Of a stretch of 64,000 nt of DNA, positions 1-64,000 are shown piece after piece. Each line of letters starts with the position of its first letter. Within the stretch, counting starts at the first letter, position 1. The notes beneath the pieces are model-generated. The model was not told the origin of the DNA and made no database searches. It saw nothing but the letters and a program-made list of their open reading frames with translations. Source of the stretch: a bacterium (GTDB lineage: Bacteria; Bdellovibrionota; Bdellovibrionia; Bdellovibrionales; Bdellovibrionaceae); NCBI GenBank assembly GCA_019752925.1, contig JAIELP010000006.1:434001-498000 (forward strand). The letters are read 5' to 3'. Position numbers and translations under genes: made by a program.

Positions 1-356
1 CATTTTTTATTAGTTAAAGTGAGCATGTGCAATTGTCCACGATTGGCATTCCATCCGCCCATATCAACTAATAACAAATGTGTGGGATCAAGCTGTAAAG
101 CAAAACGGGGTTTGACTAAGCCTTCGCCAGTGTCGACAACACCTAAACAAAAACCCGGAGCCAGTGATACACCTTGTACCCGAGGCAAGCCATTACAAAC
201 TCCGCTTGTTTTATAAACAGAAAGTGTGGCTTCTTTGCGACCTGGGTCTTTGCCATAGGACACCTCATTGGGCTTCTTAATGGGTTTAGACGCACAAGCG
301 GTTAAAAGAGTCATAAAAAAGAACGCGCCTAGATGTATTTTTGTAGAGTATTTCAT
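1..356 (-). CDS. Lipoprotein, N-terminal part only; PQQ-dependent sugar dehydrogenase-like
   Basis: Only the first 118 codons are in the window; the gene runs off the left edge. The ATG at 356 opens a lipoprotein signal peptide with the lipobox LTAC (Cys21), so the product should be anchored in the envelope. The following stretch (a GLPRVQGVSLAPGFCLG segment, then PRFALQ and VDMGGW) resembles the start of soluble aldose/glucose-sorbosone dehydrogenase beta-propellers, where a disulfide-like Cys pair precedes the first blade. That family assignment rests on a short segment and is an inference; lipoprotein status is directly visible. It is divergent from the aminomutase gene that starts 25 bases away, so the two share one promoter region. 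Confidence 0.6.
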   Translation of the reverse strand, partial: MKYSTKIHLGAFFFMTLLTACASKPIKKPNEVSYGKDPGRKEATLSVYKTSGVCNGLPRVQGVSLAPGFCLGVVDTGEGLVKPRFALQLDPTHLLLVDMGGWNANRGQLHMLTLTNKK

Positions 357-380
357 ATTTATTAGTATATAAAAAAAGCT

Positions 381-1616
381 ATGAAGTTTGTATTTCAAAG
401 TGCACCTAGACCAGTAGATTTAGCCCCTGAAAAGTGGTTTGACTGGACATGGCAACTTCGTTCTTCTTTAAAAAATCAGGCCGACTATTCGACCTATTTC
501 CAGTTATCTACTGAAGAGCTAAATGCTTTTGCTCAAGGGTCAGAAATTTTTAATATTCGCAGCACACCGTACTATGCTTCATTGGCTTCAAAGACCGATG
601 TTATGGATCCAATACGCCGTATTTTGGCGCCTCACGAAAAAGAACTATTTGATACCAAACAATCGCAGCTAGATCCATTAGGTGAAAGAAAAAAATCTAA
701 TCATCCTGTTGCAAGAATTGTTCACCGTTATTCTGATCGAGTATTATTTTTAATTACGGATATTTGCAGTGTTTACTGCCGCTACTGCACACGTAAACAT
801 TTTACCGGAAGCGATCAGGCCTTTATTAAACAGGATGAGTACGCTCAGGCTATTAATTACATAAAAAAAGCTACAGGTATCCGTGAAGTTATTTTATCGG
901 GCGGTGATCCTTTAACAGTTTCAGATGCTCAGCTTGAAAGAGTGCTGACTGATTTAAGAAATATTGATCACGTTGAAATTATCCGAATTGGCACGCGTAT
1001 GCCGGTTGTGGCCCCTATGCGTGTAACGGATGAGTTAGTTAAGATCATGAAAAAAGCAAAGCCTGTTTTTTTAATGACTCACTTTAATCATCCGCGGGAG
1101 TTAACAGCAGAAGCAGCAGCCGCAGTGGAAAAATTTGTTGATAACGGAATTCCGGTTATGAACCAGATGGTTTTGTTAAACGGAGTTAATAATCACGCAG
1201 CGATTGTGCAGGCGTTATCGCGCCGGCTTTTGTTTTTAAGAGCTAAGCCTTATTACATGTTCCAGTGCGATCCTTCTATTGGCACAGATTACTTACGAAC
1301 AAGCATTGAAGACTCTCTACAAATTCAAAAAGAGCTGTGGGGGCATTTATCAGGCTTAGCTATGCCGAATTTATCTTTAGATATTCCGGACGGTGGCGGT
1401 AAAGCTTACTATGTTCCTCAATTTGAAACGGAAGTTAGTAGAGCTTCACGAAAGTTCACAGGTTGGGATGGCGTTCAGTCAGAATATATAAATCCGGATG
1501 CATCTCAAATAATAAAGCCCGCGGATTGCGGGCTTTACATTGAAGAATGGAATCGTTTAAAAAATTCTAAAAAAATTACTCAGGAACCGCTGTTGAATCA
1601 CGACGAATCTCTGTGA
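381..1616 (+). CDS. kamA: KamA/EpmB-family lysine 2,3-aminomutase (radical SAM, PLP)
   Basis: The 411-residue protein carries the radical SAM cluster motif CSVYCRYC (Cys129, Cys133, Cys136), the SGGDPL segment typical of the family, and a GGGK motif whose Lys341 is the expected PLP-binding lysine. The family interconverts alpha- and beta-lysine, either as a free amino acid (KamA) or for EF-P modification (EpmB). Length is nearer to KamA (about 416) than to E. coli EpmB (about 342), and no epmA or efp lies nearby, so KamA is preferred but the substrate is not proven. The 3' end overlaps the convergent gene by 41 bases, and a 9-bp GC-rich hairpin (1514-1536) sits inside the last 35 codons. Confidence 0.88.
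   Translation: MKFVFQSAPRPVDLAPEKWFDWTWQLRSSLKNQADYSTYFQLSTEELNAFAQGSEIFNIRSTPYYASLASKTDVMDPIRRILAPHEKELFDTKQSQLDPLGERKKSNHPVARIVHRYSDRVLFLITDICSVYCRYCTRKHFTGSDQAFIKQDEYAQAINYIKKATGIREVILSGGDPLTVSDAQLERVLTDLRNIDHVEIIRIGTRMPVVAPMRVTDELVKIMKKAKPVFLMTHFNHPRELTAEAAAAVEKFVDNGIPVMNQMVLLNGVNNHAAIVQALSRRLLFLRAKPYYMFQCDPSIGTDYLRTSIEDSLQIQKELWGHLSGLAMPNLSLDIPDGGGKAYYVPQFETEVSRASRKFTGWDGVQSEYINPDASQIIKPADCGLYIEEWNRLKNSKKITQEPLLNHDESL
1514..1536. repeat. Hairpin inside the 3' end of kamA
   Basis: AAAGCCCGC at 1514-1522 and GCGGGCTTT at 1528-1536 are perfect reverse complements with a 5-base loop. It looks like a terminator stem but has no T run on the + side and lies within the coding frame; on the minus strand it is downstream of the convergent gene's stop at 1576, so it may end that transcript. 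Confidence 0.5.
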
Positions 1617-2031
1617 TTTTAACAGAGTTGATGGCACAGCTTGAGTCTACCTTAACTTCAACGTTGTAATTACCTTTGTAAATAAACGCATCTACATTGT
1701 AGATATAAAGTTTTTCTTCATCACCTTGTTCAGATTTATCAAAAATAGTTTCACCGATGTCCGATTGCTCAAAACCACTGGCTTTTGCATGTTGGTCCAT
1801 ATTCATTTTAGCGATTTCAGTTACAGCAGCTTTACATTTGTTAGCAACGCGAGTGTCTGGGTGCATAGAAGTACGTGACGGTTGAATATCATCCATACAG
1901 ATAGCGCCCGGACCACCTTCAGATTTATCAATGTAGGTAATTTTGTCTTCAGGGCAGTTAACTAGGTCGCCTAAAAGCGCATGTGATGAAACAGACATAA
2001 CGCAAACTAAAGTAAATAATAAAGCTTTCAT
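1576..2031 (-). CDS. Small secreted protein of unknown function
   Basis: I chose the ATG at 2031 because it begins a clear Sec signal peptide (MKALLFTLVCVMSVSSHA) and has a good ribosome site, AAGGAG, 6 bases upstream; the reading frame stays open 24 codons further upstream but without such signals. The mature part of about 130 residues is acidic, has four cysteines that could pair in the periplasm (for example in LVNCPEDK and SSCAINSV), and shows no family I recognise. It overlaps the 3' end of kamA by 41 bases in the convergent orientation. Confidence 0.75.
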   Translation of the reverse strand: MKALLFTLVCVMSVSSHALLGDLVNCPEDKITYIDKSEGGPGAICMDDIQPSRTSMHPDTRVANKCKAAVTEIAKMNMDQHAKASGFEQSDIGETIFDKSEQGDEEKLYIYNVDAFIYKGNYNVEVKVDSSCAINSVKITEIRRDSTAVPE

Positions 2032-2108
2032 GAAATCTCCTTGTTTTAAATTACAAAGAGCGTTTAGCACGATCTGTTCCAGCTCAAATCGATTATAAAG
2101 CACAAAAA

Positions 2109-2125
2109 TGTAAAAACTTTTTACA
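2109..2125. repeat. 17-base palindrome in short intergenic gap
   Basis: TGTAAAAA and TTTTTACA are separated by a single C. It lies upstream of the small secreted protein gene and downstream of the DMT transporter gene on the same strand. It could be an operator or a weak terminator; the sequence alone does not decide. Confidence 0.35.
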
Positions 2126-2133
2126 AACTAACT

Positions 2134-2994
2134 TTATTTGAGGGCGTTGAGTACTAAGGCGATCATCACCAATCCGGCCCCGAACAACTGAAGTACGCTC
2201 AATTGTTCCTGTAGCAGTAACCAAGCGGCAATAGCTGCAACTACGGGTTCAATCATAACCACGATAGAGGCTTTAGAGCTGGAAAGTTTTTGAAGACCTG
2301 CCAGAAATAAAGTTAATGGACCAATTGTAGAAACCACCGCTATGCCTGCAATAATTGATATTTGCTGAGCAGTTAAGGTGGTGATTTTTGCCAGATCAGG
2401 TTGATGGAAAAGATAAAGTGCAAAGCCTGCAAATGCTATAACGTAAAGGCTTGAAGAAAGTGGAGCCACATCTTTTTGGTAACGTCCACTGACTAAAACA
2501 TAAATAGAATAAGTAACAGCGGCTGTAACTGCGAAGATAACAGAAGCTAATGAGTTAACGACTAATGGCCCCCAAAGTAGAATACCTAAGCCCGCACAGG
2601 CAATAATCAAACTGATAAACTGACGCTTGGTCATTCTTTCTTTTAAAATAAAATGTGCGCCTAAATTAACAAAAATCGGGAAAGTAAAAAGCAAAAGTGC
2701 TGCCAGTGGAACGGAAATACCTTCGATAGATTTAAAATACAAAGTTGAAAATACAGCGTAGCCGAATATGCCTAGTAGCGCACAAATTCCGATTTGTTTA
2801 AAGTTAAGTTTTAGATGCTGAGGTTTAAGAATAGCGAGACCTAAAATCATAATGATAGTGGCCAAAAAAAATCTGAATGTAAGAAGTTCGCCTACGGTTA
2901 AACCGCTTTGAAAAGCCAAGCGCCCGAAAATACCGAGAAAGCCGAAACCAACTCCGGCCAGTAAAACATAAATGAAACCTATCACTTGATTCAT
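2134..2994 (-). CDS. EamA/DMT-family inner-membrane transporter
   Basis: The 286-residue protein is made almost wholly of hydrophobic helices, about ten, arranged as two similar halves (roughly residues 1-135 and 150-286). The second half contains the usual EamA pattern ending in a helix with EPVVAAIAAWLLLQE, the hallmark of drug/metabolite exporters of the RhaT/YdcZ-EamA group. These proteins usually export amino acids or other small metabolites; the substrate here cannot be read from sequence. It starts 22 bases downstream of the helicase stop region on the same strand and may be cotranscribed with it. Confidence 0.88.
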   Translation of the reverse strand: MNQVIGFIYVLLAGVGFGFLGIFGRLAFQSGLTVGELLTFRFFLATIIMILGLAILKPQHLKLNFKQIGICALLGIFGYAVFSTLYFKSIEGISVPLAALLLFTFPIFVNLGAHFILKERMTKRQFISLIIACAGLGILLWGPLVVNSLASVIFAVTAAVTYSIYVLVSGRYQKDVAPLSSSLYVIAFAGFALYLFHQPDLAKITTLTAQQISIIAGIAVVSTIGPLTLFLAGLQKLSSSKASIVVMIEPVVAAIAAWLLLQEQLSVLQLFGAGLVMIALVLNALK

Positions 2995-3015
2995 GGGTTA
3001 ATATTGAATGAGGTT

Positions 3016-5301
3016 TTAAACCTTTTCAAGCCTTGCGTATTTAGCCACGAATTTTTTAATGGTGTTGTCTTGAAAGAGCACACTGATTTTTAAAGTATCG
3101 CCAGCGCCTTCTGTTGAAAATATAGCACCTACGCCGAATGTAGGATGGCGCACTCGCTGACCTTTGCTGTAGCCGCTTGATTTTCCAACTTGATGTGTTT
3201 GTGAAAAATCATCATCGTAGCTAGGTTGTGCATAGTCGTCGTAGTTGGTGTTGTTTGAATAATTGTTGTCGGAATAAGAATTGTTTTGCGAACCAAAGCG
3301 ACTATTCGACATAAATCTTGGCGCTTGTACGCCAAGGGCTCCTGAAGAAAAGCTTGTGAATTCTTTCGGAATCTCTCGTAAAAAACGCGAAGGCGGATTC
3401 ATTTGTTCTTGGCCCCATACGCGGCGCATTTTGGTATGAGTCATCCAGAGCTTTTGCCGTGCGCGAGTCATGCCCACATAGGCTAAGCGGCGTTCTTCTT
3501 CGATGTCGTCGACACTTTCGTCTTCACCGCGTACAGAAGGGAATAGGTTTTCTTCACAACCGATAATAAACACATAAGGATACTCAAGACCTTTTGAAAT
3601 ATGCATGGTCATCATGGTGATGGCGCTTGCATTGTTATCAGCATTATCAAGATCAGAAGCTAAAGTAAGTTCTTCAAGGTAATTGGAAAGCGAAGCTTCA
3701 TCGCCGCGCTCTTTTTCAAATTGCGCAATAGCGTTGTCGAGCTCTTCTAAATTGGATATGCGGGCTTCAGCTTCTGGGGTGTCTTCTTTTTTAAGAATAT
3801 TAACGTACTCAGTTTTTTCTAATACAATTGAGTAAAATTCAGAAAGCCTGAATTGTTTTTGCTGAATAGCCAGATCTTCAATTAAATCTAAGAATCTTCT
3901 AAGTTTAGAAGTAGTGCCCGCATTAAAGTGACGTTCGTTAATCAATAACTGCGTAGCTTCAAAAAGCGAAATGCGGCTGTCGTTAGCTTTTTGTTCAATT
4001 TGCTCAAGTGTAGTTTTACCGATACCGCGAGCAGGTACATTGATTATACGTTTTAAAGCCATATCATCGCTGAAGTTTTGTGATAGACGTAAATAAGATA
4101 AAATATCTTTTACTTCCGCACGTTCATAGAAGCGAATGCCGCCAATTAAACGGTAAGGAAGCGCAATCGTACGCAATTGTTCTTCCAGTACGCGTGATTG
4201 AGCGTTAGTTCTGTAAAAAATAGCGTAGTCGTTTAAATTACTTTCGCCTGAAGAAATCATACTTTGAATAGTTTTTGCTACAAAGCGCGCTTCATCGTAT
4301 TCGTTACGCTCTTCGCGTATTTGAATTAAGTCGCCTTCAGGATTATTTGTGAAAAGAGTTTTTTCCTTACGTTGAGTGTTGTTAGCAATCAGTTTGGTAG
4401 CTGCGCTTACAATGTTAGAACTCGAACGGTAGTTTTCCTCGAGCTTAATAACAACAGCTTCCGGAAAATCTTTTTCAAAATCCAGAATGTTAGAAATGTC
4501 AGCTCCGCGCCATGAGTATATCGACTGATCTTCATCGCCCACAACGCAAAGATTGCGGTGAGCTTTGGCTAACATTTGTACCAATAAATACTGAATGTGA
4601 TTTGTATCTTGATACTCATCCACCATGATGTAGCGGAATTTATTTTGGTATTGTTCCAAAATAGCCGGATACATTCGGAACAGTTCATAAGTTTTTAATA
4701 ATAAATCGTCGAAGTCCACGGCATTGGCGCGTTTCATTTCTTCTTCGTAACGTGAGTATACATCCAAAGTTTTTGGATCCATCTTAATTTGTGAAGAACC
4801 GCCGCCGCGGAGGTTATCTGGTGTAAGGCCTAACATCTTGGCGTTACTAATGCGTGATTGTAAATTTTTGGACGGAAACATTTTGTCGTTGATATTAAGA
4901 GCCACCATTACTCTTTTGATTAAAGCTAACTGATCGCCTGAATCATAAATAGTAAAAGGTTTTTTATAATCTAATAAGTCAATATGTTGACGGAGCACAC
5001 GCACGCAGAAGGAGTGGAAAGTGTTAACCCAAAGCTCACGAGTAACAGGAACATTTAGGTCGGCCAGTATTTTAAAAATACGGTGTTCCATCTCCTTAGC
5101 GGCTTTATTGGTAAAAGTTACGCAAAGAATCTCATCGGTAGAAGCTAAGCCAGAAGCGATGATGTGAGCCATTCTATGAGTGAGTGCGCGGGTTTTTCCA
5201 GAGCCTGCACCTGCTAAAATAAGCACAGGGCCATCCATTGTTTCGACGGCTTTTTTTTGTGGCGGATTTAGATCACGTGTGAGGATTTCTGTAAGGCTCA
5301 T
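3016..5301 (-). CDS. uvrD: UvrD/PcrA-type superfamily 1A DNA helicase
   Basis: The 761-residue protein has all SF1A motifs in order: Walker A AGAGSGKTRAL near residue 32, Walker B/II in VDEYQDTN, motif III GDEDQSIYSWRGAD, motif V HISKGLEYPYVF and motif VI YVGMTRARQKLW. It should unwind 3'-tailed duplex DNA in nucleotide-excision and mismatch repair. The C-terminus has an Asn/Tyr-rich linker (about 665-705) followed by a Tudor-like segment (GQRVRHPTFGVG onward) that in PcrA binds RNA polymerase. The start ATG has no Shine-Dalgarno match and directly abuts an 8-bp hairpin. PcrA and UvrD names cannot be separated with certainty. Confidence 0.95.
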   Translation of the reverse strand: MSLTEILTRDLNPPQKKAVETMDGPVLILAGAGSGKTRALTHRMAHIIASGLASTDEILCVTFTNKAAKEMEHRIFKILADLNVPVTRELWVNTFHSFCVRVLRQHIDLLDYKKPFTIYDSGDQLALIKRVMVALNINDKMFPSKNLQSRISNAKMLGLTPDNLRGGGSSQIKMDPKTLDVYSRYEEEMKRANAVDFDDLLLKTYELFRMYPAILEQYQNKFRYIMVDEYQDTNHIQYLLVQMLAKAHRNLCVVGDEDQSIYSWRGADISNILDFEKDFPEAVVIKLEENYRSSSNIVSAATKLIANNTQRKEKTLFTNNPEGDLIQIREERNEYDEARFVAKTIQSMISSGESNLNDYAIFYRTNAQSRVLEEQLRTIALPYRLIGGIRFYERAEVKDILSYLRLSQNFSDDMALKRIINVPARGIGKTTLEQIEQKANDSRISLFEATQLLINERHFNAGTTSKLRRFLDLIEDLAIQQKQFRLSEFYSIVLEKTEYVNILKKEDTPEAEARISNLEELDNAIAQFEKERGDEASLSNYLEELTLASDLDNADNNASAITMMTMHISKGLEYPYVFIIGCEENLFPSVRGEDESVDDIEEERRLAYVGMTRARQKLWMTHTKMRRVWGQEQMNPPSRFLREIPKEFTSFSSGALGVQAPRFMSNSRFGSQNNSYSDNNYSNNTNYDDYAQPSYDDDFSQTHQVGKSSGYSKGQRVRHPTFGVGAIFSTEGAGDTLKISVLFQDNTIKKFVAKYARLEKV

Positions 5302-5331
5302 AGGGTTTTAATAGATACCTATAAAAACCCT
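5302..5331. repeat. Hairpin abutting the helicase start codon
   Basis: AGGGTTTT (5302-5309) pairs with AAAACCCT (5324-5331) across a 14-base loop. Read on the minus strand the stem ends one base before the helicase ATG. It may end transcripts from the SPOR gene or shape translation of the helicase. Confidence 0.5.
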
Positions 5332-5365
5332 TGTTTTCGAGAGAAATGTAAGCTGACGCTAGGAG

Positions 5366-6202
5366 CTACTGTTGTACGCGTTGAACGATAGCTGAAGATA
5401 CTTTTGTTTTCTCAAGGAATTCTTTTTTGTAGTCTTGAGCTTCTTTAATACTGCCGAATAAACCTACATTTACGCGGTACCAAAGCTGTCCGTTAACTTT
5501 AGCCGGTACGAATGTGGTTTTGTAGCCTTTAGATGAAAGCTCTTTAGTCATTTTCTCGGCTTCATCCTGAGTAGGGAAAGATCCTACTTGCACCGTAAAA
5601 TGCAACGGAGTTACCACTTCTTTTTTAACTGGAATACTTGCCGGAACGCGCTCTTCAGCAGCCATTTGTTTAATTTTTGCTAAAGCGGCGGCTTGAGCTG
5701 CTTCGGTATTTTTAACAGTAGTAGTTGGGTTTGTGATAGCCGCAACTTTTGTTGGTAATGAATTTGTGTTTTGTACTACGGGGGCTTTTGCCGTTTGAGC
5801 TTTGGCAGTTACCTCTGGATCGATAATAGTTCCTACAGTTTTTTCTTCAGTTTCAATAGTGCCTACCATTTTTTCTTCTGTAGTAGAATCTTCTTCTGTA
5901 GCAAACTCTTCTGCAATTTTAGCTACTTCAGAATCAGTTAAAGCAGTAGGCTTGCCATCATTAGCTGCCATAACCTCTTCAGTTGCTTTATGGGCAGGGT
6001 CTGCGTCAACGGCTACATCTGAAGCAAACTCGTCCGTTTTTGTTGTAACTTCGGTAGGGGGTTGGTTTTTAGGCTCAAGTAAAGCCAGTTTGTGTTGGTT
6101 ATCAGAGTATTTTTTCCCTACATAAGTTCCGATAGAGAACGAAAGTAAAGAAACAAAGAAAACTAATGCCAGCTTAATCATATTATCCGTTTTTTGACTC
6201 AT
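5366..6202 (-). CDS. Membrane-anchored SPOR-domain protein
   Basis: The ATG at 6202 is preferred over a start 23 codons upstream because GAGG lies 7 bases before it and the protein then opens with a short cytoplasmic tail and one transmembrane helix (about residues 8-26). A long acidic and Ala/Thr/Glu-rich linker follows (about 30-195), with a near-duplicate TEEKMVGTIE/TEEKTVGTII. The last 75 residues form a SPOR domain (FTVQVGSFPTQDEAEKM ... WYRVNVGLF), which binds denuded glycan strands of septal peptidoglycan. FtsN-like proteins have the same layout, so a role at the division site or in cell-wall remodelling is likely. Confidence 0.87.
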   Translation of the reverse strand: MSQKTDNMIKLALVFFVSLLSFSIGTYVGKKYSDNQHKLALLEPKNQPPTEVTTKTDEFASDVAVDADPAHKATEEVMAANDGKPTALTDSEVAKIAEEFATEEDSTTEEKMVGTIETEEKTVGTIIDPEVTAKAQTAKAPVVQNTNSLPTKVAAITNPTTTVKNTEAAQAAALAKIKQMAAEERVPASIPVKKEVVTPLHFTVQVGSFPTQDEAEKMTKELSSKGYKTTFVPAKVNGQLWYRVNVGLFGSIKEAQDYKKEFLEKTKVSSAIVQRVQQ

Positions 6203-6287
6203 GTAGACCTCACAAAGATTAATTATTAATCTATACTCTTTATTGTAACCTATAGACAAAAAAATGGTCAATTCGGGGTAAAAAAAT

Positions 6288-7097
6288 ATGAAAAAGTCTA
6301 GGTATGAAGCGGCTCTAGAGGCCGTAAAATTGGGACGAGCCTGTTTATTGGGATATTTTGGTAAAATTAGCCATATCGAATCAAAAGAAAAGGCTGGTTT
6401 GGTCAGCGAGGCCGACCGTGAATGTGAGAAAATAATACAGGATTACCTCTCTTTGCACTGCCCTGAAGTGGGCTTCCTTGGCGAAGAGCAGGCCCATCTG
6501 GAAAATACCGAACTTGTGAGAAACTACAAAGGTGCGCGCTGGATTTTAGATCCTTTGGATGGAACTACTAACTACATTCACCAGTTTCCTATTTACTGTA
6601 TTTCGTTAGCCCTTGAGGTGGATGGAATTTTAGAAATCGGAATTATCGACATGCCGATGCTGAACCAAACCTGGGTTGCGCAAAGAGGCCAAGGTGCTTT
6701 TTGTGATGGTAAGAAAATTTCGGTTTCAAAAACTACTGAGTTTTCAGATTCGTTATTAGCGACTGGTTTTTTTGGAGAAGATCCGGATCTTTTAGATGAT
6801 CAAATTAAGATATTTTCGATGTTAGTTACAAAAGCGCGTGGCATACGTAGGCCAGGAGCCGCAGCTTATGATTTAGCCTGTGTTTCTTCGGGTATATTTG
6901 ATTTATTCTGGGAGAAAAATTTAAAACCTTGGGATACAGCTGCGGGTCAGTTGTTAATAGAAGAAGCCGGTGGAGTTGTAAAAACTTATGAAGGAAGTCC
7001 GCATGATCCTTTTGAAAAAAGTATTGTCGCCGGAAATAAAATTCTGGTTGAAAAATTTTTAGCAGAAATTGCTAAACTCAAATTAGCTAGAAATTAA
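6288..7097 (+). CDS. suhB: Inositol monophosphatase family protein
   Basis: The 269-residue protein shows both signature motifs of the Mg-dependent IMPase fold: WILDPLDGTTNY with metal ligands Asp88 and Asp91 and Glu66/Glu67 just upstream, and WDTAAGQLLIEEAGG with Asp216. It should hydrolyse inositol 1-phosphate or a similar sugar or nucleotide monophosphate in the cytoplasm. Bacterial homologues called SuhB also act in rRNA antitermination, which cannot be judged here. It is divergent from the SPOR gene and its 3' end overlaps the convergent kinase gene by 11 bases. Confidence 0.9.
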   Translation: MKKSRYEAALEAVKLGRACLLGYFGKISHIESKEKAGLVSEADRECEKIIQDYLSLHCPEVGFLGEEQAHLENTELVRNYKGARWILDPLDGTTNYIHQFPIYCISLALEVDGILEIGIIDMPMLNQTWVAQRGQGAFCDGKKISVSKTTEFSDSLLATGFFGEDPDLLDDQIKIFSMLVTKARGIRRPGAAAYDLACVSSGIFDLFWEKNLKPWDTAAGQLLIEEAGGVVKTYEGSPHDPFEKSIVAGNKILVEKFLAEIAKLKLARN

Positions 7098-8058
7098 TTA
7101 ATTCCTCTACTTGAGGATTAAGCGCTTCAAAGGCGTCCCACTCAATTGATTTTTCGAAATTAGCCGCCATTTTTTCATTGAGATTGCGCTCTTTTCTTAT
7201 AGATAAAAGCCAGAAGTGGGTGAAGAAACAGCGGAATTTGTAGAATTTAACAAAATCATTTTTCCAATTGTCGGGTTTAGTGCGTTTTTCAAAGTAAAAT
7301 TCAAAAAACGAGTTGATGTAAAGTTTTTGTTCTTTGCGGAAATGAGTACCTTCGTAATCTCTTAAAATGCTCATGACCGGAATAGTTAAATCGTATAAAA
7401 ACCAATGGTGGCAACTGTCATCAAAATCAAAAATATAAAGTTCGTTATCCTTGCAGAAAAAATTTCCGGAATGTAAATCCGCATGAATTAAGCCGAAGTT
7501 ATCACTTCTTTGCGGCTGTGTTTTCATCCAACTGATAATTTTAAGAGTTTCATTTCTAATGTTTTCGCCGGACTCACCATGAGACTCGAGAGATTTTAAA
7601 AAAGCTGAATCTGTATCCCAGTAATTTCTTTTTATAACCCCGGCAGGAGGGCTATAGACTTCCGCTAAGTTGTGCATTTGAGCCAGACTGTGTGCCCAGT
7701 TTTTTACTATCTTCATATTTAAACTGCGCTCTGGCAAACGCTCGCCTGGAACTTTTTTAAAGACTACAACATGGTAAGTAGTATTACCATGTTGTACCGT
7801 TTCAATTTCTTTTTGATTAACTGATTTTACGGTTTCACAAACCTTTAGAGAATTATTTTTTAAATGATTAATCCATGCGAGCTCTGAAACAATTTCATCT
7901 GCGGTTCTCTGTGATGAAGGCGTCAGGCGCAGAACTACATCTAGAGGTCCTTTCTGCGAAAAATAAATATCGTTGGCAACGTTGCGATGAAAAACTGGTT
8001 CCTGTGTTAAACTCCAAAGATGTTGTATTTTGTTAAGTAGTTCTGTGTTTTGATTCAC
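7087..8058 (-). CDS. APH-fold phosphotransferase (SrkA/homoserine-kinase-like)
   Basis: The 323-residue protein has the kinase fold shared by aminoglycoside phosphotransferases, choline kinases and the stress kinase SrkA. The catalytic loop reads GLIHADLHSGNFF (Asp as base, Asn as Mg ligand) and the following metal motif is IFDFDDSCHHW, replacing DFG. The upstream region has the expected nucleotide-binding half with a conserved Lys in VVFKKVPGERLP. Substrate could be a small alcohol or a protein Ser/Thr; no resistance role is implied. It stands alone, convergent with suhB. Confidence 0.83.
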   Translation of the reverse strand: MNQNTELLNKIQHLWSLTQEPVFHRNVANDIYFSQKGPLDVVLRLTPSSQRTADEIVSELAWINHLKNNSLKVCETVKSVNQKEIETVQHGNTTYHVVVFKKVPGERLPERSLNMKIVKNWAHSLAQMHNLAEVYSPPAGVIKRNYWDTDSAFLKSLESHGESGENIRNETLKIISWMKTQPQRSDNFGLIHADLHSGNFFCKDNELYIFDFDDSCHHWFLYDLTIPVMSILRDYEGTHFRKEQKLYINSFFEFYFEKRTKPDNWKNDFVKFYKFRCFFTHFWLLSIRKERNLNEKMAANFEKSIEWDAFEALNPQVEELINF

Positions 8059-8199
8059 GAAAATACACTAGCCTTAGTTCCAGAGAAAGTCTAGTTAAAG
8101 ACCACGTTGCATTTTCTTCAAATCATATTCGCTTCGTCTCAAAGGAAAACACATAACGTTTTGTAAAACCCACACGGATGTGGAGAAAGAGAGATAAAA

Positions 8200-8673
8200 A
8201 TGACTTTTTTAACTGACTCGATTATGTCTCAGAATTTGATTTCAATAGAAGAAAATCAAAAAGTAGAAATGGCCGAAACTTTGATGAGGGTGAATAGTAT
8301 ACGGCATTTGCCAGTAGTTGATGAACTGAACGAACTTTCGGGAATAATTTCAGCAACCGACGTGGCGAATGCCCACGACAAAAAAATAAGCGTTAAAAGT
8401 GTGATGAGCCCGCGTGTAAGAATTATAAAACAAAATTCAAATATTAAAAAAATTATTGAACAGATGCTGAGATTTAAAATTTCATCAATGTTAGTGGCGA
8501 GTGGAGATGAACTTGTAGGAATTGTAACGACAGACGATCTTTTACAACTTTTATATGAATTATTAGACGAAGATGAACATGTTCAGGCTTCTGAAGTACC
8601 CAATTTAATCGAAAACGATTGGATTGATGGTGATGATGAGCATGTACTACAACAGGTGGGTTACAGTACTTAA
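8200..8673 (+). CDS. CBS-domain-pair protein
   Basis: The 157-residue protein is essentially one Bateman module: two CBS repeats of about 55 residues each (MSQNLISIEENQKVEMAETL ... GIISATDVA, then VMSPRVRIIKQNSNIKKIIE ... GIVTTDDLL), plus an acidic tail of about 35 residues. Such stand-alone modules bind AMP, ATP or SAM and regulate partner proteins. A short GC hairpin (CCACA CGGA TGTGG, 8171-8184) sits just before a GAGAG ribosome site. The flagellar operon starts 207 bases downstream but has its own promoter. Confidence 0.88.
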   Translation: MTFLTDSIMSQNLISIEENQKVEMAETLMRVNSIRHLPVVDELNELSGIISATDVANAHDKKISVKSVMSPRVRIIKQNSNIKKIIEQMLRFKISSMLVASGDELVGIVTTDDLLQLLYELLDEDEHVQASEVPNLIENDWIDGDDEHVLQQVGYST

Positions 8674-8709
8674 GTCTGGTCGGGCCGCCGACAAAAACTT
8701 AACAGGACT

Positions 8710-8733
8710 AGTCAACTTTACTGACTGTTTTTT
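8710..8733 (+). terminator. Weak Rho-independent terminator candidate
   Basis: AGTCA (8710-8714) and TGACT (8722-8726) form a 5-bp stem followed by GTTTTTT. The stem is short, so this is a tentative call for the end of the CBS gene. Confidence 0.4.
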
Positions 8734-8808
8734 CCTAGACCTTTTCGCCAGCCCTCGTTTTTTTGACGTAGGGAACCAAATATCTATTCAACACGACTAA
8801 AGTTTACG

Positions 8809-8824
8809 TGGCATTTATGTTGCT
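8809..8824 (+). promoter_or_regulatory. Sigma-54 (RpoN) promoter upstream of fliL
   Basis: TGGCA, six bases, then TTGCT match the -24/-12 consensus TGGCAC-N5-TTGC, with exactly 10 bases between the invariant GG (8810-8811) and GC (8822-8823). Transcription would start near 8835, leaving a leader of about 45 bases with a strong AAGGAGG ribosome site. Middle flagellar genes in many polar flagellates are RpoN-dependent, which fits the gene order downstream. Confidence 0.72.
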
Positions 8825-8880
8825 GCTTATAAAGATGGATTGAAAAGTCAGAGTTATAGCTTGTTATCAAGGAGGATAAT

Positions 8881-9417
8881 TTGGCTGAGGAAAAAGCACC
8901 AACGACAGAAACAACAGCCACTCCCGTAAGTACACCTTCGGGTACTAAACCTTATTTATTAATCGGCCTAGTTGTCGTTAATATGCTGGTAGTTGCATTC
9001 GTAGGATTTATGGTATGGAAAGGCCGCAAAGCTGATGAAGCTAAGCCGGGTATTGAAAAAGTTATAGAAGGCGAGCATCAAACGCAAGTTGAAGAGCAGG
9101 CAAAACCCGAAGAAGTGGGTAAAGTCATTCCACTTGAAACTTTCATCGTTAACTTGGCGGGTTCAAAGGGCCGTAAAGTATTGAAAGTAAATATGGAATT
9201 AGAAGTTAAGGGCCAAGAGGTTATACAAGAAATTGAAAATCGCAAAGCTCAAATCCGTGACTTCATTATTATTATCTTATCAAGCAAAAGTTACGACGAA
9301 GTGTCGGCTAAAGAAGGCAAAGACGCGTTAAGAAATGAAATAAAAGACAATATTAATTCGTTTTTAAGTAAGGGCAAAATTATTAACGTTTACTTTACTG
9401 AGTTAATCTACAACTAG
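8881..9417 (+). CDS. fliL: Flagellar basal body-associated protein FliL
   Basis: The 178-residue protein begins with a TTG codon preceded by a strong CAAGGAGG site. It has a Thr/Pro-rich cytoplasmic tail, one transmembrane helix (about residues 26-49: PYLLIGLVVVNMLVVAFVGF) and a periplasmic FliL domain with the typical VIPLETFIVNLA start and a C-terminal helix ending in VYFTELIYN. FliL supports stator units at the motor and raises torque. It is the first gene of the operon and fliM follows after 17 bases. Confidence 0.93.
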   Translation: MAEEKAPTTETTATPVSTPSGTKPYLLIGLVVVNMLVVAFVGFMVWKGRKADEAKPGIEKVIEGEHQTQVEEQAKPEEVGKVIPLETFIVNLAGSKGRKVLKVNMELEVKGQEVIQEIENRKAQIRDFIIIILSSKSYDEVSAKEGKDALRNEIKDNINSFLSKGKIINVYFTELIYN

Positions 9418-9434
9418 TAAGGAAAGGGACGCAC

Positions 9435-10457
9435 GTGAATCAAATATTATCACAGAGCGAAGTTGACGCATTACTAGCAGCCGTAACCGATGGTGATGTG
9501 CCTGCTGGGGGCGCTGGCGGCGGCGGAAGTGGTGGTAGCAGTAACGTTAAAAGTATTAACGGCGGCAATCTTGATAAGAATGTTATTTCCTACGATTTAA
9601 CAAGTCAGGACCGTATAATCCGTGGACGTTTACCTCAACTTGAAGTTATTTACGAGAAATTCATGAGGTCTTTCCGTGTTTCTCTTTCGGCTTCATTACG
9701 CAAAATTGCTTCTATCACTTTAACATCCACTGAGTTTTTAAAATTCGGTGAGTTTATTAATACTTTACCGATTCCGACATGCATGAGCGTTCTACGCTTT
9801 AACAATTTACGTGGTTCTGCATTATTTGTTATCGAAGCTAAGCTGGCCTACGCGTTAGTAGACTCTTTCTTCGGAGGTGCCGATCGTCCATACGCTAAGT
9901 TAGATGGTAAAGAGTTTACGCCGATTGAATTACAGATCGTTAAAAAAGTTGTGGAATTAGCTATTAACGACCTTGAAATTTCATGGTCAACAATTGAAAA
10001 AATCGACTGTTCTTTCCAAAGAACAGAGGTCAATCCACAGTTCGTGGGTATCGTACCACCCACAGACGTTGTTATTGCCTCTACTTTTGACGTCGAACTT
10101 GAACAAGCATCAGGAACTATTTCAATTGTCATTCCTTACTCGACTATCGAGCCTATTAAACAGAAACTTTCGACAGGTTTCCAAGTTGAATCGGATCAAA
10201 CAGATAAAAAACTTTGGACATCTATTATTAAAGAACAGCTTTTAGATACGGATGTAGATATCAAAGTTAATTTAGGTGAAACAGAAATCAAACTTAAAGA
10301 TTTAATGAACCTTAAAATCGGTGATGTTATTCCGTTAACGCAGGATTCTTCGGGAGAATTAGATGTACAGGTTGAAAACGTAAAAAAATTTAAAGGTTAC
10401 TATGGCGTTCATCACGGCACAGTGGCTATGCAGATTACCAGACAAATAGAGAAATAG
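9435..10457 (+). CDS. fliM: Flagellar switch protein FliM
   Basis: The 340-residue protein starts at GTG. The N-terminus ILSQSEVDALLAAV is the CheY-P binding peptide of FliM, followed by an unusual Gly/Ser-rich linker (about residues 26-36), the middle domain that binds FliG, and a C-terminal SpoA domain (about 265-335) that pairs with FliN. It forms the C-ring and sets rotation direction. Located between fliL and fliN as expected. Confidence 0.96.
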   Translation: MNQILSQSEVDALLAAVTDGDVPAGGAGGGGSGGSSNVKSINGGNLDKNVISYDLTSQDRIIRGRLPQLEVIYEKFMRSFRVSLSASLRKIASITLTSTEFLKFGEFINTLPIPTCMSVLRFNNLRGSALFVIEAKLAYALVDSFFGGADRPYAKLDGKEFTPIELQIVKKVVELAINDLEISWSTIEKIDCSFQRTEVNPQFVGIVPPTDVVIASTFDVELEQASGTISIVIPYSTIEPIKQKLSTGFQVESDQTDKKLWTSIIKEQLLDTDVDIKVNLGETEIKLKDLMNLKIGDVIPLTQDSSGELDVQVENVKKFKGYYGVHHGTVAMQITRQIEK

Positions 10458-10469
10458 GGGGATATAAAA

Positions 10470-10820
10470 ATGTCAAACGATCCAATGGATAAAATTGCGG
10501 ACCAGCTTGGAGATATACAGGAAGCCAGCGAAAGCACGGCTCAAACATCAGGTGTTAAAGATAGAAACCTGAATTTAATTTTAGATATTCCTTTAAAGGT
10601 AACGGTGGAATTAGGTCGCACAAAAATGCCGGTCAGTGAGTTGCTGAACTTAACTCAAGGTTCGGTTATCGAGTTAGCTAAGCTAGCCGGTGAACCGATG
10701 GAAGTATTAGTGAACGACAAATTGATCGCACGCGGTGAGGCCGTGGTAGTAAATGAAAAATTCGGTGTGCGTTTAACAGATATTATTTCGCCATCAGAAA
10801 GAATCGAGCAATTAAAATGA
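10470..10820 (+). CDS. fliN: Flagellar switch protein FliN
   Basis: At 116 residues this is a short FliN: about 40 residues of acidic tail and then a single SpoA domain ([22 protein letters not shown] ... [14 protein letters not shown]). With FliM it makes the C-ring and docks the export ATPase complex. GGGGGAT lies before the ATG, and the stop overlaps the fliO start in an ATGA, so translation of the two is probably coupled. Confidence 0.95.
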
Positions 10821-11449
10821 TAAAAAAGTTAGTATTAACTTTCTTTGTATTATGCACGACTGCAGTATCTTTTGCTGAAGAAGCAGCTGTTCAAACAGCT
10901 ACGATTACAGCAGAGGCTCCTGCAGCAGCAGTTGAAGCTGCGGTTCCAGTTGCACAGGCTCCGGCAGAAAAAGCTAAGTTAGCTGAAGATCAAATCCCCC
11001 TTTTGATCGAAGCTGACAAGAAAAATGCTGATGTAGGATCTTCAACTTCAAAAGCTATGATGTCTGCTGTGATTATTTTGGCCTTGTTAGGTACGACTTA
11101 CTACTTTGTACGCAAATACAAAATATCTAATACTATTAACAAATCAAATATGCAGATTAAAGTTTTAACTCAGCACTATTTGGGTCCTAAAAAAAGCTTA
11201 GCTATCATTCATGTGGCAGGCGAATCGATTTTAGTAGGCATTACAGACACCAATATTTCAATGATTAAGTCTTTATCTTTAATTGATGACGAAGTTCCGG
11301 CAGACATGCCTAAAACTTTCAGTGAATCAATGAACCAAAAAGCAGGCGAAGTTGAGCCTATGGTAGACGAATTAGACGAAGAGTTTTCATTTGCAGGTGT
11401 AACCGACACTGTTAGTAAAAAAATTAAATCAATGCGGAGTTTTTCGTGA
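10817..11449 (+). CDS. fliO: Flagellar biosynthesis protein FliO
   Basis: The 210-residue protein has an N-terminal signal peptide, an Ala/Glu-rich periplasmic stretch, one transmembrane helix (about residues 75-95, [19 protein letters not shown]) and a cytoplasmic FliO domain ([20 protein letters not shown]). FliO helps assemble the FliP pore. It overlaps fliN by 4 bases and fliP by 4 bases (GTGA). The assignment relies on both the domain and the position directly before fliP. Confidence 0.9.
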
Positions 11450-12189
11450 AACTATTCAGATTTTTAATTCCTATGACTATTTTAATGCTGGGTTCTTGGG
11501 CCTTTGCTCAAGTTACTTTGCCTACATTAAACATGGGATTTAAAACAACTCAGAATCCGACCGAAGTGGTTAATGCGATTAAAATGGTTATGGTTTTAAC
11601 CGTGTTAACATTAGCTCCGGCGATTTTGATTATGATGACAGGTTTTACCAGAATTTTAATCGTACTATCTTTTCTAAGGCAGGCGATGGGCGTGCAGCAG
11701 TTGCCGCCGAATCAGTTGCTGGTAGGTCTTTCATTATTTTTAACTTTCTTTGTTATGGGACCGGCTTTTACCGAAATTAACCAAAAATCCGTGCAACCGT
11801 ATCTTAGTGGTAACCTTGGCCAGGATCAGGCCCTTGAAAATGCATTAGTTCCTTTACGCCGATTTATGTTCACGCAAACACGTGATCAGGATTTGGCTTT
11901 ATTTGTAAAATTAGCCAAAGTTGAACAACCAAAAACCAGAGCCGATGTTCCTACGATCGTGCTGGTTCCGGCTTTTATCGTATCTGAGTTAAAAACAGCA
12001 TTTATGATAGGTTTTATTATTTTTCTTCCGTTTTTAATAATCGATATCCTTGCAGCCAGTGTCTTAATGGCGATGGGTATGATGATGGTTCCTCCTATCG
12101 TAATCTCGTTACCGTTTAAAATTATGTTGTTCGTGTTGGTCGATGGTTGGTCGTTACTTATTGGCTCTATGGTCAAGAGTTTCGGATAA
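11446..12189 (+). CDS. fliP: Flagellar export gate protein FliP
   Basis: The 247-residue protein starts at GTG, has a cleavable signal peptide (ends ...GSWAFA) and the family signatures ILIVLSFLRQAMGVQQLPPNQ and MMMVPPIVISLPFKIMLFV. Five copies form the core of the flagellar type III export pore with FliQ and FliR. It sits in the invariant fliP-fliQ-fliR order. Confidence 0.97.
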   Translation: MKLFRFLIPMTILMLGSWAFAQVTLPTLNMGFKTTQNPTEVVNAIKMVMVLTVLTLAPAILIMMTGFTRILIVLSFLRQAMGVQQLPPNQLLVGLSLFLTFFVMGPAFTEINQKSVQPYLSGNLGQDQALENALVPLRRFMFTQTRDQDLALFVKLAKVEQPKTRADVPTIVLVPAFIVSELKTAFMIGFIIFLPFLIIDILAASVLMAMGMMMVPPIVISLPFKIMLFVLVDGWSLLIGSMVKSFG

Positions 12190-12199
12190 GGGATTATAA

Positions 12200-12475
12200 A
12201 TGAGTGAAGATATCGTAATCACCCTTGGACAGGATGCTTTAAAAACATTGGCGATGTTATCAGCGCCTTTGTTGCTGAGCACCCTCATTATCGGTTTGAT
12301 CGTCAGTATTTTTCAGGCGCTCACACAGATTAATGAAAACACGTTAACCTTTGTTCCAAAAATGATCGTCGTAGCGATCATTTTGATTTTAGCAGGACCT
12401 TGGATGTTGGATACGATGACCTCGTATACAACTAATTTGTTTGAGAATATTGCAACCATAGTAAGAGGACCTTAA
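12200..12475 (+). CDS. fliQ: Flagellar export gate protein FliQ
   Basis: The 91-residue, two-helix membrane protein has the usual FliQ length and the conserved FQALTQINENTLTFVPKM segment linking the helices. It packs around the FliP ring in the export gate. The last base of its stop is the first base of the fliR ATG. Confidence 0.97.
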   Translation: MSEDIVITLGQDALKTLAMLSAPLLLSTLIIGLIVSIFQALTQINENTLTFVPKMIVVAIILILAGPWMLDTMTSYTTNLFENIATIVRGP

Positions 12476-13260
12476 TGTTCAGTTTTTCGCAGCTAAACGA
12501 AGTACAGATACTTTTATTTGCGCTGATTCTTTTAAGAATGTCGGCGTTTGTAGTATCGGCTGCGATTTTCAATACTGGAAATATTTCAGCTCCTTTAAAA
12601 ATTTTAATTTCATTAGTATTTACTATCGTTGTATATCAGAATCTGGCAACGAACCAAGCCTTGGTTCGTTTAAAAGAGTCTCAAGCCGATTTACTATTAT
12701 TAGCAGGACGCGAAGTTCTTTTGGGTTTGGTTCTGGGCTTTATAACCAGATTATTCTTTTTTGCAATTTCAATGGCGGGCGAGCTGGTTTCAATTTCAAT
12801 GGGCTTAGGTCAGGCACAAATGTTTAATCCGATGATGGGTTCTATGAGTAATGCTATGGAGCAGTTTTATTCTGTAATAGCGACTTTAGTATTTTTAGCT
12901 ATGAATGGCCACCACATGATGATCATGGGGATTGTGGAAAGCTTTCAAACCTCGCCAGTGGCTCAGCTGAGCTTTCATTATTCTTCATTCGCAGAAGTGG
13001 TACTGAAAATGCAGAGTTTCTTTATTATCGGCATTAAAATATCGGCACCTATTCTGATTTCAATGATGATAGTCCAGTTAGGTATTGCATTGTTAAGTCG
13101 TGTGGTTCCGCAGATCAATGTAATGGTAACTTCAGCGTCGGTAACAGTTTTGATCGGGTTTGTGATCTTATTTATTAGTTTGCCTCTATTAGTTATGCAA
13201 ATGGCAGGATTAATGGATTTTTCGATGGGTGAGTTTTTTAAGTTTATTAAAGCGATTTAG
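12475..13260 (+). CDS. fliR: Flagellar export gate protein FliR
   Basis: The 261-residue polytopic membrane protein matches FliR, with the conserved EVLLGLVLGFITRLFFFAI and GLGQAQMFNP segments. A single copy closes the FliP5-FliR export helix. It overlaps fliQ by one base; 55 bases separate it from flhB, the widest gap inside this part of the operon. Confidence 0.96.
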   Translation: MFSFSQLNEVQILLFALILLRMSAFVVSAAIFNTGNISAPLKILISLVFTIVVYQNLATNQALVRLKESQADLLLLAGREVLLGLVLGFITRLFFFAISMAGELVSISMGLGQAQMFNPMMGSMSNAMEQFYSVIATLVFLAMNGHHMMIMGIVESFQTSPVAQLSFHYSSFAEVVLKMQSFFIIGIKISAPILISMMIVQLGIALLSRVVPQINVMVTSASVTVLIGFVILFISLPLLVMQMAGLMDFSMGEFFKFIKAI

Positions 13261-13315
13261 TAGTTAGTTAAAATTTAAAGAGTAACAGGAAGTTACAGAA
13301 AGATAAGAAGCTAGG

Positions 13316-14416
13316 ATGGCTGAAGATCAAGAAGAAAAAACCGAACAGGCAACGGACGCGAGGCGGGAAGAATTCCGTAAACGTGGACAGGTTGCTATGA
13401 CGCGCGAATTAAGCACGGCATTGTTCTTTCTTGCGTCTGCCGGAATCATGTACGCTGCTTCAAGATTTTTCATGACGAATGTTGTTGATATTTTTAACCG
13501 CACAATGGGCGGCGAATTGGTTTACACTATTCGTGAGGGAAAAATTACAGAAATTTTAAGTTACATTGGCTATAAACTGTTAATTCTAGTTTCACCTTTA
13601 TTTTTAGTATCATTAATTATCGGCGTAGCTGCGCAGGTTATGCAAACGGGCTTTTTACAGGTGGAGGATGCCTTACAGCCCAATTTGAACAAATTAAATC
13701 CATTAAATAGTTTAGGTCGCATTTTTTCTATGAAGGGTGTGATGGAACTGTTGAAGTCCATCATTAAGCTAGTTGCGATCAGCTGGATTGTGTATTTAAT
13801 CCTAAAAGCTGAAATAACTAAAATCCCATATTTATCAGGTTATGACTTAGAAACTATGTTTTCGTACTTAGGCGTTATTTCATTTAAATTATTGCTGACT
13901 GTTGGTATTTTTATGCTTGTTTTAGCAACAGCCGATTATTTCTTCCAAAGATGGCAGCTTGAAAAAGAAATGATGATGACCAAGCAGGAAATTAAAGAAG
14001 AACATAAATCCCGCGAAGGTGACCCTTTAATTAAAGCTCGTATACGTAAAGTGCAACGTGAAGTTGCCAGCCGTAAAATGATGCTGGAAGTTCCAAAAGG
14101 CGATGTGGTTATTACAAATCCAACTCATATTGCTGTTGTATTAAAATACTCTGATAAATTACCGGCTCCGCAATTAATTGCAATGGGTGGAGATTTAGTA
14201 GCAGAAAGAATAAAACAAATAGCACGTGAGAATAATATCCCGATAGTGGAAAACAAACCTTTGGCGCGCACCATTTTTAAAACACTGAAAATCGGTCAGG
14301 TGATTCCACGTGAATTATTCGTAGCAGTAGCAGAAGTGCTTTCATACGTTTACAGATTACGTCGTAAAAAAAGAAAATCAGGCAACGTTAATAAAAATGC
14401 TGAGCGAGGATTATAA
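13316..14416 (+). CDS. flhB: Flagellar export switch protein FlhB
   Basis: The 366-residue protein has an N-terminal EEKTEQATDARREEFRKRG motif, four transmembrane helices and the autocleavage motif NPTH at residues 268-271 followed by IAVVLKY. Cleavage between Asn and Pro lets FlhB switch export from rod/hook to filament substrates. The C-terminal tail is long and very basic (RLRRKKRKSGN). It is followed after two bases by flhA. Confidence 0.97.
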   Translation: MAEDQEEKTEQATDARREEFRKRGQVAMTRELSTALFFLASAGIMYAASRFFMTNVVDIFNRTMGGELVYTIREGKITEILSYIGYKLLILVSPLFLVSLIIGVAAQVMQTGFLQVEDALQPNLNKLNPLNSLGRIFSMKGVMELLKSIIKLVAISWIVYLILKAEITKIPYLSGYDLETMFSYLGVISFKLLLTVGIFMLVLATADYFFQRWQLEKEMMMTKQEIKEEHKSREGDPLIKARIRKVQREVASRKMMLEVPKGDVVITNPTHIAVVLKYSDKLPAPQLIAMGGDLVAERIKQIARENNIPIVENKPLARTIFKTLKIGQVIPRELFVAVAEVLSYVYRLRRKKRKSGNVNKNAERGL

Positions 14417-14418
14417 GA

Positions 14419-16506
14419 ATGCAACAAATTTTTCATTTTGCAAAAAGATTTGAAAAGTACACAAAAAATACCGATTTGTTCATCGCATTCGGTGTATTGG
14501 CAATTATCGGTGTAATGATAATCCCGTTACCTGCAGTTATGCTTGATATCTCATTAACATTTTCATTAGCTTTAAGTTTATTAATTTTATTAACTTCAAT
14601 TTACGTAACCAGAACTTTAGATTTCACATCATTCCCATCATTACTTTTAATGACGACCTTATTCCGTTTAGCACTGAATGTTGCAACAACTCGTTTGATT
14701 TTATCACATGGTCATGAAGGCCCGCAGGCAGCCGGTGGAGTTATTCAGGCATTTGCCAATGTTATCGTTGGCAATAACTATGTCATCGGATTTATTATCT
14801 TTGCGATTTTAGTTGTTATTAACTTTATCGTAATCACTAAGGGTTCTGGACGCGTAGCTGAGGTTGCAGCCCGTTTCACATTAGATGCAATGCCAGGTAA
14901 ACAGATGTCGATAGATGCGGAATTAAACGCAGGCGCTATCAATGAGGCTGAAGCTAAAAAGCGTCGTCGTGAAATTGAACAAGAAGCAGACTTTTACGGA
15001 GCCATGGATGGTGCGAGTAAATTCGTACGTGGTGATGCTATTGCCGGTATTATTATTACAGTTATTAATATCGTTGGTGGTTTGTTAATAGGAGTTATGC
15101 AAAAGAATTTAGATTTAACGACTGCTGCTAAGTATTACACCATGTTAACAATAGGTGATGGTCTTTTAGCTCAGATTCCGGCGCTTATCATTTCTACAGC
15201 AGCCGGTATTATTGTTACTCGTAGCAGCTCTGGCGAAAACATGGGTACGGAGGTAACAAGTCAGTTATTTGTTAATCCGCGTGCTATATACATTACTGGC
15301 GGCGTACTTGCTGTACTGGCTTTAATTCCTGGTTTACCTATGATTCCATTTTTAACTATGGCGGGTTTATTAGCTGGTTTTGCATGGATCATTGATCAGT
15401 ATAAAAAAGAAACTGTGGATAATGAAAAGAAAAAAGCAGAAGAGCTTCTTACAGCTCCTAAAAAAGAAAATGTGGAAAGCATGTTACCACTTGATATGGT
15501 GGAACTTGAAGTGGGTTACGGTTTAATTAATGTAGTAGATTCTTCTAAATCAGGCGACTTACTTGAGAGAATTGCTTCAATCCGTAAACAATTTGCATTG
15601 GATTTAGGTATCGTGGTTCCGAGCGTTCATATTCGCGATAACTTACAGCTAAATCCGGGCGAATACAGATTTATGATTAAAGGTAATAAAGTTGGCGGTG
15701 GTATTTTAAAACCTGAAGCTCTTTTAGCGATGGACCCTGGTCAAACTTCAGAACAAATTGATGGAATTGCTACAAAAGAACCTGCTTTCGGCTTAGATGC
15801 AGTTTGGATTTCTCCTACTAACCGTGACCGCGCAGAACTAGCCGGCTATACGGTGGTGGATTTACCGACTGTAATGGCCACGCATATTACTGAAATGATC
15901 CGCACTCATGCGCATGAACTGCTGGGACGTCAGGAAGCTTCTACTCTGGTAGATAACTTCAAGAAAACTCATCCAAAAGTTGTTGAAGATCTTATTCCTG
16001 ATGCACTTTCTCTTGGTGGAGTAGTTAAGGTTTTACAAAACTTGTTGCGTGAACAAGTTTCTATCCGTGATTTATTAACAATCTTTGAAACTTTGGCAGA
16101 TGAAGCGGCGAGAACAAAAGATTTGGATTTATTAACTGAATCGGTACGTAAACAGTTATCACGATCTATTACAGCTAAGTACAGTGCTGAAGACGGTGCC
16201 GTAACGGTTATGACATTTGATTCTAAGTTAGAAGAGTTAGTGGCTAATGCATTATTACAAACTGAACAGGGTGTTCAATTAGTTATGGACCCGCAGTCAG
16301 CTTCAAAGATGATTTCAAATATTGCGGCGCAAATTGAAAATCATCCAGAGATAGCTTCTCAACCGATATTATTAACAAGCCCGACAGTTCGTAGACATAT
16401 TTCAAAATTAGTTTCGCGTTTTATACCGCAGTTGATTGTCTTATCACATAACGAGATTACTGCAGATGTGAAAGTTCAGTCCGTTGCCAACGTTGGTTTA
16501 AATTAA
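14419..16506 (+). CDS. flhA: Flagellar export protein FlhA
   Basis: The 695-residue protein has eight N-terminal membrane helices, the conserved FHIPEP-family cytoplasmic loop (GRVAEVAARFTLDAMPGKQ), and a large cytoplasmic domain that binds export chaperones. FlhA forms the nonameric ring under the export gate and couples proton flow to secretion. Length and motif order are normal for the family. Confidence 0.97.
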   Translation: MQQIFHFAKRFEKYTKNTDLFIAFGVLAIIGVMIIPLPAVMLDISLTFSLALSLLILLTSIYVTRTLDFTSFPSLLLMTTLFRLALNVATTRLILSHGHEGPQAAGGVIQAFANVIVGNNYVIGFIIFAILVVINFIVITKGSGRVAEVAARFTLDAMPGKQMSIDAELNAGAINEAEAKKRRREIEQEADFYGAMDGASKFVRGDAIAGIIITVINIVGGLLIGVMQKNLDLTTAAKYYTMLTIGDGLLAQIPALIISTAAGIIVTRSSSGENMGTEVTSQLFVNPRAIYITGGVLAVLALIPGLPMIPFLTMAGLLAGFAWIIDQYKKETVDNEKKKAEELLTAPKKENVESMLPLDMVELEVGYGLINVVDSSKSGDLLERIASIRKQFALDLGIVVPSVHIRDNLQLNPGEYRFMIKGNKVGGGILKPEALLAMDPGQTSEQIDGIATKEPAFGLDAVWISPTNRDRAELAGYTVVDLPTVMATHITEMIRTHAHELLGRQEASTLVDNFKKTHPKVVEDLIPDALSLGGVVKVLQNLLREQVSIRDLLTIFETLADEAARTKDLDLLTESVRKQLSRSITAKYSAEDGAVTVMTFDSKLEELVANALLQTEQGVQLVMDPQSASKMISNIAAQIENHPEIASQPILLTSPTVRRHISKLVSRFIPQLIVLSHNEITADVKVQSVANVGLN

Positions 16507-16528
16507 AGAATAGGTAAAGAGGTCGACT

Positions 16529-17914
16529 ATGCAAGTTAAAAAGTTTGAAGCCAGAAGCATGAAAGAAGCACTTGAGATGATTAAAACTCAGCTCGGACCT
16601 GATGCGATTATTCTTTCAGCGAAAGAAATTACCAAAGGTTTTGGTTTAGGCGGAGAAAGAAGCATTGAAGTTACGGCGGCTTATTCAGAAGCTGTTTTGA
16701 ATAAGAAAAAATTTACTGAATCTAAAATGATGACTGAGCAAAAAGAGAAATTTCAAAAAATTTCTGCTCGTGATCAAAAAGAAATCATGCGTAAAACTAT
16801 TGAACTGCAAATAGCTAAAATGAATCAAAATCAACCTGCAAAAACTCAAAGTTCGACTCCTAAAATTGCAGCAAGTACAATTCCTTACAAAATGACTGAA
16901 AAAAGATACGCAGATATCGATAATGACGGCGCAGATACAGGTTCATCTATGCCTCAAGATGTGGCGGTTACAGAGGTTGCAAAAAAAGCATGGAACGACA
17001 TGGAAGTAACATCTCTTAAGAAAGAAATCGAAACTTTAAAACAAGTTATGACGCAGTTCCAGCAAGTGCCACAAAGCTTCGTGCAAGCTCATCCAGGTGC
17101 AGATTACGGTGTACATTATCAAATGAGTCCGCATTATCAAAAACTGGTAGCTAGTGGCTTAATGCCTGCAATTGCAGGTGATATTATGATGAATTGTCAA
17201 AAGCAGTTATCGCAAGCTCAGCAAGGAAATAAAAATATTGTTGAAAGTTGGGTTGCTAAACAAATTCTGGATACAACACCGATTTCGCATGAAATGAGTG
17301 AGCAGTTTCATTTATTTGTGGGTCCTTCAGGTTCAGGCAAAACAAGTTCATTAATTAAATTAGCCAGCGACATGATTTTAAATCAGCGTAAACGCGTGGC
17401 GATAATTTCTACTGATTGCACAAAAGTAGGTGCAGCAGAACAAATGAAAATTTTTGCGCAGATCTTAAATGTACCGTTTTTATCAATTCGCTCGCAGCAA
17501 GATTGGTCTCACGTCATTCCGCATTTAGATCAGTTAGATCATATCTTAGTGGATTTCGCGGGACTTAATTTACGTAATCAGGAAGAAGTGAACTACATGA
17601 AGCGTATGTCGCCTCCTGTGTTTAAGTCAATGCGTACGCATTTAGTATTATCAAGCTCGGCTAAAGATGCAGATTTAATCGAAGGAGCTAAACGCTATGA
17701 AGCTTTTGGTTTTAACGACGTGATCTTTACAGGTTTAGATGAAGCCAGTCAGCACGGTAATGTTTACAACTTTGTACGTACTATAAATACCCAATTATTT
17801 GCCTTCGGTATTGGTACAAAAGTTCCGGAAGACTTCGAGTATGCAACAGCTGAAAGAATTGTAGATTTGATTTTAAGAATTACTCAAAATAAAAAGCAGG
17901 AAGCAATAGCATGA
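16529..17914 (+). CDS. flhF: FlhF, SRP-type GTPase for flagellar placement, with atypical G motifs
   Basis: The 461-residue protein has the FlhF N-terminus (MQVKKFEARSMKEALEMIK), a variable middle region with a coiled stretch, and an SRP-GTPase domain from about residue 255. Walker A/G1 is intact (GPSGSGKT, 265-272), but G3, normally DTAGR, reads DFAGLN (342-347), and G4, normally TKLDE, reads TGLDE (401-405), so the base-specifying Lys is replaced by Gly. FlhF places the polar flagellum together with FlhG. The identity is certain from position and N-terminus; whether it still hydrolyses GTP normally is open. Confidence 0.93.
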   Translation: MQVKKFEARSMKEALEMIKTQLGPDAIILSAKEITKGFGLGGERSIEVTAAYSEAVLNKKKFTESKMMTEQKEKFQKISARDQKEIMRKTIELQIAKMNQNQPAKTQSSTPKIAASTIPYKMTEKRYADIDNDGADTGSSMPQDVAVTEVAKKAWNDMEVTSLKKEIETLKQVMTQFQQVPQSFVQAHPGADYGVHYQMSPHYQKLVASGLMPAIAGDIMMNCQKQLSQAQQGNKNIVESWVAKQILDTTPISHEMSEQFHLFVGPSGSGKTSSLIKLASDMILNQRKRVAIISTDCTKVGAAEQMKIFAQILNVPFLSIRSQQDWSHVIPHLDQLDHILVDFAGLNLRNQEEVNYMKRMSPPVFKSMRTHLVLSSSAKDADLIEGAKRYEAFGFNDVIFTGLDEASQHGNVYNFVRTINTQLFAFGIGTKVPEDFEYATAERIVDLILRITQNKKQEAIA

Positions 17915-18717
17915 AGATTATCAGTGTAACATCAGGCAAAGGCGGCGTAGGCAAAACATCAGTGGTCAGTAACATGGCTATGGGTTTATCTAAGCTCGGC
18001 AAGAAGGTTTTGATCTTCGACGGCGATTTAGGAATGGCTAACGTAGATATTTTCTTTGGCGTACACCCTCAGAAAAACTTGCAGGATTTAATAGGTGGAA
18101 CTCCTCTTAAACAGTGTTTAACTCCGGTTGCGCAAAATATTGATTTATTGGCGGGTGGCAGCGGCTTATATAATTTGTGTCACTTAAATGCATTTCAACG
18201 CCGCGATATCTTAGCACAGATAGATGAAATGAATTTTATTTACGATTATCTGATTATCGACACGGCTCCGGGCTTACATGATCATGTATTACATTTAAAT
18301 TCGGTAGCAGATGAGTGCATGGTGATTATCACTCCGGATCCATCAAGCTTTACTGATGCTTACGCACTGATTAAAGTGCTGCATCAAAAGCATAAAACAC
18401 AAAAAATTTCGATTATTTGTAATCAAGTGTTGGATGAAAAATCTGGTGCACAACTTTACTTGCGTTTTGCAGACGTGGTTCAACAGTTTTTACCAATTCG
18501 CTTGAATTACAAAAAAACTATTCCCTATGATCAGCAGTTAAAGCTTTCTAATCAATTGCAACGTCTCATTATAAGACAGGACGCAAAATCAGTTTCATCA
18601 CAGGCTTTAAGCTCGTTATGTGCTGAAATAGTGTCTCAAAATCAAATGGACGCCTCGGCGGGCGGAACTGTGCATGGTCTAGACACATTATTTAGACCAG
18701 CCTCTGGTCATGCTTAA
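17911..18717 (+). CDS. flhG: FlhG/FleN, MinD-like ATPase controlling flagellar number
   Basis: The 268-residue protein begins with the deviant Walker A KGGVGKT near residue 11 and has the MinD-type IFDGDLGMANVDIFFG and IIDTAPG motifs. In polar flagellates FlhG limits flagellum number by acting on FlhF and on the master regulator. It overlaps flhF by four bases (ATGA). The N-terminal activator helix of some FlhG proteins (with a DQAxxLR motif) is absent: the protein begins directly with the first beta strand. Confidence 0.94.
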   Translation: MKIISVTSGKGGVGKTSVVSNMAMGLSKLGKKVLIFDGDLGMANVDIFFGVHPQKNLQDLIGGTPLKQCLTPVAQNIDLLAGGSGLYNLCHLNAFQRRDILAQIDEMNFIYDYLIIDTAPGLHDHVLHLNSVADECMVIITPDPSSFTDAYALIKVLHQKHKTQKISIICNQVLDEKSGAQLYLRFADVVQQFLPIRLNYKKTIPYDQQLKLSNQLQRLIIRQDAKSVSSQALSSLCAEIVSQNQMDASAGGTVHGLDTLFRPASGHA

Positions 18718-18777
18718 ACTGTTTGGACTTTTTAGTATTTAACTTATCGGATAACATAGTTTGTAGAGGGGTCATTA

Positions 18778-19563
18778 ATGTCAAAAGCTAATCTTCTGAA
18801 AAAATATAAAGAAGAACCCAAAAAAAATATTAAGCGCAATCAGAAAGAAGAGCTTATTAAAGAATATGCTCCTTTGATCAAGTTTATTGCACAAAAAATT
18901 GCAGTTAGACTTCCTCCCAATATTGAATTAGATGATTTAATTTCATCAGGTTCTATAGGTTTAATGGACGCTATCGATAAATGGGATCCAACACGTGATA
19001 ATAAATTTAAAACCTATGCAGAGTTCCGTATTCGCGGTGCTATGCTGGATGAATTGCGTTCGCAGGACTGGGTTCCGCGTTCGGTACGTGATAAATCTAA
19101 AGCTCTTGATAAAACTGTAGCGGCTTTAGAAATTGAAATCGGTAGAACTCCCACAGAAGAAGAAATTTCAGCTAAACTGAATATGCCTTTAGAAGAGTTC
19201 CATGATTTAGTAAATCAGGTGCGTCCGGTAAGCTTACTCTCTATTGATGATCAGCCTACATTTACAGATACCGATAAAAAATCCATTGCGAACCTTTTAG
19301 AAGGTGCGAAGTCGGGTAATCCGTTTAATCAATTAAATTTAAAAGTAGTCAAAGATGTGGTGGCGAAAGCTATTGAAGAGCTACCTGAGCGCCAGCGCCT
19401 GGTATTATCTTTATATTACTTCGAAGATCTGAATTTAAAAGAGATTGGCCAAGTTTTACAGGTAACTGAGTCACGCGTGTCGCAATTACACGCTCAGGCT
19501 GTTATCCGTTTAAGAGCAAAATTAACCGCTACAATTGAAGCCGGTGAGTTAGAAGCTATCTAA
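18778..19563 (+). CDS. fliA: RNA polymerase sigma factor FliA (sigma-28)
   Basis: The 261-residue protein has sigma regions 2 (LIKFIAQKIAVRLPPNIELDDLISSG ... KFKTYAEFRIRGAMLDELRSQDW), 3 and 4 (LPERQRLVLSLYYFEDLNLKEIGQVL), and lacks region 1.1, as expected of FliA. The AMLDELRSQDWVPRSVR stretch is the typical FliA pattern. It should transcribe late flagellar and chemotaxis genes. A GAGGGG site precedes the start, and a strong terminator follows the stop. Confidence 0.95.
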   Translation: MSKANLLKKYKEEPKKNIKRNQKEELIKEYAPLIKFIAQKIAVRLPPNIELDDLISSGSIGLMDAIDKWDPTRDNKFKTYAEFRIRGAMLDELRSQDWVPRSVRDKSKALDKTVAALEIEIGRTPTEEEISAKLNMPLEEFHDLVNQVRPVSLLSIDDQPTFTDTDKKSIANLLEGAKSGNPFNQLNLKVVKDVVAKAIEELPERQRLVLSLYYFEDLNLKEIGQVLQVTESRVSQLHAQAVIRLRAKLTATIEAGELEAI

Positions 19564-19592
19564 TTTAAAATCTTAAATTTTATGTATTTTAT

Positions 19593-19622
19593 AATGCCGA
19601 CAGTATGTCGGCATTGTTTTTG
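19593..19622 (+). terminator. Rho-independent terminator after fliA
   Basis: AATGCCGACA (19593-19602) and TGTCGGCATT (19606-19615) form a perfect 10-bp stem with a GTA loop, followed by GTTTTTG. It closes the flagellar operon. Confidence 0.85.
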
Positions 19623-19655
19623 TAATAGTGCTCCCTATATCCGTAAGGGGGCCTT

Positions 19656-19823
19656 GTGCTTGTGTTTAAACCGAGATTAGCTTTATTTTATATCTTTGCA
19701 CTGGTAATTCTTTCATTGTTGACCAATCGCTTGTCTATTTCACCCCAAATGGCAGTAGCTGAAACTCAGACCGGAAAAATGATAAATACCTGCGATGCGA
19801 CCAATGTCGAAAACTCAAAATAA
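19656..19823 (+). CDS. Small single-pass membrane or secreted peptide (55 aa), tentative
   Basis: In the 353-base gap between fliA and the ketosynthase gene, a GTG at 19656 (or the in-frame GTG at 19662) follows AAGGGGG with usable spacing and opens 55 codons. The product begins MLVFKPRLALFYIFALVILS, a basic tip plus one hydrophobic helix, then a short polar tail. No family is recognised. The rest of the gap holds the fliA terminator and 93 bases (19824-19916) in which I see only the GGAGAG site of the next gene. Confidence 0.45.
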   Translation: MLVFKPRLALFYIFALVILSLLTNRLSISPQMAVAETQTGKMINTCDATNVENSK

Positions 19824-19916
19824 TCAGTAATTAGAGCTGGCTCTCCTATGAAATTCACCTGAAAATAGAGTGGTGTTACGCCTCGTTCAGCAATTTCATT
19901 CAGCATCGGAGAGTGT

Positions 19917-21737
19917 ATGCCGGCTCATTTCAAACGCGTCTATTTAAATTCTGTGGGCTCTTTTTTACCAGGGCCTGCAATTAATAATGAAGAAATGGAT
20001 GCCTATGTAGGCTCTATCAATACGCAATCATCACGCATCAAAAGACGTATTCTTGCCGAAAACGGAATTCAGAATCGTCATTACGGAATTAATAAAGAAG
20101 GGCAAACCATGTACTCTTCTTCGCAAATGGCGGCAAAAGCTATTGATGATACTTTGTCTAAAATTAATAAAAATATAAACGAGATTCCTTTTTTGAGTTC
20201 GGGAACTGTGGGAGCTGATTTGGCGGCACCAGGTTTTGCTAATTTAATTCAAGGTCACTACAAAGCTGCACCTATGCAGACTATGTCTTTTCAAGGTATA
20301 TGTGCCTCTGGCGTAGCGGCTATGAAAGCAGCTGCGCAGGTTGTAGAGTTGCAGGAGTTTAAAAGCTCTGTAGCTGTAGCTACAGAGTTCCCATCACGTT
20401 TATTTAAAGCTTCACGATTTCAAAAGATTGAAGAGAACGTGGATTTTGACTCACATTTTTTACGTTGGATGTTATCCGACGGTGCCGGCGCGGTTTGTTT
20501 TGAAGATAAACCAAATGAAAAAGGTATTTCATTAAAGCTCGATTGGATTCATTTAAAGTCTTTCAGCGGTGATTATCCTACCTGTATGCAAATCGGCGCT
20601 CCTTGGAGTGATCCTAATAAAAGTTATTTAGACTATTCTTCTTTAGAAGAAGCCGAAAAAAACGGTTCTTTCCTATTACGTCAAGACATCCGCTTACTAC
20701 CTAACTTATTTGATGTAGGTGTAAGCGAATTTATGAGCTTAGTTTTAAACAACGATGTTCAACCTCAGGAAATTGATTATTTTCTTTGCCATTATTCTTC
20801 AGAAAGATTTTCGGGCGTTATTAAAACATTACTGGATAAAGCCGGTTTAACAATTCCTCCTGAAAAATGGTTCAGTAATTTAAAAACTAAAGGTAATACA
20901 GGTGCCGCTTCAATATTTATCATGATGGATGAATTTATGAAGACACATGATCTGAAACCTGGGCAAAAAATTATGTGCTTCGTGCCTGAGTCAGGCCGCT
21001 TTACGGTTTCATTCTTATTATTTGAAGTGATTAAAGACGGAAAAGCTAATGAGATAAAAAAAACTACGCCGCCTGTTCGCAAACCTGTAGAAAGCTTATT
21101 ATTGGAGCTTGGAGCTATCTGGCATGATTACCGATCGAGTGTTTTGCGCTCTGAATTTGCCCATAAAATTTTTAACGGCACAATTACAAAAACTGACTAT
21201 CAGAAATGGATGGAAAACTGGATTCCGCAGGTGCGCGAAGGAAGTATCTGGATGCGTACAGCCATTTCAAACTTATCCACTAAGTTTGAAGGCATTCAAG
21301 AATTAATCGAGATGCACGCTGGTGAAGAACAGTTCGACTTTAATATTCTCTATTCCGATTATAAAAATGCCGGCGGCGCAAAAGCTTTAGACGATTTAAA
21401 GCGTAATGCTGGTGGTGAGGAACTTAATAACTTTATGTACACCAAAGCCCGATCAAAAGATCCGCTAGGTTTATTGGGTGGTATTTTTATTATTGAAGGT
21501 ACAGGTAACAAAATTATTCCAACATTACTTCCGTTTCTTAAAAAAGGTTTAAATATGCAGATGAACGTATTTAAATTCTTAGAGTATCACGGTGAAAATG
21601 ACGTTCATCATATTGAGCGTTGGGCTAATGCCGTAGAAATGGCTTTAGCTATTGAACCATCAAGTTACGACGAAATTATAGCCACTGCACGTAAAGTGGC
21701 GGAGCTTTATAAAAAGCAATGGGAGCTTGTTCTATGA
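19917..21737 (+). CDS. Ketoacyl-ACP synthase III fused to a heme-oxygenase-like putative diiron oxidase
   Basis: Residues 1-375 are a KAS III/thiolase-fold enzyme with the catalytic triad visible: Cys129 in FQGICASG, His292 in FLCHYSSE and Asn327 in KGNTGAAS. After a short Pro-rich linker (384-390), residues 391-606 are all helical and match the heme-oxygenase-like fold annotated as iron-containing redox enzyme. Candidate metal ligands are Glu441, His467/Glu470, Glu527 and an H-x3-D-x2-H motif (His558, Asp562, His565), the spacing known from diiron oxidases such as SznF. The fusion suggests that an acyl condensation product is oxidised on the same polypeptide. It heads an operon with ATGA overlaps to the next gene. 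Chemistry and substrate are inferred, not shown. Confidence 0.82.
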   Translation: MPAHFKRVYLNSVGSFLPGPAINNEEMDAYVGSINTQSSRIKRRILAENGIQNRHYGINKEGQTMYSSSQMAAKAIDDTLSKINKNINEIPFLSSGTVGADLAAPGFANLIQGHYKAAPMQTMSFQGICASGVAAMKAAAQVVELQEFKSSVAVATEFPSRLFKASRFQKIEENVDFDSHFLRWMLSDGAGAVCFEDKPNEKGISLKLDWIHLKSFSGDYPTCMQIGAPWSDPNKSYLDYSSLEEAEKNGSFLLRQDIRLLPNLFDVGVSEFMSLVLNNDVQPQEIDYFLCHYSSERFSGVIKTLLDKAGLTIPPEKWFSNLKTKGNTGAASIFIMMDEFMKTHDLKPGQKIMCFVPESGRFTVSFLLFEVIKDGKANEIKKTTPPVRKPVESLLLELGAIWHDYRSSVLRSEFAHKIFNGTITKTDYQKWMENWIPQVREGSIWMRTAISNLSTKFEGIQELIEMHAGEEQFDFNILYSDYKNAGGAKALDDLKRNAGGEELNNFMYTKARSKDPLGLLGGIFIIEGTGNKIIPTLLPFLKKGLNMQMNVFKFLEYHGENDVHHIERWANAVEMALAIEPSSYDEIIATARKVAELYKKQWELVL

Positions 21738-22645
21738 GCCGATCGAATTTTCCAGGTATCGATCATATAATTCATGACCCGAATGATCCGAATCCGTGGC
21801 ATGCACTCTATTTAGATAACAGCACTCCAATCAGACCTACCACTAAAGAAAAGTGGCTGCGCGATTCGGGCTCGCTTTCGCGCCAATTCTTTTTACCCTT
21901 TGCGCGACCGTTTGCAAAACTGATGATCATGATTGTTCAGGTTATTAAGGCACTTTCTCCTATCGATTGGAGAGCTTCCAAAACTTTACACAAAATTATT
22001 GCCTTCAGTCTTAAAACTTTTGTTCGAGCTGATGCCAACGAGTTGATTTTGCGCCACTTTCACGCAGGCTCTGAAATTTTGGCTTTTATTGCTGGAAATG
22101 TTAAGGGCACTAATATTCCGCTCAATCCTTTAAAGCCGCGTAATTTAAAAGGTCTCGAAGATGATACGATTTTAAAGCACGACATAAACATCTATAATTT
22201 TGTAATTAATTTGAATTTACAGCTCAAAGAAAAAAATCTTAAAATTGTACCGGTTCCGGCAGATGAAATTGACTATTCGATGATTACCGAAAGTGAGTTT
22301 GATATAGAGCCGATGAAAGACGGGTTTTTAAATTTTATTGACCTTGAAACCGCTATCGAGCTTTATACTCCGTTTTTCCAATTTATGCTGACTGATAACG
22401 ATTTCTGGCGTGCAACCAACTCGTTACAGTTAGACGAAACCATAGGGCTTTATGGAGCTACAATCATGAACTCTACTCAACTGATGGTTTTAGTTAATAA
22501 CAAACATCCTATGATCTCCTTAGTTACGCTGAATGCAGGCTTCAGACTTGTGCTTCACGGTTTATCTACTGAGATGGCTCATTGGTTTCTGGTTCAGAAA
22601 AAAATAGAACAACGCGCTTTAAGGCAGCAAAAAGCCCATGCTTGA
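21734..22645 (+). CDS. Protein of unknown function in the ketosynthase-oxidase operon
   Basis: The start at 21734 overlaps the upstream stop as ATGA and has GGGAG eight bases before it; an ATG 15 bases earlier is less likely. The 303-residue product is not one I recognise. It has a basic, amphipathic stretch with a hydrophobic segment (about residues 55-75) that could bind a membrane, several histidines in helical context (LRHFHAGSEILAF), and no signal peptide. Being locked between a lipid-type synthase and two fatty-acid-hydroxylase family genes by overlaps, it probably acts in the same pathway. Confidence 0.85.
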   Translation: MSRSNFPGIDHIIHDPNDPNPWHALYLDNSTPIRPTTKEKWLRDSGSLSRQFFLPFARPFAKLMIMIVQVIKALSPIDWRASKTLHKIIAFSLKTFVRADANELILRHFHAGSEILAFIAGNVKGTNIPLNPLKPRNLKGLEDDTILKHDINIYNFVINLNLQLKEKNLKIVPVPADEIDYSMITESEFDIEPMKDGFLNFIDLETAIELYTPFFQFMLTDNDFWRATNSLQLDETIGLYGATIMNSTQLMVLVNNKHPMISLVTLNAGFRLVLHGLSTEMAHWFLVQKKIEQRALRQQKAHA

Positions 22646-23384
22646 TATTACAATTGAACAAATCATCAGTTTGGGGCGCTTAAATTTTTTCCTGATAACA
22701 GTGGGTTACTTCGTATTTCTTTACTTTGCTTTTACGCTTCCAGCGTATTATTTTTTTACTAAAGGTAAACATTTTCAGCTATTCCAAAAAAAAGATTTCA
22801 GACCCAATCAAATTAAAACAGAAATTCAGAGATCAATGGTTTCAATTTTAATGTTTGGAATTCTAGCTTTTCCGATGTATGAGGGCTTAAGGCTTGGAAT
22901 TTTAAATATTAAATTTGAGTTCAACTGGTTAATTTTTATTTGGGAGTCTATTGCACTGTTTTTATGGAATGAAATTCACTTTTATGTGGTTCACCGTACA
23001 TTTCATTTTAAAATATTCTATAAATATCATGCAGATCACCATTATTCCAATGTGCCGAGTCCATTTTCGGCCTATAGTTTTCATTGGAGCGAGGGGATAC
23101 TGCTTGGTGCAGTTATGCCGATTATTATGCTCTTTCATGATTTTCAATTTTATGCACTTATGACCTTACCGGTGATGAGTATTATGATGAACGTTTTAGG
23201 ACACTCAAATGTCGATTTTAATCCGGACCAATCGATGAACCATCTGATGAGTTTTTCAAAACGTCATTCGCAACATCATAAAATCCCTCATTCAAATTAT
23301 GGTTTTTTCTTACCTTATTTTGATATTTTATTTAAAACTGACGGTGATGGAACCGGAAATCACGGTAAAAATAGCAAAACATGA
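22638..23384 (+). CDS. Fatty acid hydroxylase/sterol desaturase superfamily membrane protein, first copy
   Basis: The 248-residue protein has four to five membrane helices and the histidine clusters of the non-heme diiron superfamily: HRTFH, HADHH in KYHADHHYS, and HSQHH near the C-terminus (KRHSQHHKIPHSNYG). These enzymes hydroxylate or desaturate lipid chains at the membrane face using O2. It overlaps the upstream gene by 8 bases and the next by 4. The second copy is clearly related but diverged, so each may act at a different position of the same lipid. Confidence 0.9.
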   Translation: MLDITIEQIISLGRLNFFLITVGYFVFLYFAFTLPAYYFFTKGKHFQLFQKKDFRPNQIKTEIQRSMVSILMFGILAFPMYEGLRLGILNIKFEFNWLIFIWESIALFLWNEIHFYVVHRTFHFKIFYKYHADHHYSNVPSPFSAYSFHWSEGILLGAVMPIIMLFHDFQFYALMTLPVMSIMMNVLGHSNVDFNPDQSMNHLMSFSKRHSQHHKIPHSNYGFFLPYFDILFKTDGDGTGNHGKNSKT

Positions 23385-24139
23385 CAGAAATTTTTATAAA
23401 GATTTTTGCGGCGGGTGTTATTAAATATTTAATTATTTTTGCTCTTCCATATTTTATTTTCTGGAAGTTATTTCCGCAAAAGGTTAAAAATCTTAAAATA
23501 CAAGCTGTGGAAAGGCAAAAGCCTCAGATCCCTCTGGAGCTTCGTTATTCTTTTTCAACACTGATCATTCAATCGCTAATTTTTTTAAGTATTTACTGGC
23601 TTAATGAAAAAGGCATATTCAATATTTATGCAGGTTTTGGTTCTCAGGGTTATTTAAGGGAAGCTGCAGGGTTTGTAATTTATTTTGTGGTTTACGATGC
23701 TTATTTTTACTGGTCGCACCGGCTTTTACACGAAGGCTGGTTTTATAAAAAAGTTCATGTGGTTCATCATATGTCATTGAACCCCACGCCCTTTGCTTCT
23801 TATTCATTTCATCCAATTGAAGCGGTGGTGAGTCTTGTTTATTTTTATCCTGTTTTGTATTTTTGTCCTATGAGTTTTGAACTATTTTTACTTTTAATTG
23901 TTTTAACGGATTTTGGAAATTTAGCCGGGCATCTTGGTTATGATTTTATTCCTAAAGCTATGTGGAAAAGTAAGTGGGGAGCCTGGTTAACTACACCTAC
24001 GCACCACAATATGCACCATCAATATTCGCGGTCTAATTTTGGTTTATACTGGCGTGGCTGGGATGAGATGTTTAAAACTCTACGCAGCCGTACCGGGCAA
24101 GAATTTATAAGGGTTAAAGACCAAGGAGATTTTTTATGA
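23381..24139 (+). CDS. Fatty acid hydroxylase/sterol desaturase superfamily membrane protein, second copy
   Basis: The 252-residue membrane protein shows HRLLH, HVVHH (KKVHVVHHMSLNPTPFASY) and a C-terminal THHNMHH cluster, plus GHLGYDF between them. All diiron ligand clusters are present, so it should be active. The ATGA overlaps on both sides show that it is translated with its neighbours. It resembles the preceding gene product in topology and motif order, consistent with an old tandem duplication. Confidence 0.9.
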   Translation: MTEIFIKIFAAGVIKYLIIFALPYFIFWKLFPQKVKNLKIQAVERQKPQIPLELRYSFSTLIIQSLIFLSIYWLNEKGIFNIYAGFGSQGYLREAAGFVIYFVVYDAYFYWSHRLLHEGWFYKKVHVVHHMSLNPTPFASYSFHPIEAVVSLVYFYPVLYFCPMSFELFLLLIVLTDFGNLAGHLGYDFIPKAMWKSKWGAWLTTPTHHNMHHQYSRSNFGLYWRGWDEMFKTLRSRTGQEFIRVKDQGDFL

Positions 24140-24732
24140 GTTGGATTTTTTTATTTATCCAGATAGCTAGTGCTAATGGCAATTTAAGCTGTAATTCAAA
24201 CTATATACCGTCAGTGGCTTCTCAGGTAAGCTCTTTGTTGCCAACAATAGTTTCTGATTTTCCTTGGATGCGTGATCCAGGTGTTATAGCTTACACGCAA
24301 AGCGACAAAGCCAAAAAAATGTTAATTTATGCAACCAATAACCGAGCTGCAGTTGGCGCTCAGAATTCATTAGGTAAATGTAACTTGTACGTAGTAAAAG
24401 CCGTAGCACATGCAGGCTTGCCCGCATGGACTGGTGCTACAGCTTATTATGCTTACCAAGTAAAAGACGAAGCTAAAAAATTAGGATATAGGAATTTGCT
24501 GGAAGAGTTTCCTGAAATAACTGAAAGAACTGCGCCTGTAGGTGCAATTTTGGTTTATTCGTCAGAAGCCAAACCCAATGGATGTAAGGACCCCAAAACC
24601 AATCTTGGTTGCGGTCATATTGAAATTAAAACTGACTTGGGTTACGTCAGTGATTATTTTGATAGACGTCCAGTGTCGGATTCAACACGTACCAAATTTA
24701 AATTAACAGCAGTACTTGTACCCAAAGCTTAA
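24136..24732 (+). CDS. Secreted NlpC/P60- or CHAP-like cysteine peptidase/amidase candidate
   Basis: The 198-residue product has a short signal peptide (cleavage near ASA-NG). Cys82 in SLGKCNLYVVKAVAHAGL begins a helix, as the nucleophile does in NlpC/P60 and CHAP domains, and His161 in GHIEIKT opens a following strand, which fits a Cys-His dyad. Such enzymes cut peptidoglycan cross-links. Two extra Cys (150 and 159) may form a disulfide. It overlaps the second hydroxylase gene by four bases, so a wall enzyme is coupled to the lipid operon. The family call is from motif spacing only. Confidence 0.68.
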   Translation: MSWIFLFIQIASANGNLSCNSNYIPSVASQVSSLLPTIVSDFPWMRDPGVIAYTQSDKAKKMLIYATNNRAAVGAQNSLGKCNLYVVKAVAHAGLPAWTGATAYYAYQVKDEAKKLGYRNLLEEFPEITERTAPVGAILVYSSEAKPNGCKDPKTNLGCGHIEIKTDLGYVSDYFDRRPVSDSTRTKFKLTAVLVPKA

Positions 24733-24851
24733 GCTGAGTAGTCAGTAGACGCATCAATCCGGCAGTCCCATATACAGACTAAGGTTGTACTCTTGGTTTG
24801 TAAAAGGGTGTTGTTTGCTGAAGTTTATTGGCTAGGTTAGTATAGAGTGCA

Positions 24852-25838
24852 ATGAATGATTCCATTTTTTTCATAAATGCTCTGCCTCCCAATGATCGTA
24901 GAAGTGATTTGGATTATGTATCTACTTTAGATTTTTCTATACAAAAAAGCTGCGATCTGGGATTCAAACATACATTAATAACTATTGGTGATAAGCGATA
25001 TGATCCTTGGGTGTTAGCACAGTATGGGTTGAGTAAAAATGTTAGCTTTAAACCGTTGATAGCAACGAACCCCATCCATCAGCACCCGGTTGCATTAGCA
25101 AAACGATTAATTTCGTTAAAAAGCATTTTTAGTACTGAGGTGGCTTTAAATTTGGTTTCTGGTTCATTTGTTTCGGAGTTAAAATCCATAGGAAATAATT
25201 TAAATTTTGAACAACGTAATGAGCGCTTGATTGAGTTTCTTAAAATTATCCAAGATTTAGGCTCAACTAGCTCAACGTACTCTTTCAATGGTAAATATTA
25301 TCAAATTGAAAATGTAGATCTGTATCCACGCACCTTAACTAGCGCAAAAAATAGTATATTTATTTCAGGCCATTTTGAAGCTCAATTACCTCAATATGTT
25401 AATGAGGCAATTTATTTTGTTAAAAACTACCGGCCACTTGACCAATTACAAAAGGCATTTAGCTCGAAAAGCGGTTTAAACGTGGGCATTTGCGCACGCT
25501 CTACTGATGCTGAAGCTATGTCGGCTGTTCATGATCTTTATCCAATGGATCGTCAGGGTGAAATGCTATTTACCTTGGCTGTAAATAACAATGAAACACC
25601 TTGGAATATCTGGATTAAAGATTATCTTAAAAAGAACCGGGATGATGACCCACTATTTTACCTGAAGCCTTTTAAAAATTATCAATCATCAGCACCGTTT
25701 ATAGTTGGTTCGTACGAAAAGGTGGCTGAGCATCTGAAAAAATGTACGGAGCTGAACTACAATTTCTTTATTTTGGATTATCACCGCAGCGACCACGATC
25801 ACATTAAAGTTTTAATGCAGATGTTGAAGCCATCTTAA
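24852..25838 (+). CDS. Luciferase-like (LLM class) flavin-dependent monooxygenase
   Basis: The 328-residue protein fits the bacterial luciferase/alkanesulfonate monooxygenase TIM barrel: a first strand IFFINALPP, then KPLIATNPIHQHPVALAKR and ALNLVSGSF, the strand 3-4 pattern of SsuD-like enzymes. They use FMNH2 (or F420) and O2. Stand-alone members in biosynthetic clusters hydroxylate carrier-bound intermediates; the carrier-protein gene 42 bases downstream makes that plausible here. 119 bases separate it from the preceding operon, so it probably starts a new transcript. Confidence 0.83.
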   Translation: MNDSIFFINALPPNDRRSDLDYVSTLDFSIQKSCDLGFKHTLITIGDKRYDPWVLAQYGLSKNVSFKPLIATNPIHQHPVALAKRLISLKSIFSTEVALNLVSGSFVSELKSIGNNLNFEQRNERLIEFLKIIQDLGSTSSTYSFNGKYYQIENVDLYPRTLTSAKNSIFISGHFEAQLPQYVNEAIYFVKNYRPLDQLQKAFSSKSGLNVGICARSTDAEAMSAVHDLYPMDRQGEMLFTLAVNNNETPWNIWIKDYLKKNRDDDPLFYLKPFKNYQSSAPFIVGSYEKVAEHLKKCTELNYNFFILDYHRSDHDHIKVLMQMLKPS

Positions 25839-25880
25839 AACTAAGTTGTTTTTAATTTAGGCCAATGCTAATTTTAATGT

Positions 25881-26189
25881 ATGGCATCTCATATTGAAAT
25901 CATAGATCTTGTTATCCGTCCAAGCTTACAAAAAGCATGTTCGACTATTCCTAATGTAAATGCCAAGGGCGATATATCCGCCATAATTTTTTACGGACAG
26001 GAGGGCGCTATTTTAGACTCTCTTAACTTAGTTAATTTTATTTTCTTACTAGAATCTCAGCTAAGTGAGGTTTTAAAAGTTAACGTTAAATTTGAAACGG
26101 AAGATATTTTAAATACTGAATTAAAGCCTTTTTTAAATGTCGCAAATTTAACTTTATTTTTAGAAAAAAAAATGAAAGAAGCGAAGTGA
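25881..26189 (+). CDS. Acyl carrier protein-like protein
   Basis: The 102-residue protein is ACP-sized and has ILDSLNLVNFIFLLE, the DSL motif at which Ser47 would take 4'-phosphopantetheine, followed by the normal helix II. The rest is helical and moderately divergent from the fatty-acid ACP. The GTGA overlap with the AMP-ligase gene (26186) implies that the ligase charges this carrier, as DltA charges DltC. No Shine-Dalgarno site is obvious. Confidence 0.82.
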   Translation: MASHIEIIDLVIRPSLQKACSTIPNVNAKGDISAIIFYGQEGAILDSLNLVNFIFLLESQLSEVLKVNVKFETEDILNTELKPFLNVANLTLFLEKKMKEAK

Positions 26190-27553
26190 TCGGTAAAGGC
26201 ACAAGCCTATTAGGCGTAATAGCACAGCATATGTCTGACATTTTTTTAATTACGGACTCTGCTGAGTTCAGCTATGCTGATTTGTTCGCAAGAGTAAACT
26301 CACTAGCTATACGTTTAAAAAATAAACCAGTAAAAAATATTATTGTGCTAGAGTCTGAAAATAATTTCGATTGTTACGTTAAAGTTTTAGCGTTGATTGA
26401 AAGTCGGCATCCATTTTTAGTTTTACCGCTCTATTTATTTAATAATTTAAAGTATAGAGAATTTTTAAATTCTGAACTGAAGTCATCTTTGATTTTTTGT
26501 TCGCTTAATTCTGATATCACTCGAATTGCTGATGAGAATCAACAAAACCGTCTTCATAATCTTATTCAAATTGCCGTTAATTCTGACAAAACTCCCTTTT
26601 TGGTAAGAACATCTGGATCATCGGGAAACCCGCATAAATTTATTCTTCATGACGCTGAACTTTTTTTAAAAAAATATCAAAAAGTAGGTCCACATTTTCA
26701 ATCTACCTTTGCATTTTCACCTGCAGAGTCCATTGCAGGTATTGAAACTTTATTAGAGTGTGTTATGCATGGTAAAAAATTAATAGCCGCCCAAGGAACC
26801 TATTCTCCTGATAAAATCAGTAAGCTTTTAGGTCTTCATCATGTTGATTACTTTCAAACCACTCCTTCTTTTTTAAATTTAATGTTATTTGCCGGAGAAT
26901 TAAAATCTGATAAATTACCTTACTTAAAAAAAATTGCGTATGGTTCAGAGCCTTCGTACTCAAGTACAACCAATGCATTAAAAAAAGCACTGCCATTTGT
27001 AGATTTAATACATACCTATGGAATGTCTGAAATCGGGATATTAAAAACTATAACGGACCAAGCTCGGGCTGATAGTTTTAAATTTGATAATTTTTACAAT
27101 GAAGGTCGCATCATCGACGGATATCTAGAAGTGAAAAGCGCAACGCCTATGTTGGGTTATTTAAACTATATAAATGAAGAAGCATCAGATTGGTTTAGAA
27201 CCGGCGATCTGAGTGAAATCGATAGCAACACTCAGCTTGTTAAAGTACTGGGGCGCGAAGGTGATCTTATAAATGTGGCAGGACAAAAATTTTTTCCGAT
27301 TGAGCTTGAAACCTTAGTGCTTGAAATGGCCGAAATTATAGATGTGTTAGTAGCAAAAGAAAAACATTCTTTGGTAGGCGAAGCAATCGTGATGAAATTG
27401 AATTTAGACAAAAATACGACAATTGAACAGTTCCAGAAAAAATTTAAAGTGTTTTGCGAAAACAAGTTACCACGTTTTATGCATCCTCACAGATTGATAT
27501 TTGTTGATCAACCGCTTTCAAACGATAGATTTAAAAAGGTCCGCGTCGAATGA
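26186..27553 (+). CDS. AMP-forming acyl/aminoacyl ligase (adenylation enzyme)
   Basis: The 455-residue protein starts at GTG. It has the adenylation motifs in order: P-loop TSGSSGNPHK (142-151), YGSEPS, HTYGMSEIG, WFRTGDLSEID, a hinge LGREGDLINVAGQKFFP and a C-terminal Lys near 450 in NDRFKKVRVE. It is shorter than usual (about 500-550), with a compact N-terminus. It should activate a carboxylic or amino acid and load it on the carrier encoded just upstream. The substrate cannot be read reliably. It overlaps the MBOAT gene by 4 bases. Confidence 0.9.
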   Translation: MIGKGTSLLGVIAQHMSDIFLITDSAEFSYADLFARVNSLAIRLKNKPVKNIIVLESENNFDCYVKVLALIESRHPFLVLPLYLFNNLKYREFLNSELKSSLIFCSLNSDITRIADENQQNRLHNLIQIAVNSDKTPFLVRTSGSSGNPHKFILHDAELFLKKYQKVGPHFQSTFAFSPAESIAGIETLLECVMHGKKLIAAQGTYSPDKISKLLGLHHVDYFQTTPSFLNLMLFAGELKSDKLPYLKKIAYGSEPSYSSTTNALKKALPFVDLIHTYGMSEIGILKTITDQARADSFKFDNFYNEGRIIDGYLEVKSATPMLGYLNYINEEASDWFRTGDLSEIDSNTQLVKVLGREGDLINVAGQKFFPIELETLVLEMAEIIDVLVAKEKHSLVGEAIVMKLNLDKNTTIEQFQKKFKVFCENKLPRFMHPHRLIFVDQPLSNDRFKKVRVE

Positions 27554-28869
27554 GTTATAACAGTCCGCTCTTTTTCTTATTAATTCTGTTCTCTATAATA
27601 ATATTTTTAATAAGTCCTCCGCGATTTCGGGTTTGGGTGCTGTTGCTTAGCAGCGCGGTATGGTACTACACATGGAGTCCTTGGTGGTGTGTGCTGCTTT
27701 TCACTTATACAGCGGTGCTATACTTTTTAATTAAATGGACTAAGCGCTATACAGCCTTAATTTTTTTCAATATTGTGCTGTTTGTATTTTTAAAGTCGAT
27801 CAATAGGTTTTTTCCGAATGTCGCCAGCCCTAATGGAATTAGTTTTTACTTTTTCAGTATCTTGGGTCTGTTAATAGATCAAAAGCGTAGCCGAACCGAT
27901 AATTTCAACATCAGGTTTGACTATTTTATGTTGTTTCCGGGCTATTTTGTAACTTTGCTTGCGGGACCTATTATGCGGGCCAAAGTTTTTTTTGAACAAC
28001 TGCAATTTACGCAAAAAGCTTCATTCAATAATATTGTAGATGGCGCTATTGTCTTTTTTGTGGGATTTTTTAAGTTGCAGGTTCTCATCGCGCCGCTAGT
28101 CCAAATAACCACACAACTTTTTGCAAGCTACCGAGCCGATCACTTTTATTTTTGGTTGGCTTGTTTTTTATCTACTTTCAGAGCTTACATTGAATTTTCG
28201 AGCTACTGTGATATGGGCCGCGGCGTAAGCCGTTGTTTCGGTATTAACCTGAATATTAACTTTAAGGCTTTCTACTATGCAAAATCACCTATTGATTTCT
28301 GGAATCGATGGAATATTACAATAGGCGAATGGCTACGTGACTATTTAAGTTTTCCTTTGATGCTCAAGTTTGGTAAACAAATTAATCAGTCAGTTTTAAT
28401 TATTCTCAGCTTTGTGATACTCGGATTATGGCACGGGATCAGTTTGAACTGGGCATTGTTCGGCTTATTTAATGGTATTTTGGTCAGCTGTTTTTATTTT
28501 TTAAGTCGCAGTCTTGCCCAAAAGCCAAAAATGCTTGGCTTGTTCGGGTACATATTAGCTTGGGTCATTTTTTTAGGAAATGGTTTGTTTTCCAAAACAA
28601 ACTTTATACAGCTTTTAAGTCTAAAGCGAAGTCTAGAGCCAGGATTAATGGCGCAATACAGTTTACTGCCTTGGGTGATCTGTTTCTTCATACTTTTGAT
28701 ATTTGAGTTTTTTCAAGAAAAAATGAAAAATGTGGATTTTTACTTAACTTGGCCAAATGCACTGAAATCGTTTGTCGCTATTGTACTACTATCTTTATTT
28801 TTATATCAGATGACCATGCAAATATCAGATGCTCCTAATATATTGCCACCACTTTATTTCAGATTTTGA
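27550..28869 (+). CDS. MBOAT-family membrane O-acyltransferase (DltB/AlgI-like)
   Basis: The 439-residue protein has about ten to twelve membrane helices and the MBOAT core DFWNRWNITIGEWLRDYLSFP followed by LGLWHGISLNW with the invariant His295. The RWH of most DltB/AlgI proteins reads RWN (Asn255), as in some eukaryotic MBOATs. Proteins of this group pass an acyl or D-alanyl group across the membrane onto a polymer. The ATGA overlap with the ligase gene places it in the carrier-ligase pathway. The 3' end overlaps the convergent hydratase gene by 16 bases. Confidence 0.92.
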   Translation: MSYNSPLFFLLILFSIIIFLISPPRFRVWVLLLSSAVWYYTWSPWWCVLLFTYTAVLYFLIKWTKRYTALIFFNIVLFVFLKSINRFFPNVASPNGISFYFFSILGLLIDQKRSRTDNFNIRFDYFMLFPGYFVTLLAGPIMRAKVFFEQLQFTQKASFNNIVDGAIVFFVGFFKLQVLIAPLVQITTQLFASYRADHFYFWLACFLSTFRAYIEFSSYCDMGRGVSRCFGINLNINFKAFYYAKSPIDFWNRWNITIGEWLRDYLSFPLMLKFGKQINQSVLIILSFVILGLWHGISLNWALFGLFNGILVSCFYFLSRSLAQKPKMLGLFGYILAWVIFLGNGLFSKTNFIQLLSLKRSLEPGLMAQYSLLPWVICFFILLIFEFFQEKMKNVDFYLTWPNALKSFVAIVLLSLFLYQMTMQISDAPNILPPLYFRF

Positions 28870-29600
28870 AATTTTTTACTTTTTCTTTTAGCTGCTGAGG
28901 CTTTTGCCCATTTTTTTAAGGTATTTTCTTTAATTGGGTCAGTGTTGTTCAGTATTCTTTTTACTTCAACTAAGGCGTCGTATGAATTTTGTGAAATTAG
29001 CTTTAATACTTCATTTGTTTTTTTATTCAGATTTTTATTTGTCGTAACGTGAGTAGCTAAACCTAACTTGGCAGCTTTAGATGATGTAATCGGTAAGCCC
29101 GTTGTGCCGTAATGCTTAAATGCCTTTGCACCGATTTTTCTGGTCACAATAGGGCTGATTATTCCTGGAATTAGTCCTAACTTAACTTCGGGCATTCTAA
29201 ATACGGTATTAGTCTCGCAAATAACAACATCTGCAGAGCAAGCTAAGCCTACACCGCCGCCAAGAGCTAAGCCTTTAATCTGGGCTACTATTGGGCGTTT
29301 AAAATTTAAAATAGCATTGTACATGCGTACCAGTTTGAGCATGTCTTTGTAGTTTTCATCAGAGCTAAGATTAGCAGCGGCGGCCATCCAATTTAGATCT
29401 GCTCCTGCGCAAAAGTTTTTACCCGATGATTTTAAGCAAACAATTTTAATTTTTTTATTCTTTTGTGCGGCTATAAAAATTTTTTCTAAATCTCTAATAA
29501 GCAATGGGTTTAAAGCATTGTGTTTTTTGGGGTTATTTAAAGTAATATTTAAAATTCCATTTTTATAATTGATTTTTAAAAATTTAAATGAATTCAGCAC
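28854..29600 (-). CDS. Enoyl-CoA hydratase/isomerase family protein, LiuC-like
   Basis: The 248-residue crotonase-fold protein has the oxyanion-hole segments FCAGADLNWM and GLALGGGVGLACSAD, and the PEVKLGLIPGIISP stretch with the catalytic-region Glu. FCAGADLNWM and the later pattern are closest to methylglutaconyl-CoA hydratases. It lies 7 bases downstream of the type III polyketide synthase gene on the same strand; crotonase-fold partners are known for DpgA-type synthases, so it may release or tailor the polyketide. The C-terminus is unusually Lys-rich. Confidence 0.88.
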   Translation of the reverse strand: MLNSFKFLKINYKNGILNITLNNPKKHNALNPLLIRDLEKIFIAAQKNKKIKIVCLKSSGKNFCAGADLNWMAAAANLSSDENYKDMLKLVRMYNAILNFKRPIVAQIKGLALGGGVGLACSADVVICETNTVFRMPEVKLGLIPGIISPIVTRKIGAKAFKHYGTTGLPITSSKAAKLGLATHVTTNKNLNKKTNEVLKLISQNSYDALVEVKRILNNTDPIKENTLKKWAKASAAKRKSKKFQNLK

Positions 29601-29607
29601 TGAAGGT

Positions 29608-30666
29608 TTACCATCTTATTAATGCTGTCTCGATAGTTAGGCCTGGTCCCATAGTTACCATAATGCCATTTTCATTTTTTTTAGCAGACTTTTCAGATAA
29701 TAGTTCTTTGTAGGTGAATAAAAAGCTACCACTTGATACATTTCCATATTTTTTTAATACTGAGCGCGTATGGCGTAAATCAGTAGAGTTTAAGCTTAAT
29801 TGTTTTTCAACTTTATCTAAAATAGCTGTCCCACCGGAATGCAATATCCAATGCTTAATTTCATTTTGAGCAGGTCCGTCTTTTAACAAGTAATCTATGG
29901 CCTTTTGGATATTAGCCCCTAATAAATCAGGCGTTTCTTTACCAATAAAAAATTGATAACGGTTTTGAGCATCATTCCAATCAAAGCGTAAATAGGGTAA
30001 TGTGTTTTTTGCTGTTAAGCTGGTAAATTTAATCAGATGAGGGGCATTGTGTACAGGTGATGTGGCTAAACTTACAACAGCTACAGCAACGCCATCTGCG
30101 AAGAGACTATTTACTAAAGCGCTGTTTTCGGTTTCATCTAGGCAGTATATAGCCGAGCTGATTTCACAACATATAAGTAAAGCATTTTTATCAGGATGAG
30201 CCAGGCACCAATTATTAACGGCTGACAAACCATTTAGGCCAGCACTGCAGCCCATGCCAACAATGTCGGTTTTTTCACAATGAGCATTTAAATTTAAATG
30301 CTCAACCAAAAGGGTACTAAGAGCGGGAACAATAAATCCGGTTGAGGTCACACAGCAAATGTAGTCAATATCACTCAACTTTAGTTTTATATTTTGCAAA
30401 GCTTTTTCAATCGCCTGAGTTGAAAGCTTAATGCTATTTTGTTTAAATTTTTCTAATAAGGCTGAATTTTTTTGTTCACTGATTTGGTCAAAAGCAACCA
30501 AATGCCGTGTTTCGATGTGTTTATTATTGAAAAAGCGCAAAGCTTTTTCATTTTTAATATTCAACAACTGAGCTAATTGTTGCTGAGAGTATTGTTGTTC
30601 AGGAACAGCCGTAGCCACTGACAAAATTTGAGGTTTTAAATAATTTGAATCAGTTGCGCCGGTCAT
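29608..30666 (-). CDS. Type III polyketide synthase (chalcone-synthase fold)
   Basis: Catalytic residues are all present, numbering from the ATG at 30666 (352 aa): Cys140 in GMGCSAGLNGL, His276 in ILHSGG and Asn309 in GNVSSGS. Homologues condense malonyl-CoA units onto a CoA starter to make pyrones, resorcinols or dihydroxyphenylacetyl-CoA. The ATG at 30666 has GAGG 12 bases upstream; an in-frame TTG at 30687 lacks a site. With its hydratase partner it makes a two-gene minus-strand unit lodged between the MBOAT and SGNH genes. Confidence 0.92.
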   Translation of the reverse strand: MTGATDSNYLKPQILSVATAVPEQQYSQQQLAQLLNIKNEKALRFFNNKHIETRHLVAFDQISEQKNSALLEKFKQNSIKLSTQAIEKALQNIKLKLSDIDYICCVTSTGFIVPALSTLLVEHLNLNAHCEKTDIVGMGCSAGLNGLSAVNNWCLAHPDKNALLICCEISSAIYCLDETENSALVNSLFADGVAVAVVSLATSPVHNAPHLIKFTSLTAKNTLPYLRFDWNDAQNRYQFFIGKETPDLLGANIQKAIDYLLKDGPAQNEIKHWILHSGGTAILDKVEKQLSLNSTDLRHTRSVLKKYGNVSSGSFLFTYKELLSEKSAKKNENGIMVTMGPGLTIETALIRW

Positions 30667-30783
30667 ATCTAAAGTGTACCTCAGCAATTGATAATACGAG
30701 CCAATTGCTGCACTGCATTTTTATAAAATTGCACAACAAAAATAATCTTAACAATTCAGAGGCAAAGACTAACACTCAAGAGA

Positions 30784-32499
30784 GTGAAATTTTTTATTTA
30801 TTGTTTATTATTTCTTTTGTTAACCGTTAATTTTTTTGGTTGTGGCAGATATTTAAATAGATCCACTCATGTTTTATTCAGTAAACCTGATTTTATAAGT
30901 GCTAAATCTTTCATTCCTAACGGCATTTCATTCGCACAAGAGTTTATATTTGATCGAACAACATTGGCCAATGATCAACTTAATTTAACAAAATGGGGTG
31001 GATTTAACGAAGTTATCTGGAACACAAAAAGCAATTGGAAAGAAATTGGCCTCAAAGCCCATCTTTACAATTCATATTTATGGCTTTTTGTTATTGTAGA
31101 TGAAACCAAAAGAGTCGGCTTTAGAATTAGCAAGAATCCTCAGTTTGAAAGTGGCTTTTATGAGATGTCAGCGAATAAATTGTTTTTGAAATCTGAAGCC
31201 TTCACCTCAGCACTGGATTTTTCGGCTAAAAATGTAATGGACATCAAATTGATTTACCAAAATGGCCAGCTGGCTTTAATGATAGACGATAAAATTTTTT
31301 TTGAAAAACCAATAGATCTAAAAAATAAATTATTTAGCTTCAGATCATCAAATGTAGGCCAGGTTGTTATAGACGATCTTTATATGTACAATAAAGACGG
31401 CACTCAGTTATTTGAAGATTTTTCGCCAAGATCACAAATAGTTAACGGGTTGTTGGCGTTACTATTTCAAGCAATGTTGGCAGGCACGTTTGTTATTATA
31501 TTAAAACGTACTGAATTTAATTTAAACCAAATATGTGGTTTTGCTCTTGTTTGTACGACTAATTTAGTTTTTTGGGTTTGGCTTGATGAAACTAAGCTTT
31601 CACAACGTTACTACAATGTAACAAGCGATGCTTGGTCCGGTCATCTTAGTGTTAATGCAGATGTAGCTTTGGAAGTGGCCCGCAAGCACGTTTTAAAATC
31701 TATTTACGGTATTGCAATGCAAAAGCAAAATTCATTTATATTGGATTTTAAAGATTACACTTACAGTTTTGTAATACCAGAGAATATTAAGCAAATACCT
31801 GAATTTGCCAAGCTACTTTTTCATTTGAATGGTTTAGAAAGTAATTTATTAGAAACCAGAATGAAATTTATTGAACAAAATACAAAATTAACTTTGCTGA
31901 AGGATTTTTCTGAGCTAGCAGGCAGAGATAATCAATTTCAGAAAATTGTTTTCATGGGTTCATCGCAAACTTATGGAGGAGGGGCAGCTAGCATGGAAAC
32001 AATATTTTCCAGTCAAGTTGTAAACGAGTTAATTAAGTGTTCGAAACGCCCGGTCGCTTCAGTTAATATTTCCTCTCCAGGCGATCGGATTGAATACTTC
32101 TTACGGACATATAAAAAATTAGTACAGTTCTGGAAGCCGACTTTGCTAGTTGTTAGTTTGGGCGCTAACGAGCATGATCCAGATGTGTTTGAAGAAAGCT
32201 TAAAGCAAATAATTAGTTGGAACGCAGAGATCGGGGCCAAGACAGTACTAATTAAAGAATCAAATACATTAGAGATCGGAAAAAATAACTTTGCTTCCCA
32301 GTATGAAGTTTTAGAACGCTTGGGGCGTAAATACAGTTTGCCAGTGTTAAATCTGGATGCTTTTATTAATTCGACAGAAATTTACGACAAAGGAATTTTG
32401 TGGATGGATCAGGCGCACTTCGACCGTGCAGGGCATGATCTAACAGCTGTGTGGCTACTAGCCGAACTGAAAAAATACAAAGTAGCTGGTTGTTGGTAA
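30784..32499 (+). CDS. Membrane SGNH/GDSL hydrolase with N-terminal LamG-like domain
   Basis: The 571-residue protein starts at GTG with a signal sequence ending FFGC (Cys20, possible lipidation). Residues about 50-215 look like a concanavalin/LamG-type beta sandwich, then two hydrophobic helices (about 221-240 and 250-267). The C-terminal half is an SGNH domain: block I FMGSSQTYGGG (Ser393/394), block III SLGANEHDP (Asn462) and block V MDQAHFD (Asp542, His545). SGNH proteins work with MBOATs in DltD, AlgJ/X and PatB systems. It is divergent from the polyketide synthase and ends 10 bases from the convergent acyltransferase. Confidence 0.86.
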   Translation: MKFFIYCLLFLLLTVNFFGCGRYLNRSTHVLFSKPDFISAKSFIPNGISFAQEFIFDRTTLANDQLNLTKWGGFNEVIWNTKSNWKEIGLKAHLYNSYLWLFVIVDETKRVGFRISKNPQFESGFYEMSANKLFLKSEAFTSALDFSAKNVMDIKLIYQNGQLALMIDDKIFFEKPIDLKNKLFSFRSSNVGQVVIDDLYMYNKDGTQLFEDFSPRSQIVNGLLALLFQAMLAGTFVIILKRTEFNLNQICGFALVCTTNLVFWVWLDETKLSQRYYNVTSDAWSGHLSVNADVALEVARKHVLKSIYGIAMQKQNSFILDFKDYTYSFVIPENIKQIPEFAKLLFHLNGLESNLLETRMKFIEQNTKLTLLKDFSELAGRDNQFQKIVFMGSSQTYGGGAASMETIFSSQVVNELIKCSKRPVASVNISSPGDRIEYFLRTYKKLVQFWKPTLLVVSLGANEHDPDVFEESLKQIISWNAEIGAKTVLIKESNTLEIGKNNFASQYEVLERLGRKYSLPVLNLDAFINSTEIYDKGILWMDQAHFDRAGHDLTAVWLLAELKKYKVAGCW

Positions 32500-32509
32500 A
32501 CGCAAATAA

Positions 32510-33457
32510 CTAGAGTTGCAGTCGCTGAGCCCAGCTCTGCATCATTTGCTGCAGTTCTTGTGGCGTTATTTTAAAAGAAGGATAAATACGTAAACTGATG
32601 CTCAGTTTACCGTTCCAGATCACAGCACCGGCGCCTATTGGATGTGAAAGCAGTGGCGGTACGTAAAACTTTAAATTAGAGCTGCTGTCGTCACAGCTCC
32701 ATTCACCTAAATTTGAAAAAGCGCCGATGTAATGATTGTTGTGAAGTTTTTTAAGCGCGAAGAATTCAACAACTTTTTCAGGCACATATTTTCCCAGATG
32801 TTGCCACCACCAGGTGGCCCAGTGTTTTTGTTTTTTTAAAGATTGGGAAATTAGTTGCTGGTGTTGTTGTAAATTCATCTTAGGCGATATTTCCAGTATA
32901 AAATTAGAAACATAGTTGGCTTTGTGGCTATGGTTATTAATATCCATTCCTAAATCGGCCCGCATATTTACTGGCATCCACCAAGCTCTTAAACCTTTTT
33001 TCCACTTGTAAGTTTGTTCGAGCTCTTTATTGAGAGTGTAAAAAAGTAAAGTATTTAACGAAACTCCGAAATTACGTGCCATTGCTTTAAGTGTTTCTGT
33101 TTGGGTAATACTCAGTGTATGGCTTTCAGTCAAAGTACTACCGGAACTGGCTTTATGAAACTCAAAAGGCCAAATATTTTTAGTGCGGTTTTTAGTCCAT
33201 TCTAAAAATGCGATACAATTAAGAAAGTAATTAAATTTTTTGAGTTTATGTATCTTCGCGGGCGGGGCTAAATTTTTAATTTGCCAATTGTAGTGCTCAG
33301 CTAGTGTAAATAGAGCCCCAGCACCGTCAACTTTTTCATGTGGCATATTAACTTGTTTTTTTTGGTTGTTAGATTCAATTTCAAAAAGGATATCAGCACA
33401 TTCGTTGTTACGGCGGTAAATTTCAAACCACAGGCCGACATAGTCGCGCTTATTCAT
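32510..33457 (-). CDS. Compact acyltransferase of the CAT/WS-DGAT/condensation fold
   Basis: The 315-residue protein has one HxxxDG active-site motif (HEKVDG, His40 to Gly45), and further on WWMPVNMRADLG and a SNLGEW segment that recall the wax ester synthase and condensation families. It is much shorter than WS/DGAT proteins (about 450) because the part before the motif is reduced. It should transfer an acyl group from CoA or a carrier to an alcohol or amine. The gene overlaps the upstream lipoprotein gene by 8 bases, which in turn overlaps the sigma factor gene. Confidence 0.75.
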   Translation of the reverse strand: MNKRDYVGLWFEIYRRNNECADILFEIESNNQKKQVNMPHEKVDGAGALFTLAEHYNWQIKNLAPPAKIHKLKKFNYFLNCIAFLEWTKNRTKNIWPFEFHKASSGSTLTESHTLSITQTETLKAMARNFGVSLNTLLFYTLNKELEQTYKWKKGLRAWWMPVNMRADLGMDINNHSHKANYVSNFILEISPKMNLQQHQQLISQSLKKQKHWATWWWQHLGKYVPEKVVEFFALKKLHNNHYIGAFSNLGEWSCDDSSSNLKFYVPPLLSHPIGAGAVIWNGKLSISLRIYPSFKITPQELQQMMQSWAQRLQL

Positions 33458-34064
33458 TTTTGCTTTCAGTATTAGAGCAAATAAAATCAGGTATGATTAT
33501 TGTTCGATGCAAGGCCTCACGAGATACCCTAAAAACATTATTACCTATTCGAATACTCAAGTGGTTCAGTGAATCAAATGTAGAGGCCTTGATTTTATGA
33601 TAGGACTCAAAGTTTGTATTAGTTAGTAAAAAAAATGGCGTTTCAAGACTTTGTTCTTCTGAGTTAAAGACAGAAATTTCAGGTTTGCGGGCTAAAAAAT
33701 TTAAGGTTTTGTTTTTTACGAAATGATCTTTTTCTGATTCGCAGGACCATTGTAGCTTCAACCAGTATAAATAGCTAAATTTTTTGCAATAGGATAAATC
33801 AACACCTATAAATATACCAATAATATTGCCGCTTTGGTCTTTTTGAACACAAGCCACTTCGGATTTTCCAATGCCATAGGGTAGGTAATTTGTTTGTTGT
33901 GAATCAGTGTTTTTATATCGAATATCATCAGGTGTATCTTCATAAGGAACTAAAGCTTTTTTGGCATCGCCTCTTAAACGGTTTAAGTCAATTTTGTTGT
34001 TTGTGCTGTGGCCACCGCCACTAGAGCAGCCAACAAGAAATAGTGAAAGTAATAAATATCTCAT
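33450..34064 (-). CDS. Lipoprotein of unknown function
   Basis: The 204-residue product has a lipoprotein signal (LLSLFLVGC, Cys13) followed by a Ser/Gly-rich tether. The mature part has three further cysteines (in EVACVQKD, DLSYCKKF and WSCESEKD) and one near the C-terminus; no family is recognised. The start overlaps the sigma factor stop in an ATGA, so it is translated together with it. Confidence 0.82.
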   Translation of the reverse strand: MRYLLLSLFLVGCSSGGGHSTNNKIDLNRLRGDAKKALVPYEDTPDDIRYKNTDSQQTNYLPYGIGKSEVACVQKDQSGNIIGIFIGVDLSYCKKFSYLYWLKLQWSCESEKDHFVKNKTLNFLARKPEISVFNSEEQSLETPFFLLTNTNFESYHKIKASTFDSLNHLSIRIGNNVFRVSREALHRTIIIPDFICSNTESKNE

Positions 34065-35098
34065 TCGTGCATTCCGCCAGTCATAGCATCTTTAATTTTT
34101 TTCATCAGACGTGCTTCGGTTTGGCGAACGGCTTCGCGAGTTATGCCGTACTTATCGCCGATTTCTTGTAAAGTTAAAGGTTCATCGCTTAATACACGTT
34201 CTTCTAAAAGAATTTTTTCTTTTTCATTCAAACTTGCGCGCAAATCATTAACCGCATTCATGAGTATCGAAAGTTGTTCATCTAGCGCCATTTGTTCGTC
34301 TAAAGGAAGACTTCCATCTTCTTTTTTTAGTAAAGTAGAAAGGGGAGTGCTGCTGTCGTCATCGCCACCGGTAGGCTTGTCGAGGCTTACATCGCGCGAG
34401 CTTAAGCGTTTAGCCATTTCAGTGATTTCATCTTCGGGAATTCCGAGTTTATGCGACAGTTGCGCAATGTTTTCAGGAGAGGACATTTTTTCCAGTTCCT
34501 GCTTTTGACGTTGTAACTGATAAAATAATTTTCTTTGATTGGCAGTTGTTCCAATGCGCACCATTGAAAACTGGCGCATTAAATATTCTTGAATGTATCC
34601 GCGTATCCACCAAACAGCATAGGTAATTAGTCTGTTGCCTTTGTAAGGATTAAATTCTTTCACAGCATGCATAAGGCCCACATTGCCTTCTTGTATTACG
34701 TCAATCAGCTTAGATGAAAACTTAGCGTACTCCGCTGCTATTTTAACCACAAAACGTAAATTTGATTTAACCAATGTCTGCGCTAGTTGGGGATCTTTAG
34801 TTTCGTAATATTTTTTTGCAAGATCCGCTTCTTGCTCTTTTGTTAAAAGAGGGTATTTGCGAATTTCATTTAAATACATTGTAAGCGGATCGGCGGACGT
34901 AGTTAGGCCGCGTTGAATTGAAGGAACTATGGCGACTTCTGCGGAATCGGCTTCAAAATCTTCTTCCGGCTCTGGTTCGATATCCATGGGTTCATCATCC
35001 GAAATAATCTCGGCACTAACTTTACGTACTTCCTTGTCGTCAGTTTTTTTACTCGCCTTTTTGGGAGGAGATTTTTTCTTCGTCTTTTTTAAAGCCAT
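34061..35098 (-). CDS. rpoH: RNA polymerase sigma-70 family factor, RpoH-like
   Basis: The 345-residue protein has a Lys/acidic low-complexity N-terminus (about 1-65), then sigma region 1.2 (DPLTMYLNEIRKYPLLTKEQE), region 2 (LVKSNLRFVVKIAAEYAKF ... IQEGNVGLMHAVKEFNP ... LITYAVWWIRGYIQEYLMR), region 3 and region 4 (LTLQEIGDKYGITREAVRQTE). Region 2 and the overall length fit the heat-shock sigma RpoH group of deltaproteobacteria-like lineages. Its downstream partners are a lipoprotein and an acyltransferase rather than chaperones, so it could have another role in stress or development. Confidence 0.88.
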   Translation of the reverse strand: MALKKTKKKSPPKKASKKTDDKEVRKVSAEIISDDEPMDIEPEPEEDFEADSAEVAIVPSIQRGLTTSADPLTMYLNEIRKYPLLTKEQEADLAKKYYETKDPQLAQTLVKSNLRFVVKIAAEYAKFSSKLIDVIQEGNVGLMHAVKEFNPYKGNRLITYAVWWIRGYIQEYLMRQFSMVRIGTTANQRKLFYQLQRQKQELEKMSSPENIAQLSHKLGIPEDEITEMAKRLSSRDVSLDKPTGGDDDSSTPLSTLLKKEDGSLPLDEQMALDEQLSILMNAVNDLRASLNEKEKILLEERVLSDEPLTLQEIGDKYGITREAVRQTEARLMKKIKDAMTGGMHE

Positions 35099-35120
35099 AA
35101 TGAAGCCTAAATTCTGTAAT

Positions 35121-35426
35121 CTAGAGTATTCGCTTTAGATTTTTTTCGATTGCTTCCTGGATTTTACCCTTAAACAGAGCCAAGGCAAAAGGTACTTCCA
35201 CATTGATGGACACGGTGCTTGATGCACTATCTTTGGCCTTAACTTGAAGCTGGGCTTGAAACTGACTGCCTTTGACATTGCACGTTTGACTAGACTCGTC
35301 GAAAGTACAGGCCACTTTAGGGTCAAATTTCTTAAAATCGTTTTCGCCTGACAGTAAGTTTTTAATCTTAGAGTAGGCAGTTGCTGAATCTAAAGGCGCT
35401 GGTAGTTCAAAATTGAATTTTGGCAT
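35121..35426 (-). CDS. Polyhydroxyalkanoic acid system family protein (PHA_gran_rgn-like)
   Basis: The start at 35426 (MPKFNFELPAPLDSATAY) fits the family's N-terminus better than the longer open frame. The 101-residue protein has the pattern of the PHA_gran_rgn family: an initial helix for SATAYSKIKNLL, beta strands around FQAQLQVKAKD and SINVEVPFALALFKGKIQEAI, and a basic end. Members occur in organisms with or without PHA granules; biochemical function is unknown. It lies 22 bases upstream of the sigma factor gene and may be cotranscribed. Confidence 0.72.
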   Translation of the reverse strand: MPKFNFELPAPLDSATAYSKIKNLLSGENDFKKFDPKVACTFDESSQTCNVKGSQFQAQLQVKAKDSASSTVSINVEVPFALALFKGKIQEAIEKNLKRIL

Positions 35427-35490
35427 ATGCAAAGATGATATTCCGACAACGAGTTTTCGTCTACGAAAAGTATTCAATCTGCTTATGGAC

Positions 35491-35510
35491 CCCATCAAAA
35501 GATGGGTTTT
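35491..35510 (+). repeat. Hairpin with T run in the aspS leader
   Basis: CCCATC (35491-35496), loop AAAA, GATGGG (35501-35506), then TTTT. It lies 35 bases before the aspS start and could be a weak terminator/attenuator or the end of a short upstream transcript. Confidence 0.45.
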
Positions 35511-35545
35511 GACTGGGCTTTATTATTTATGCAATTCTAACTGCT

Positions 35546-37366
35546 ATGAAATTTGTAAAAGAACTCAAAAGAACAGAATACTGCGGAAATTTAACATCAG
35601 CTCATGTTGGCCAAAAAGTAGTCCTAATGGGATGGGTCAACACACGTCGCGACCATGGAAGTCTTGTATTTATCGACTTACGTGACCGTGAAGGCTTAGT
35701 GCAAGTTGTACTTGATCCAAATAAAGCCGACACAACTTCTGCAAAAGATTTCAGATCTGAATATGTTGTAGCTATTGAAGGTGTGGTTCGTGCGCGCCCT
35801 GACGGAATGAAAAATGCTAAACTTAAAACCGGCGAAGTTGAAGTTGAAGCTGTTCGTTGCGAAATTTTAAATTCAGCAGCTACAGTGCCTTTCCAAATCG
35901 ATGATGAAAACGTTAACGAAATGTTGAGGTTAAAATACCGCTATTTAGATTTACGTTCGCCACGTTTGCAAAATAATTTAATCATGCGTCACAAAGTCGC
36001 ACGATTAGTGCGTGAGTTTTTATCGAACGCCGGTTTCCTTGAAGTTGAAACTCCAATTTTATTTAAATCAACTCCAGAGGGTGCGCGTGACTATTTAGTT
36101 CCTTCACGTGTAAATCCGGGTAACTTTTATGCTCTTCCGCAATCTCCACAGATTTTAAAACAGCTGTTGATGGTTTCCGGTTACGACCGCTATTTCCAAA
36201 TTGCCCGTTGTTTCCGTGATGAAGACTTACGTGCAGACCGTCAGCCTGAGTTCTCACAAATCGATATGGAAATGTCTTTCATCGATGTGGAAGATATTTT
36301 GGATATCAACGAAAAAATGTTACGTCATATTTGGAAAGAAATTAAAGGAATTGATGTTCCTAAACTTCAACGCATGGATTTCTTTGAAGCTATGGACAGA
36401 TTCGGTTGCGATAAGCCCGATACACGCTTTGGTTTAGAAATCGGCGACCTATCAGAAGTAGCTGCGGGTTCTGGATTTAAAGTTTTTGACGATGCTTTAT
36501 CGCGCGGTGGAATCGTTCGTGGATTAAATATTCCGGGCGGAGCGGCGTTCTCTAGAGGCCAATTTGATAAATTAACTGATATCGCCAAGAAAAACGGCGC
36601 TAAAGGTTTAGTTTGGATGAAGCAAGATGCAGACGGCACAATCAATTCACCGGCTTCAAAATTTGTTTCGCCTGAAAAATTAAAAGCTATGTTTACCAAA
36701 CTTGGTTGTGCAGCTGCCGACTGCGCATTAGTAGTAGCTGACGATTACGATCCAGCCTGTGCGGCGCTTTCAGCGTTACGTTTGCATTTAGGCCGCGAAT
36801 TAAAATTGATCGATTATTCTAAATACAACTTCTTATGGGTTGTGAACTTCCCGTTGCTTGAATACTCGCCGCAAGATAAACGTTGGGTATCAAGACACCA
36901 TCCGTTCACTTCGCCTACGGATGAATTCTTTGAAGACATGATCGCCAATAACGAAAAGGCATACCCTAAGATGTTAGCAAAAGCTTACGACTTAGTTTGT
37001 AACGGTTATGAAATGGGCGGCGGATCGATACGTATTTATCGTAACGAAATCCAGCAAGCTATTTTCCGGTTGTTAGGTATGACTGAAGAAGAAACTAAAG
37101 CCAAATTTGGATTCTTCCTAGATGCTCTAAAATACGGAACTCCTCCCCACGGCGGTATTGCTTGGGGATTGGATCGTTTAGTGATGTTGTTAACTCAAAC
37201 TGAAGCCATCCGCGAAGTTATTGCTTTCCCTAAAACAGCGAAAGCAACTGATCTCATGAGTGATGCTCCAAGTCCGGTTAATAGAGATCAATTAGTCGAA
37301 GTAGGTGTGCGCTTAAGTGCACAAGCTGAAAAAGCGCTCGAAGAGAAGAAGAATATTCACGAGTAA
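35546..37366 (+). CDS. aspS: Aspartyl-tRNA synthetase
   Basis: The 606-residue class II synthetase has the N-terminal OB fold ([19 protein letters not shown]-type anticodon-binding domain), motif 2 ([18 protein letters not shown]), the bacterial GAD insertion (about 300-430) and motif 3 ([13 protein letters not shown]). It charges tRNA-Asp; whether it also charges tRNA-Asn depends on gatCAB, which is not in view. Length is normal for bacterial AspRS. Confidence 0.97.
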
Positions 37367-37380
37367 CTTGTTTGCTGATT

Positions 37381-37460
37381 TATAAAATTAAAACGCCACT
37401 TTCTCCTCTACAGCCGCACGGGAGTGCGGAACTCGGATAAAGTGGCGTTTTAATTTTATA
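37381..37460. terminator. Large perfect 22-bp inverted repeat, bidirectional terminator
   Basis: Bases 37381-37402 and 37439-37460 are perfect reverse complements (22 bp, outer half A/T, inner half ACGCCACTTT). The 36-base interior holds a second hairpin CCGCAC-GGGA-GTGCGG (37414-37429). The A and T runs make it read as a terminator from either side, for aspS and for the convergent cpaF, whose stop codon lies inside the right arm. Confidence 0.85.
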
Positions 37461-38508
37461 AGTCATCTATCTGTGTGATCGTGAATCCGCTGCTTTCTAG
37501 CGAGTTTATTTCGTAGATGCCCTTTAGTTTTCTTATTCCGTCTTTTTTTTCTGTTACTAAGATGTAATTCAGGCTTAGGAAAATTAATTTTCTTATTGAA
37601 TCTAGGTTCCAGGTTGTGTCCATTTGGATTAGCATTTCTAATCTTAATAAGGCCTCTTGGGCTGATTTGGCGTGTAGGGTGCCGAAACTACCGTCATGGC
37701 CCGTTGATAGAGCCAAGAGTAGTGATCTGGCTTCACTTCCACGGATTTCGCCTACGACTAGGCGGTCTGGTCTCAGCCTGAGGGCTCTTTTTAAAAGGTC
37801 GTCCATTGTAACATTGACTACGCTTTGGTTTGGATCAAAACGTGTTAGCAAGGAAATTCCTAAAGTATTTGGTGGATTTAGTTCTTGAGTGTCTTCGATA
37901 ATGACTGCACGTTCAGACTCAGGAATTTCGCTTAGTAAAGCCTGTAATAAACTGGTTTTTCCAGAGCTTGTATTGCCAACAACTAGAAAATTTTTTTGAT
38001 TGTATAAAATGCTTTGAATCAGAGACCTTTGATGTTCGGTTAGAAAATCACATTGTTTAAATTTTTCCAGGGTCCAGGAGCTCAAAGGCTGCTTTCTTAT
38101 TGATAAAATTGCATTTCCTCGTGAAAGCTCGCCAGAAACTATACTAATTCGTAAATTTTTTAATTGAGCTTCCAGATAGGGCTTTTCACGGTTTAAGCAA
38201 CTGCCACAGCCTTGATAAAGCCTGTCCAAAACAGCAGCATAGGTTTCTTCTGAAAAAAAATGATCATCGTATTTAAATAGCTGGCCATTGCTTTCAAAAT
38301 AAATATCTTGATAGCTGTTAACTAAAATTTCGGTGACTTCTAAGTTATTGATAAGCTGATCTAGAGGTCCATAGCCGTGGAATTCGCTCTCTATACGCTT
38401 AACCACAAGGTCGTCCTGCATCTGCAGTTCACGTTTCCAATCGTATTTGAAATTATCTTTTTGTTGCTTAAAAATAAAATCTATTTTTTGTTGAACCTCT
38501 ATTTGCAT
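37456..38508 (-). CDS. cpaF: Tad pilus secretion ATPase CpaF/TadA
   Basis: The 350-residue protein is a type II/IV secretion ATPase of the CpaF group: N-terminal FHGYGPLDQLINNLEVTEILVN, Walker A GNTSSGKTSLL, Asp box IIEDTQEL, Walker B RLVVGEIRG and His box GHDGSFGTLHA. It powers Flp pilus assembly. It is short for CpaF (often over 400) because the N-terminal extension is small. Its ATG overlaps the secretin stop by one base (TAATG). Confidence 0.93.
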   Translation of the reverse strand: MQIEVQQKIDFIFKQQKDNFKYDWKRELQMQDDLVVKRIESEFHGYGPLDQLINNLEVTEILVNSYQDIYFESNGQLFKYDDHFFSEETYAAVLDRLYQGCGSCLNREKPYLEAQLKNLRISIVSGELSRGNAILSIRKQPLSSWTLEKFKQCDFLTEHQRSLIQSILYNQKNFLVVGNTSSGKTSLLQALLSEIPESERAVIIEDTQELNPPNTLGISLLTRFDPNQSVVNVTMDDLLKRALRLRPDRLVVGEIRGSEARSLLLALSTGHDGSFGTLHAKSAQEALLRLEMLIQMDTTWNLDSIRKLIFLSLNYILVTEKKDGIRKLKGIYEINSLESSGFTITQIDDL

Positions 38509-39785
38509 TAAAGCACCAGTTCCGGAGTAACAAATATGGCCAGCTCGGATTTGTTTTCTTGAAAATTTTTACTGTTAAATAGGGCTCCAAGAACTGGGAT
38601 ATTTTTAATCCAGGGCACACCCTCATTGTTTTCGCTGATTTCACTTTTTACCAGACCCGAGAGAATAATGGTTTTACTCTGTATTAAATCAAAAAAACTT
38701 GAAACACGGTTAGTATGCAAGGCGGGCACATCATCAACACTGATGCTGCGGTCTAATGTAGATATTTCGGTTTCAATATGTAAACTCATCTGTCCTAATG
38801 CATCTACGATGGGTTTTAGTTTTAAACCAATGCCATATTTTTTCCATTGAATTTCTTTGGATCTTAAACCCAATACTTTAATTGGGAACTCGCCGCCGGC
38901 AAAAAAATCAGCTTCTTTTCCGCTTCTGCAAATTAAATTAGGAGAGGCCAGTACTTTAGCATCACCAGATTTTTCAGCGGCATTAAGAGCTATATCAAAC
39001 GAAGCAGCGGGTGCATATGTTGAGTTATTCAAAACTTCGGCCTGATAGCTATCCGGCCACCTTACTCCTATTTTACGTTCAAAGTTTTTGCTGACCTCTA
39101 CAATTTTGACCGAGATTTTAATGTTTTCATTAATTTCAGTACTGTCATTTTTAAATTCGGTTTTTATGCCCATACTTTTAGTTACTTCTAACAAATGAAT
39201 TTTAGATTTGTTCTTAGCTGTATAAACACTCCAAGGTTCACCAAATTGAAATTTTAAAGGTGTAACTGATTTTTTTCTGAATTGTTCTTCTAAATACTTT
39301 TGCAATGAAGTTTTTAAGTCAAAGGCCACATCCATAGCCATTAATACATCCGAATTGGTGAGTTTAATTAAATTGAGTATTTGGATGTAATCGCTTAAGC
39401 GATAAAGTTTTCCTTTTAAGCATAGGTTTTCGCTGCAGTAGTCCGGCTTAAGACCCACAAACTTATTTTTTAGCTGTTGCCATTCGGCCATTGAACGGCG
39501 CGAACCTATATCGGACACGACGACTTTATAAAGCTTGTTATCCAATCGATAGTAGCTAACTCCTGTTGTTAGCGTTTTAAGATAAAATTTATTATTTTTA
39601 ACTTCGGGAGAAAATATTTTAGGATTTTCAATCCAGATTTTATTAAAACGGATGGAGATCTCCCGCTGCTCACCCAGTTCCATGTAAATGACTGGGCTAA
39701 TTTTCAGCGGTAGGGGGGTTGCTTTTGTAAAATAGCCCAGTAAGCAGCTCAATATGAATATCAGCATTCTGATAAACAACTTCAA
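38508..39785 (-). CDS. cpaC: Tad pilus secretin CpaC/RcpA
   Basis: The 425-residue protein has a signal peptide, an N-terminal pilus/secretin periplasmic domain (residues about 35-110), a short BON-like stretch and a C-terminal secretin domain ending with VPWIKNIPVLGALFNSKNFQ and FVTPELVL, the usual outer-membrane gate signature. It should form the outer-membrane channel for Flp pili. It is cotranscribed with cpaF. The Flp pilin and CpaB-like genes are not adjacent but lie about 5 kb away on the same strand. Confidence 0.9.
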   Translation of the reverse strand: MKLFIRMLIFILSCLLGYFTKATPLPLKISPVIYMELGEQREISIRFNKIWIENPKIFSPEVKNNKFYLKTLTTGVSYYRLDNKLYKVVVSDIGSRRSMAEWQQLKNKFVGLKPDYCSENLCLKGKLYRLSDYIQILNLIKLTNSDVLMAMDVAFDLKTSLQKYLEEQFRKKSVTPLKFQFGEPWSVYTAKNKSKIHLLEVTKSMGIKTEFKNDSTEINENIKISVKIVEVSKNFERKIGVRWPDSYQAEVLNNSTYAPAASFDIALNAAEKSGDAKVLASPNLICRSGKEADFFAGGEFPIKVLGLRSKEIQWKKYGIGLKLKPIVDALGQMSLHIETEISTLDRSISVDDVPALHTNRVSSFFDLIQSKTIILSGLVKSEISENNEGVPWIKNIPVLGALFNSKNFQENKSELAIFVTPELVL

Positions 39786-39849
39786 AAGTTATACGAGTCT
39801 TTAAATGTATGTGGCGCAGGCCAGGTCCGCTTAAGTTGATAAATCCGAA

Positions 39850-40956
39850 CTATCGGAATTTAAAGTAAACACTAACACCGTTTGAACGGTTAGTAACATT
39901 CAGCTCGGCATTTTGGCACTTCATCAGAGTGTTGCAAATGCTAAGCCCTAAGCCCATTCCGACCGAGTGATTCATGATGTTTTCATCTAGCAAAAACGGC
40001 TTCATGATTTTTTCGATAATCTGATTGGAAATTAAAGGCCCTTGGTTATCAATACAGATAATAGCTTTATAATTAAGATCTTTATAAATTTTAACCTGAA
40101 TTTCACTTTGGGCGAGACCAAATTTCGTCGCGTTATGTAAAGCCCGCGTAAAAGCAGTTTGGGTGAGCTGTTGATCCAGTTCTATGCTGTCGATTGATGT
40201 TTCAAATTTAATATTTTGGCCTTTGGCTTTCACAGAAGCGCCCACATCAGCGTTTATATTTTTAGTAAACCAGTCGCTATTTACAATATCTTTTTTTACC
40301 GGTATTAAACCCACTTCGCCTTTAACGATTAACAGCACATCGTCTACGATATTTCTGAGCTTTTCAGAAGACTTGGTGATTCTATCGGTAAAAAGTTTTT
40401 GCTCATCGGAAAGAAGGGTTTCTTTTAATAAAGCTGCAAAGCTCAGAATTGTGGTTAATGGAGTTTTCAATTCATGATTAATTAAAATCATAAATTGATT
40501 TTTAGCTTTATCCAGAGTTTTTAGTTCATCTAAAGCTTTTTCCAACTCCTGGTTTTTTTCTTTGAGTTGAGTTTTAAGAACATATTTTTCATAGGCCTGG
40601 TCGGTTGTATTTGTTAAATCCACCGCGTCCCATGGCTTAGTAATGTAACGGAAAATCTGCCCTTTATTGACGGCAGCAATAACAGAATCAATGTCGGTAT
40701 AGCCGGTCAGAAGAATTCTCGATGTATTAGGATGAGACGCTATTGATTTTTCTAAAAATTCTACTCCGGAAATTACCGGCATACGTTGATCGGAGATGAT
40801 AACAGCCACATCAGGACAATTGTCTAGTATCTCAAAGGCCTTGGCTGCAGATGTAGCTTTAAGTACCTCATACTTCTTACGGAACAGCCGCTCAAGCGCA
40901 TCCAGATTATCGATCTCGTCATCAACGCAAAGAAGTTTTGGTTTTAGTGTTTCCAT
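39850..40956 (-). CDS. REC domain-histidine kinase hybrid
   Basis: The 368-residue cytoplasmic protein begins with a receiver domain (phospho-acceptor Asp56 in IISDQRMP, conserved Thr in LLTGYT, Lys in YITKPW), then a coiled coil (about 125-155), HisKA with His161 in LINHELKTPL and a HATPase_c domain (N box LHNATKFG, D box CIDNQGP, G box GMGLGLSIC). Receiver-first kinases of this type usually pass a signal from another kinase. There is no membrane segment. It lies between the two Tad gene groups, but any link is only positional. Confidence 0.92.
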   Translation of the reverse strand: METLKPKLLCVDDEIDNLDALERLFRKKYEVLKATSAAKAFEILDNCPDVAVIISDQRMPVISGVEFLEKSIASHPNTSRILLTGYTDIDSVIAAVNKGQIFRYITKPWDAVDLTNTTDQAYEKYVLKTQLKEKNQELEKALDELKTLDKAKNQFMILINHELKTPLTTILSFAALLKETLLSDEQKLFTDRITKSSEKLRNIVDDVLLIVKGEVGLIPVKKDIVNSDWFTKNINADVGASVKAKGQNIKFETSIDSIELDQQLTQTAFTRALHNATKFGLAQSEIQVKIYKDLNYKAIICIDNQGPLISNQIIEKIMKPFLLDENIMNHSVGMGLGLSICNTLMKCQNAELNVTNRSNGVSVYFKFR

Positions 40957-41090
40957 ATGAGAATTTAATTTAACGTGTTTTTTTGCCCAAGGTCCAGATT
41001 TATCAGGGTTTACTGACCTAAGCCTACTTTTGATTACAGATTTCGCGACAGTATGTCGAAGAGTGATACGATGAACTATTAGGAGATCCT

Positions 41091-43076
41091 ATGTTTGCGA
41101 ATAATTTTAGGTATGTGTATTCGTTGATTTTTGTCCTTTTGTTGGGACAAACATTACACGCTCAAAACATGTGGGGTTCTGGATATTATCAAGGTCAGAT
41201 GGTATGTCCTTACCCAACTAAAACTTCAAACAGTGCTGTAAGCATGAGTGATGAAGAAAAAGAAGAGCGTAAAAATATTACGCGCCTTAAAGGGGAACTT
41301 AAGTTAAAGCAGGTTGAAAAGAAACGTGCTGAAGCTGAAGTTGACTACCTAAGAAAAAAACTGGATCGCTTTTTTGATTCTTCAGTTCTTGAGTTCCTTT
41401 TAGATACTCATGTTGAAGGCGCGAAAAAATGTGACGATTACCGTACATACCATGCTCGTTGTAATCCACAACCGGTTGTTCAAAGCGTTCCAGCTTCAGG
41501 CGATGCAACTCCTGCTGATCAGGCCGCTGCTACAGTTCAAAGAACAGTAACTCCACAATTATCCGCTGAAGACAGAACTTTCTGTGATGGCTTAACTGAG
41601 CCACCGGATTTATTGGCTAAAAAATGGAACTCAAAAGATTCATCTGGAAGAGGTAACTACTGTGTTGGTAATTCTAAATCCAGCGCAGGTTCTGTAGCTC
41701 CATCTATTTGTAGTGATGCTTCTTTAAGGCCTTCAGACACTCCTAAATACAGAACATTTAACACGTCAGAGTGTTCAAGTGCTTTAGCTAATTACCGTAA
41801 AAAGAAAATTGCATTATCAAACGCAGCAGATAAAGAAGAGCGTATTTCAGAAGAGATTTCTGATCGCACTTATGCAATAGCGGACGCTCGTGAGCGTGCA
41901 AAAATTGAAAGAGAATACAAACAGACTTTAACCGAAAGTGATTGTGAAGACTGTAATAGAGAAGCCCGTGGTTACTCTTATGAAAAACCAAAACGTGACT
42001 GGGTATCAACTGCAGTTAACGTAGTCGGCGGCGCTTTAATGATCGGTTTTGGTAAAAAAGCAGAAGAAGCAGCTAACGAATCAAATGCGCAAGCGGGCTG
42101 GCCTTCAACGCAATCTTATGGTTATCCGTTTTATCAAGCGGGTATTTCAGGTGTAATTAATGGTTTAGTTGGTCCTGGTGCTTACGGTTGTTCTGCAGGT
42201 CTTAACGGTTCTGGTTTTCCTTACGGAGCTGGTGGCGGTTGGAATTTAGGCGGATCAGCAAATGGTGCATTCGGTCCATTCGGAGCTAACGGTGGTGCAT
42301 TCGGATATCCACAAAGTATGTACGGCAGCCCATGGGGTGGCGGTGCATTTAATCCTGGTTTCGGACCAAACGGACAAATGAATGGTCCATTCGGCGGTGT
42401 TAATATCGGCGGACAATTTGGCTTTCCTAACAATGGCAATATGGCGATGTGCTTTACCTTCCCATGTAATATCGGTAGTGGTGGCCAATTCGGTGGCAAC
42501 CCAATGCTTGGTGGACAGTTCGGTGGGCAACTAGGTTTAGGTGCTCAGTTCGGTGGTAACCCAATGTTTGGTGGTCAATTTGGTGGTAATCCATTACTCG
42601 GTGGTCAATTCGGAAATCCACAATTAGGTTATAACGGCGGAATGAGTGCTCAGTATCAGTTGCAGATGTTACAACAGCAGCAAGCTATGCAGCAACAATA
42701 CTATCAGCAACAACAACAGTATTACCAAATGCAAATGCAACAGCAACAACAGCAAATGCAGGTGTATTATCAGCGTCAGCAGCAATCAATTCAAATTCAA
42801 CAACAAATTCAACAGTTAACAATGCAGTTGCAAATGATCCAACAGCAATCGTATTACGGCTCTAATGGTAGCCTGGGCGGCAACGGATTTAATTTCGGTG
42901 CAGGATTTAACTTTGGAGTTGGCGTAGGCGTAGGCACAGGTGGAGCTCCGGCACCGGGTGGTTTCGGCAGCGGAACTACCATGTACCCAGGCGGTACTCC
43001 GGGTTTCTATAACCCTGGTACGACTTATCCGGGAACATCTTTTCCGGGCACTGGTGGCACAACTCGTGGTCGCTAG
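41091..43076 (+). CDS. Secreted Gly/Gln-rich low-complexity protein
   Basis: The 661-residue product has a signal peptide (ends LHA-QN), a Lys/Glu coiled coil (about 50-95), a Cys-containing middle part (about 105-300), then low complexity: a Gly-rich stretch (about 340-515) with near-repeats of GGQFGGNP, a Gln-rich stretch (about 518-590) with runs such as QQQQQQ, and a Gly/Pro/Thr tail ending in GTTRGR. No known enzyme domain is seen. The composition is like extracellular matrix or prion-like assemblies. It has its own AGGAG ribosome site and a strong terminator. Confidence 0.87.
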   Translation: MFANNFRYVYSLIFVLLLGQTLHAQNMWGSGYYQGQMVCPYPTKTSNSAVSMSDEEKEERKNITRLKGELKLKQVEKKRAEAEVDYLRKKLDRFFDSSVLEFLLDTHVEGAKKCDDYRTYHARCNPQPVVQSVPASGDATPADQAAATVQRTVTPQLSAEDRTFCDGLTEPPDLLAKKWNSKDSSGRGNYCVGNSKSSAGSVAPSICSDASLRPSDTPKYRTFNTSECSSALANYRKKKIALSNAADKEERISEEISDRTYAIADARERAKIEREYKQTLTESDCEDCNREARGYSYEKPKRDWVSTAVNVVGGALMIGFGKKAEEAANESNAQAGWPSTQSYGYPFYQAGISGVINGLVGPGAYGCSAGLNGSGFPYGAGGGWNLGGSANGAFGPFGANGGAFGYPQSMYGSPWGGGAFNPGFGPNGQMNGPFGGVNIGGQFGFPNNGNMAMCFTFPCNIGSGGQFGGNPMLGGQFGGQLGLGAQFGGNPMFGGQFGGNPLLGGQFGNPQLGYNGGMSAQYQLQMLQQQQAMQQQYYQQQQQYYQMQMQQQQQQMQVYYQRQQQSIQIQQQIQQLTMQLQMIQQQSYYGSNGSLGGNGFNFGAGFNFGVGVGVGTGGAPAPGGFGSGTTMYPGGTPGFYNPGTTYPGTSFPGTGGTTRGR

Positions 43077-43099
43077 TTCGGCTTAATAAATAAACTTTA

Positions 43100-43133
43100 A
43101 AAGAGGCTAGTTATCACTAGCCTCTTTTTTTTT
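43100..43133 (+). terminator. Strong Rho-independent terminator
   Basis: AAAGAGGCTAGT (43100-43111) pairs perfectly with ACTAGCCTCTTT (43116-43127) over a TATC loop, followed by a run of T to 43133. It ends the Gly/Gln-rich protein gene. Confidence 0.93.
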
Positions 43134-43152
43134 GTTCATATATCTTCATAAC

Positions 43153-44469
43153 GTGACCGAAAAAATAATTAATTGTTACGACAGTCATACACATTTTTGG
43201 GCCACCGGACAGGTGGCTGAAGGTCTTAGATTATTTGATCTCCAGAAAGCAGAAGATATTTCTAATCTGCAAATAAATAAAAACCATTACCGCAGTCAAT
43301 GGCTTGTGGGTTTTGGTTGGAATCATAATAACTGGATGTTACCGCAATTTCCCGATAAACATTTGCTTGATAAATTTTTTCCAGACACACCGGTTTTTTT
43401 TTCGCGTGTGGATGGACATACTTCGTGGATTAACTCTAAGGCCATTGGCGAATTAACTCGGTTAGGTTACGATTTTACGACTAATCCAAAAGGTGGAGCC
43501 ATCGAACGTGATGCGAAAGGCGAGCCCACCGGAATTTTACTAGATCAGGCTCATATCAATGCATTACTAAAATTACCCGATTTTAGCGAAGTACAGCATC
43601 AACTTTTTTTTGAGACTTCACAAAAAATATTTAATCGCGCTGGTTTTACTCATGTTAGAGACATGTCGATGAATTTAAATGCGTGGCAACTACTTTGTGC
43701 TATGGAGGATAAAAAAAATCTGACAGTAAATATTGAGGCATTTGTAACAGTTGAAAATTTGGCGGATTTAGCTCGAGTACTGGGTGAAATTAAACAAATT
43801 AAAAGTATTCCATCAAAACAAATGCGTTTGTTGGGTGTTAAAATATTTATAGACGGCTCTTTAGGATCAAAAACGGCCTATCTTTCACAAAAATATTTAA
43901 AGTCTGACAGTCAAGGAACACTGACGTGGCCGCATCATGAAATTAAAGAGCTTGTACGCCAGTCTTGGCAAGCTGGCGTGCAAGTAGCTATTCACTGCAT
44001 AGGCGACGAAGCCGTTCATAAAGCCGTGCTGGCTGCGCGTGATGTGGCGGCTGAAGGTGTGCTTGGACGTTTGCATTTAGAGCATGTTCAGATTTTACGA
44101 CCTGAAACAGTTTTAGCTATGAAGCCTTTGCACGTGATTTGTCATATGCAGCCGTGCCATTGGCTCAGCGATCATACATGGCTCAAACAGGCATTACCTG
44201 CATCATTAGTTTCGTATTTATTTCAATGGGAATTACTTAGAAAAAATAAAATTCCTTTTTATTTTGGTAGCGATTCTCCGATCGAGCCCACTTCATTATT
44301 TAATAATAAAAAAGCTTTGCAGCTGAGTCATGAGTGGGGAGTGCCAGCATTGAATGCAGATTGGAAAATCTACCATACGCATCCAGATAATCAGTGGGCG
44401 CAACATCATACCGAGATTTCGCAAGATGAAGTAAAGCAAGTTTTTTTCAATGGCGAGCCTCTTTTGTAA
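43153..44469 (+). CDS. Amidohydrolase family protein (YtcJ-like, amidohydrolase_3)
   Basis: The GTG at 43153 gives MTEKIINCYDSHTHFW; an in-frame TTG at 43132 lies inside the upstream terminator and is unlikely. The 438-residue protein has the metal motif DSHTHFW, then VDGHTSWINS, FIDGSLGSKTAYL, HCIGDEAVHKA, HLEHVQ and GSDSPIEP, all in YtcJ order. Typical members start with a beta-sandwich half that is reduced here to a few residues, so the N-terminus is unusually short. It should hydrolyse an amide or formamide-like substrate. Confidence 0.84.
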   Translation: MTEKIINCYDSHTHFWATGQVAEGLRLFDLQKAEDISNLQINKNHYRSQWLVGFGWNHNNWMLPQFPDKHLLDKFFPDTPVFFSRVDGHTSWINSKAIGELTRLGYDFTTNPKGGAIERDAKGEPTGILLDQAHINALLKLPDFSEVQHQLFFETSQKIFNRAGFTHVRDMSMNLNAWQLLCAMEDKKNLTVNIEAFVTVENLADLARVLGEIKQIKSIPSKQMRLLGVKIFIDGSLGSKTAYLSQKYLKSDSQGTLTWPHHEIKELVRQSWQAGVQVAIHCIGDEAVHKAVLAARDVAAEGVLGRLHLEHVQILRPETVLAMKPLHVICHMQPCHWLSDHTWLKQALPASLVSYLFQWELLRKNKIPFYFGSDSPIEPTSLFNNKKALQLSHEWGVPALNADWKIYHTHPDNQWAQHHTEISQDEVKQVFFNGEPLL

Positions 44470-45169
44470 ATGAAAAATCATTCCTATCCGGCTTAACAAA
44501 GCTGTCTTTTTTTCTGCAGCCTTCAGGTTTAAGTAAAATCCAGCTTATATGATTTAGATTTAAGTTTAATTTGTAATTGCCACAGGATCCTTTGATGAGA
44601 GGTTTTCGTATAATCCGGTTAAAGTTGACGGAATCACTTTTAACAGGAACCCCTGCATAGCTAATAAGATAAAGTGGTATCTTAATAATGGATGTTCTTA
44701 ATTTTCTTACAGTATCTGGCGGTACTGGTTTTTTAAAAATTAAGACAAATTCAGATTTATCAAAATCTTGTGAGTTCTGAATCAAATCACGTGCTCTTAG
44801 AAGTTCGTTTTCAATCATTTTAAAAAGTAAAGAAGCATGTTTTTTGTTTATTTCGCCCATTAAATCCAAAAGCATGTCCAATTGGCTCAGATTCAGATCT
44901 TCGGTATTAAGTATGGTCACTATACTGTTTCTAAATTGTTCTAAAAACTGGGTTGAACCAAGATCCACCTGATTCATAAGTTGATTGAACTGAAGTGCTG
45001 GTTTATTTTTTATATCGTTAACAAATACATCTGTGGTGCATGTATAGTTTTCGCGTGAGCACCAGTCTAAATAAGTGTTTGGATTTATATCCTCTGTTGG
45101 TATAAGTAAAACTGCAGCTTGGGCAAAGCTAGCAATCAATAAAATAGTTAAAGTGACGATAATTTTCAT
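44447..45169 (-). CDS. Secreted protein of unknown function at end of Tad gene group
   Basis: The 240-residue product has a signal peptide (cleavage after SFAQA). The mature part is predicted helical in the middle (about 70-135) and has cysteines near the start and the end (DWCSREN, TCTTD, GSCGN, EGCRK). It is not a family I recognise. It overlaps the CpaB-like gene by 4 bases (ATGA), so it probably belongs to the pilus. The 3' end overlaps the convergent amidohydrolase gene by 23 bases. Confidence 0.8.
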   Translation of the reverse strand: MKIIVTLTILLIASFAQAAVLLIPTEDINPNTYLDWCSRENYTCTTDVFVNDIKNKPALQFNQLMNQVDLGSTQFLEQFRNSIVTILNTEDLNLSQLDMLLDLMGEINKKHASLLFKMIENELLRARDLIQNSQDFDKSEFVLIFKKPVPPDTVRKLRTSIIKIPLYLISYAGVPVKSDSVNFNRIIRKPLIKGSCGNYKLNLNLNHISWILLKPEGCRKKDSFVKPDRNDFSFTKEARH

Positions 45170-45681
45170 AAGTCCTCCTCTTTTTTGTAATATTCGATTT
45201 CTATATTTTTTAACGATTTAGTTTTGCTGGACGTTGGCCGCTGCTCTGGCAGGATTTGTAAATCATGAGCTGCAATACTTGTTTGATCGACACTGGTAGG
45301 CTCAGCAGATCTGTTTTGAATTGAGGCCCAGAAGGGACCCTTAAATTTCATTATCTGCTTAGAAAGGTTTTCAGTAACAAGCACGGCGTACTGATTTGGA
45401 TTTAGTGGTGCTCTCAATATTTTAATTCGTGTGGCAATTTGTACGGAATTTTGTTCGGTGTCGCCACCATACAAATCGATAACTCCAAATTGATTTATCA
45501 GCCCGGCTACGGCATTTAAGTTAGCTAGTTCGATGGGCACAAGGACATAGCCTTTGGGTATCAGTGTATCGGCGTATATGGTTTCAGTAGCGGTTTTTTT
45601 ATTAGTTCTATTGTTTAAGGTAAAGTAAAGAATCAAGAAAACAATGAAAGATCCGGCTAATATTTTATTTTGCGGAGTCAT
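45166..45681 (-). CDS. CpaB/RcpC-like Flp pilus assembly protein
   Basis: The ATG at 45681 (MTPQNKILAGSF) lies seven bases after the stop of the preceding pilin-like gene; an ATG at 45699 is an alternative. The 171-residue protein has one membrane helix and a SAF-like domain: ADTLIPKGYVLVPIELANL and the following VIDLYGG segment resemble CpaB, which has the pattern V-x-V-D-x5-G. CpaB aids outer-membrane passage of Flp pili. It is shorter than usual (about 250), and the similarity is moderate. Confidence 0.68.
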   Translation of the reverse strand: MTPQNKILAGSFIVFLILYFTLNNRTNKKTATETIYADTLIPKGYVLVPIELANLNAVAGLINQFGVIDLYGGDTEQNSVQIATRIKILRAPLNPNQYAVLVTENLSKQIMKFKGPFWASIQNRSAEPTSVDQTSIAAHDLQILPEQRPTSSKTKSLKNIEIEYYKKEEDL

Positions 45682-45688
45682 TTGTAAT

Positions 45689-45871
45689 TTACCGAACATG
45701 TGAACCAACAGTATTTTCTGAGAAATTATTAAAGTTGTAAATTTTTTTACTTTTTTGGTATTCAATAAGCTTGCTGAAAATAATTAGAATACTGGCTAGT
45801 ACAAAAGCTAGAAATAGAGATTCAATTAGAATTTGTCCTTTTTTATTCAGTAAATAATTTCGACTTTCCAT
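45689..45871 (-). CDS. Small TadE-like pseudopilin
   Basis: The 60-residue protein has the class III prepilin-type motif KKGQILIESLF, Gly before a hydrophobic helix with Glu at +5, like TadE/Flp precursors. Its gene overlaps its neighbour upstream by 25 bases and ends 7 bases before the CpaB-like gene. A minor pilin role is inferred from motif and place. Confidence 0.72.
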   Translation of the reverse strand: MESRNYLLNKKGQILIESLFLAFVLASILIIFSKLIEYQKSKKIYNFNNFSENTVGSHVR

Positions 45872-46332
45872 TTATTATTTTCCTTTAAAATTTTTACACC
45901 GCATTTGATTTTGTATTTTATGAAAAAGGTGTAATCCAAATAAAATGCCAAATTGTAAACCTGCTTAATCGGTTGTTGGATTTCGAATTCCGGATATTCA
46001 AAGCTGGAGTAATCATATTGAACAGCTGTTTTTATATTTTTTAATTTTGCGGCAATAAGACCAGCTTGTGTTTTGGCTTCATGATTCAGTTTGTTGATTG
46101 AAGGTGTCGCTAGCGACTCAGCTTCCAACAGTAACGGAACAATTTTATCCTTTGCTTTGAGGCTTTCTTCAATACAGGTATATTTGTATTCTGCTTTAAA
46201 TGAAGTAACGATTACGACACTTGCCACACAGTAAAGAATACTTATGAGTAGCGGCATTAGAACTAAAGTCACAACATTAGAAAAACCACTAATGTTGTTC
46301 TTTATATCGGACGGATTTAAGTTTTTTTTCAT
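45847..46332 (-). CDS. TadE/TadG-like pilus-associated membrane protein
   Basis: From the ATG at 46332 the protein has 161 residues: a short polar tip, one hydrophobic helix (about 20-46: GFSNVVTLVLMPLLISILYC), and a periplasmic part with three cysteines. Similar layout is found in TadE/TadG proteins, though the exact family signature is weak. It overlaps the preceding gene by about 44 bases, unusual but supported by both proteins having clear helices. Confidence 0.62.
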   Translation of the reverse strand: MKKNLNPSDIKNNISGFSNVVTLVLMPLLISILYCVASVVIVTSFKAEYKYTCIEESLKAKDKIVPLLLEAESLATPSINKLNHEAKTQAGLIAAKLKNIKTAVQYDYSSFEYPEFEIQQPIKQVYNLAFYLDYTFFIKYKIKCGVKILKENNKWKVEIIY

Positions 46333-46513
46333 ATTCAGCATAACAACTTTGTTTTTTGTTATAACGACATAGGTGAAGATCGTTGTTAAATTCTGTTACT
46401 AGAGAGCTCGAAATAATTTTATAAGCCAATGTAAAAACAAGCTGTAAACTCAGTAAGCAGACAGTTGCGGTTATTAAAGTTTCGATCAAGGCCTGTCCGC
46501 ACTGATTTTTCAG
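46289..46513 (-). CDS. TadE-like pseudopilin with a probable CUG start
   Basis: The reading frame codes for CGQALIETLITATVCLLSL, the pseudopilin motif G-Q-A-x-x-E before a hydrophobic helix. The only AUG-like start after the motif Gly is a TTG at 46489, which would remove the motif. In frame upstream lies CTG at 46513, which overlaps the flp stop as CTGA and has AAAGG six bases before it; the frame is closed by TAA just beyond. I therefore propose a CUG start and a 74-residue protein. Confidence 0.6.
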   Translation of the reverse strand: MKNQCGQALIETLITATVCLLSLQLVFTLAYKIISSSLVTEFNNDLHLCRYNKKQSCYAEYEKKLKSVRYKEQH

Positions 46514-46764
46514 CGTGCACCTTTAAGAAAATCCGATAAATCTTTTTTATTGAGTTGGCTTTGATCAGCATTTTGCATTTGGAGCTGGTTACTGGTTTTT
46601 GCACCCAGAGCCCGATTAATATTTTCATATTGAGCGCCGATATTATAACCGACCACTCTTACAACACCTATTGTGCCAGCGGCAATTAAAGCCACTAAAA
46701 TCATGTATTCGACCATACCCTGGCCAGATTTACCCTTGAAAATATTAAATTTATTATTTTTCAT
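46510..46764 (-). CDS. flp: Flp family type IVb pilin
   Basis: The 84-residue precursor has a short basic leader and the class III cleavage motif KSGQGMVEYMILVALIAAG, with cleavage after Gly before Q and Glu at +5, then one hydrophobic helix and a Gln/Asn-rich tail. This is the major subunit of Flp pili. GAGG lies before the ATG. It leads a coupled series of pseudopilin genes. Confidence 0.9.
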   Translation of the reverse strand: MKNNKFNIFKGKSGQGMVEYMILVALIAAGTIGVVRVVGYNIGAQYENINRALGAKTSNQLQMQNADQSQLNKKDLSDFLKGAR

Positions 46765-46861
46765 TAAAACCTCAAATCAGCTGTTTGCAATTTAAAAACT
46801 GATCTGAGATCCAATAGAGATGTATTTTAAGAATACCTGAAACGGATAGCGGAAATAAAAA

Positions 46862-47272
46862 TTACTTCTTTTTGCCTGCTGGTTTTTTCTTAGCAGGTGG
46901 AGCGGCTTTTTTAGCTGCTGCCTTAGGGGCCGCTTTAACCGGAGCTTTTTTAGCAGCCACAGCTTTAACTGGAGCGGGCGCCTTTTTAGCTGGTTCAGCT
47001 TTTTTAGGAGCTGGCGCAGCTGCTGCTTTTTTAGCAGTAACGGCTGCAGCTGTAACTTCAGCTTTTTCGCTTTTCTTTTTCGCTTTACGGGCATTTACGA
47101 TACGCTCAAGGATTTCGTAAGCTTCTTTTTGTAAGTCATTTTCAAAGATAAAACGGTAAAAGCCTTCAATTTCAGGGCTTTGGCGGAACTTTTTTACAGA
47201 GGTGGGGATGCTTTCAGATTGAACAAAATCGATCGTGTTACCATCTTTTGAAAGTTTAACTTTATCAGCCAT
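46862..47272 (-). CDS. Protein with histone H1-like Lys/Ala/Pro tail
   Basis: The 136-residue protein has an N-terminal part of about 65 residues (MADKVKLSKDGNTIDFVQSE ... FYRFIFENDLQKEAYEILER) followed by a low-complexity tail of about 70 residues of KKAAPA-type repeats, as in bacterial H1-like proteins and in Bdellovibrio-group nucleoid proteins. It may bind DNA or RNA with the tail. The base composition of the tail is more GC-rich than its neighbours because of the Ala and Pro codons. GGAGG lies before the ATG. Confidence 0.8.
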   Translation of the reverse strand: MADKVKLSKDGNTIDFVQSESIPTSVKKFRQSPEIEGFYRFIFENDLQKEAYEILERIVNARKAKKKSEKAEVTAAAVTAKKAAAAPAPKKAEPAKKAPAPVKAVAAKKAPVKAAPKAAAKKAAPPAKKKPAGKKK

Positions 47273-47427
47273 TTATGCCTCCTGAACGCTAAAACTTAAG
47301 GTTCCAGCTTTTTATCGAATTTGATTGCAATTTATTCTACCAAAATCGCAGCGTCAAGGGCGAAACCATGTTTTAAGTCGTTGATTTTCTTTACGTTTCA
47401 GCTCATTTTAAAGTCTCAGGTGGTGAT

Positions 47428-48264
47428 ATGCTTCAGTTAAAAGGTAAGCCCGTCGCTGAAAATGTGTATAGTCACATTAAAGAGCAGCTCAAGACATGGA
47501 CTCAAAAACCTCATTTGGCAGTTATTTTGGTCGGCGAAGATCCGGCAAGCCAAGTGTATGTTTCACACAAGCAAAAAGCCTGCGAGGCTATCGGATTTAA
47601 ATCCACACTGGTGAAATTATCCGAAAAAGCCACAGAGGCTGAACTGACACAAAAAATCACTGAACTTAATAAAGATAAAAGTGTTGATGGAATTCTTCTA
47701 CAGCTCCCATTGCCACCGCATTTAGATTCTAAAAAAATGTCAGACCTAATTGCCACAGCTAAAGATGCCGACAGCTTAACAACTCCCTCATTAGGTTTGT
47801 TGATGGCCGGGCGCCATTTAGTATCTTCATGCACTCCTTCAGGTGTGATCGAAATATTAAAACACTACAATCTTTCGGTTTCTGGAAAAAAAGTTTTAGT
47901 AATAGGTAGAAGCTTAATTGTGGGACTTCCTTTATTTCATTTACTCAGTCAGGAAAACGCAACTGTAACCGTGGCTCACTCAAAAACAGAAAACGTAAAA
48001 GAATTATTAAAAGAATTTGATTTTGTTTTTGTAGCTGCAGGCAAACCTCATTTATTTAAAGCCACTGATTTTAAAAAAGATGCAGTGGTGGTAGATGTTG
48101 GAATTCACCGTTTAGAGTCAGGCTTAACTGGCGACGTCAACCCTGAAGGGGCTGAAGGTCATTTAAAAGCTTTAACTCCGGTGCCGGGTGGAGTAGGGCC
48201 CATGACCATTGCGATGCTCATGCAAAATACTTTTAATTTAGCCAAAGAGCAGAGATCCAAATAG
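47428..48264 (+). CDS. folD: Bifunctional methylene-THF dehydrogenase/cyclohydrolase FolD
   Basis: The 278-residue protein has the signature residues: YVSHKQKACEAIGF with catalytic Tyr and Lys, LQLPLPPHLD, CTPSGVIEIL, the NADP site VIGRSLIVGLP, and the C-terminal PVPGGVGPMTIAML. It interconverts 5,10-methylene- and 10-formyl-tetrahydrofolate. It starts a four-gene run (two-base gap to the next gene). Confidence 0.97.
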   Translation: MLQLKGKPVAENVYSHIKEQLKTWTQKPHLAVILVGEDPASQVYVSHKQKACEAIGFKSTLVKLSEKATEAELTQKITELNKDKSVDGILLQLPLPPHLDSKKMSDLIATAKDADSLTTPSLGLLMAGRHLVSSCTPSGVIEILKHYNLSVSGKKVLVIGRSLIVGLPLFHLLSQENATVTVAHSKTENVKELLKEFDFVFVAAGKPHLFKATDFKKDAVVVDVGIHRLESGLTGDVNPEGAEGHLKALTPVPGGVGPMTIAMLMQNTFNLAKEQRSK

Positions 48265-48266
48265 TT

Positions 48267-49310
48267 ATGTACGAATTAATTAAAAATCAGTGGTATGCAG
48301 CTGTTTCCTCAAAAGATTTAAAGCCTGAACAAATGCTTTCTCTGGAAATCATGGGTGATCCCGTTTTATTTTTCCGTAAATCCACAGGCGAGGTAAGTGC
48401 CATTCGTGACATTTGCCCGCACCGTGGAATTCCGTTTAAGCACGGTCGTCTCGTGCACGATATGGTAGAATGCCCTTATCATGGTTGGAAATTTGATGGC
48501 GGCGGAGTTTGTCGCGAAATTCCTTCTTTAACTGAAACTCAAAAAGAAAAATTAGACTGCACTAAGATCAAGGTAAAATCCTATCAGGTGCAGGAAAGAT
48601 ACGGTTGTATTTGGGCGTTTATCGGCGATGCTGATTTTGATCAAACAAAATGTCCACAACCTCCAGTATTAGGTGATATGCCATTAAATGCGAAGCCTAA
48701 TATGATTCAGGTTGAAACCTTTGACTGCCATATTGATCACGCAGTGATAGGTTTAATGGACCCGGCACACGGTGCCTATGTACATAAAAGCCGCCTCTGG
48801 AGAAATGAAAAATCCACTTATGAAAAACATAAAGCCTTCGGCCCTGTAGATTATGGCTTTCAGATGAAGCGCCATCAGCCTTCAGCCAATTCAAAGGCCT
48901 ATAAAATTTTCGGTGGTCAGCCCACCACTGAAATTACCTTCAGAATTCCGGGTAATCGTGTTGAGCATATCCAAATTGGTTCCAGATACTTTTTTACAGC
49001 GACGGGTTTAATGCCTATTAATGAAAAGAAAACCCAGATCATTCAGCTTTCATATTGGAATATGCCTTGGCTCAGTTTACTAAAACCTTTCATTGCAGCA
49101 TTTGCTGATAATTTTCTGTGGCAGGACATCGACGCTGTTACCAAACAGCAAGAGGGCCTTAAGTATGATCCGAACCTCATGCTGATCAACGATGCCGACA
49201 CTCAGGCTAAATGGTATTACTCTCTGAAAAAAGAATGGTTCGAAAGTTCCGAGCAAAAACGTGAATTCAATAATCCTGTAAAAGATGTCACTCTTTCTTG
49301 GAAAAGCTAA
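48267..49310 (+). CDS. Rieske non-heme iron oxygenase, alpha subunit type
   Basis: The 347-residue protein has the Rieske motif CPHRG ... CPYHGWKF (Cys-x-His, 17 residues, Cys-x2-His) near residues 50-72 and a catalytic iron region LMDPAHGAYVH (Asp-x2-His-x4-His) about 150 residues later. It is similar in build to vanillate demethylase-type and other three-component oxygenases (VanA-like). No reductase or ferredoxin gene is near. It is followed immediately (TAA-ATG) by the RlmI-like gene. Confidence 0.9.
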   Translation: MYELIKNQWYAAVSSKDLKPEQMLSLEIMGDPVLFFRKSTGEVSAIRDICPHRGIPFKHGRLVHDMVECPYHGWKFDGGGVCREIPSLTETQKEKLDCTKIKVKSYQVQERYGCIWAFIGDADFDQTKCPQPPVLGDMPLNAKPNMIQVETFDCHIDHAVIGLMDPAHGAYVHKSRLWRNEKSTYEKHKAFGPVDYGFQMKRHQPSANSKAYKIFGGQPTTEITFRIPGNRVEHIQIGSRYFFTATGLMPINEKKTQIIQLSYWNMPWLSLLKPFIAAFADNFLWQDIDAVTKQQEGLKYDPNLMLINDADTQAKWYYSLKKEWFESSEQKREFNNPVKDVTLSWKS

Positions 49311-50630
49311 ATGAAAACTTGGCGAATTAAAAAAGGTCACGACTTCCGTTTACGCTCGCGCCATCCGTGGGTGTTTTCAAATGAAATTCTTGAAAGCCCC
49401 CGAGGCATTGCGCCTGGCGAACTCATTGAGATGACCGACATCGAAGGCCACTTTATTGCCCGCGGTTACGGTAACCCACACTCATTAATTTCTTTCCGTG
49501 CTATGAGCTTCATTAAAAAAGAAGAATTTTCGATGTCGCCTGAGTTTCTTTCTGAAAGATTGATTCAGGCCTGGAAATTTCGTCACCGAAGTGGCTTCCG
49601 TACGAGTTTCAGACTTTGTTATTCTGAAGCTGACCAAATGCCGGGGCTTATTTTAGACCGCTATGTTTTTGCTAAAAATAATAAAACTTATCAGGTATTT
49701 TCGTATCAGCTTTTAACTTCGGGCATGGATGTAGCTTTTAAAAATAATAACAACTGGGAAACAATTTGTAAGTTGTTGACTGAAAAAGCTATTCAGGAAA
49801 AATTCAGCGATATCAGCTGGGAAAACACATTAGTTCTGCAAAGAAATGATGTGAATATCCGTAAGCTCGAAGGCTTGCAGGTAGAAGAACCGGCGGTTTT
49901 GCGCACAGTCGATTCTGAAACTTTAACCGACATAGCCATTCAATTGCAGAACGTCATTAAGCCCGATGAAACTGTTTTATTTAATGTGAATCTGCCTGAC
50001 GGGCAAAAAACCGGCTTCTTCTTAGATCAAAGCTTTAACATGCGTTTGGTTGTAGAACACTTAGAACGCCAAAAAGAGTATTTAAAAAATAAAAAAGTAA
50101 GAATACTCGATTTATGTTGTTACATGGGCCAATGGTCCACACAAATTGCGGCTAATTTAAAATCCTGGGGCATTGATTGTGAAGTTCACTTGGTGGATGT
50201 ATCGGAGTTGGCTCTGCAAAAGGCTGCGCAGAATTTAAAAGTTTATACCGACAACGTAAACACTTATAAAAAAGATGTTTTAGCCATTTCTGAAATTCCG
50301 GAATTTGCAGATATTAAATTTGATGTTGTGATTTCAGATCCTCCGGCCTTTGTTAAAAACAAAAAAGATCTTCATGCCGGATTGGCGGCCTATACTAAAT
50401 TGAATATGCAGGCCTTCAAGCTTTGTGCTGAAGGCTCTGTTATTGTTTCCTGCACATGTTCCGGTTCTGTACCTTTAGAAGATTTTAAAGAAGCGTTAAG
50501 AAAATCAATTTTAAAGTCAGGTGCAAACGCTCGTTGCATAGCTTATGGCGGGCAGGGGTGGGACCATCCTAATCTGATGAACTTTCCTGAGGGTTATTAT
50601 TTAAAAATGGTTCTACATCAAGTTGAATAG
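49311..50630 (+). CDS. rlmI: RlmI-like class I rRNA m5C methyltransferase with PUA domain
   Basis: The 439-residue protein has an N-terminal PUA domain (about 1-75: HPWVFSNEI ... RGYGNPHSLISFR), a middle RlmI domain, and a SAM methyltransferase domain: motif I ILDLCCYMGQWST, the acidic HLVDVSELA, motif IV ISDPPAFVKNKKDL and SCTCSG, whose cysteine matches the m5C catalytic residue. It should methylate 23S rRNA cytosine 1962 or an equivalent. It starts directly after the oxygenase stop. Confidence 0.9.
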   Translation: MKTWRIKKGHDFRLRSRHPWVFSNEILESPRGIAPGELIEMTDIEGHFIARGYGNPHSLISFRAMSFIKKEEFSMSPEFLSERLIQAWKFRHRSGFRTSFRLCYSEADQMPGLILDRYVFAKNNKTYQVFSYQLLTSGMDVAFKNNNNWETICKLLTEKAIQEKFSDISWENTLVLQRNDVNIRKLEGLQVEEPAVLRTVDSETLTDIAIQLQNVIKPDETVLFNVNLPDGQKTGFFLDQSFNMRLVVEHLERQKEYLKNKKVRILDLCCYMGQWSTQIAANLKSWGIDCEVHLVDVSELALQKAAQNLKVYTDNVNTYKKDVLAISEIPEFADIKFDVVISDPPAFVKNKKDLHAGLAAYTKLNMQAFKLCAEGSVIVSCTCSGSVPLEDFKEALRKSILKSGANARCIAYGGQGWDHPNLMNFPEGYYLKMVLHQVE

Positions 50631-50639
50631 CGGGAAGTC

Positions 50640-51929
50640 ATGTCACAACAAAATAAATTAAAACCTTTCTTTTACGGACTGGCTGAATTAGGCCCGGCCA
50701 GCATTGATATTTTCTTAAAAGTATATTTGTTACTTTTTTTTAACGTCATTTTGGGTCTGTCTCCGACGCTAACCAGTTTAGCTATTGGTCTTGGAGTGCT
50801 GTGGGATGCTCTTTTAGATCCTTGGATAGGCATTTTTTCCGATCGCTACTATCATAAAAAGGGTCATCGAAAAGGTGTGATCTATTCAGCTATTTTAATT
50901 TCAGTTTTTTTATTTTATGTGATGTGGAGAATCCCCCACTACAGTCAGCTCAGTACTTTTTTATTATTATTTCTGGTTTCTTCTTTATTGAATTCAGCTA
51001 TTTCGCTTTTTTCGGTTCCCTACATTGCAATTGCGAATGATCTTGAAAAAGATAATTTAAAGCGTACGGTCTGGACCGGATGGCGTCTGGCCTTTTTTAA
51101 TTTCGGTTCATTTGTAGGTTTATCAGTTCCAGCGTTTTTTTTAACCACCGCTGCTAAACTAGATTCATCCGGTGCAAGTGCTGCACCTTATGAAAAATCC
51201 ACTCTGGTTTTAATAGCCATTATGCTGGTGAGTTCGATTTTTTCAATTTATTATGTGTACCGCAATACTGAAGCTACTGAAAACAGTACTGAACTGGTGG
51301 CACATGCAAAATTTAGCCATCTTGTAAAAGATAAAAAATTTCTTCGTATGATGACTTCATTTTTTGTTGTGAACTGTGGGTTGGGGCTTAATTCGGCTTT
51401 GGCCCTTTATTACTATAAAAATTATCTCGAGTTTACCGAAAGCCAAACTCAAATTATTCTTGTAGGTTTTTTACTTGTATTTACTTTATCGATTCCGCTC
51501 TGGATTTATTTGATACGTTTTTTTGATAAGCGAAAATTAATTATAGTCGCTGCTTTTTTGTTGGGTTTATTAACCGTATTGTCTTTTCCCAACTACAAAG
51601 GTGTGGATTTTTGGTTAATCGCCAGTATAGCCAGTGGTGTAGGTGGCGTATTAGTGGGTGTGGCCGTAGTGCTTGAAATCTACTTATCAGACTTTATTAA
51701 AGAAAAAGAACTTGAAACTCAACAAAATGTTTCCGGCCAGTATTTAGGGGTATGGAAAATGTCTTCCAAAATTTCGCGTGCAGTGGCCATTGCGCTAGCC
51801 GGGCCAATTCTGGAAGTGGCAACAGACACAAAAATACTGGCTAATTACTTTGGTTGGGGAGTGGGTTTATTCTTTATTTTGGCCGCGGTGGTGATGGCGT
51901 TGCCGATAAAGTCTGATTTAAAAGACTAA
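50640..51929 (+). CDS. MFS transporter, GPH cation symporter-like (MFS_2)
   Basis: The 429-residue protein has about 12 membrane helices. The loop between helices 2 and 3, DPWIGIFSDRYYHKKGHRKG, matches the MelB/GPH group in which D-P-x3-G-x2-S/D-R-T is usual. It should move a sugar or other small solute with H+ or Na+. It is the last gene of the folD run, nine bases after the RlmI gene, and overlaps a convergent small membrane protein by four bases. Confidence 0.85.
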   Translation: MSQQNKLKPFFYGLAELGPASIDIFLKVYLLLFFNVILGLSPTLTSLAIGLGVLWDALLDPWIGIFSDRYYHKKGHRKGVIYSAILISVFLFYVMWRIPHYSQLSTFLLLFLVSSLLNSAISLFSVPYIAIANDLEKDNLKRTVWTGWRLAFFNFGSFVGLSVPAFFLTTAAKLDSSGASAAPYEKSTLVLIAIMLVSSIFSIYYVYRNTEATENSTELVAHAKFSHLVKDKKFLRMMTSFFVVNCGLGLNSALALYYYKNYLEFTESQTQIILVGFLLVFTLSIPLWIYLIRFFDKRKLIIVAAFLLGLLTVLSFPNYKGVDFWLIASIASGVGGVLVGVAVVLEIYLSDFIKEKELETQQNVSGQYLGVWKMSSKISRAVAIALAGPILEVATDTKILANYFGWGVGLFFILAAVVMALPIKSDLKD

Positions 51930-52435
51930 TCTTTTTCGTTACGATTTCTATAAGCGAAAAAAAATAGTGAGCCTACAGATATACTAAAAAACAACCACAC
52001 CCAACCAACGCTGACTTCATCAGGATGTTCAGCTGATTCCAGTCCGTAGTAATAAACAGCAATTTTTAAAATAATCATCGATTGAAAAAAAGCCCAGGCG
52101 TATTTAAAAAATCGCCAGAATATTTTTTGTTCTTCAGTTTTTTTAACAGCTGGCTTGGTGTTAGTGGTGCTGTAACCCCATTGATTATTAGCCATAAAGT
52201 TCCGTATTACTTCAGACCAAGCCTGATCTGTGGTGCTATTTTCTAAATTTTGCGATAAAAGTTCGGCGGCTTTTTGGGTAATAGCTAAACGATCTTCATA
52301 GCCGAAGTACCCACTTAAGTGAGTGGTTAAATCAACCCAATAGGTTTTGGATACATTTAACACATATTCTTTAAATTGCGGATCATGCCGACACGAATCA
52401 ATAAAATAATCTGCAAATTCTTTTTCCGTTTTCAC
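51926..52435 (-). CDS. Small membrane protein of unknown function
   Basis: The 169-residue protein has a helical, soluble N-terminus of about 105 residues and two membrane helices near the C-terminus (about 115-130 and 145-163), ending in FFAYRNRNEKD. There is no signal peptide and no family I recognise. It is divergent from the ClC gene, only 7 to 28 bases apart, so the two share regulatory DNA. Confidence 0.75.
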   Translation of the reverse strand: MKTEKEFADYFIDSCRHDPQFKEYVLNVSKTYWVDLTTHLSGYFGYEDRLAITQKAAELLSQNLENSTTDQAWSEVIRNFMANNQWGYSTTNTKPAVKKTEEQKIFWRFFKYAWAFFQSMIILKIAVYYYGLESAEHPDEVSVGWVWLFFSISVGSLFFFAYRNRNEKD

Positions 52436-52463
52436 AACACTTGTGTATCATAATTTTTGTTAT

Positions 52464-53630
52464 ATGCAAACAAGTAGCAAACCTCAAAGAAGCATTTATT
52501 TTAATATTCCGATTAGTGTTTTTTTAGGTTTATTGATTGGTGGGCTAACTCTCGGTTTTATAAAAGCTCTGAATGTAATAGAGCTGTTTCATAACTATTT
52601 CAACAGCGGAGTTCCTTATCACCTAATAATAATTCCGCTAGTGCTGGTTATTATCTTTATTGCTAAACGCCAAACACTTTATTTTCCGGCTAAAGTATCT
52701 CAGCTGCATGATGAAGTATCCTCTCAGTATTGGACGCCGATGATGACTCCATTTCATTACGTAGGAACTTTGCTGAGCCACTTATCAGGAGTTAGTGTAG
52801 GGCGCGAAGGTGCAGTGGTGCTCTACTCTGCAGGTTTAGTTAGACTGTTCAGGATGTCGTGGCTTTACTGGGGGCCAATTGCAAGTACAATAGGTTTTTC
52901 AGCAGTGGTTGGAAACTACTGGGCTGCACCTTTTTTTATGAGCGAACTTTACAAACGCACTAGTTTTTTACAAAAAATTTACGGCTTTATGGGATCAGCG
53001 GTAGCCGTGCTGTTCATGCAGACTTTTCAGGAAGAAAGCCTGTTCAGTAAAATTACAGTGCAAACAGATATGGGCTTTTTTAAAAAGCTGATCTTTTTCT
53101 TTTTCTTTGCTTTATGTGCAGGCCTGTTGATGCGTTTTTACAAAAAGCTTTATTTTTTATTTTCAGATTACTTCAGCAAGAGCGGTTTGAGCCTTAAAAT
53201 TTTTATCGCTTTTCTACTGGCGGTATTTCTTTATTTTCCGGAGTTTCGAAAATTTCAGAGTTTAGGTTTACAGCAGTTTGGCGACTTGCAACTACTGGAT
53301 GCTTCGTTTTTTAATGTTGTTGTGAAGCTCTTTTTAACCCTGATTTCAACCACTTTGGGCTTTTTTGGTGGCGAATTTATTCCACTGATATATTCAGGAG
53401 TTCAGTTTGGACACAGCTTTTTCAGCTACTTTGGTTACGATCCTTTACTGGGAGCCGTTTTGGCAGCCTACCTGCTATTTGCCTCAGCTACGCGCTTTAA
53501 ATGGACCAGTTATGTGCTGATTCTGGCTTTAATGGGGTTTGGCTGGTGGTTTTGGGCTTATTTTGTTGTTTCATTAGCTGTGGGCTTCTCCGGCGAAAGT
53601 AGTATTTATAAAAAAGAAACTGTGAATTAG
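52464..53630 (+). CDS. ClC-family chloride/fluoride channel or antiporter
   Basis: The 388-residue membrane protein (from the ATG at 52464; a GTG at 52443 would add seven residues) has the ClC filter-region motif GVSVGREGAVVLYSAG and FFGGEFIPLIYSG. The canonical GREGP reads GREGA, and the GGE-x-x-P pattern resembles the smaller CLC-F-type fluoride exporters as much as chloride antiporters. Neither start has a clear ribosome site. No fluoride riboswitch was recognised upstream. Confidence 0.8.
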   Translation: MQTSSKPQRSIYFNIPISVFLGLLIGGLTLGFIKALNVIELFHNYFNSGVPYHLIIIPLVLVIIFIAKRQTLYFPAKVSQLHDEVSSQYWTPMMTPFHYVGTLLSHLSGVSVGREGAVVLYSAGLVRLFRMSWLYWGPIASTIGFSAVVGNYWAAPFFMSELYKRTSFLQKIYGFMGSAVAVLFMQTFQEESLFSKITVQTDMGFFKKLIFFFFFALCAGLLMRFYKKLYFLFSDYFSKSGLSLKIFIAFLLAVFLYFPEFRKFQSLGLQQFGDLQLLDASFFNVVVKLFLTLISTTLGFFGGEFIPLIYSGVQFGHSFFSYFGYDPLLGAVLAAYLLFASATRFKWTSYVLILALMGFGWWFWAYFVVSLAVGFSGESSIYKKETVN

Positions 53631-53643
53631 GACTTAATTGCTT

Positions 53644-53673
53644 TTGACAGCCTAAAAACAGCACATCTATAAT
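53644..53673 (+). promoter_or_regulatory. Perfect-consensus sigma-70 promoter
   Basis: TTGACA (53644-53649) and TATAAT (53668-53673) match the consensus at every position with an 18-base spacer. It precedes the lipoprotein gene at 53729 by about 50 bases, giving a predicted start near 53680. Confidence 0.8.
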
Positions 53674-53728
53674 TTTATTGGGCTATTAAATACGCATTTT
53701 TTGTAAAGTCATTAAAGTCGGGGGACTT

Positions 53729-54520
53729 ATGAAGCTATCAACAAAATTATTTTCTGTAATTGCAGCAATTGCTTTTGTTAGTGCTTGTAACAATAAAGGT
53801 GATGCCGATTCAAATTTAAAGGCTAAACCTCAAACCAAGCCGAGCGTTATTGATGTATTAAACGGTAAATCTCACATTCAGGTTCTTGATATTAAGTACA
53901 AAGCACTTAAGGCTGATTGCAAACTAGCAGCTATTAAATCAACAAAAGGTCAGTTGCACGAATCTGCTGGAGTTACTCCACCTCCGGATCAACCACCTTT
54001 AACTGGCAACCCACCAACAGTTGTTCCGGTTGAAAATCCAACACCGGATTCATTAATCTACGATCTAAAAGCTCAGGCTACTATCGATAAAGAATTAAAA
54101 GAATTTATAAAGTCATCGTTAACAACTTCAATTGATGAGCAAACACTTAAAGTGGATATTTCTATTTCACCAGTTATGTTTGAAGAGTATTTGACTCTTG
54201 ATATTAACCAGAAAAAATATCTTTTGAAGCACACACCGGTTTTATCGTACATGTACAATTACCAACTAAAGCGTGGCGACATGCTTAGCACCGAAAACGG
54301 TACTGGCAGAATCTATGAAAAGATCGAGGCCGGCAAAAAAGTAGTTAGCACAAAAATTGGTGATGATGCTTATGATTTTGTTTTAACTTGTAAATCAAGC
54401 CGCGAGATTAATAATGATAATCCGGATCTGGCTTTTGAATTTGAATCCCAGTGGGCTAATATTGACTGCCAATCTCCTAAAAATGATGAGGAAAAAGCAA
54501 TCTGCTCAAAAGTTCATTGA
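53729..54520 (+). CDS. Lipoprotein of unknown function
   Basis: The 263-residue product has a lipoprotein signal with the lipobox VSAC (Cys20). A Pro-rich stretch (PPPDQPPLTGNPPTVVPVENPTP, about 87-110) separates two folded parts; four cysteines lie in the mature chain. No known family. It has a perfect sigma-70 promoter, suggesting strong constitutive expression, and GGGGGA before the ATG. Confidence 0.85.
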   Translation: MKLSTKLFSVIAAIAFVSACNNKGDADSNLKAKPQTKPSVIDVLNGKSHIQVLDIKYKALKADCKLAAIKSTKGQLHESAGVTPPPDQPPLTGNPPTVVPVENPTPDSLIYDLKAQATIDKELKEFIKSSLTTSIDEQTLKVDISISPVMFEEYLTLDINQKKYLLKHTPVLSYMYNYQLKRGDMLSTENGTGRIYEKIEAGKKVVSTKIGDDAYDFVLTCKSSREINNDNPDLAFEFESQWANIDCQSPKNDEEKAICSKVH

Positions 54521-54564
54521 TGAACTTTTTTAAAAAACCAAATAATGTTGAAAAGGAATTTAAC

Positions 54565-55182
54565 ATGAAAAAAATCATTACCGTTGCAGCCTTAGTATTA
54601 AGTTCTATTGTAGCTCAAGCCTCTCCGTATGTTCTGGAAGCCAAACCCCTCAAAGATTTAATAGGCTTAATTCAAAGTTCGTCATTTAAATACAAAGACA
54701 CCGGAATGGTATTTGGTTTTGCAACAATTAAAAGTTGTCTTTATGTTGCAGATGGTTTTGCAATCTTAAAAAATTACTGCGTACCTAAAAAAGAATATCC
54801 GGCAGCCGGTTACACAATTATTTCCCCTAAATTCGGCATTATCGATTTATATCAGGAAGATTTGGAAACAGTTATCAAGCATGATGTTCAAATCACAACA
54901 TTCCCAGATATTTTAAAAGGTTTTATTAAAACTCCCGTGCATACTCAGAATATTGCGGGTCTAAATAAAATTTTAGAAGGCGTTTACAATCTCTACGGGC
55001 CGGCGTGTTGGTCGACTAACGCTACTTATGAAGACCAAGTTCCTCAGGTACAATGTTACCCGAGACAGGATGTTATAGGGTTTGATACCTGGTCAGTTGA
55101 AACTCAAAAAACAACAAATGATATGAAAGCTTGGAAACAGCTAATGGAAGCTGTCGAAGCTGCTATTACAAAAAATCAGTAA
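54565..55182 (+). CDS. Secreted protein of unknown function
   Basis: The ATG at 54565 gives a Sec signal peptide (MKKIITVAALVLSSIVAQA) and is preceded by AAGGA; an upstream ATG at 54517 would bury the signal. The 205-residue product has four cysteines but no recognised domain. It probably shares a transcript with the lipoprotein gene 44 bases upstream and is convergent with the NHL protein gene. Confidence 0.83.
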   Translation: MKKIITVAALVLSSIVAQASPYVLEAKPLKDLIGLIQSSSFKYKDTGMVFGFATIKSCLYVADGFAILKNYCVPKKEYPAAGYTIISPKFGIIDLYQEDLETVIKHDVQITTFPDILKGFIKTPVHTQNIAGLNKILEGVYNLYGPACWSTNATYEDQVPQVQCYPRQDVIGFDTWSVETQKTTNDMKAWKQLMEAVEAAITKNQ

Positions 55183-55186
55183 AGTA

Positions 55187-56011
55187 TTAGTAAGGGGTGA
55201 ACGCCATCCCTTGCGGAACATTGATATTAGTCCAATTAAAAAATTCGTTTTTAAAAGTAACCAGGGCAATACGAGAGTTGCCTGGTTCTGCAATATAAAT
55301 ATTCCCCACAGTGTCCACGGCAATTCCGGTTACGCCGGCTAATCCATCGGCTACGACCGTTTTACCGCTGGGTTCAGCTTGGTGATAGCGGTAAACCTTT
55401 GCATTAGTTGCGGTTCCCTCAGCTACAAAAGCGCGTCCATTAACATCAATTGTAATTGTAACGGGTTCTTGAACAGTATCACTAGGGGAGCTATTGGCTC
55501 CGCCCCATAAAACTTTGGCGCTTTCAAATAAACCAACTAGCATGATGTCATTAACTCCAAAAGCCACCGCAGTTGGTTTTGCCGTGTAAGTATTAATAAT
55601 TTTGCGGTCTTTCACCCGCATGATATTAAGTGCAGTTGGACCTTCCTGATTTACATAAACATCCCCGAAAGAATCCACCGCAACCGCGCGGGGATCAAGC
55701 AAACCATCGGCCATAACAGTTATGGCTTTAGAATTTAAATTAATTTTAATTACGCGGGAGTTGCCGGTTTCAGCAACATACATATTCTGAAATTTATCAA
55801 TGGCAATACCTCGTGGGTCGTTTAATCCGGTTACAAAAGCTTCACGGTTAGCTTCTTTGTCGTACTTCCAGATTGTTCCGGTACCATCACCTGAAGAAAT
55901 ATAGAGAGGAAAATTATAAATTGGCGCCTGGCCAGTGCGTAGTAAATCCGCCGGATGCTTACCGCAGGCAAATAGACTCAGCAAAAAAAAGAGTACGCCA
56001 TATTTTTTCAT
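55187..56011 (-). CDS. NHL-repeat beta-propeller lipoprotein
   Basis: The 274-residue product has a lipobox LFAC (Cys16) and at least four NHL-type repeats with the pattern DPRGIAIDKFQNMYVAETGNSRV, DPRAVAVDSFGDVYV and GVTGIAVDTVGNIYIAEPGNSRI. NHL propellers bind proteins or ligands, or have lyase activity; no catalytic residues stand out. It is the last gene of a three-gene minus-strand operon, overlapping the preceding stop by one base. Confidence 0.9.
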   Translation of the reverse strand: MKKYGVLFFLLSLFACGKHPADLLRTGQAPIYNFPLYISSGDGTGTIWKYDKEANREAFVTGLNDPRGIAIDKFQNMYVAETGNSRVIKINLNSKAITVMADGLLDPRAVAVDSFGDVYVNQEGPTALNIMRVKDRKIINTYTAKPTAVAFGVNDIMLVGLFESAKVLWGGANSSPSDTVQEPVTITIDVNGRAFVAEGTATNAKVYRYHQAEPSGKTVVADGLAGVTGIAVDTVGNIYIAEPGNSRIALVTFKNEFFNWTNINVPQGMAFTPY

Positions 56012-56559
56012 TAGAATGAAAATCCAAATCCAAACACGGGATAGCCATCTTGTTGCTGAATCGGCTCACTTAAATCTACGCCATCCTGTTTTTTTAATGT
56101 TTGCTGTTTTACTTTATAGCTTGCGTGAAAAAAAGGTCCGCTACCGCCACTTTTTGAAAGTGAGAAGCGAGCACCTAAACCAAACACAACTCCTGAACCG
56201 GTTTCTTCTGCAATTGCACGGTCGGTGTAGGCTCGCTTAGCAGAAAGTAAATAACCTAACTCCAGATAAAAATTAGACAAATAAGTTTCAAGTTTAATTC
56301 CGTAGGCAGAATCTTTTTCGTTTGAACCGTGTAAGTCGTAGTCAAACATGGCTCCGAAGCCAACGCGTTCATAAGCCCAAACAAACTCACTACGGGTTAA
56401 AATTGAAGAACCGGAAGGGCCGGCCCCGCCTTGTGTGGTCGAGCTGTTCAAGGCCATGATGCCAACCGAAACAATCTTTCTTGCCTTAGAGCTGCCGCCT
56501 TTTTGAGAGTAGGAGTTGATAGATAACAGCAGTACACCCAGAAACATTAAAATTTTCAT
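56011..56559 (-). CDS. Outer membrane beta-barrel protein
   Basis: The 182-residue product has a signal peptide (NSYS-QK), then alternating strands typical of a small barrel (EFVWAYERVGFGAMFDYDLHG, YLSNFYLELGYLLSA) and a terminal Phe (YPVFGFGFSF), the recognition signal for the BAM machine. No specific family. It sits between two lipoprotein genes in one operon, which suggests a shared envelope assembly. Confidence 0.82.
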   Translation of the reverse strand: MKILMFLGVLLLSINSYSQKGGSSKARKIVSVGIMALNSSTTQGGAGPSGSSILTRSEFVWAYERVGFGAMFDYDLHGSNEKDSAYGIKLETYLSNFYLELGYLLSAKRAYTDRAIAEETGSGVVFGLGARFSLSKSGGSGPFFHASYKVKQQTLKKQDGVDLSEPIQQQDGYPVFGFGFSF

Positions 56560-56562
56560 TGA

Positions 56563-58260
56563 TTACCTCAAGGTTCTGAATGAGCGGGTTCCAGATACAC
56601 TTTGGTTGCCGCACGAATCTTTGCTTCTCACGTTGTATTGATAATATTTGTAAGGTTGTAAGCCCGTAATATCCATAGCATGAAAAGTAACCATACTGGT
56701 GTTTTCTGTGGATACTGTAGTTGGTCCTGTAATACCATGACCTTCTTGTGAAGTTGAACTTTCATTTGTTAACCATTGAACGCGCGCTGAGTTGGAAGTG
56801 ATGTTCACAACTTGAATAGAAGAAATATTAGGTGAGGCTGTATCTAGTAAACAGTCGCCAGGTACAGCTCCGCCACCATCTAAAGGTGAGTCAGGATTTA
56901 CAGGAATTTCGCAAATTTGTGCAGCGTAATTACCTTCTAACACTAAGTCAGGTCCGTTAACAGAAACGCCGTAAGTGCGCGTTGTTGTATCGCCGGCACC
57001 AAAAATATTGGCAATAGGACCTGCAACGGCGATATTCAGTTTACCTTGTAATAATAATTCTTTAACTTTGGCAGCACCTAATAATGAAATCAGATTTAAA
57101 GTTACGGTTTGGTTGCTATTATTAGACGGAATTGCATTTATAAAATTATTCCAGTAGGTTCTGCTATCGGTATCCGCGCTCCATGACTCAACAGCCACTG
57201 TGGCGGGACCTCTATCGAAGCCGTCTTGGTCAATGCCTATGCCGTTAATAACGATGGCCACTGGGTTCGCATTTGTACGGCGTAACTGAACTACTATGTC
57301 GGCTTTTGTAATATTCAGTAAATCGTAAGAAGAAAGTTTCGGTAAGCGTGGGTCATAGAAAAACTCTACAGAGCGCATTCCAGAATAAGCCGTACTCCAC
57401 GAAACAGAGGGAGTCAGCACAGTTCCGCCGAAAGCTGGCTGTGAAATCGAGTTGCCGTCATTATGAATATAGGTATTAAGCATTTTATAGGTAGGGCTGG
57501 TTGTACAAGTTAAAGCTGTTTTGGAAACAGTAAAACCTTCCATAATTAAAATCGGTTTTGAGGCTGTAGCAGTGTCTGTTTGTACAAATGCATCGTCACC
57601 AGTAACAACTCTGAAAACTCCATCATCCAGTAAATTTTTAATTGTTAAGCTCGTAGAAGTTAATAAATCTATAATGCCGATATCAAAAGTATTAGGAGTG
57701 CTAATTTTATAATGGCTTAAAGCCCAATCCATGAAGTAAGTATTGGCAGCGCCATTTGGTGCTGTGGCTCCTGAACAAGTTCCCACGCACGAATAGTTTC
57801 TGTGTTGAATTTGCGTTGATGTGCCAGATACCATTGAGCTAGGCGGGCGCCCCGTAAATACGCCATCAACAAAAATAGCTTCTGTGTCCGAGCTGTCACG
57901 CGCCGTAACGACTAACAGGCGTGCATCGCCTAGTTCATAGTTTGCGATTGGGTATGTATAATTAAATTCAAACGGCCATTGTGAATCGGTGGCACTAGTA
58001 CCCAGTGCGCGGCGTGGGCCAGTAAATGGTAAATCTGTGGCGGTCCAAGCCGGAATATCGTTAGTGGCTTCTACAATGCGTGTAACGGTGTAAAGCTGCC
58101 CACTCGGCGAGCCATCAGTACGCGTACCGCCATCACCAATAGTGGGTGCGCCAAGGTAATCCCCAGTAGAAAGCGCTTCAGCCTTACCATCACATGAAGT
58201 CAGGTAAAGACAATAGGCTAACAATAACAATATCTTTATCGTAGCGGCTATACGTCCCAT
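56563..58260 (-). CDS. Large lipoprotein with C-terminal fibronectin type III-like domain
   Basis: The 565-residue product has the lipobox LTSC (Cys23). The long central part is Ser/Thr-rich beta structure with few clues; residues about 475-565 resemble an Fn3 domain (NISSIQVVNITSNSARVQW ... LQPYKYYQYNVRSKD). It is the first gene of the three-gene operon with the beta-barrel and the NHL lipoprotein. Likely role: cell surface binding or structure; not proven. Confidence 0.85.
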   Translation of the reverse strand: MGRIAATIKILLLLAYCLYLTSCDGKAEALSTGDYLGAPTIGDGGTRTDGSPSGQLYTVTRIVEATNDIPAWTATDLPFTGPRRALGTSATDSQWPFEFNYTYPIANYELGDARLLVVTARDSSDTEAIFVDGVFTGRPPSSMVSGTSTQIQHRNYSCVGTCSGATAPNGAANTYFMDWALSHYKISTPNTFDIGIIDLLTSTSLTIKNLLDDGVFRVVTGDDAFVQTDTATASKPILIMEGFTVSKTALTCTTSPTYKMLNTYIHNDGNSISQPAFGGTVLTPSVSWSTAYSGMRSVEFFYDPRLPKLSSYDLLNITKADIVVQLRRTNANPVAIVINGIGIDQDGFDRGPATVAVESWSADTDSRTYWNNFINAIPSNNSNQTVTLNLISLLGAAKVKELLLQGKLNIAVAGPIANIFGAGDTTTRTYGVSVNGPDLVLEGNYAAQICEIPVNPDSPLDGGGAVPGDCLLDTASPNISSIQVVNITSNSARVQWLTNESSTSQEGHGITGPTTVSTENTSMVTFHAMDITGLQPYKYYQYNVRSKDSCGNQSVSGTRSFRTLR

Positions 58261-58413
58261 ATAGATATATTATCGGTGATTTCAGGCCTGAATTGAAGAA
58301 TTCCAATTTTTTTATGTGAAAAACGATACAAACCCCTAAAGTGTCTCTAAATGAGATGCCTCAGAGGGAAAACCAATAAAATCTCATTTTCTAAGAGTAA
58401 AAATTCCAAATAT

Positions 58414-58456
58414 AACTACTTACTTCAACAGAGCTTTCTTGTTGATATAAGTAGTT
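58414..58456 (-). repeat. Imperfect inverted repeat directly after a stop codon
   Basis: AACTACTTA-CT-TCAACA (58414-58430) pairs with TGTTGA-TA-TAAGTAGTT (58440-58456), 15 of 17 positions, over a 9-base loop. It abuts the stop at 58457 and probably ends or protects that transcript. A second pair, AAATGAGAT (58349-58357) and ATCTCATTT (58381-58389), lies in the same 196-base gap. Confidence 0.6.
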
Positions 58457-58930
58457 TTAGAAGTTTTCGGAAGCTTCGAAGGTGAAATTTTTTGAGTTTC
58501 CACTGAAGCGGAAGAGCTTATCTATGGTTTGAAAGTAGGCTTCGCCTCTGTCGTTTAATTTAAACATATTGGTCAATCGCTCAGCTTCGTCGCCAGTTGC
58601 CGTAAAGCTCATGTATTTTTTTGAAGCTGAAATGATTGTGTTAGGAGATTTATTTATAATCACTTGGCACTGCTGACGATATTCGCCACAAACTAAATTA
58701 AAATCACTATCAGCGCTGACAATTCCTTTGCCTTTTCCCAACATCGTATCTTGCTCGGGTACGTTCATAATTTGGTAAAGGTCTGTAGAGTCTGAATCGG
58801 TATTACCGTATACGTCAGTTGGAGTAATAAAGACAATAGCATTTCTGTCCCCAACAAAAAAACGCATGCGTGTAGCTGAAAAACTCAAAGAGCTCAGAAG
58901 AGTAATAATTAAAATTAGAATTGTTTTCAT
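58457..58930 (-). CDS. Small secreted protein coupled to the radical SAM gene
   Basis: The 157-residue product has a signal peptide (MKTILILIITLLSSLSFSA) and a mature domain with a Cys pair (VCGEYRQQC). The pattern of strands has no match I can name. Its start overlaps the radical SAM stop in an ATGA, so both are made together; it could be a target, a partner or just a neighbour of that enzyme. Confidence 0.8.
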   Translation of the reverse strand: MKTILILIITLLSSLSFSATRMRFFVGDRNAIVFITPTDVYGNTDSDSTDLYQIMNVPEQDTMLGKGKGIVSADSDFNLVCGEYRQQCQVIINKSPNTIISASKKYMSFTATGDEAERLTNMFKLNDRGEAYFQTIDKLFRFSGNSKNFTFEASENF

Positions 58931-60165
58931 AAGTTCTCCTGCAAAGTATAAAAATATTTATCAGTTAAGTCTGTAACAGACTCCCATTCTTTGGCAAATA
59001 AAGAATGGTATTCAGGGTAAAAATCTGCAAAGTTCTGCTTGCGGTAAATATCCTGACGTTTCATCCAAATAATGAACTGACGAAATTTCAAAGTGTTACT
59101 TGGATTAATGTCCAAATATCCAAGTACTTCAGGATTTTTCACATGGTTTCGAACAACTGATTTAACTTGCTCTGGCAAAGTGTGAATTGCCAGATAATCA
59201 GGTGATTGCACCATATTGATGTAATGGTTTTCACCTATGTTTTGTTTGTGCCAACTTAAAACTTTGTCAGCTTCAAAACAATTAACCGAGCTGATTGTTA
59301 AACTGCTCATTAAATACATATTACAATTTAGAATATTTTTTAAATTTTTTACGTCCTCAATAACGTTTAACAATGTAGCCCATTTGCCAGGCCAACGTGT
59401 ATATTCGAAAGTCTTTTCAACACCGTCTATACTGAATGAAATTTCAATCATTTTAAATTTATCCCAGGCTCTTTTCAGTCGTTCACTTGGGTGATTTGTT
59501 CCGTTGGTGCTATAAAATAAGGTCATGTTATCGCTGAGATTTTTTTCAATTAAATATTCTAGCAAATCTAGGTGGGTCTGATTTAAAAAAGGTTCGCCTC
59601 CGAAAAAATCAATACGTTCAAGATTTTCAGCAATTTCAAAAAACTGTGTGAAGTCTGTGTGTTTGCGGGGGGCTGATGCAACAAAGCGGTTGTGTTTAAA
59701 ATATTTTCCTTGATGTAAAGAAGTTGTTCCAAAGGTATCAACATAAAACTGACCTTCTTGGTGATACATGCTGGAGTCCCAGCCAGCACAACTACGACAA
59801 GCCAAATTACAAATATTACTCGTTTTAAAAACCGCAACCTTGGGGCCTTTTAACCATGCATCGGATTTAATAAATTCTTCATAATCATTTGGGCAGTCGG
59901 TGAGAGTTCTTTGGCGTAAACTTTTTTTTCCAGCTTTTTCTTCAGCCCAGCAACGGTTGCAGGCTTCAGGTTTTTTTCCATCGATAAAATCCTGACGGAG
60001 CTGATTGAGCTCAGTGCTTTGCCAGCGTTCTTTCGGGTTTAAATGTCCGTGCTGCCATTCCCCGGCACCAAATGCGCACGGACTATTTTGTCCGAAGGCA
60101 TTTTGTCGAATGCTTTTAAATGGTAGCAGGCAAAAGTTTTCAGGTCTTTCCTCTGGGAATTTCAT
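58927..60165 (-). CDS. Radical SAM protein with SPASM/twitch-like extra cysteines
   Basis: The ATG at 60165 gives the family-typical N-terminus MKFPEERPENFCLLPF; AGGA abuts the ATG directly. The 412-residue enzyme has the cluster motif CNLACRSC (Cys119, Cys123, Cys126), the partial barrel with FFGGEPFLN, and additional cysteines before it (Cys12, Cys30, CNRCW at 69-72), the place where twitch-domain proteins hold an extra cluster. Relatives modify peptides or other substrates. The gene is 75 bases from the divergent metallopeptidase gene. Confidence 0.9.
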   Translation of the reverse strand: MKFPEERPENFCLLPFKSIRQNAFGQNSPCAFGAGEWQHGHLNPKERWQSTELNQLRQDFIDGKKPEACNRCWAEEKAGKKSLRQRTLTDCPNDYEEFIKSDAWLKGPKVAVFKTSNICNLACRSCAGWDSSMYHQEGQFYVDTFGTTSLHQGKYFKHNRFVASAPRKHTDFTQFFEIAENLERIDFFGGEPFLNQTHLDLLEYLIEKNLSDNMTLFYSTNGTNHPSERLKRAWDKFKMIEISFSIDGVEKTFEYTRWPGKWATLLNVIEDVKNLKNILNCNMYLMSSLTISSVNCFEADKVLSWHKQNIGENHYINMVQSPDYLAIHTLPEQVKSVVRNHVKNPEVLGYLDINPSNTLKFRQFIIWMKRQDIYRKQNFADFYPEYHSLFAKEWESVTDLTDKYFYTLQENL

Positions 60166-60240
60166 TCCTATATCGTAGATAAAAAAAAATTGAAAATATA
60201 GGGTCAACGAGTCATAATTTACTTTGAGGTATCGCACATT

Positions 60241-61281
60241 ATGTCGACCAAACAAGGCAGTAGGCCTGACCTTACGGATCTCACAGACGAGGAAATACTC
60301 AAACTTAGGTTTAAGGATATACCTTTGCCTATTGTTGGTACCGATGTCGAAGAAAAAATTAAGCAACTTTACTCTGAACTTGAAACCAAAGGGCTCGCCT
60401 TTCGTCCAAATATTTTTCTTGGCGACGAGTGGTTCAGTCCAGAAGGTATGAATGCCATTGCCGTTCCCTTTTATTTGGCCAACCCACGTTTAAAAAGTTT
60501 GGAAAAGTCGCAGATGCTTGAGGTTGAAGGGGGTACGCATGATTGGTTTATGCGCTTACTACGCCATGAAGCTGGTCATTGCTTTGATCACTGCTATAAA
60601 TTTTCAAAAAGAAAAAAGTGGCATCAGATTTTTGGTTCACCTAACGAAGACTACGAGCCCGAAACTTATCGCCCGCAGCCATACAGCAAAAGTTATGTGA
60701 AACATTTGGATCGTTGGTATGCACAAGCTCATCCCGATGAAGACTTTGCCGAAACTTTTGCAGTTTGGCTTGATCCTAACCGCGATTGGAAAAAAGAATA
60801 CAGTAAGTGGCCAGTAGCACTCAAAAAACTTGAGTACATGGACGAACTGGCTGCGGATAGCCTTAAACTAAAAAATCTTGCCGAAAAAGGCCGGGTTCCG
60901 AGTAATGTGGCCCAGTTAACGACGACATTGGATAAGTACTATCAAAAGCGCCGACGCGAAAGTGCCGATGATTATCCGGATTTTTATGACAGTGATCTCA
61001 ATAAAATATTCAATGGTGATGTGAGTTTATCTAAACGAGAATATTCTGCATTAAAATTTATGAAAAAGCACCGCAAAGCAATTGTGTCCACGGTGGCCTG
61101 GGCTACTGGAGAAAGTAAATTTACCATTGAAGCTTTGGTTAAAAGATTAACCGATCGTTGCGAAAAGCTTGATTTACGTTTAGGAAAATCAGAAACCCAA
61201 ACTACAATGGAAGTGGCAAGTTTTCTGACCAGCTTGGTTAAAAATTATTTATTTACCGGAAAGTTTAAAAGGAAGGTTTAG
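60241..61281 (+). CDS. Putative zinc metallopeptidase (HExxH)
   Basis: The 346-residue protein has RHEAGHCFDHCY (His109, Glu110, His113), the gluzincin-type HExxH, and about 70 residues later DEDFAETFAVWLDP, whose Glu is a candidate third ligand. It has no signal peptide, so it should work in the cytoplasm. The C-terminal third is helical and basic (RKHRKAIVSTV). It is followed after four bases by the ATP-grasp gene and is divergent from the radical SAM gene. Confidence 0.85.
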   Translation: MSTKQGSRPDLTDLTDEEILKLRFKDIPLPIVGTDVEEKIKQLYSELETKGLAFRPNIFLGDEWFSPEGMNAIAVPFYLANPRLKSLEKSQMLEVEGGTHDWFMRLLRHEAGHCFDHCYKFSKRKKWHQIFGSPNEDYEPETYRPQPYSKSYVKHLDRWYAQAHPDEDFAETFAVWLDPNRDWKKEYSKWPVALKKLEYMDELAADSLKLKNLAEKGRVPSNVAQLTTTLDKYYQKRRRESADDYPDFYDSDLNKIFNGDVSLSKREYSALKFMKKHRKAIVSTVAWATGESKFTIEALVKRLTDRCEKLDLRLGKSETQTTMEVASFLTSLVKNYLFTGKFKRKV

Positions 61282-61285
61282 TTTT

Positions 61286-62347
61286 ATGAAGTCATTAAGG
61301 ATTTTACTCTTATTTGATCTGTCAGTAAAAATAGCTCCCGAAGATTATAAATTGTACTGGGATACGCCTGACTGGAAAACTGAAAAAGATATTAAAAATA
61401 CTCTCAAAAAACTAGGTCATGAAGTGATTCCTCTTGGCATTTACAACGACATTGAACCCATTATTCAAACAGTTCAAAAAGAAAAACCAGATTTGGTATT
61501 TAATATGAGCGAGGCCTTTTCAGGAAATCGTGATTTCGAGCCCGACATGACGTCTTTGCTTCAGTTGATGGGAGTCCCTTTCACCGGTGCAGGTCCTTTG
61601 GGTCTGCGTTTGTGTAAAGATAAAGGTTTAACCAAAATTATCCTGAACTATCACAATATTCGTACACCACAGTTTTTAATGATCAAAAAAGCTGCTCCAC
61701 AAAAAAGTCTTAAGGAATTTACTTTTCCTGCATTTGTAAAGCCTTTGCAGTTGGAATCATCAGAAGGTATTTCGCAGTCATCTTATGTTGAAAATGAAAA
61801 AGATGCATTGGCGCGGATAAAATTTGTTCATGAAAGTCTTGGTGTAGATGCTATCATCGAGGAGTATATTGAGGGACGAGAGCTGTATGTTAGTGTTTTA
61901 GGTAATGAAAAACTAACTGTTTTCCCTCCTCGTGAACTTTTCTTTAAAGAAGTTCCAGAGGACGAACCCAAATTTGCCACATATCGCAGTAAGTGGGACA
62001 AAGAATATAGAAAAAAATGGGGTATAGATACGGGCTATGTTAAAAGCATGCCGGAAGGTCTTCAAAAAAACATTAATGAAACCTGTAAAAAGATTTATAA
62101 GCTTTTATCTATTCAAGGATATGGCCGCATTGATTTGCGTGTAAAGCAAAACGGGGAAATTTATTTTATTGAGGCTAATCCAAATCCCTCTATAGGTAAA
62201 AATGAGGATTATTCTTTATCAGCATCGCGCGATGGTGTTTCTTATGACGAATTACTGAGTAAAATTATTTCATTGGCTATGCACAAGGTGCCAGTCAATG
62301 CACAAAGCCACGGACAAAGCCGTTCTCAGGCTACTGCTGCGGCTTAA
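61286..62347 (+). CDS. ATP-grasp ligase of the D-Ala-D-Ala ligase family
   Basis: The 353-residue protein has the Ddl layout: N-terminal VFNMSEAFSGNRDFEP and GVPFTGAGPLGLRLCKDKG, central FPAFVKPLQLESSEGIS, an EEYIEGRELYVSV grasp, and the Mg site FIEANPNPSIG. It differs from true Ddl in the N-terminal NMSEA (usually HGxxGE) and in an inserted WDKEYRKKWGID segment, so the substrate is probably not D-Ala. The neighbouring metallopeptidase may act on its product or substrate. Confidence 0.86.
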   Translation: MKSLRILLLFDLSVKIAPEDYKLYWDTPDWKTEKDIKNTLKKLGHEVIPLGIYNDIEPIIQTVQKEKPDLVFNMSEAFSGNRDFEPDMTSLLQLMGVPFTGAGPLGLRLCKDKGLTKIILNYHNIRTPQFLMIKKAAPQKSLKEFTFPAFVKPLQLESSEGISQSSYVENEKDALARIKFVHESLGVDAIIEEYIEGRELYVSVLGNEKLTVFPPRELFFKEVPEDEPKFATYRSKWDKEYRKKWGIDTGYVKSMPEGLQKNINETCKKIYKLLSIQGYGRIDLRVKQNGEIYFIEANPNPSIGKNEDYSLSASRDGVSYDELLSKIISLAMHKVPVNAQSHGQSRSQATAAA

Positions 62348-62354
62348 ACATTAT

Positions 62355-63695
62355 TTAACAGCTTGTTTTTTGAATCACATTAACAGCAGCTGCATAGATT
62401 TTTTTAATATCACCTTTATTGTAATAGCTTTCATGCTCAGCCAGGTAATCTGTAAGCTTTTTCTCAGGATAGTGGAGGCTCTGGTAAATCAGGTCTTCGG
62501 CTATAATGAGCACCGCAGCCAATGGGAATATAGTTAAAAAATTTAATTTTTGTGGAAATCCTGTGCCGTCAAATTTCTCATGATGCTGGTGAATTAGCTT
62601 ATCCACATCAGGCGGACAACTTGTCCAGTTAGTTACGAACTCTGCAGCAATTGTGGCGTGGTTGAATATTTTATAATTGGTCTGATGGTGTAATTCTTCA
62701 TGCAATTTTTGGTTTTTTATAAGCTCTTGTTTATTCGAAAACATAGTATCGCTTAGTTCCATATCGTGCAACAAACAGGCAAAAGTCATCTTTTGCTGTG
62801 TTCTCGGAGAATTCCAAGCGAGCTCTTTTAATATTTCTCCTGTTAAAAAAACCAAAGAATAGCAGTGAGGAGAAACATAATTTTTTGAGTTTGAAAGCTT
62901 AAGTCGCTCAAAAGTTTTTTTAAGCTCTTGATTTTTCTCAATTACAGCAAGTGTTTTGGCAATATTTTCTTTTGCTAAATCGGTAACTGAAGGAGACCAT
63001 CCAAAATTTCTCGAAGCTTCCAGGATTAAGCTCCAATCACCCTGTAAATTTGCTAAAGCCTCGTCGGTATTAATGTTATCCCAGTCAGCTTTCGCAAAAA
63101 TATTGCGCCGGTAATTAGAAATCAAAACTTTCAAATCAACGAGTTCAACATAAAGGTGAGTCAGTTTTTTATTTTTAAAGCGCACAACCTCATAAGAGTT
63201 AAATTGAGCACTATCGTTTAGAACTTTAATGTACTGACTAGCATTGAGTTTTATAAACAGCGGAACACCGGGTACTTCAATTTTTTCAAGTAAATCAATA
63301 CTGACAGGTAAATAGCTTTCTTTCTGAACTGGTATATTTTTTTGCGATATTAATGATTCAATTTTTTTAGTCAGATCTTTGTCATCAAAAGGTTTAGCTA
63401 TGCCATCAAAAAATGTCGGATTAGGGACTTGCTTTTTAAACTTCTCTTGATCAGTACTAATTAAAATAAACGGTGCATTGCTATTTTTTCTAACTTCAGC
63501 GTAAACTTCAGCGCCGTTCTTATGAGGCATATTAAAGTCACATAAAACAAGGTCAAAAGGGCCATCTGAGTTTAAAACATCTAAGGCATTTTGCCCGTCC
63601 ACTGCTTGTAGGATGTTTACATCGTAGTGAGAGGTTATCAGCATTGACAAAACTTCGCGTATGTCTTCTTCATCATCAATAATTAAAAACTTCAT
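62355..63695 (-). CDS. Response regulator with HD-GYP-like output domain
   Basis: The 446-residue protein has an N-terminal receiver (Asp53 in LCDFNMP), a middle part of unknown fold (about 120-265) and a C-terminal HD domain with HD in CLLHDMELSD, then HHQTNYKIFNH and IHQHHEKFDGTGFP. The last motif matches the HD-GYP consensus HHExxDGxGYP with Thr before Gly and Phe for Tyr, so it may degrade cyclic di-GMP or only bind it. The gene is convergent with the ATP-grasp gene at 7 bases. Confidence 0.85.
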   Translation of the reverse strand: MKFLIIDDEEDIREVLSMLITSHYDVNILQAVDGQNALDVLNSDGPFDLVLCDFNMPHKNGAEVYAEVRKNSNAPFILISTDQEKFKKQVPNPTFFDGIAKPFDDKDLTKKIESLISQKNIPVQKESYLPVSIDLLEKIEVPGVPLFIKLNASQYIKVLNDSAQFNSYEVVRFKNKKLTHLYVELVDLKVLISNYRRNIFAKADWDNINTDEALANLQGDWSLILEASRNFGWSPSVTDLAKENIAKTLAVIEKNQELKKTFERLKLSNSKNYVSPHCYSLVFLTGEILKELAWNSPRTQQKMTFACLLHDMELSDTMFSNKQELIKNQKLHEELHHQTNYKIFNHATIAAEFVTNWTSCPPDVDKLIHQHHEKFDGTGFPQKLNFLTIFPLAAVLIIAEDLIYQSLHYPEKKLTDYLAEHESYYNKGDIKKIYAAAVNVIQKTSC

Positions 63696-63833
63696 GGTAT
63701 TCCTTTGGTCATATATATCGGCCCTCTTTAAGGATGACTTGAGAGAAAACTGAGCTCTGAATTAAAGCGATACACGCACTGTTAAGAAGCTGTAAAGAAC
63801 TCGATTTTTTGCTGTTTAGACCTACCAGCTTGT

Positions 63834-64000
63834 TTAATTAAAAAACTTTGGAAAAAACATACCCGTGTTTTTTATATAATTCTTATAACTATCCGAAAAA
63901 CTACTTTCTAAAAAACTACTCTCTTCTTTTTTGGCTGCCCAGTAGTAATAGCCAGCTATGAGAAAGATTATTAATGTTAGTAGCTTGGATGGTAAGCTGA
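63834..64000 (-). CDS. C-terminal end of a membrane methyltransferase (ICMT/PEMT-like)
   Basis: The last 54 codons of a gene that runs off the right edge. They encode a hydrophobic helix followed by AAKKEESSFLESSF and YKNYIKNTGMFFPKFFN, then TAA. The A-x-x-E-E ... Y-x-x-Y-x3-T-G-x-F-x-P pattern is the C-terminus of isoprenylcysteine carboxyl methyltransferase-like phospholipid/protein methyltransferases. The gene would be upstream of and in line with the HD-GYP-like regulator, 138 bases apart. Confidence 0.6.
   Translation of the reverse strand, partial: SLPSKLLTLIIFLIAGYYYWAAKKEESSFLESSFSDSYKNYIKNTGMFFPKFFN

Follow-up and report, generated by a model that had tools for sequence, protein, structure and literature searches.

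Ketosynthases of the StlD/DarB group act in stilbene and dialkylresorcinol biosynthesis, the rings being of the cyclohexanedione or resorcinol type. The dar cluster of Azoarcus has the gene order darA-darB-darD-darE, in which darA is labelled 'DAR-aromatase' and darB 'DAR-cyclase' (PMC3949708), and heterologous expression of darB and darA from C. pinensis gave a dialkylresorcinol, DAR (PMC3992019). For the heme-oxygenase-like dimetal oxidases (HDOs), the accessible text of a review describes a 3H/3C ligand set for the majority and a 3H/4C set for about a quarter, in addition to a mononuclear variant (PMC13108848). The main text of that review mentions neither ketosynthases nor fusions, and in the open-licence PMC literature we found no published fusion of a ketosynthase (KS) with an HDO and no mention of DUF6999, a domain that will be of importance below.

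The gene described here, located at 19917-21737 on the forward strand of the window, that is, of the whole 64,000-nucleotide stretch of Bdellovibrionales DNA that was analysed, is a single ORF that encodes 606 residues. Its residues 1-376 (19917..21044) constitute a StlD/DarB-like ketosynthase domain of the KAS III type, as judged from its match to StlD, the profile NF005293 and the conservation of its triad; residues 377-390 (21045..21086) form a linker that varies in length and sequence across the alignments; and residues 391-606 (21087..21734) form an HDO domain recognised through PF14518, the structure 3dde and hhalign. Pfam detects ACP_syn_III_C (E 3.7e-12) and Haem_oxygenas_2 (PF14518) in the same 606-residue protein, the latter with 31.4 bits against a cut-off of 28.9, and two genomes of the same genus encode the fusion with identities of 79% and 77% across its 606 residues.

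An earlier note on this DNA had proposed such a fusion, together with a domain-architecture search. A scan of the contig collection with the HDO half found 149 relatives, of which the best 80 were retained, and in 79 of these best 80 KS and HDO lie in one frame (L064 is a C-terminal part at a contig end and is uninformative; contig ends truncate L035 and L039, which still span the junction; L032 starts at query residue 27, and the KS part of L043 is split over two frames). Together, the same-genus copies and the single-frame relatives rule out a chance or assembly join. At the sequence level, the fusion of a KAS III-type ketosynthase and a C-terminal HDO-type domain in a single polypeptide is thereby confirmed, profile, alignment and conservation all bearing out the earlier proposal.

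The KS-HDO architecture is widespread in Proteobacteria, and the scan with its 149 relatives led us to reject the idea of a lineage-specific curiosity. At least 53 of the 80 best relatives belong to Burkholderiales, including 29 from Achromobacter; others among these 80 come from Cellvibrio, Thiothrix, Lysobacter, Methylotenera and Woeseia, from four Bdellovibrionales and from one Acidobacteriota MAG. The closest named relatives of the window protein are those of the Bdellovibrionales MAGs L029 and L030, whose last 400 residues match the proteins of the same-genus genomes G005 and G004, respectively. Among 140 genomes of the window's order, ten encode a DarB-type KS at E <= 1e-30, six as fusions and four without HDO, and 300 Burkholderiales genomes comprised 13 with the fusion and six with an HDO-less DarB. 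Five of these 13 Burkholderiales fusions aligned as two pieces within one open frame, four of the five being confirmed as single ORFs, and all 13, some of which also stand in the 88-row alignment introduced below, keep the KS triad and all six putative ligand positions. An unfused arrangement exists in Pseudoalteromonas sp. THAF3 (L119), where separate genes for KS, HDO and DUF6999 directly follow one another under the annotations beta-ketoacyl-ACP synthase III, iron-containing redox enzyme and hypothetical protein; the six ligand positions are kept here too, and since the HDO alone misses a Pfam E of 0.05, it was recognised through alignment. The fusion is also present in an Achromobacter mucicolens strain (L051), at what we take to be likely the same locus as the resorcinol locus of another strain of this species, IA. 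The latter was described as an antiSMASH 'resorcinol' cluster with a core gene called DarB, a 3-oxoacyl-ACP synthase III, and the accessible description of this cluster does not mention an HDO domain (PMC9045304).

By sequence, the closest solved relative of the KS half is StlD (PDB 5gk0; phmmer E 2.2e-71, residues 6-371). The top NCBIfam model is likewise that of the StlD/DarB family ketosynthases, NF005293, which matches residues 8-372 with 362.5 bits and thus stays below its cut-off of 450, as does the second StlD/DarB model, NF053539, with 307.2 bits for a cut-off of 550; the KS-only control L007 passes NF005293 (544.6 bits) and fails NF053539 (478.9 bits). A FabH-like identity was rejected because the respective models, PRK09352 with 88.2 bits and TIGR00747 with 72.5 bits, score far below the StlD/DarB model. 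The fusion KS therefore shares with StlD and DarB the KAS III type, as judged by sequence, and the Cys-His-Asn triad, but differs from these HDO-less ketosynthases in its additional domain and in scoring under their cut-offs. Its triad residues are C129 (20301-20303), H292 (20790-20792) and N327 (20895-20897), all on the forward strand. They were followed through an alignment of 88 fusion rows, composed of the 80 best scan relatives and eight from the window and the genome search; four loci occur twice in it (L004/L030, L005/L029, L023/L033 and L026/L082), leaving 84 distinct loci. In the rows that have a letter at the position, C129 is conserved in 85 of 85, H292 in 87 of 87 and N327 in 87 of 87. 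In a tree of 48 KS rows, with FabH as the far group, the canonical fusions are set apart from a set, itself supported at 98/100, in which the split form groups with the ligand-poor fusions and with ketosynthases of the DarA type. This topology would be compatible with an early KS-HDO pairing and subsequent HDO loss toward DarA-type systems, two gains being conceivable too; the direction hangs on the outgroup, whose branch is long, and the tree leaves several forks open.

As for the HDO half, alignment A3 consists of 42 fusions and three KS-only controls, and 42 of these 45 members have a PF14518 match at E <= 0.001. A PDB sequence search with the domain matched no characterised HDO and returned 3dde only; this heme-oxygenase-like structure of unassigned function was also the one significant solved structure for the domain profile A5 (E 1.9e-9). 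In the A5 alignment, E471 falls on a Glu of 3dde, D474 on a His, E527 on a Glu, H558 on a His, D562 on an Asp and H565 on a His. The same register was obtained with hhalign, at a probability of 98.4, for eight PF14518 proteins with an E-x2-H motif (L155-L162, of which L159-L161 have identical motif letters and are probably near copies), with D474 aligning to the His of this motif. The other PF14518 spacing type, which we presume to be 'CADD-like', was rejected at a probability of 12 (14 proteins). These 22 proteins are the compared part of 30 control loci; the comparison did not include L133-L137, and L139, L143 and L153 yielded no ORF with the third-helix motif. The window's genome has a second PF14518 match, at G000:C2:448874-449317 (E 1.5e-14), in an open frame of 238 residues.

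The putative metal ligands are distributed over three helices: an E-x2-D pair in the first (21327..21338; E471 at 21327-21329 and D474 at 21336-21338), E527 in the second (21495..21497) and the H-x3-D-x2-H motif of H558, D562 and H565 in the third (21588..21611), all on the forward strand. H467, D474, E527 and H558 are invariant in all 88 aligned fusions, while E471, D562 and H565 are present in 86, so that the full set of six is kept in 86 of 88. The two exceptions, L006 and L024, are 36% identical to the window protein and have Gly, Glu and Asn in place of E471, D562 and H565; these natural KS-HDO fusions (L006:1483-3384 and L024:1483-3384) have retained the domain with three of the six putative ligands gone. 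The gene after the L024 fusion encodes a GH3-family protein (PF03321, E 9.9e-33).

With UndA, SznF, BesC, AetD, PolF and CADD, the domain shares the PF14518/heme-oxygenase-like kinship, the H-x3-D-x2-H motif and the second-helix Glu; it differs from this superfamily in being joined to a ketosynthase and, by alignment, in the first helix, where UndA, for example, has the spacing E101-x2-H104. Five of the six positions agree with the 3H/3C set, but in all 88 fusions Asp474 takes the place of the first-helix His. As both registers place D474 where relatives carry His, the set E, D, E, H, D, H is likely to be 2H/4C instead of the usual 3H/3C. The invariant H467 is not obviously a substitute ligand, since 3dde has the same His. 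A 2H/4C set is not among the ligand sets given in the accessible text of the HDO review (PMC13108848).

Taken against these results, the ORF and coordinates of the earlier note and all residues that it had named (C129, H292, N327, E527, H558, D562 and H565) proved correct, and its intact KS triad and HDO-type C-terminal domain find support in profile matches, alignment and conservation. Its list of candidate ligands named four of the six positions and had left out the first-helix pair E471/D474; its KAS III label agrees with the triad and left the StlD/DarB group unmentioned. Its comparison with SznF fits as far as the general H-x3-D-x2-H motif is concerned; in the profile comparison the domain falls close to the E-x2-H spacing type and not to the presumably CADD-like one.

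The fusion gene is followed on the same strand by a gene for a DUF6999 protein (PF22523, E 4.5e-117) at 21719..22645, which overlaps its end; an alternative start at 21734 would reduce the overlap to four bases. Two genes for membrane fatty-acid-hydroxylase-family proteins come next, also on the forward strand, at 22638..23384 (PF04116, E 1.4e-20) and 23381..24139 (PF04116, E 9.5e-28). In the flanks of the best 80 fusion loci, which extend to up to 8 kb and are shorter at contig ends, DUF6999 was found in 79, with none seen in L101. It lies directly downstream of the fusion or overlaps it in 74 of the 80, about 1.5 kb downstream in L041, L044, L053 and L062, and upstream on the other strand in L032; a 4-base overlap was seen in 36 loci with longest-ORF calls. 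Homologues of a membrane fatty acid hydroxylase occur in the flanks of 65 loci and of a fatty acid desaturase in 56, and in 51 of the 80 the genes for hydroxylase, desaturase, fusion and DUF6999 follow one another in this order on a single strand.

At the genome level, this association is exact. In the two order samples, 440 genomes in total, DUF6999 occurs in precisely the 17 genomes that have a six-ligand fusion, namely the four intact-fusion genomes of the window's order (138 genomes searched, taken to include G057 and G117) and the 13 fusion genomes among the 300 Burkholderiales. For L006 and L024, the two ligand-poor fusions (genomes G057 and G117), no DUF6999, DarA or hydroxylase was found in the surrounding 18-19 kb, and their genomes had no DUF6999 match in the order-wide search. 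A search of 187 Pseudomonadota genomes gave three DUF6999 matches, none beyond the genomes already found. Among 14 named control genomes, Caulobacter vibrioides alone has a DUF6999 match, and PF14518 matches occur in Caulobacter vibrioides and Sulfolobus acidocaldarius. A DUF6999 profile had no match in the PDB up to E 1. In 18 DUF6999 sequences, the polar residues H113, H154-D155, D239-E240, H263, H280 and E285-x2-H288 are invariant or nearly so, and because of these many residues DUF6999 looks like an enzyme or a metal site and not like a structural protein.

Two further blocks of the window adjoin the operon. Directly upstream of the fusion, a flagellar block (9435-19563) encodes, according to Pfam, FliM, FliP, FlhB, FHIPEP, an SRP54-type GTPase, a MinD-like ATPase and a sigma-70 factor; a similar sigma gene lies upstream of the fusion in L004 and is absent upstream in L005. 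Beside the fusion operon, at 24852-32499, lies a second biosynthetic-looking cluster, with genes for a luciferase-like monooxygenase, a small ACP-like protein without Pfam match, an AMP-binding ligase, a DltB-like MBOAT, an enoyl-CoA hydratase, a type III polyketide synthase resembling DpgA (374.8 bits for a cut-off of 425) and a protein that matches GDSL lipases weakly, under the cut-off; the cluster is reminiscent of DpgA joined to an acyl-transfer set of the Dlt type. In a comparison of the seven proteins with the regions flanking the 80 loci, the enoyl-CoA hydratase had homologues in four, and the luciferase-like, ACP, ligase, MBOAT, DpgA and exported GDSL-like proteins had none, leaving a membership of this cluster in the fusion system unsupported.

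An indication of function comes from the distribution of DarA, a flavodoxin-like dialkylresorcinol aromatase whose family has a weak match to flavodoxin and is distinct from the HDOs. In the 440 genomes of the two orders, those with DarA are exactly the ten that have a DarB without HDO, and none of the 19 fusion genomes is among them. For the window's order these are four of 140 genomes, the same four that have the HDO-less DarB, against none of six fusion genomes; for Burkholderiales they are six of 300, again the same six and with DarA adjacent to DarB, against none of 13. The probability of the pooled split under random labels is 5e-8 with kinship ignored, a value that is only a guide, since genomes within an order are not independent. 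Nor did the flanks of the 80 fusion loci, which span up to 8 kb and are shorter near contig ends, contain a DarA. The HDO-less DarB loci of the window's order have the arrangement darA-darB-darD-darE, and of 14 KS-only loci, 12 are accompanied by DarA, DarD and DarE (G040, G042, G008, G115, G271 and L122-L128), while L121 has DarA and DarD with no DarE detected, and a DarA homologue adjoins the HDO-less KS of the Streptomyces plasmid locus L120. The DarB of G271 is thus a further HDO-less one, beside those of the ten genomes, that goes with DarA.

From this partition, which is correlational and in which genomes of one order are related, the simplest reading is that the HDO would supply DarA's oxidative step, the two being proposed to act in the same manner on a DarB-type product. 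We accordingly propose, at a confidence a little short of even, that the fusion is a self-contained resorcinol-type synthase in which the KS forms the ring and the HDO aromatises it in place of DarA, with DUF6999 as a partner. The KS half would condense two fatty-acid-derived acyl units to a 2,5-dialkyl-1,3-cyclohexanedione or its carboxylate, like StlD/DarB; the HDO half would bind two metals and use O2 to oxidise this ring; and dehydrogenation with loss of CO2 would give the aromatic dialkylresorcinol, which is DarA's job in DarAB systems. In UndA, a fatty acid carboxylate binds Fe1 directly and undergoes oxidative decarboxylation (PMC13108848); in parallel, the ring carboxylate might chelate Fe1 and be lost as CO2 oxidatively. 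The HDO step would depend on DUF6999 as an obligatory partner, and the alkyl chains might be modified further through the membrane hydroxylase and desaturase genes. From these patterns we infer metal binding, the use of O2, the ring substrate, aromatisation and the parts played by DUF6999 and the membrane genes. Counting against the proposal are the KS scores under the StlD/DarB cut-offs, a ligand set that the accessible text of the HDO review does not list, the coexistence of both systems in G337 and G338 described below, the lack of a DUF6999 counterpart in the DarA clusters, and the ligand-poor fusions, whose genomes are devoid of DarA as well, so that some fusion owners seem to have neither oxidase. 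The 'unusual oxidised, decarboxylated or unsaturated acyl chains' envisaged in the earlier note appear too loose a description, as ketosynthases of the StlD/DarB type make rings and the gene partition points to a DarA-like oxidative step. A more specific version, in which a 2H/4C HDO, with the carboxylate-rich set of some ferritin-like diiron enzymes on a heme-oxygenase fold, aromatises the cyclohexanedione made by its own KS, with DUF6999 as exclusive partner and as a non-homologous replacement of DarA in one polypeptide, is tentative enough that we regard it as doubtful.

It is also conceivable, though rather unlikely, that the HDO oxidises the KS-made cyclohexanedione to something other than a resorcinol, such as a hydroxylated, ring-contracted or quinone-like compound, and that DUF6999 acts on that product. 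Two of the seven genomes searched via fusion loci, G337 and G338, carry the fusion as well as a DarA-DarB-DarD-DarE set in which DarA stands beside a separate DarB, and as both systems coexist there, their products may differ. Moreover, DUF6999 tracks the intact HDO exactly and no counterpart of it was found in DarA clusters, so that the two pathways differ by more than one enzyme, and the ligand set of the HDO is unusual. The absence of DarA from all 19 fusion genomes, on the other hand, is most simply explained as a replacement. This absence would also be left unexplained if the HDO acted before condensation, on a fatty acyl substrate, either by an UndA-like decarboxylation or by a desaturation yielding an alpha,beta-unsaturated partner for the KS, as DarA is the enzyme after DarB; HDO-less DarB homologues, besides, obtain their acyl partners without an HDO. 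We therefore consider such a feeding role improbable, even though UndA takes fatty acids, other HDOs desaturate (PMC13108848) and the desaturase and hydroxylase neighbours point to lipid chains.

Least probable, to a degree that makes us give it little weight, is a non-catalytic C-terminal domain serving dimerisation or substrate channelling, with metal binding as a relic. In its favour, L006 and L024 have kept the domain despite the loss of three ligand positions, and with Asp in place of His the ligand set is no longer the common one. However, the six positions are kept in all 86 of the remaining aligned fusions, from 82 distinct loci, in all 13 Burkholderiales fusions and in the unfused Pseudoalteromonas gene, and the loss of ligands goes with the loss of DUF6999, as expected of functional ligands.

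The proposed resorcinol-type synthase activity provides a candidate function for a family that automatic annotation may simply label 'resorcinol/DarB' and whose members come from Beta- and Gammaproteobacteria, Bdellovibrionales and one Acidobacteriota MAG. If the proposal is true, aromatisation would join the chemistry of the HDOs, an unrelated oxidase would have replaced DarA, and DUF6999 would gain a pathway. It would also document an unusual His-to-Asp change in a metal ligand, kept in every aligned fusion.
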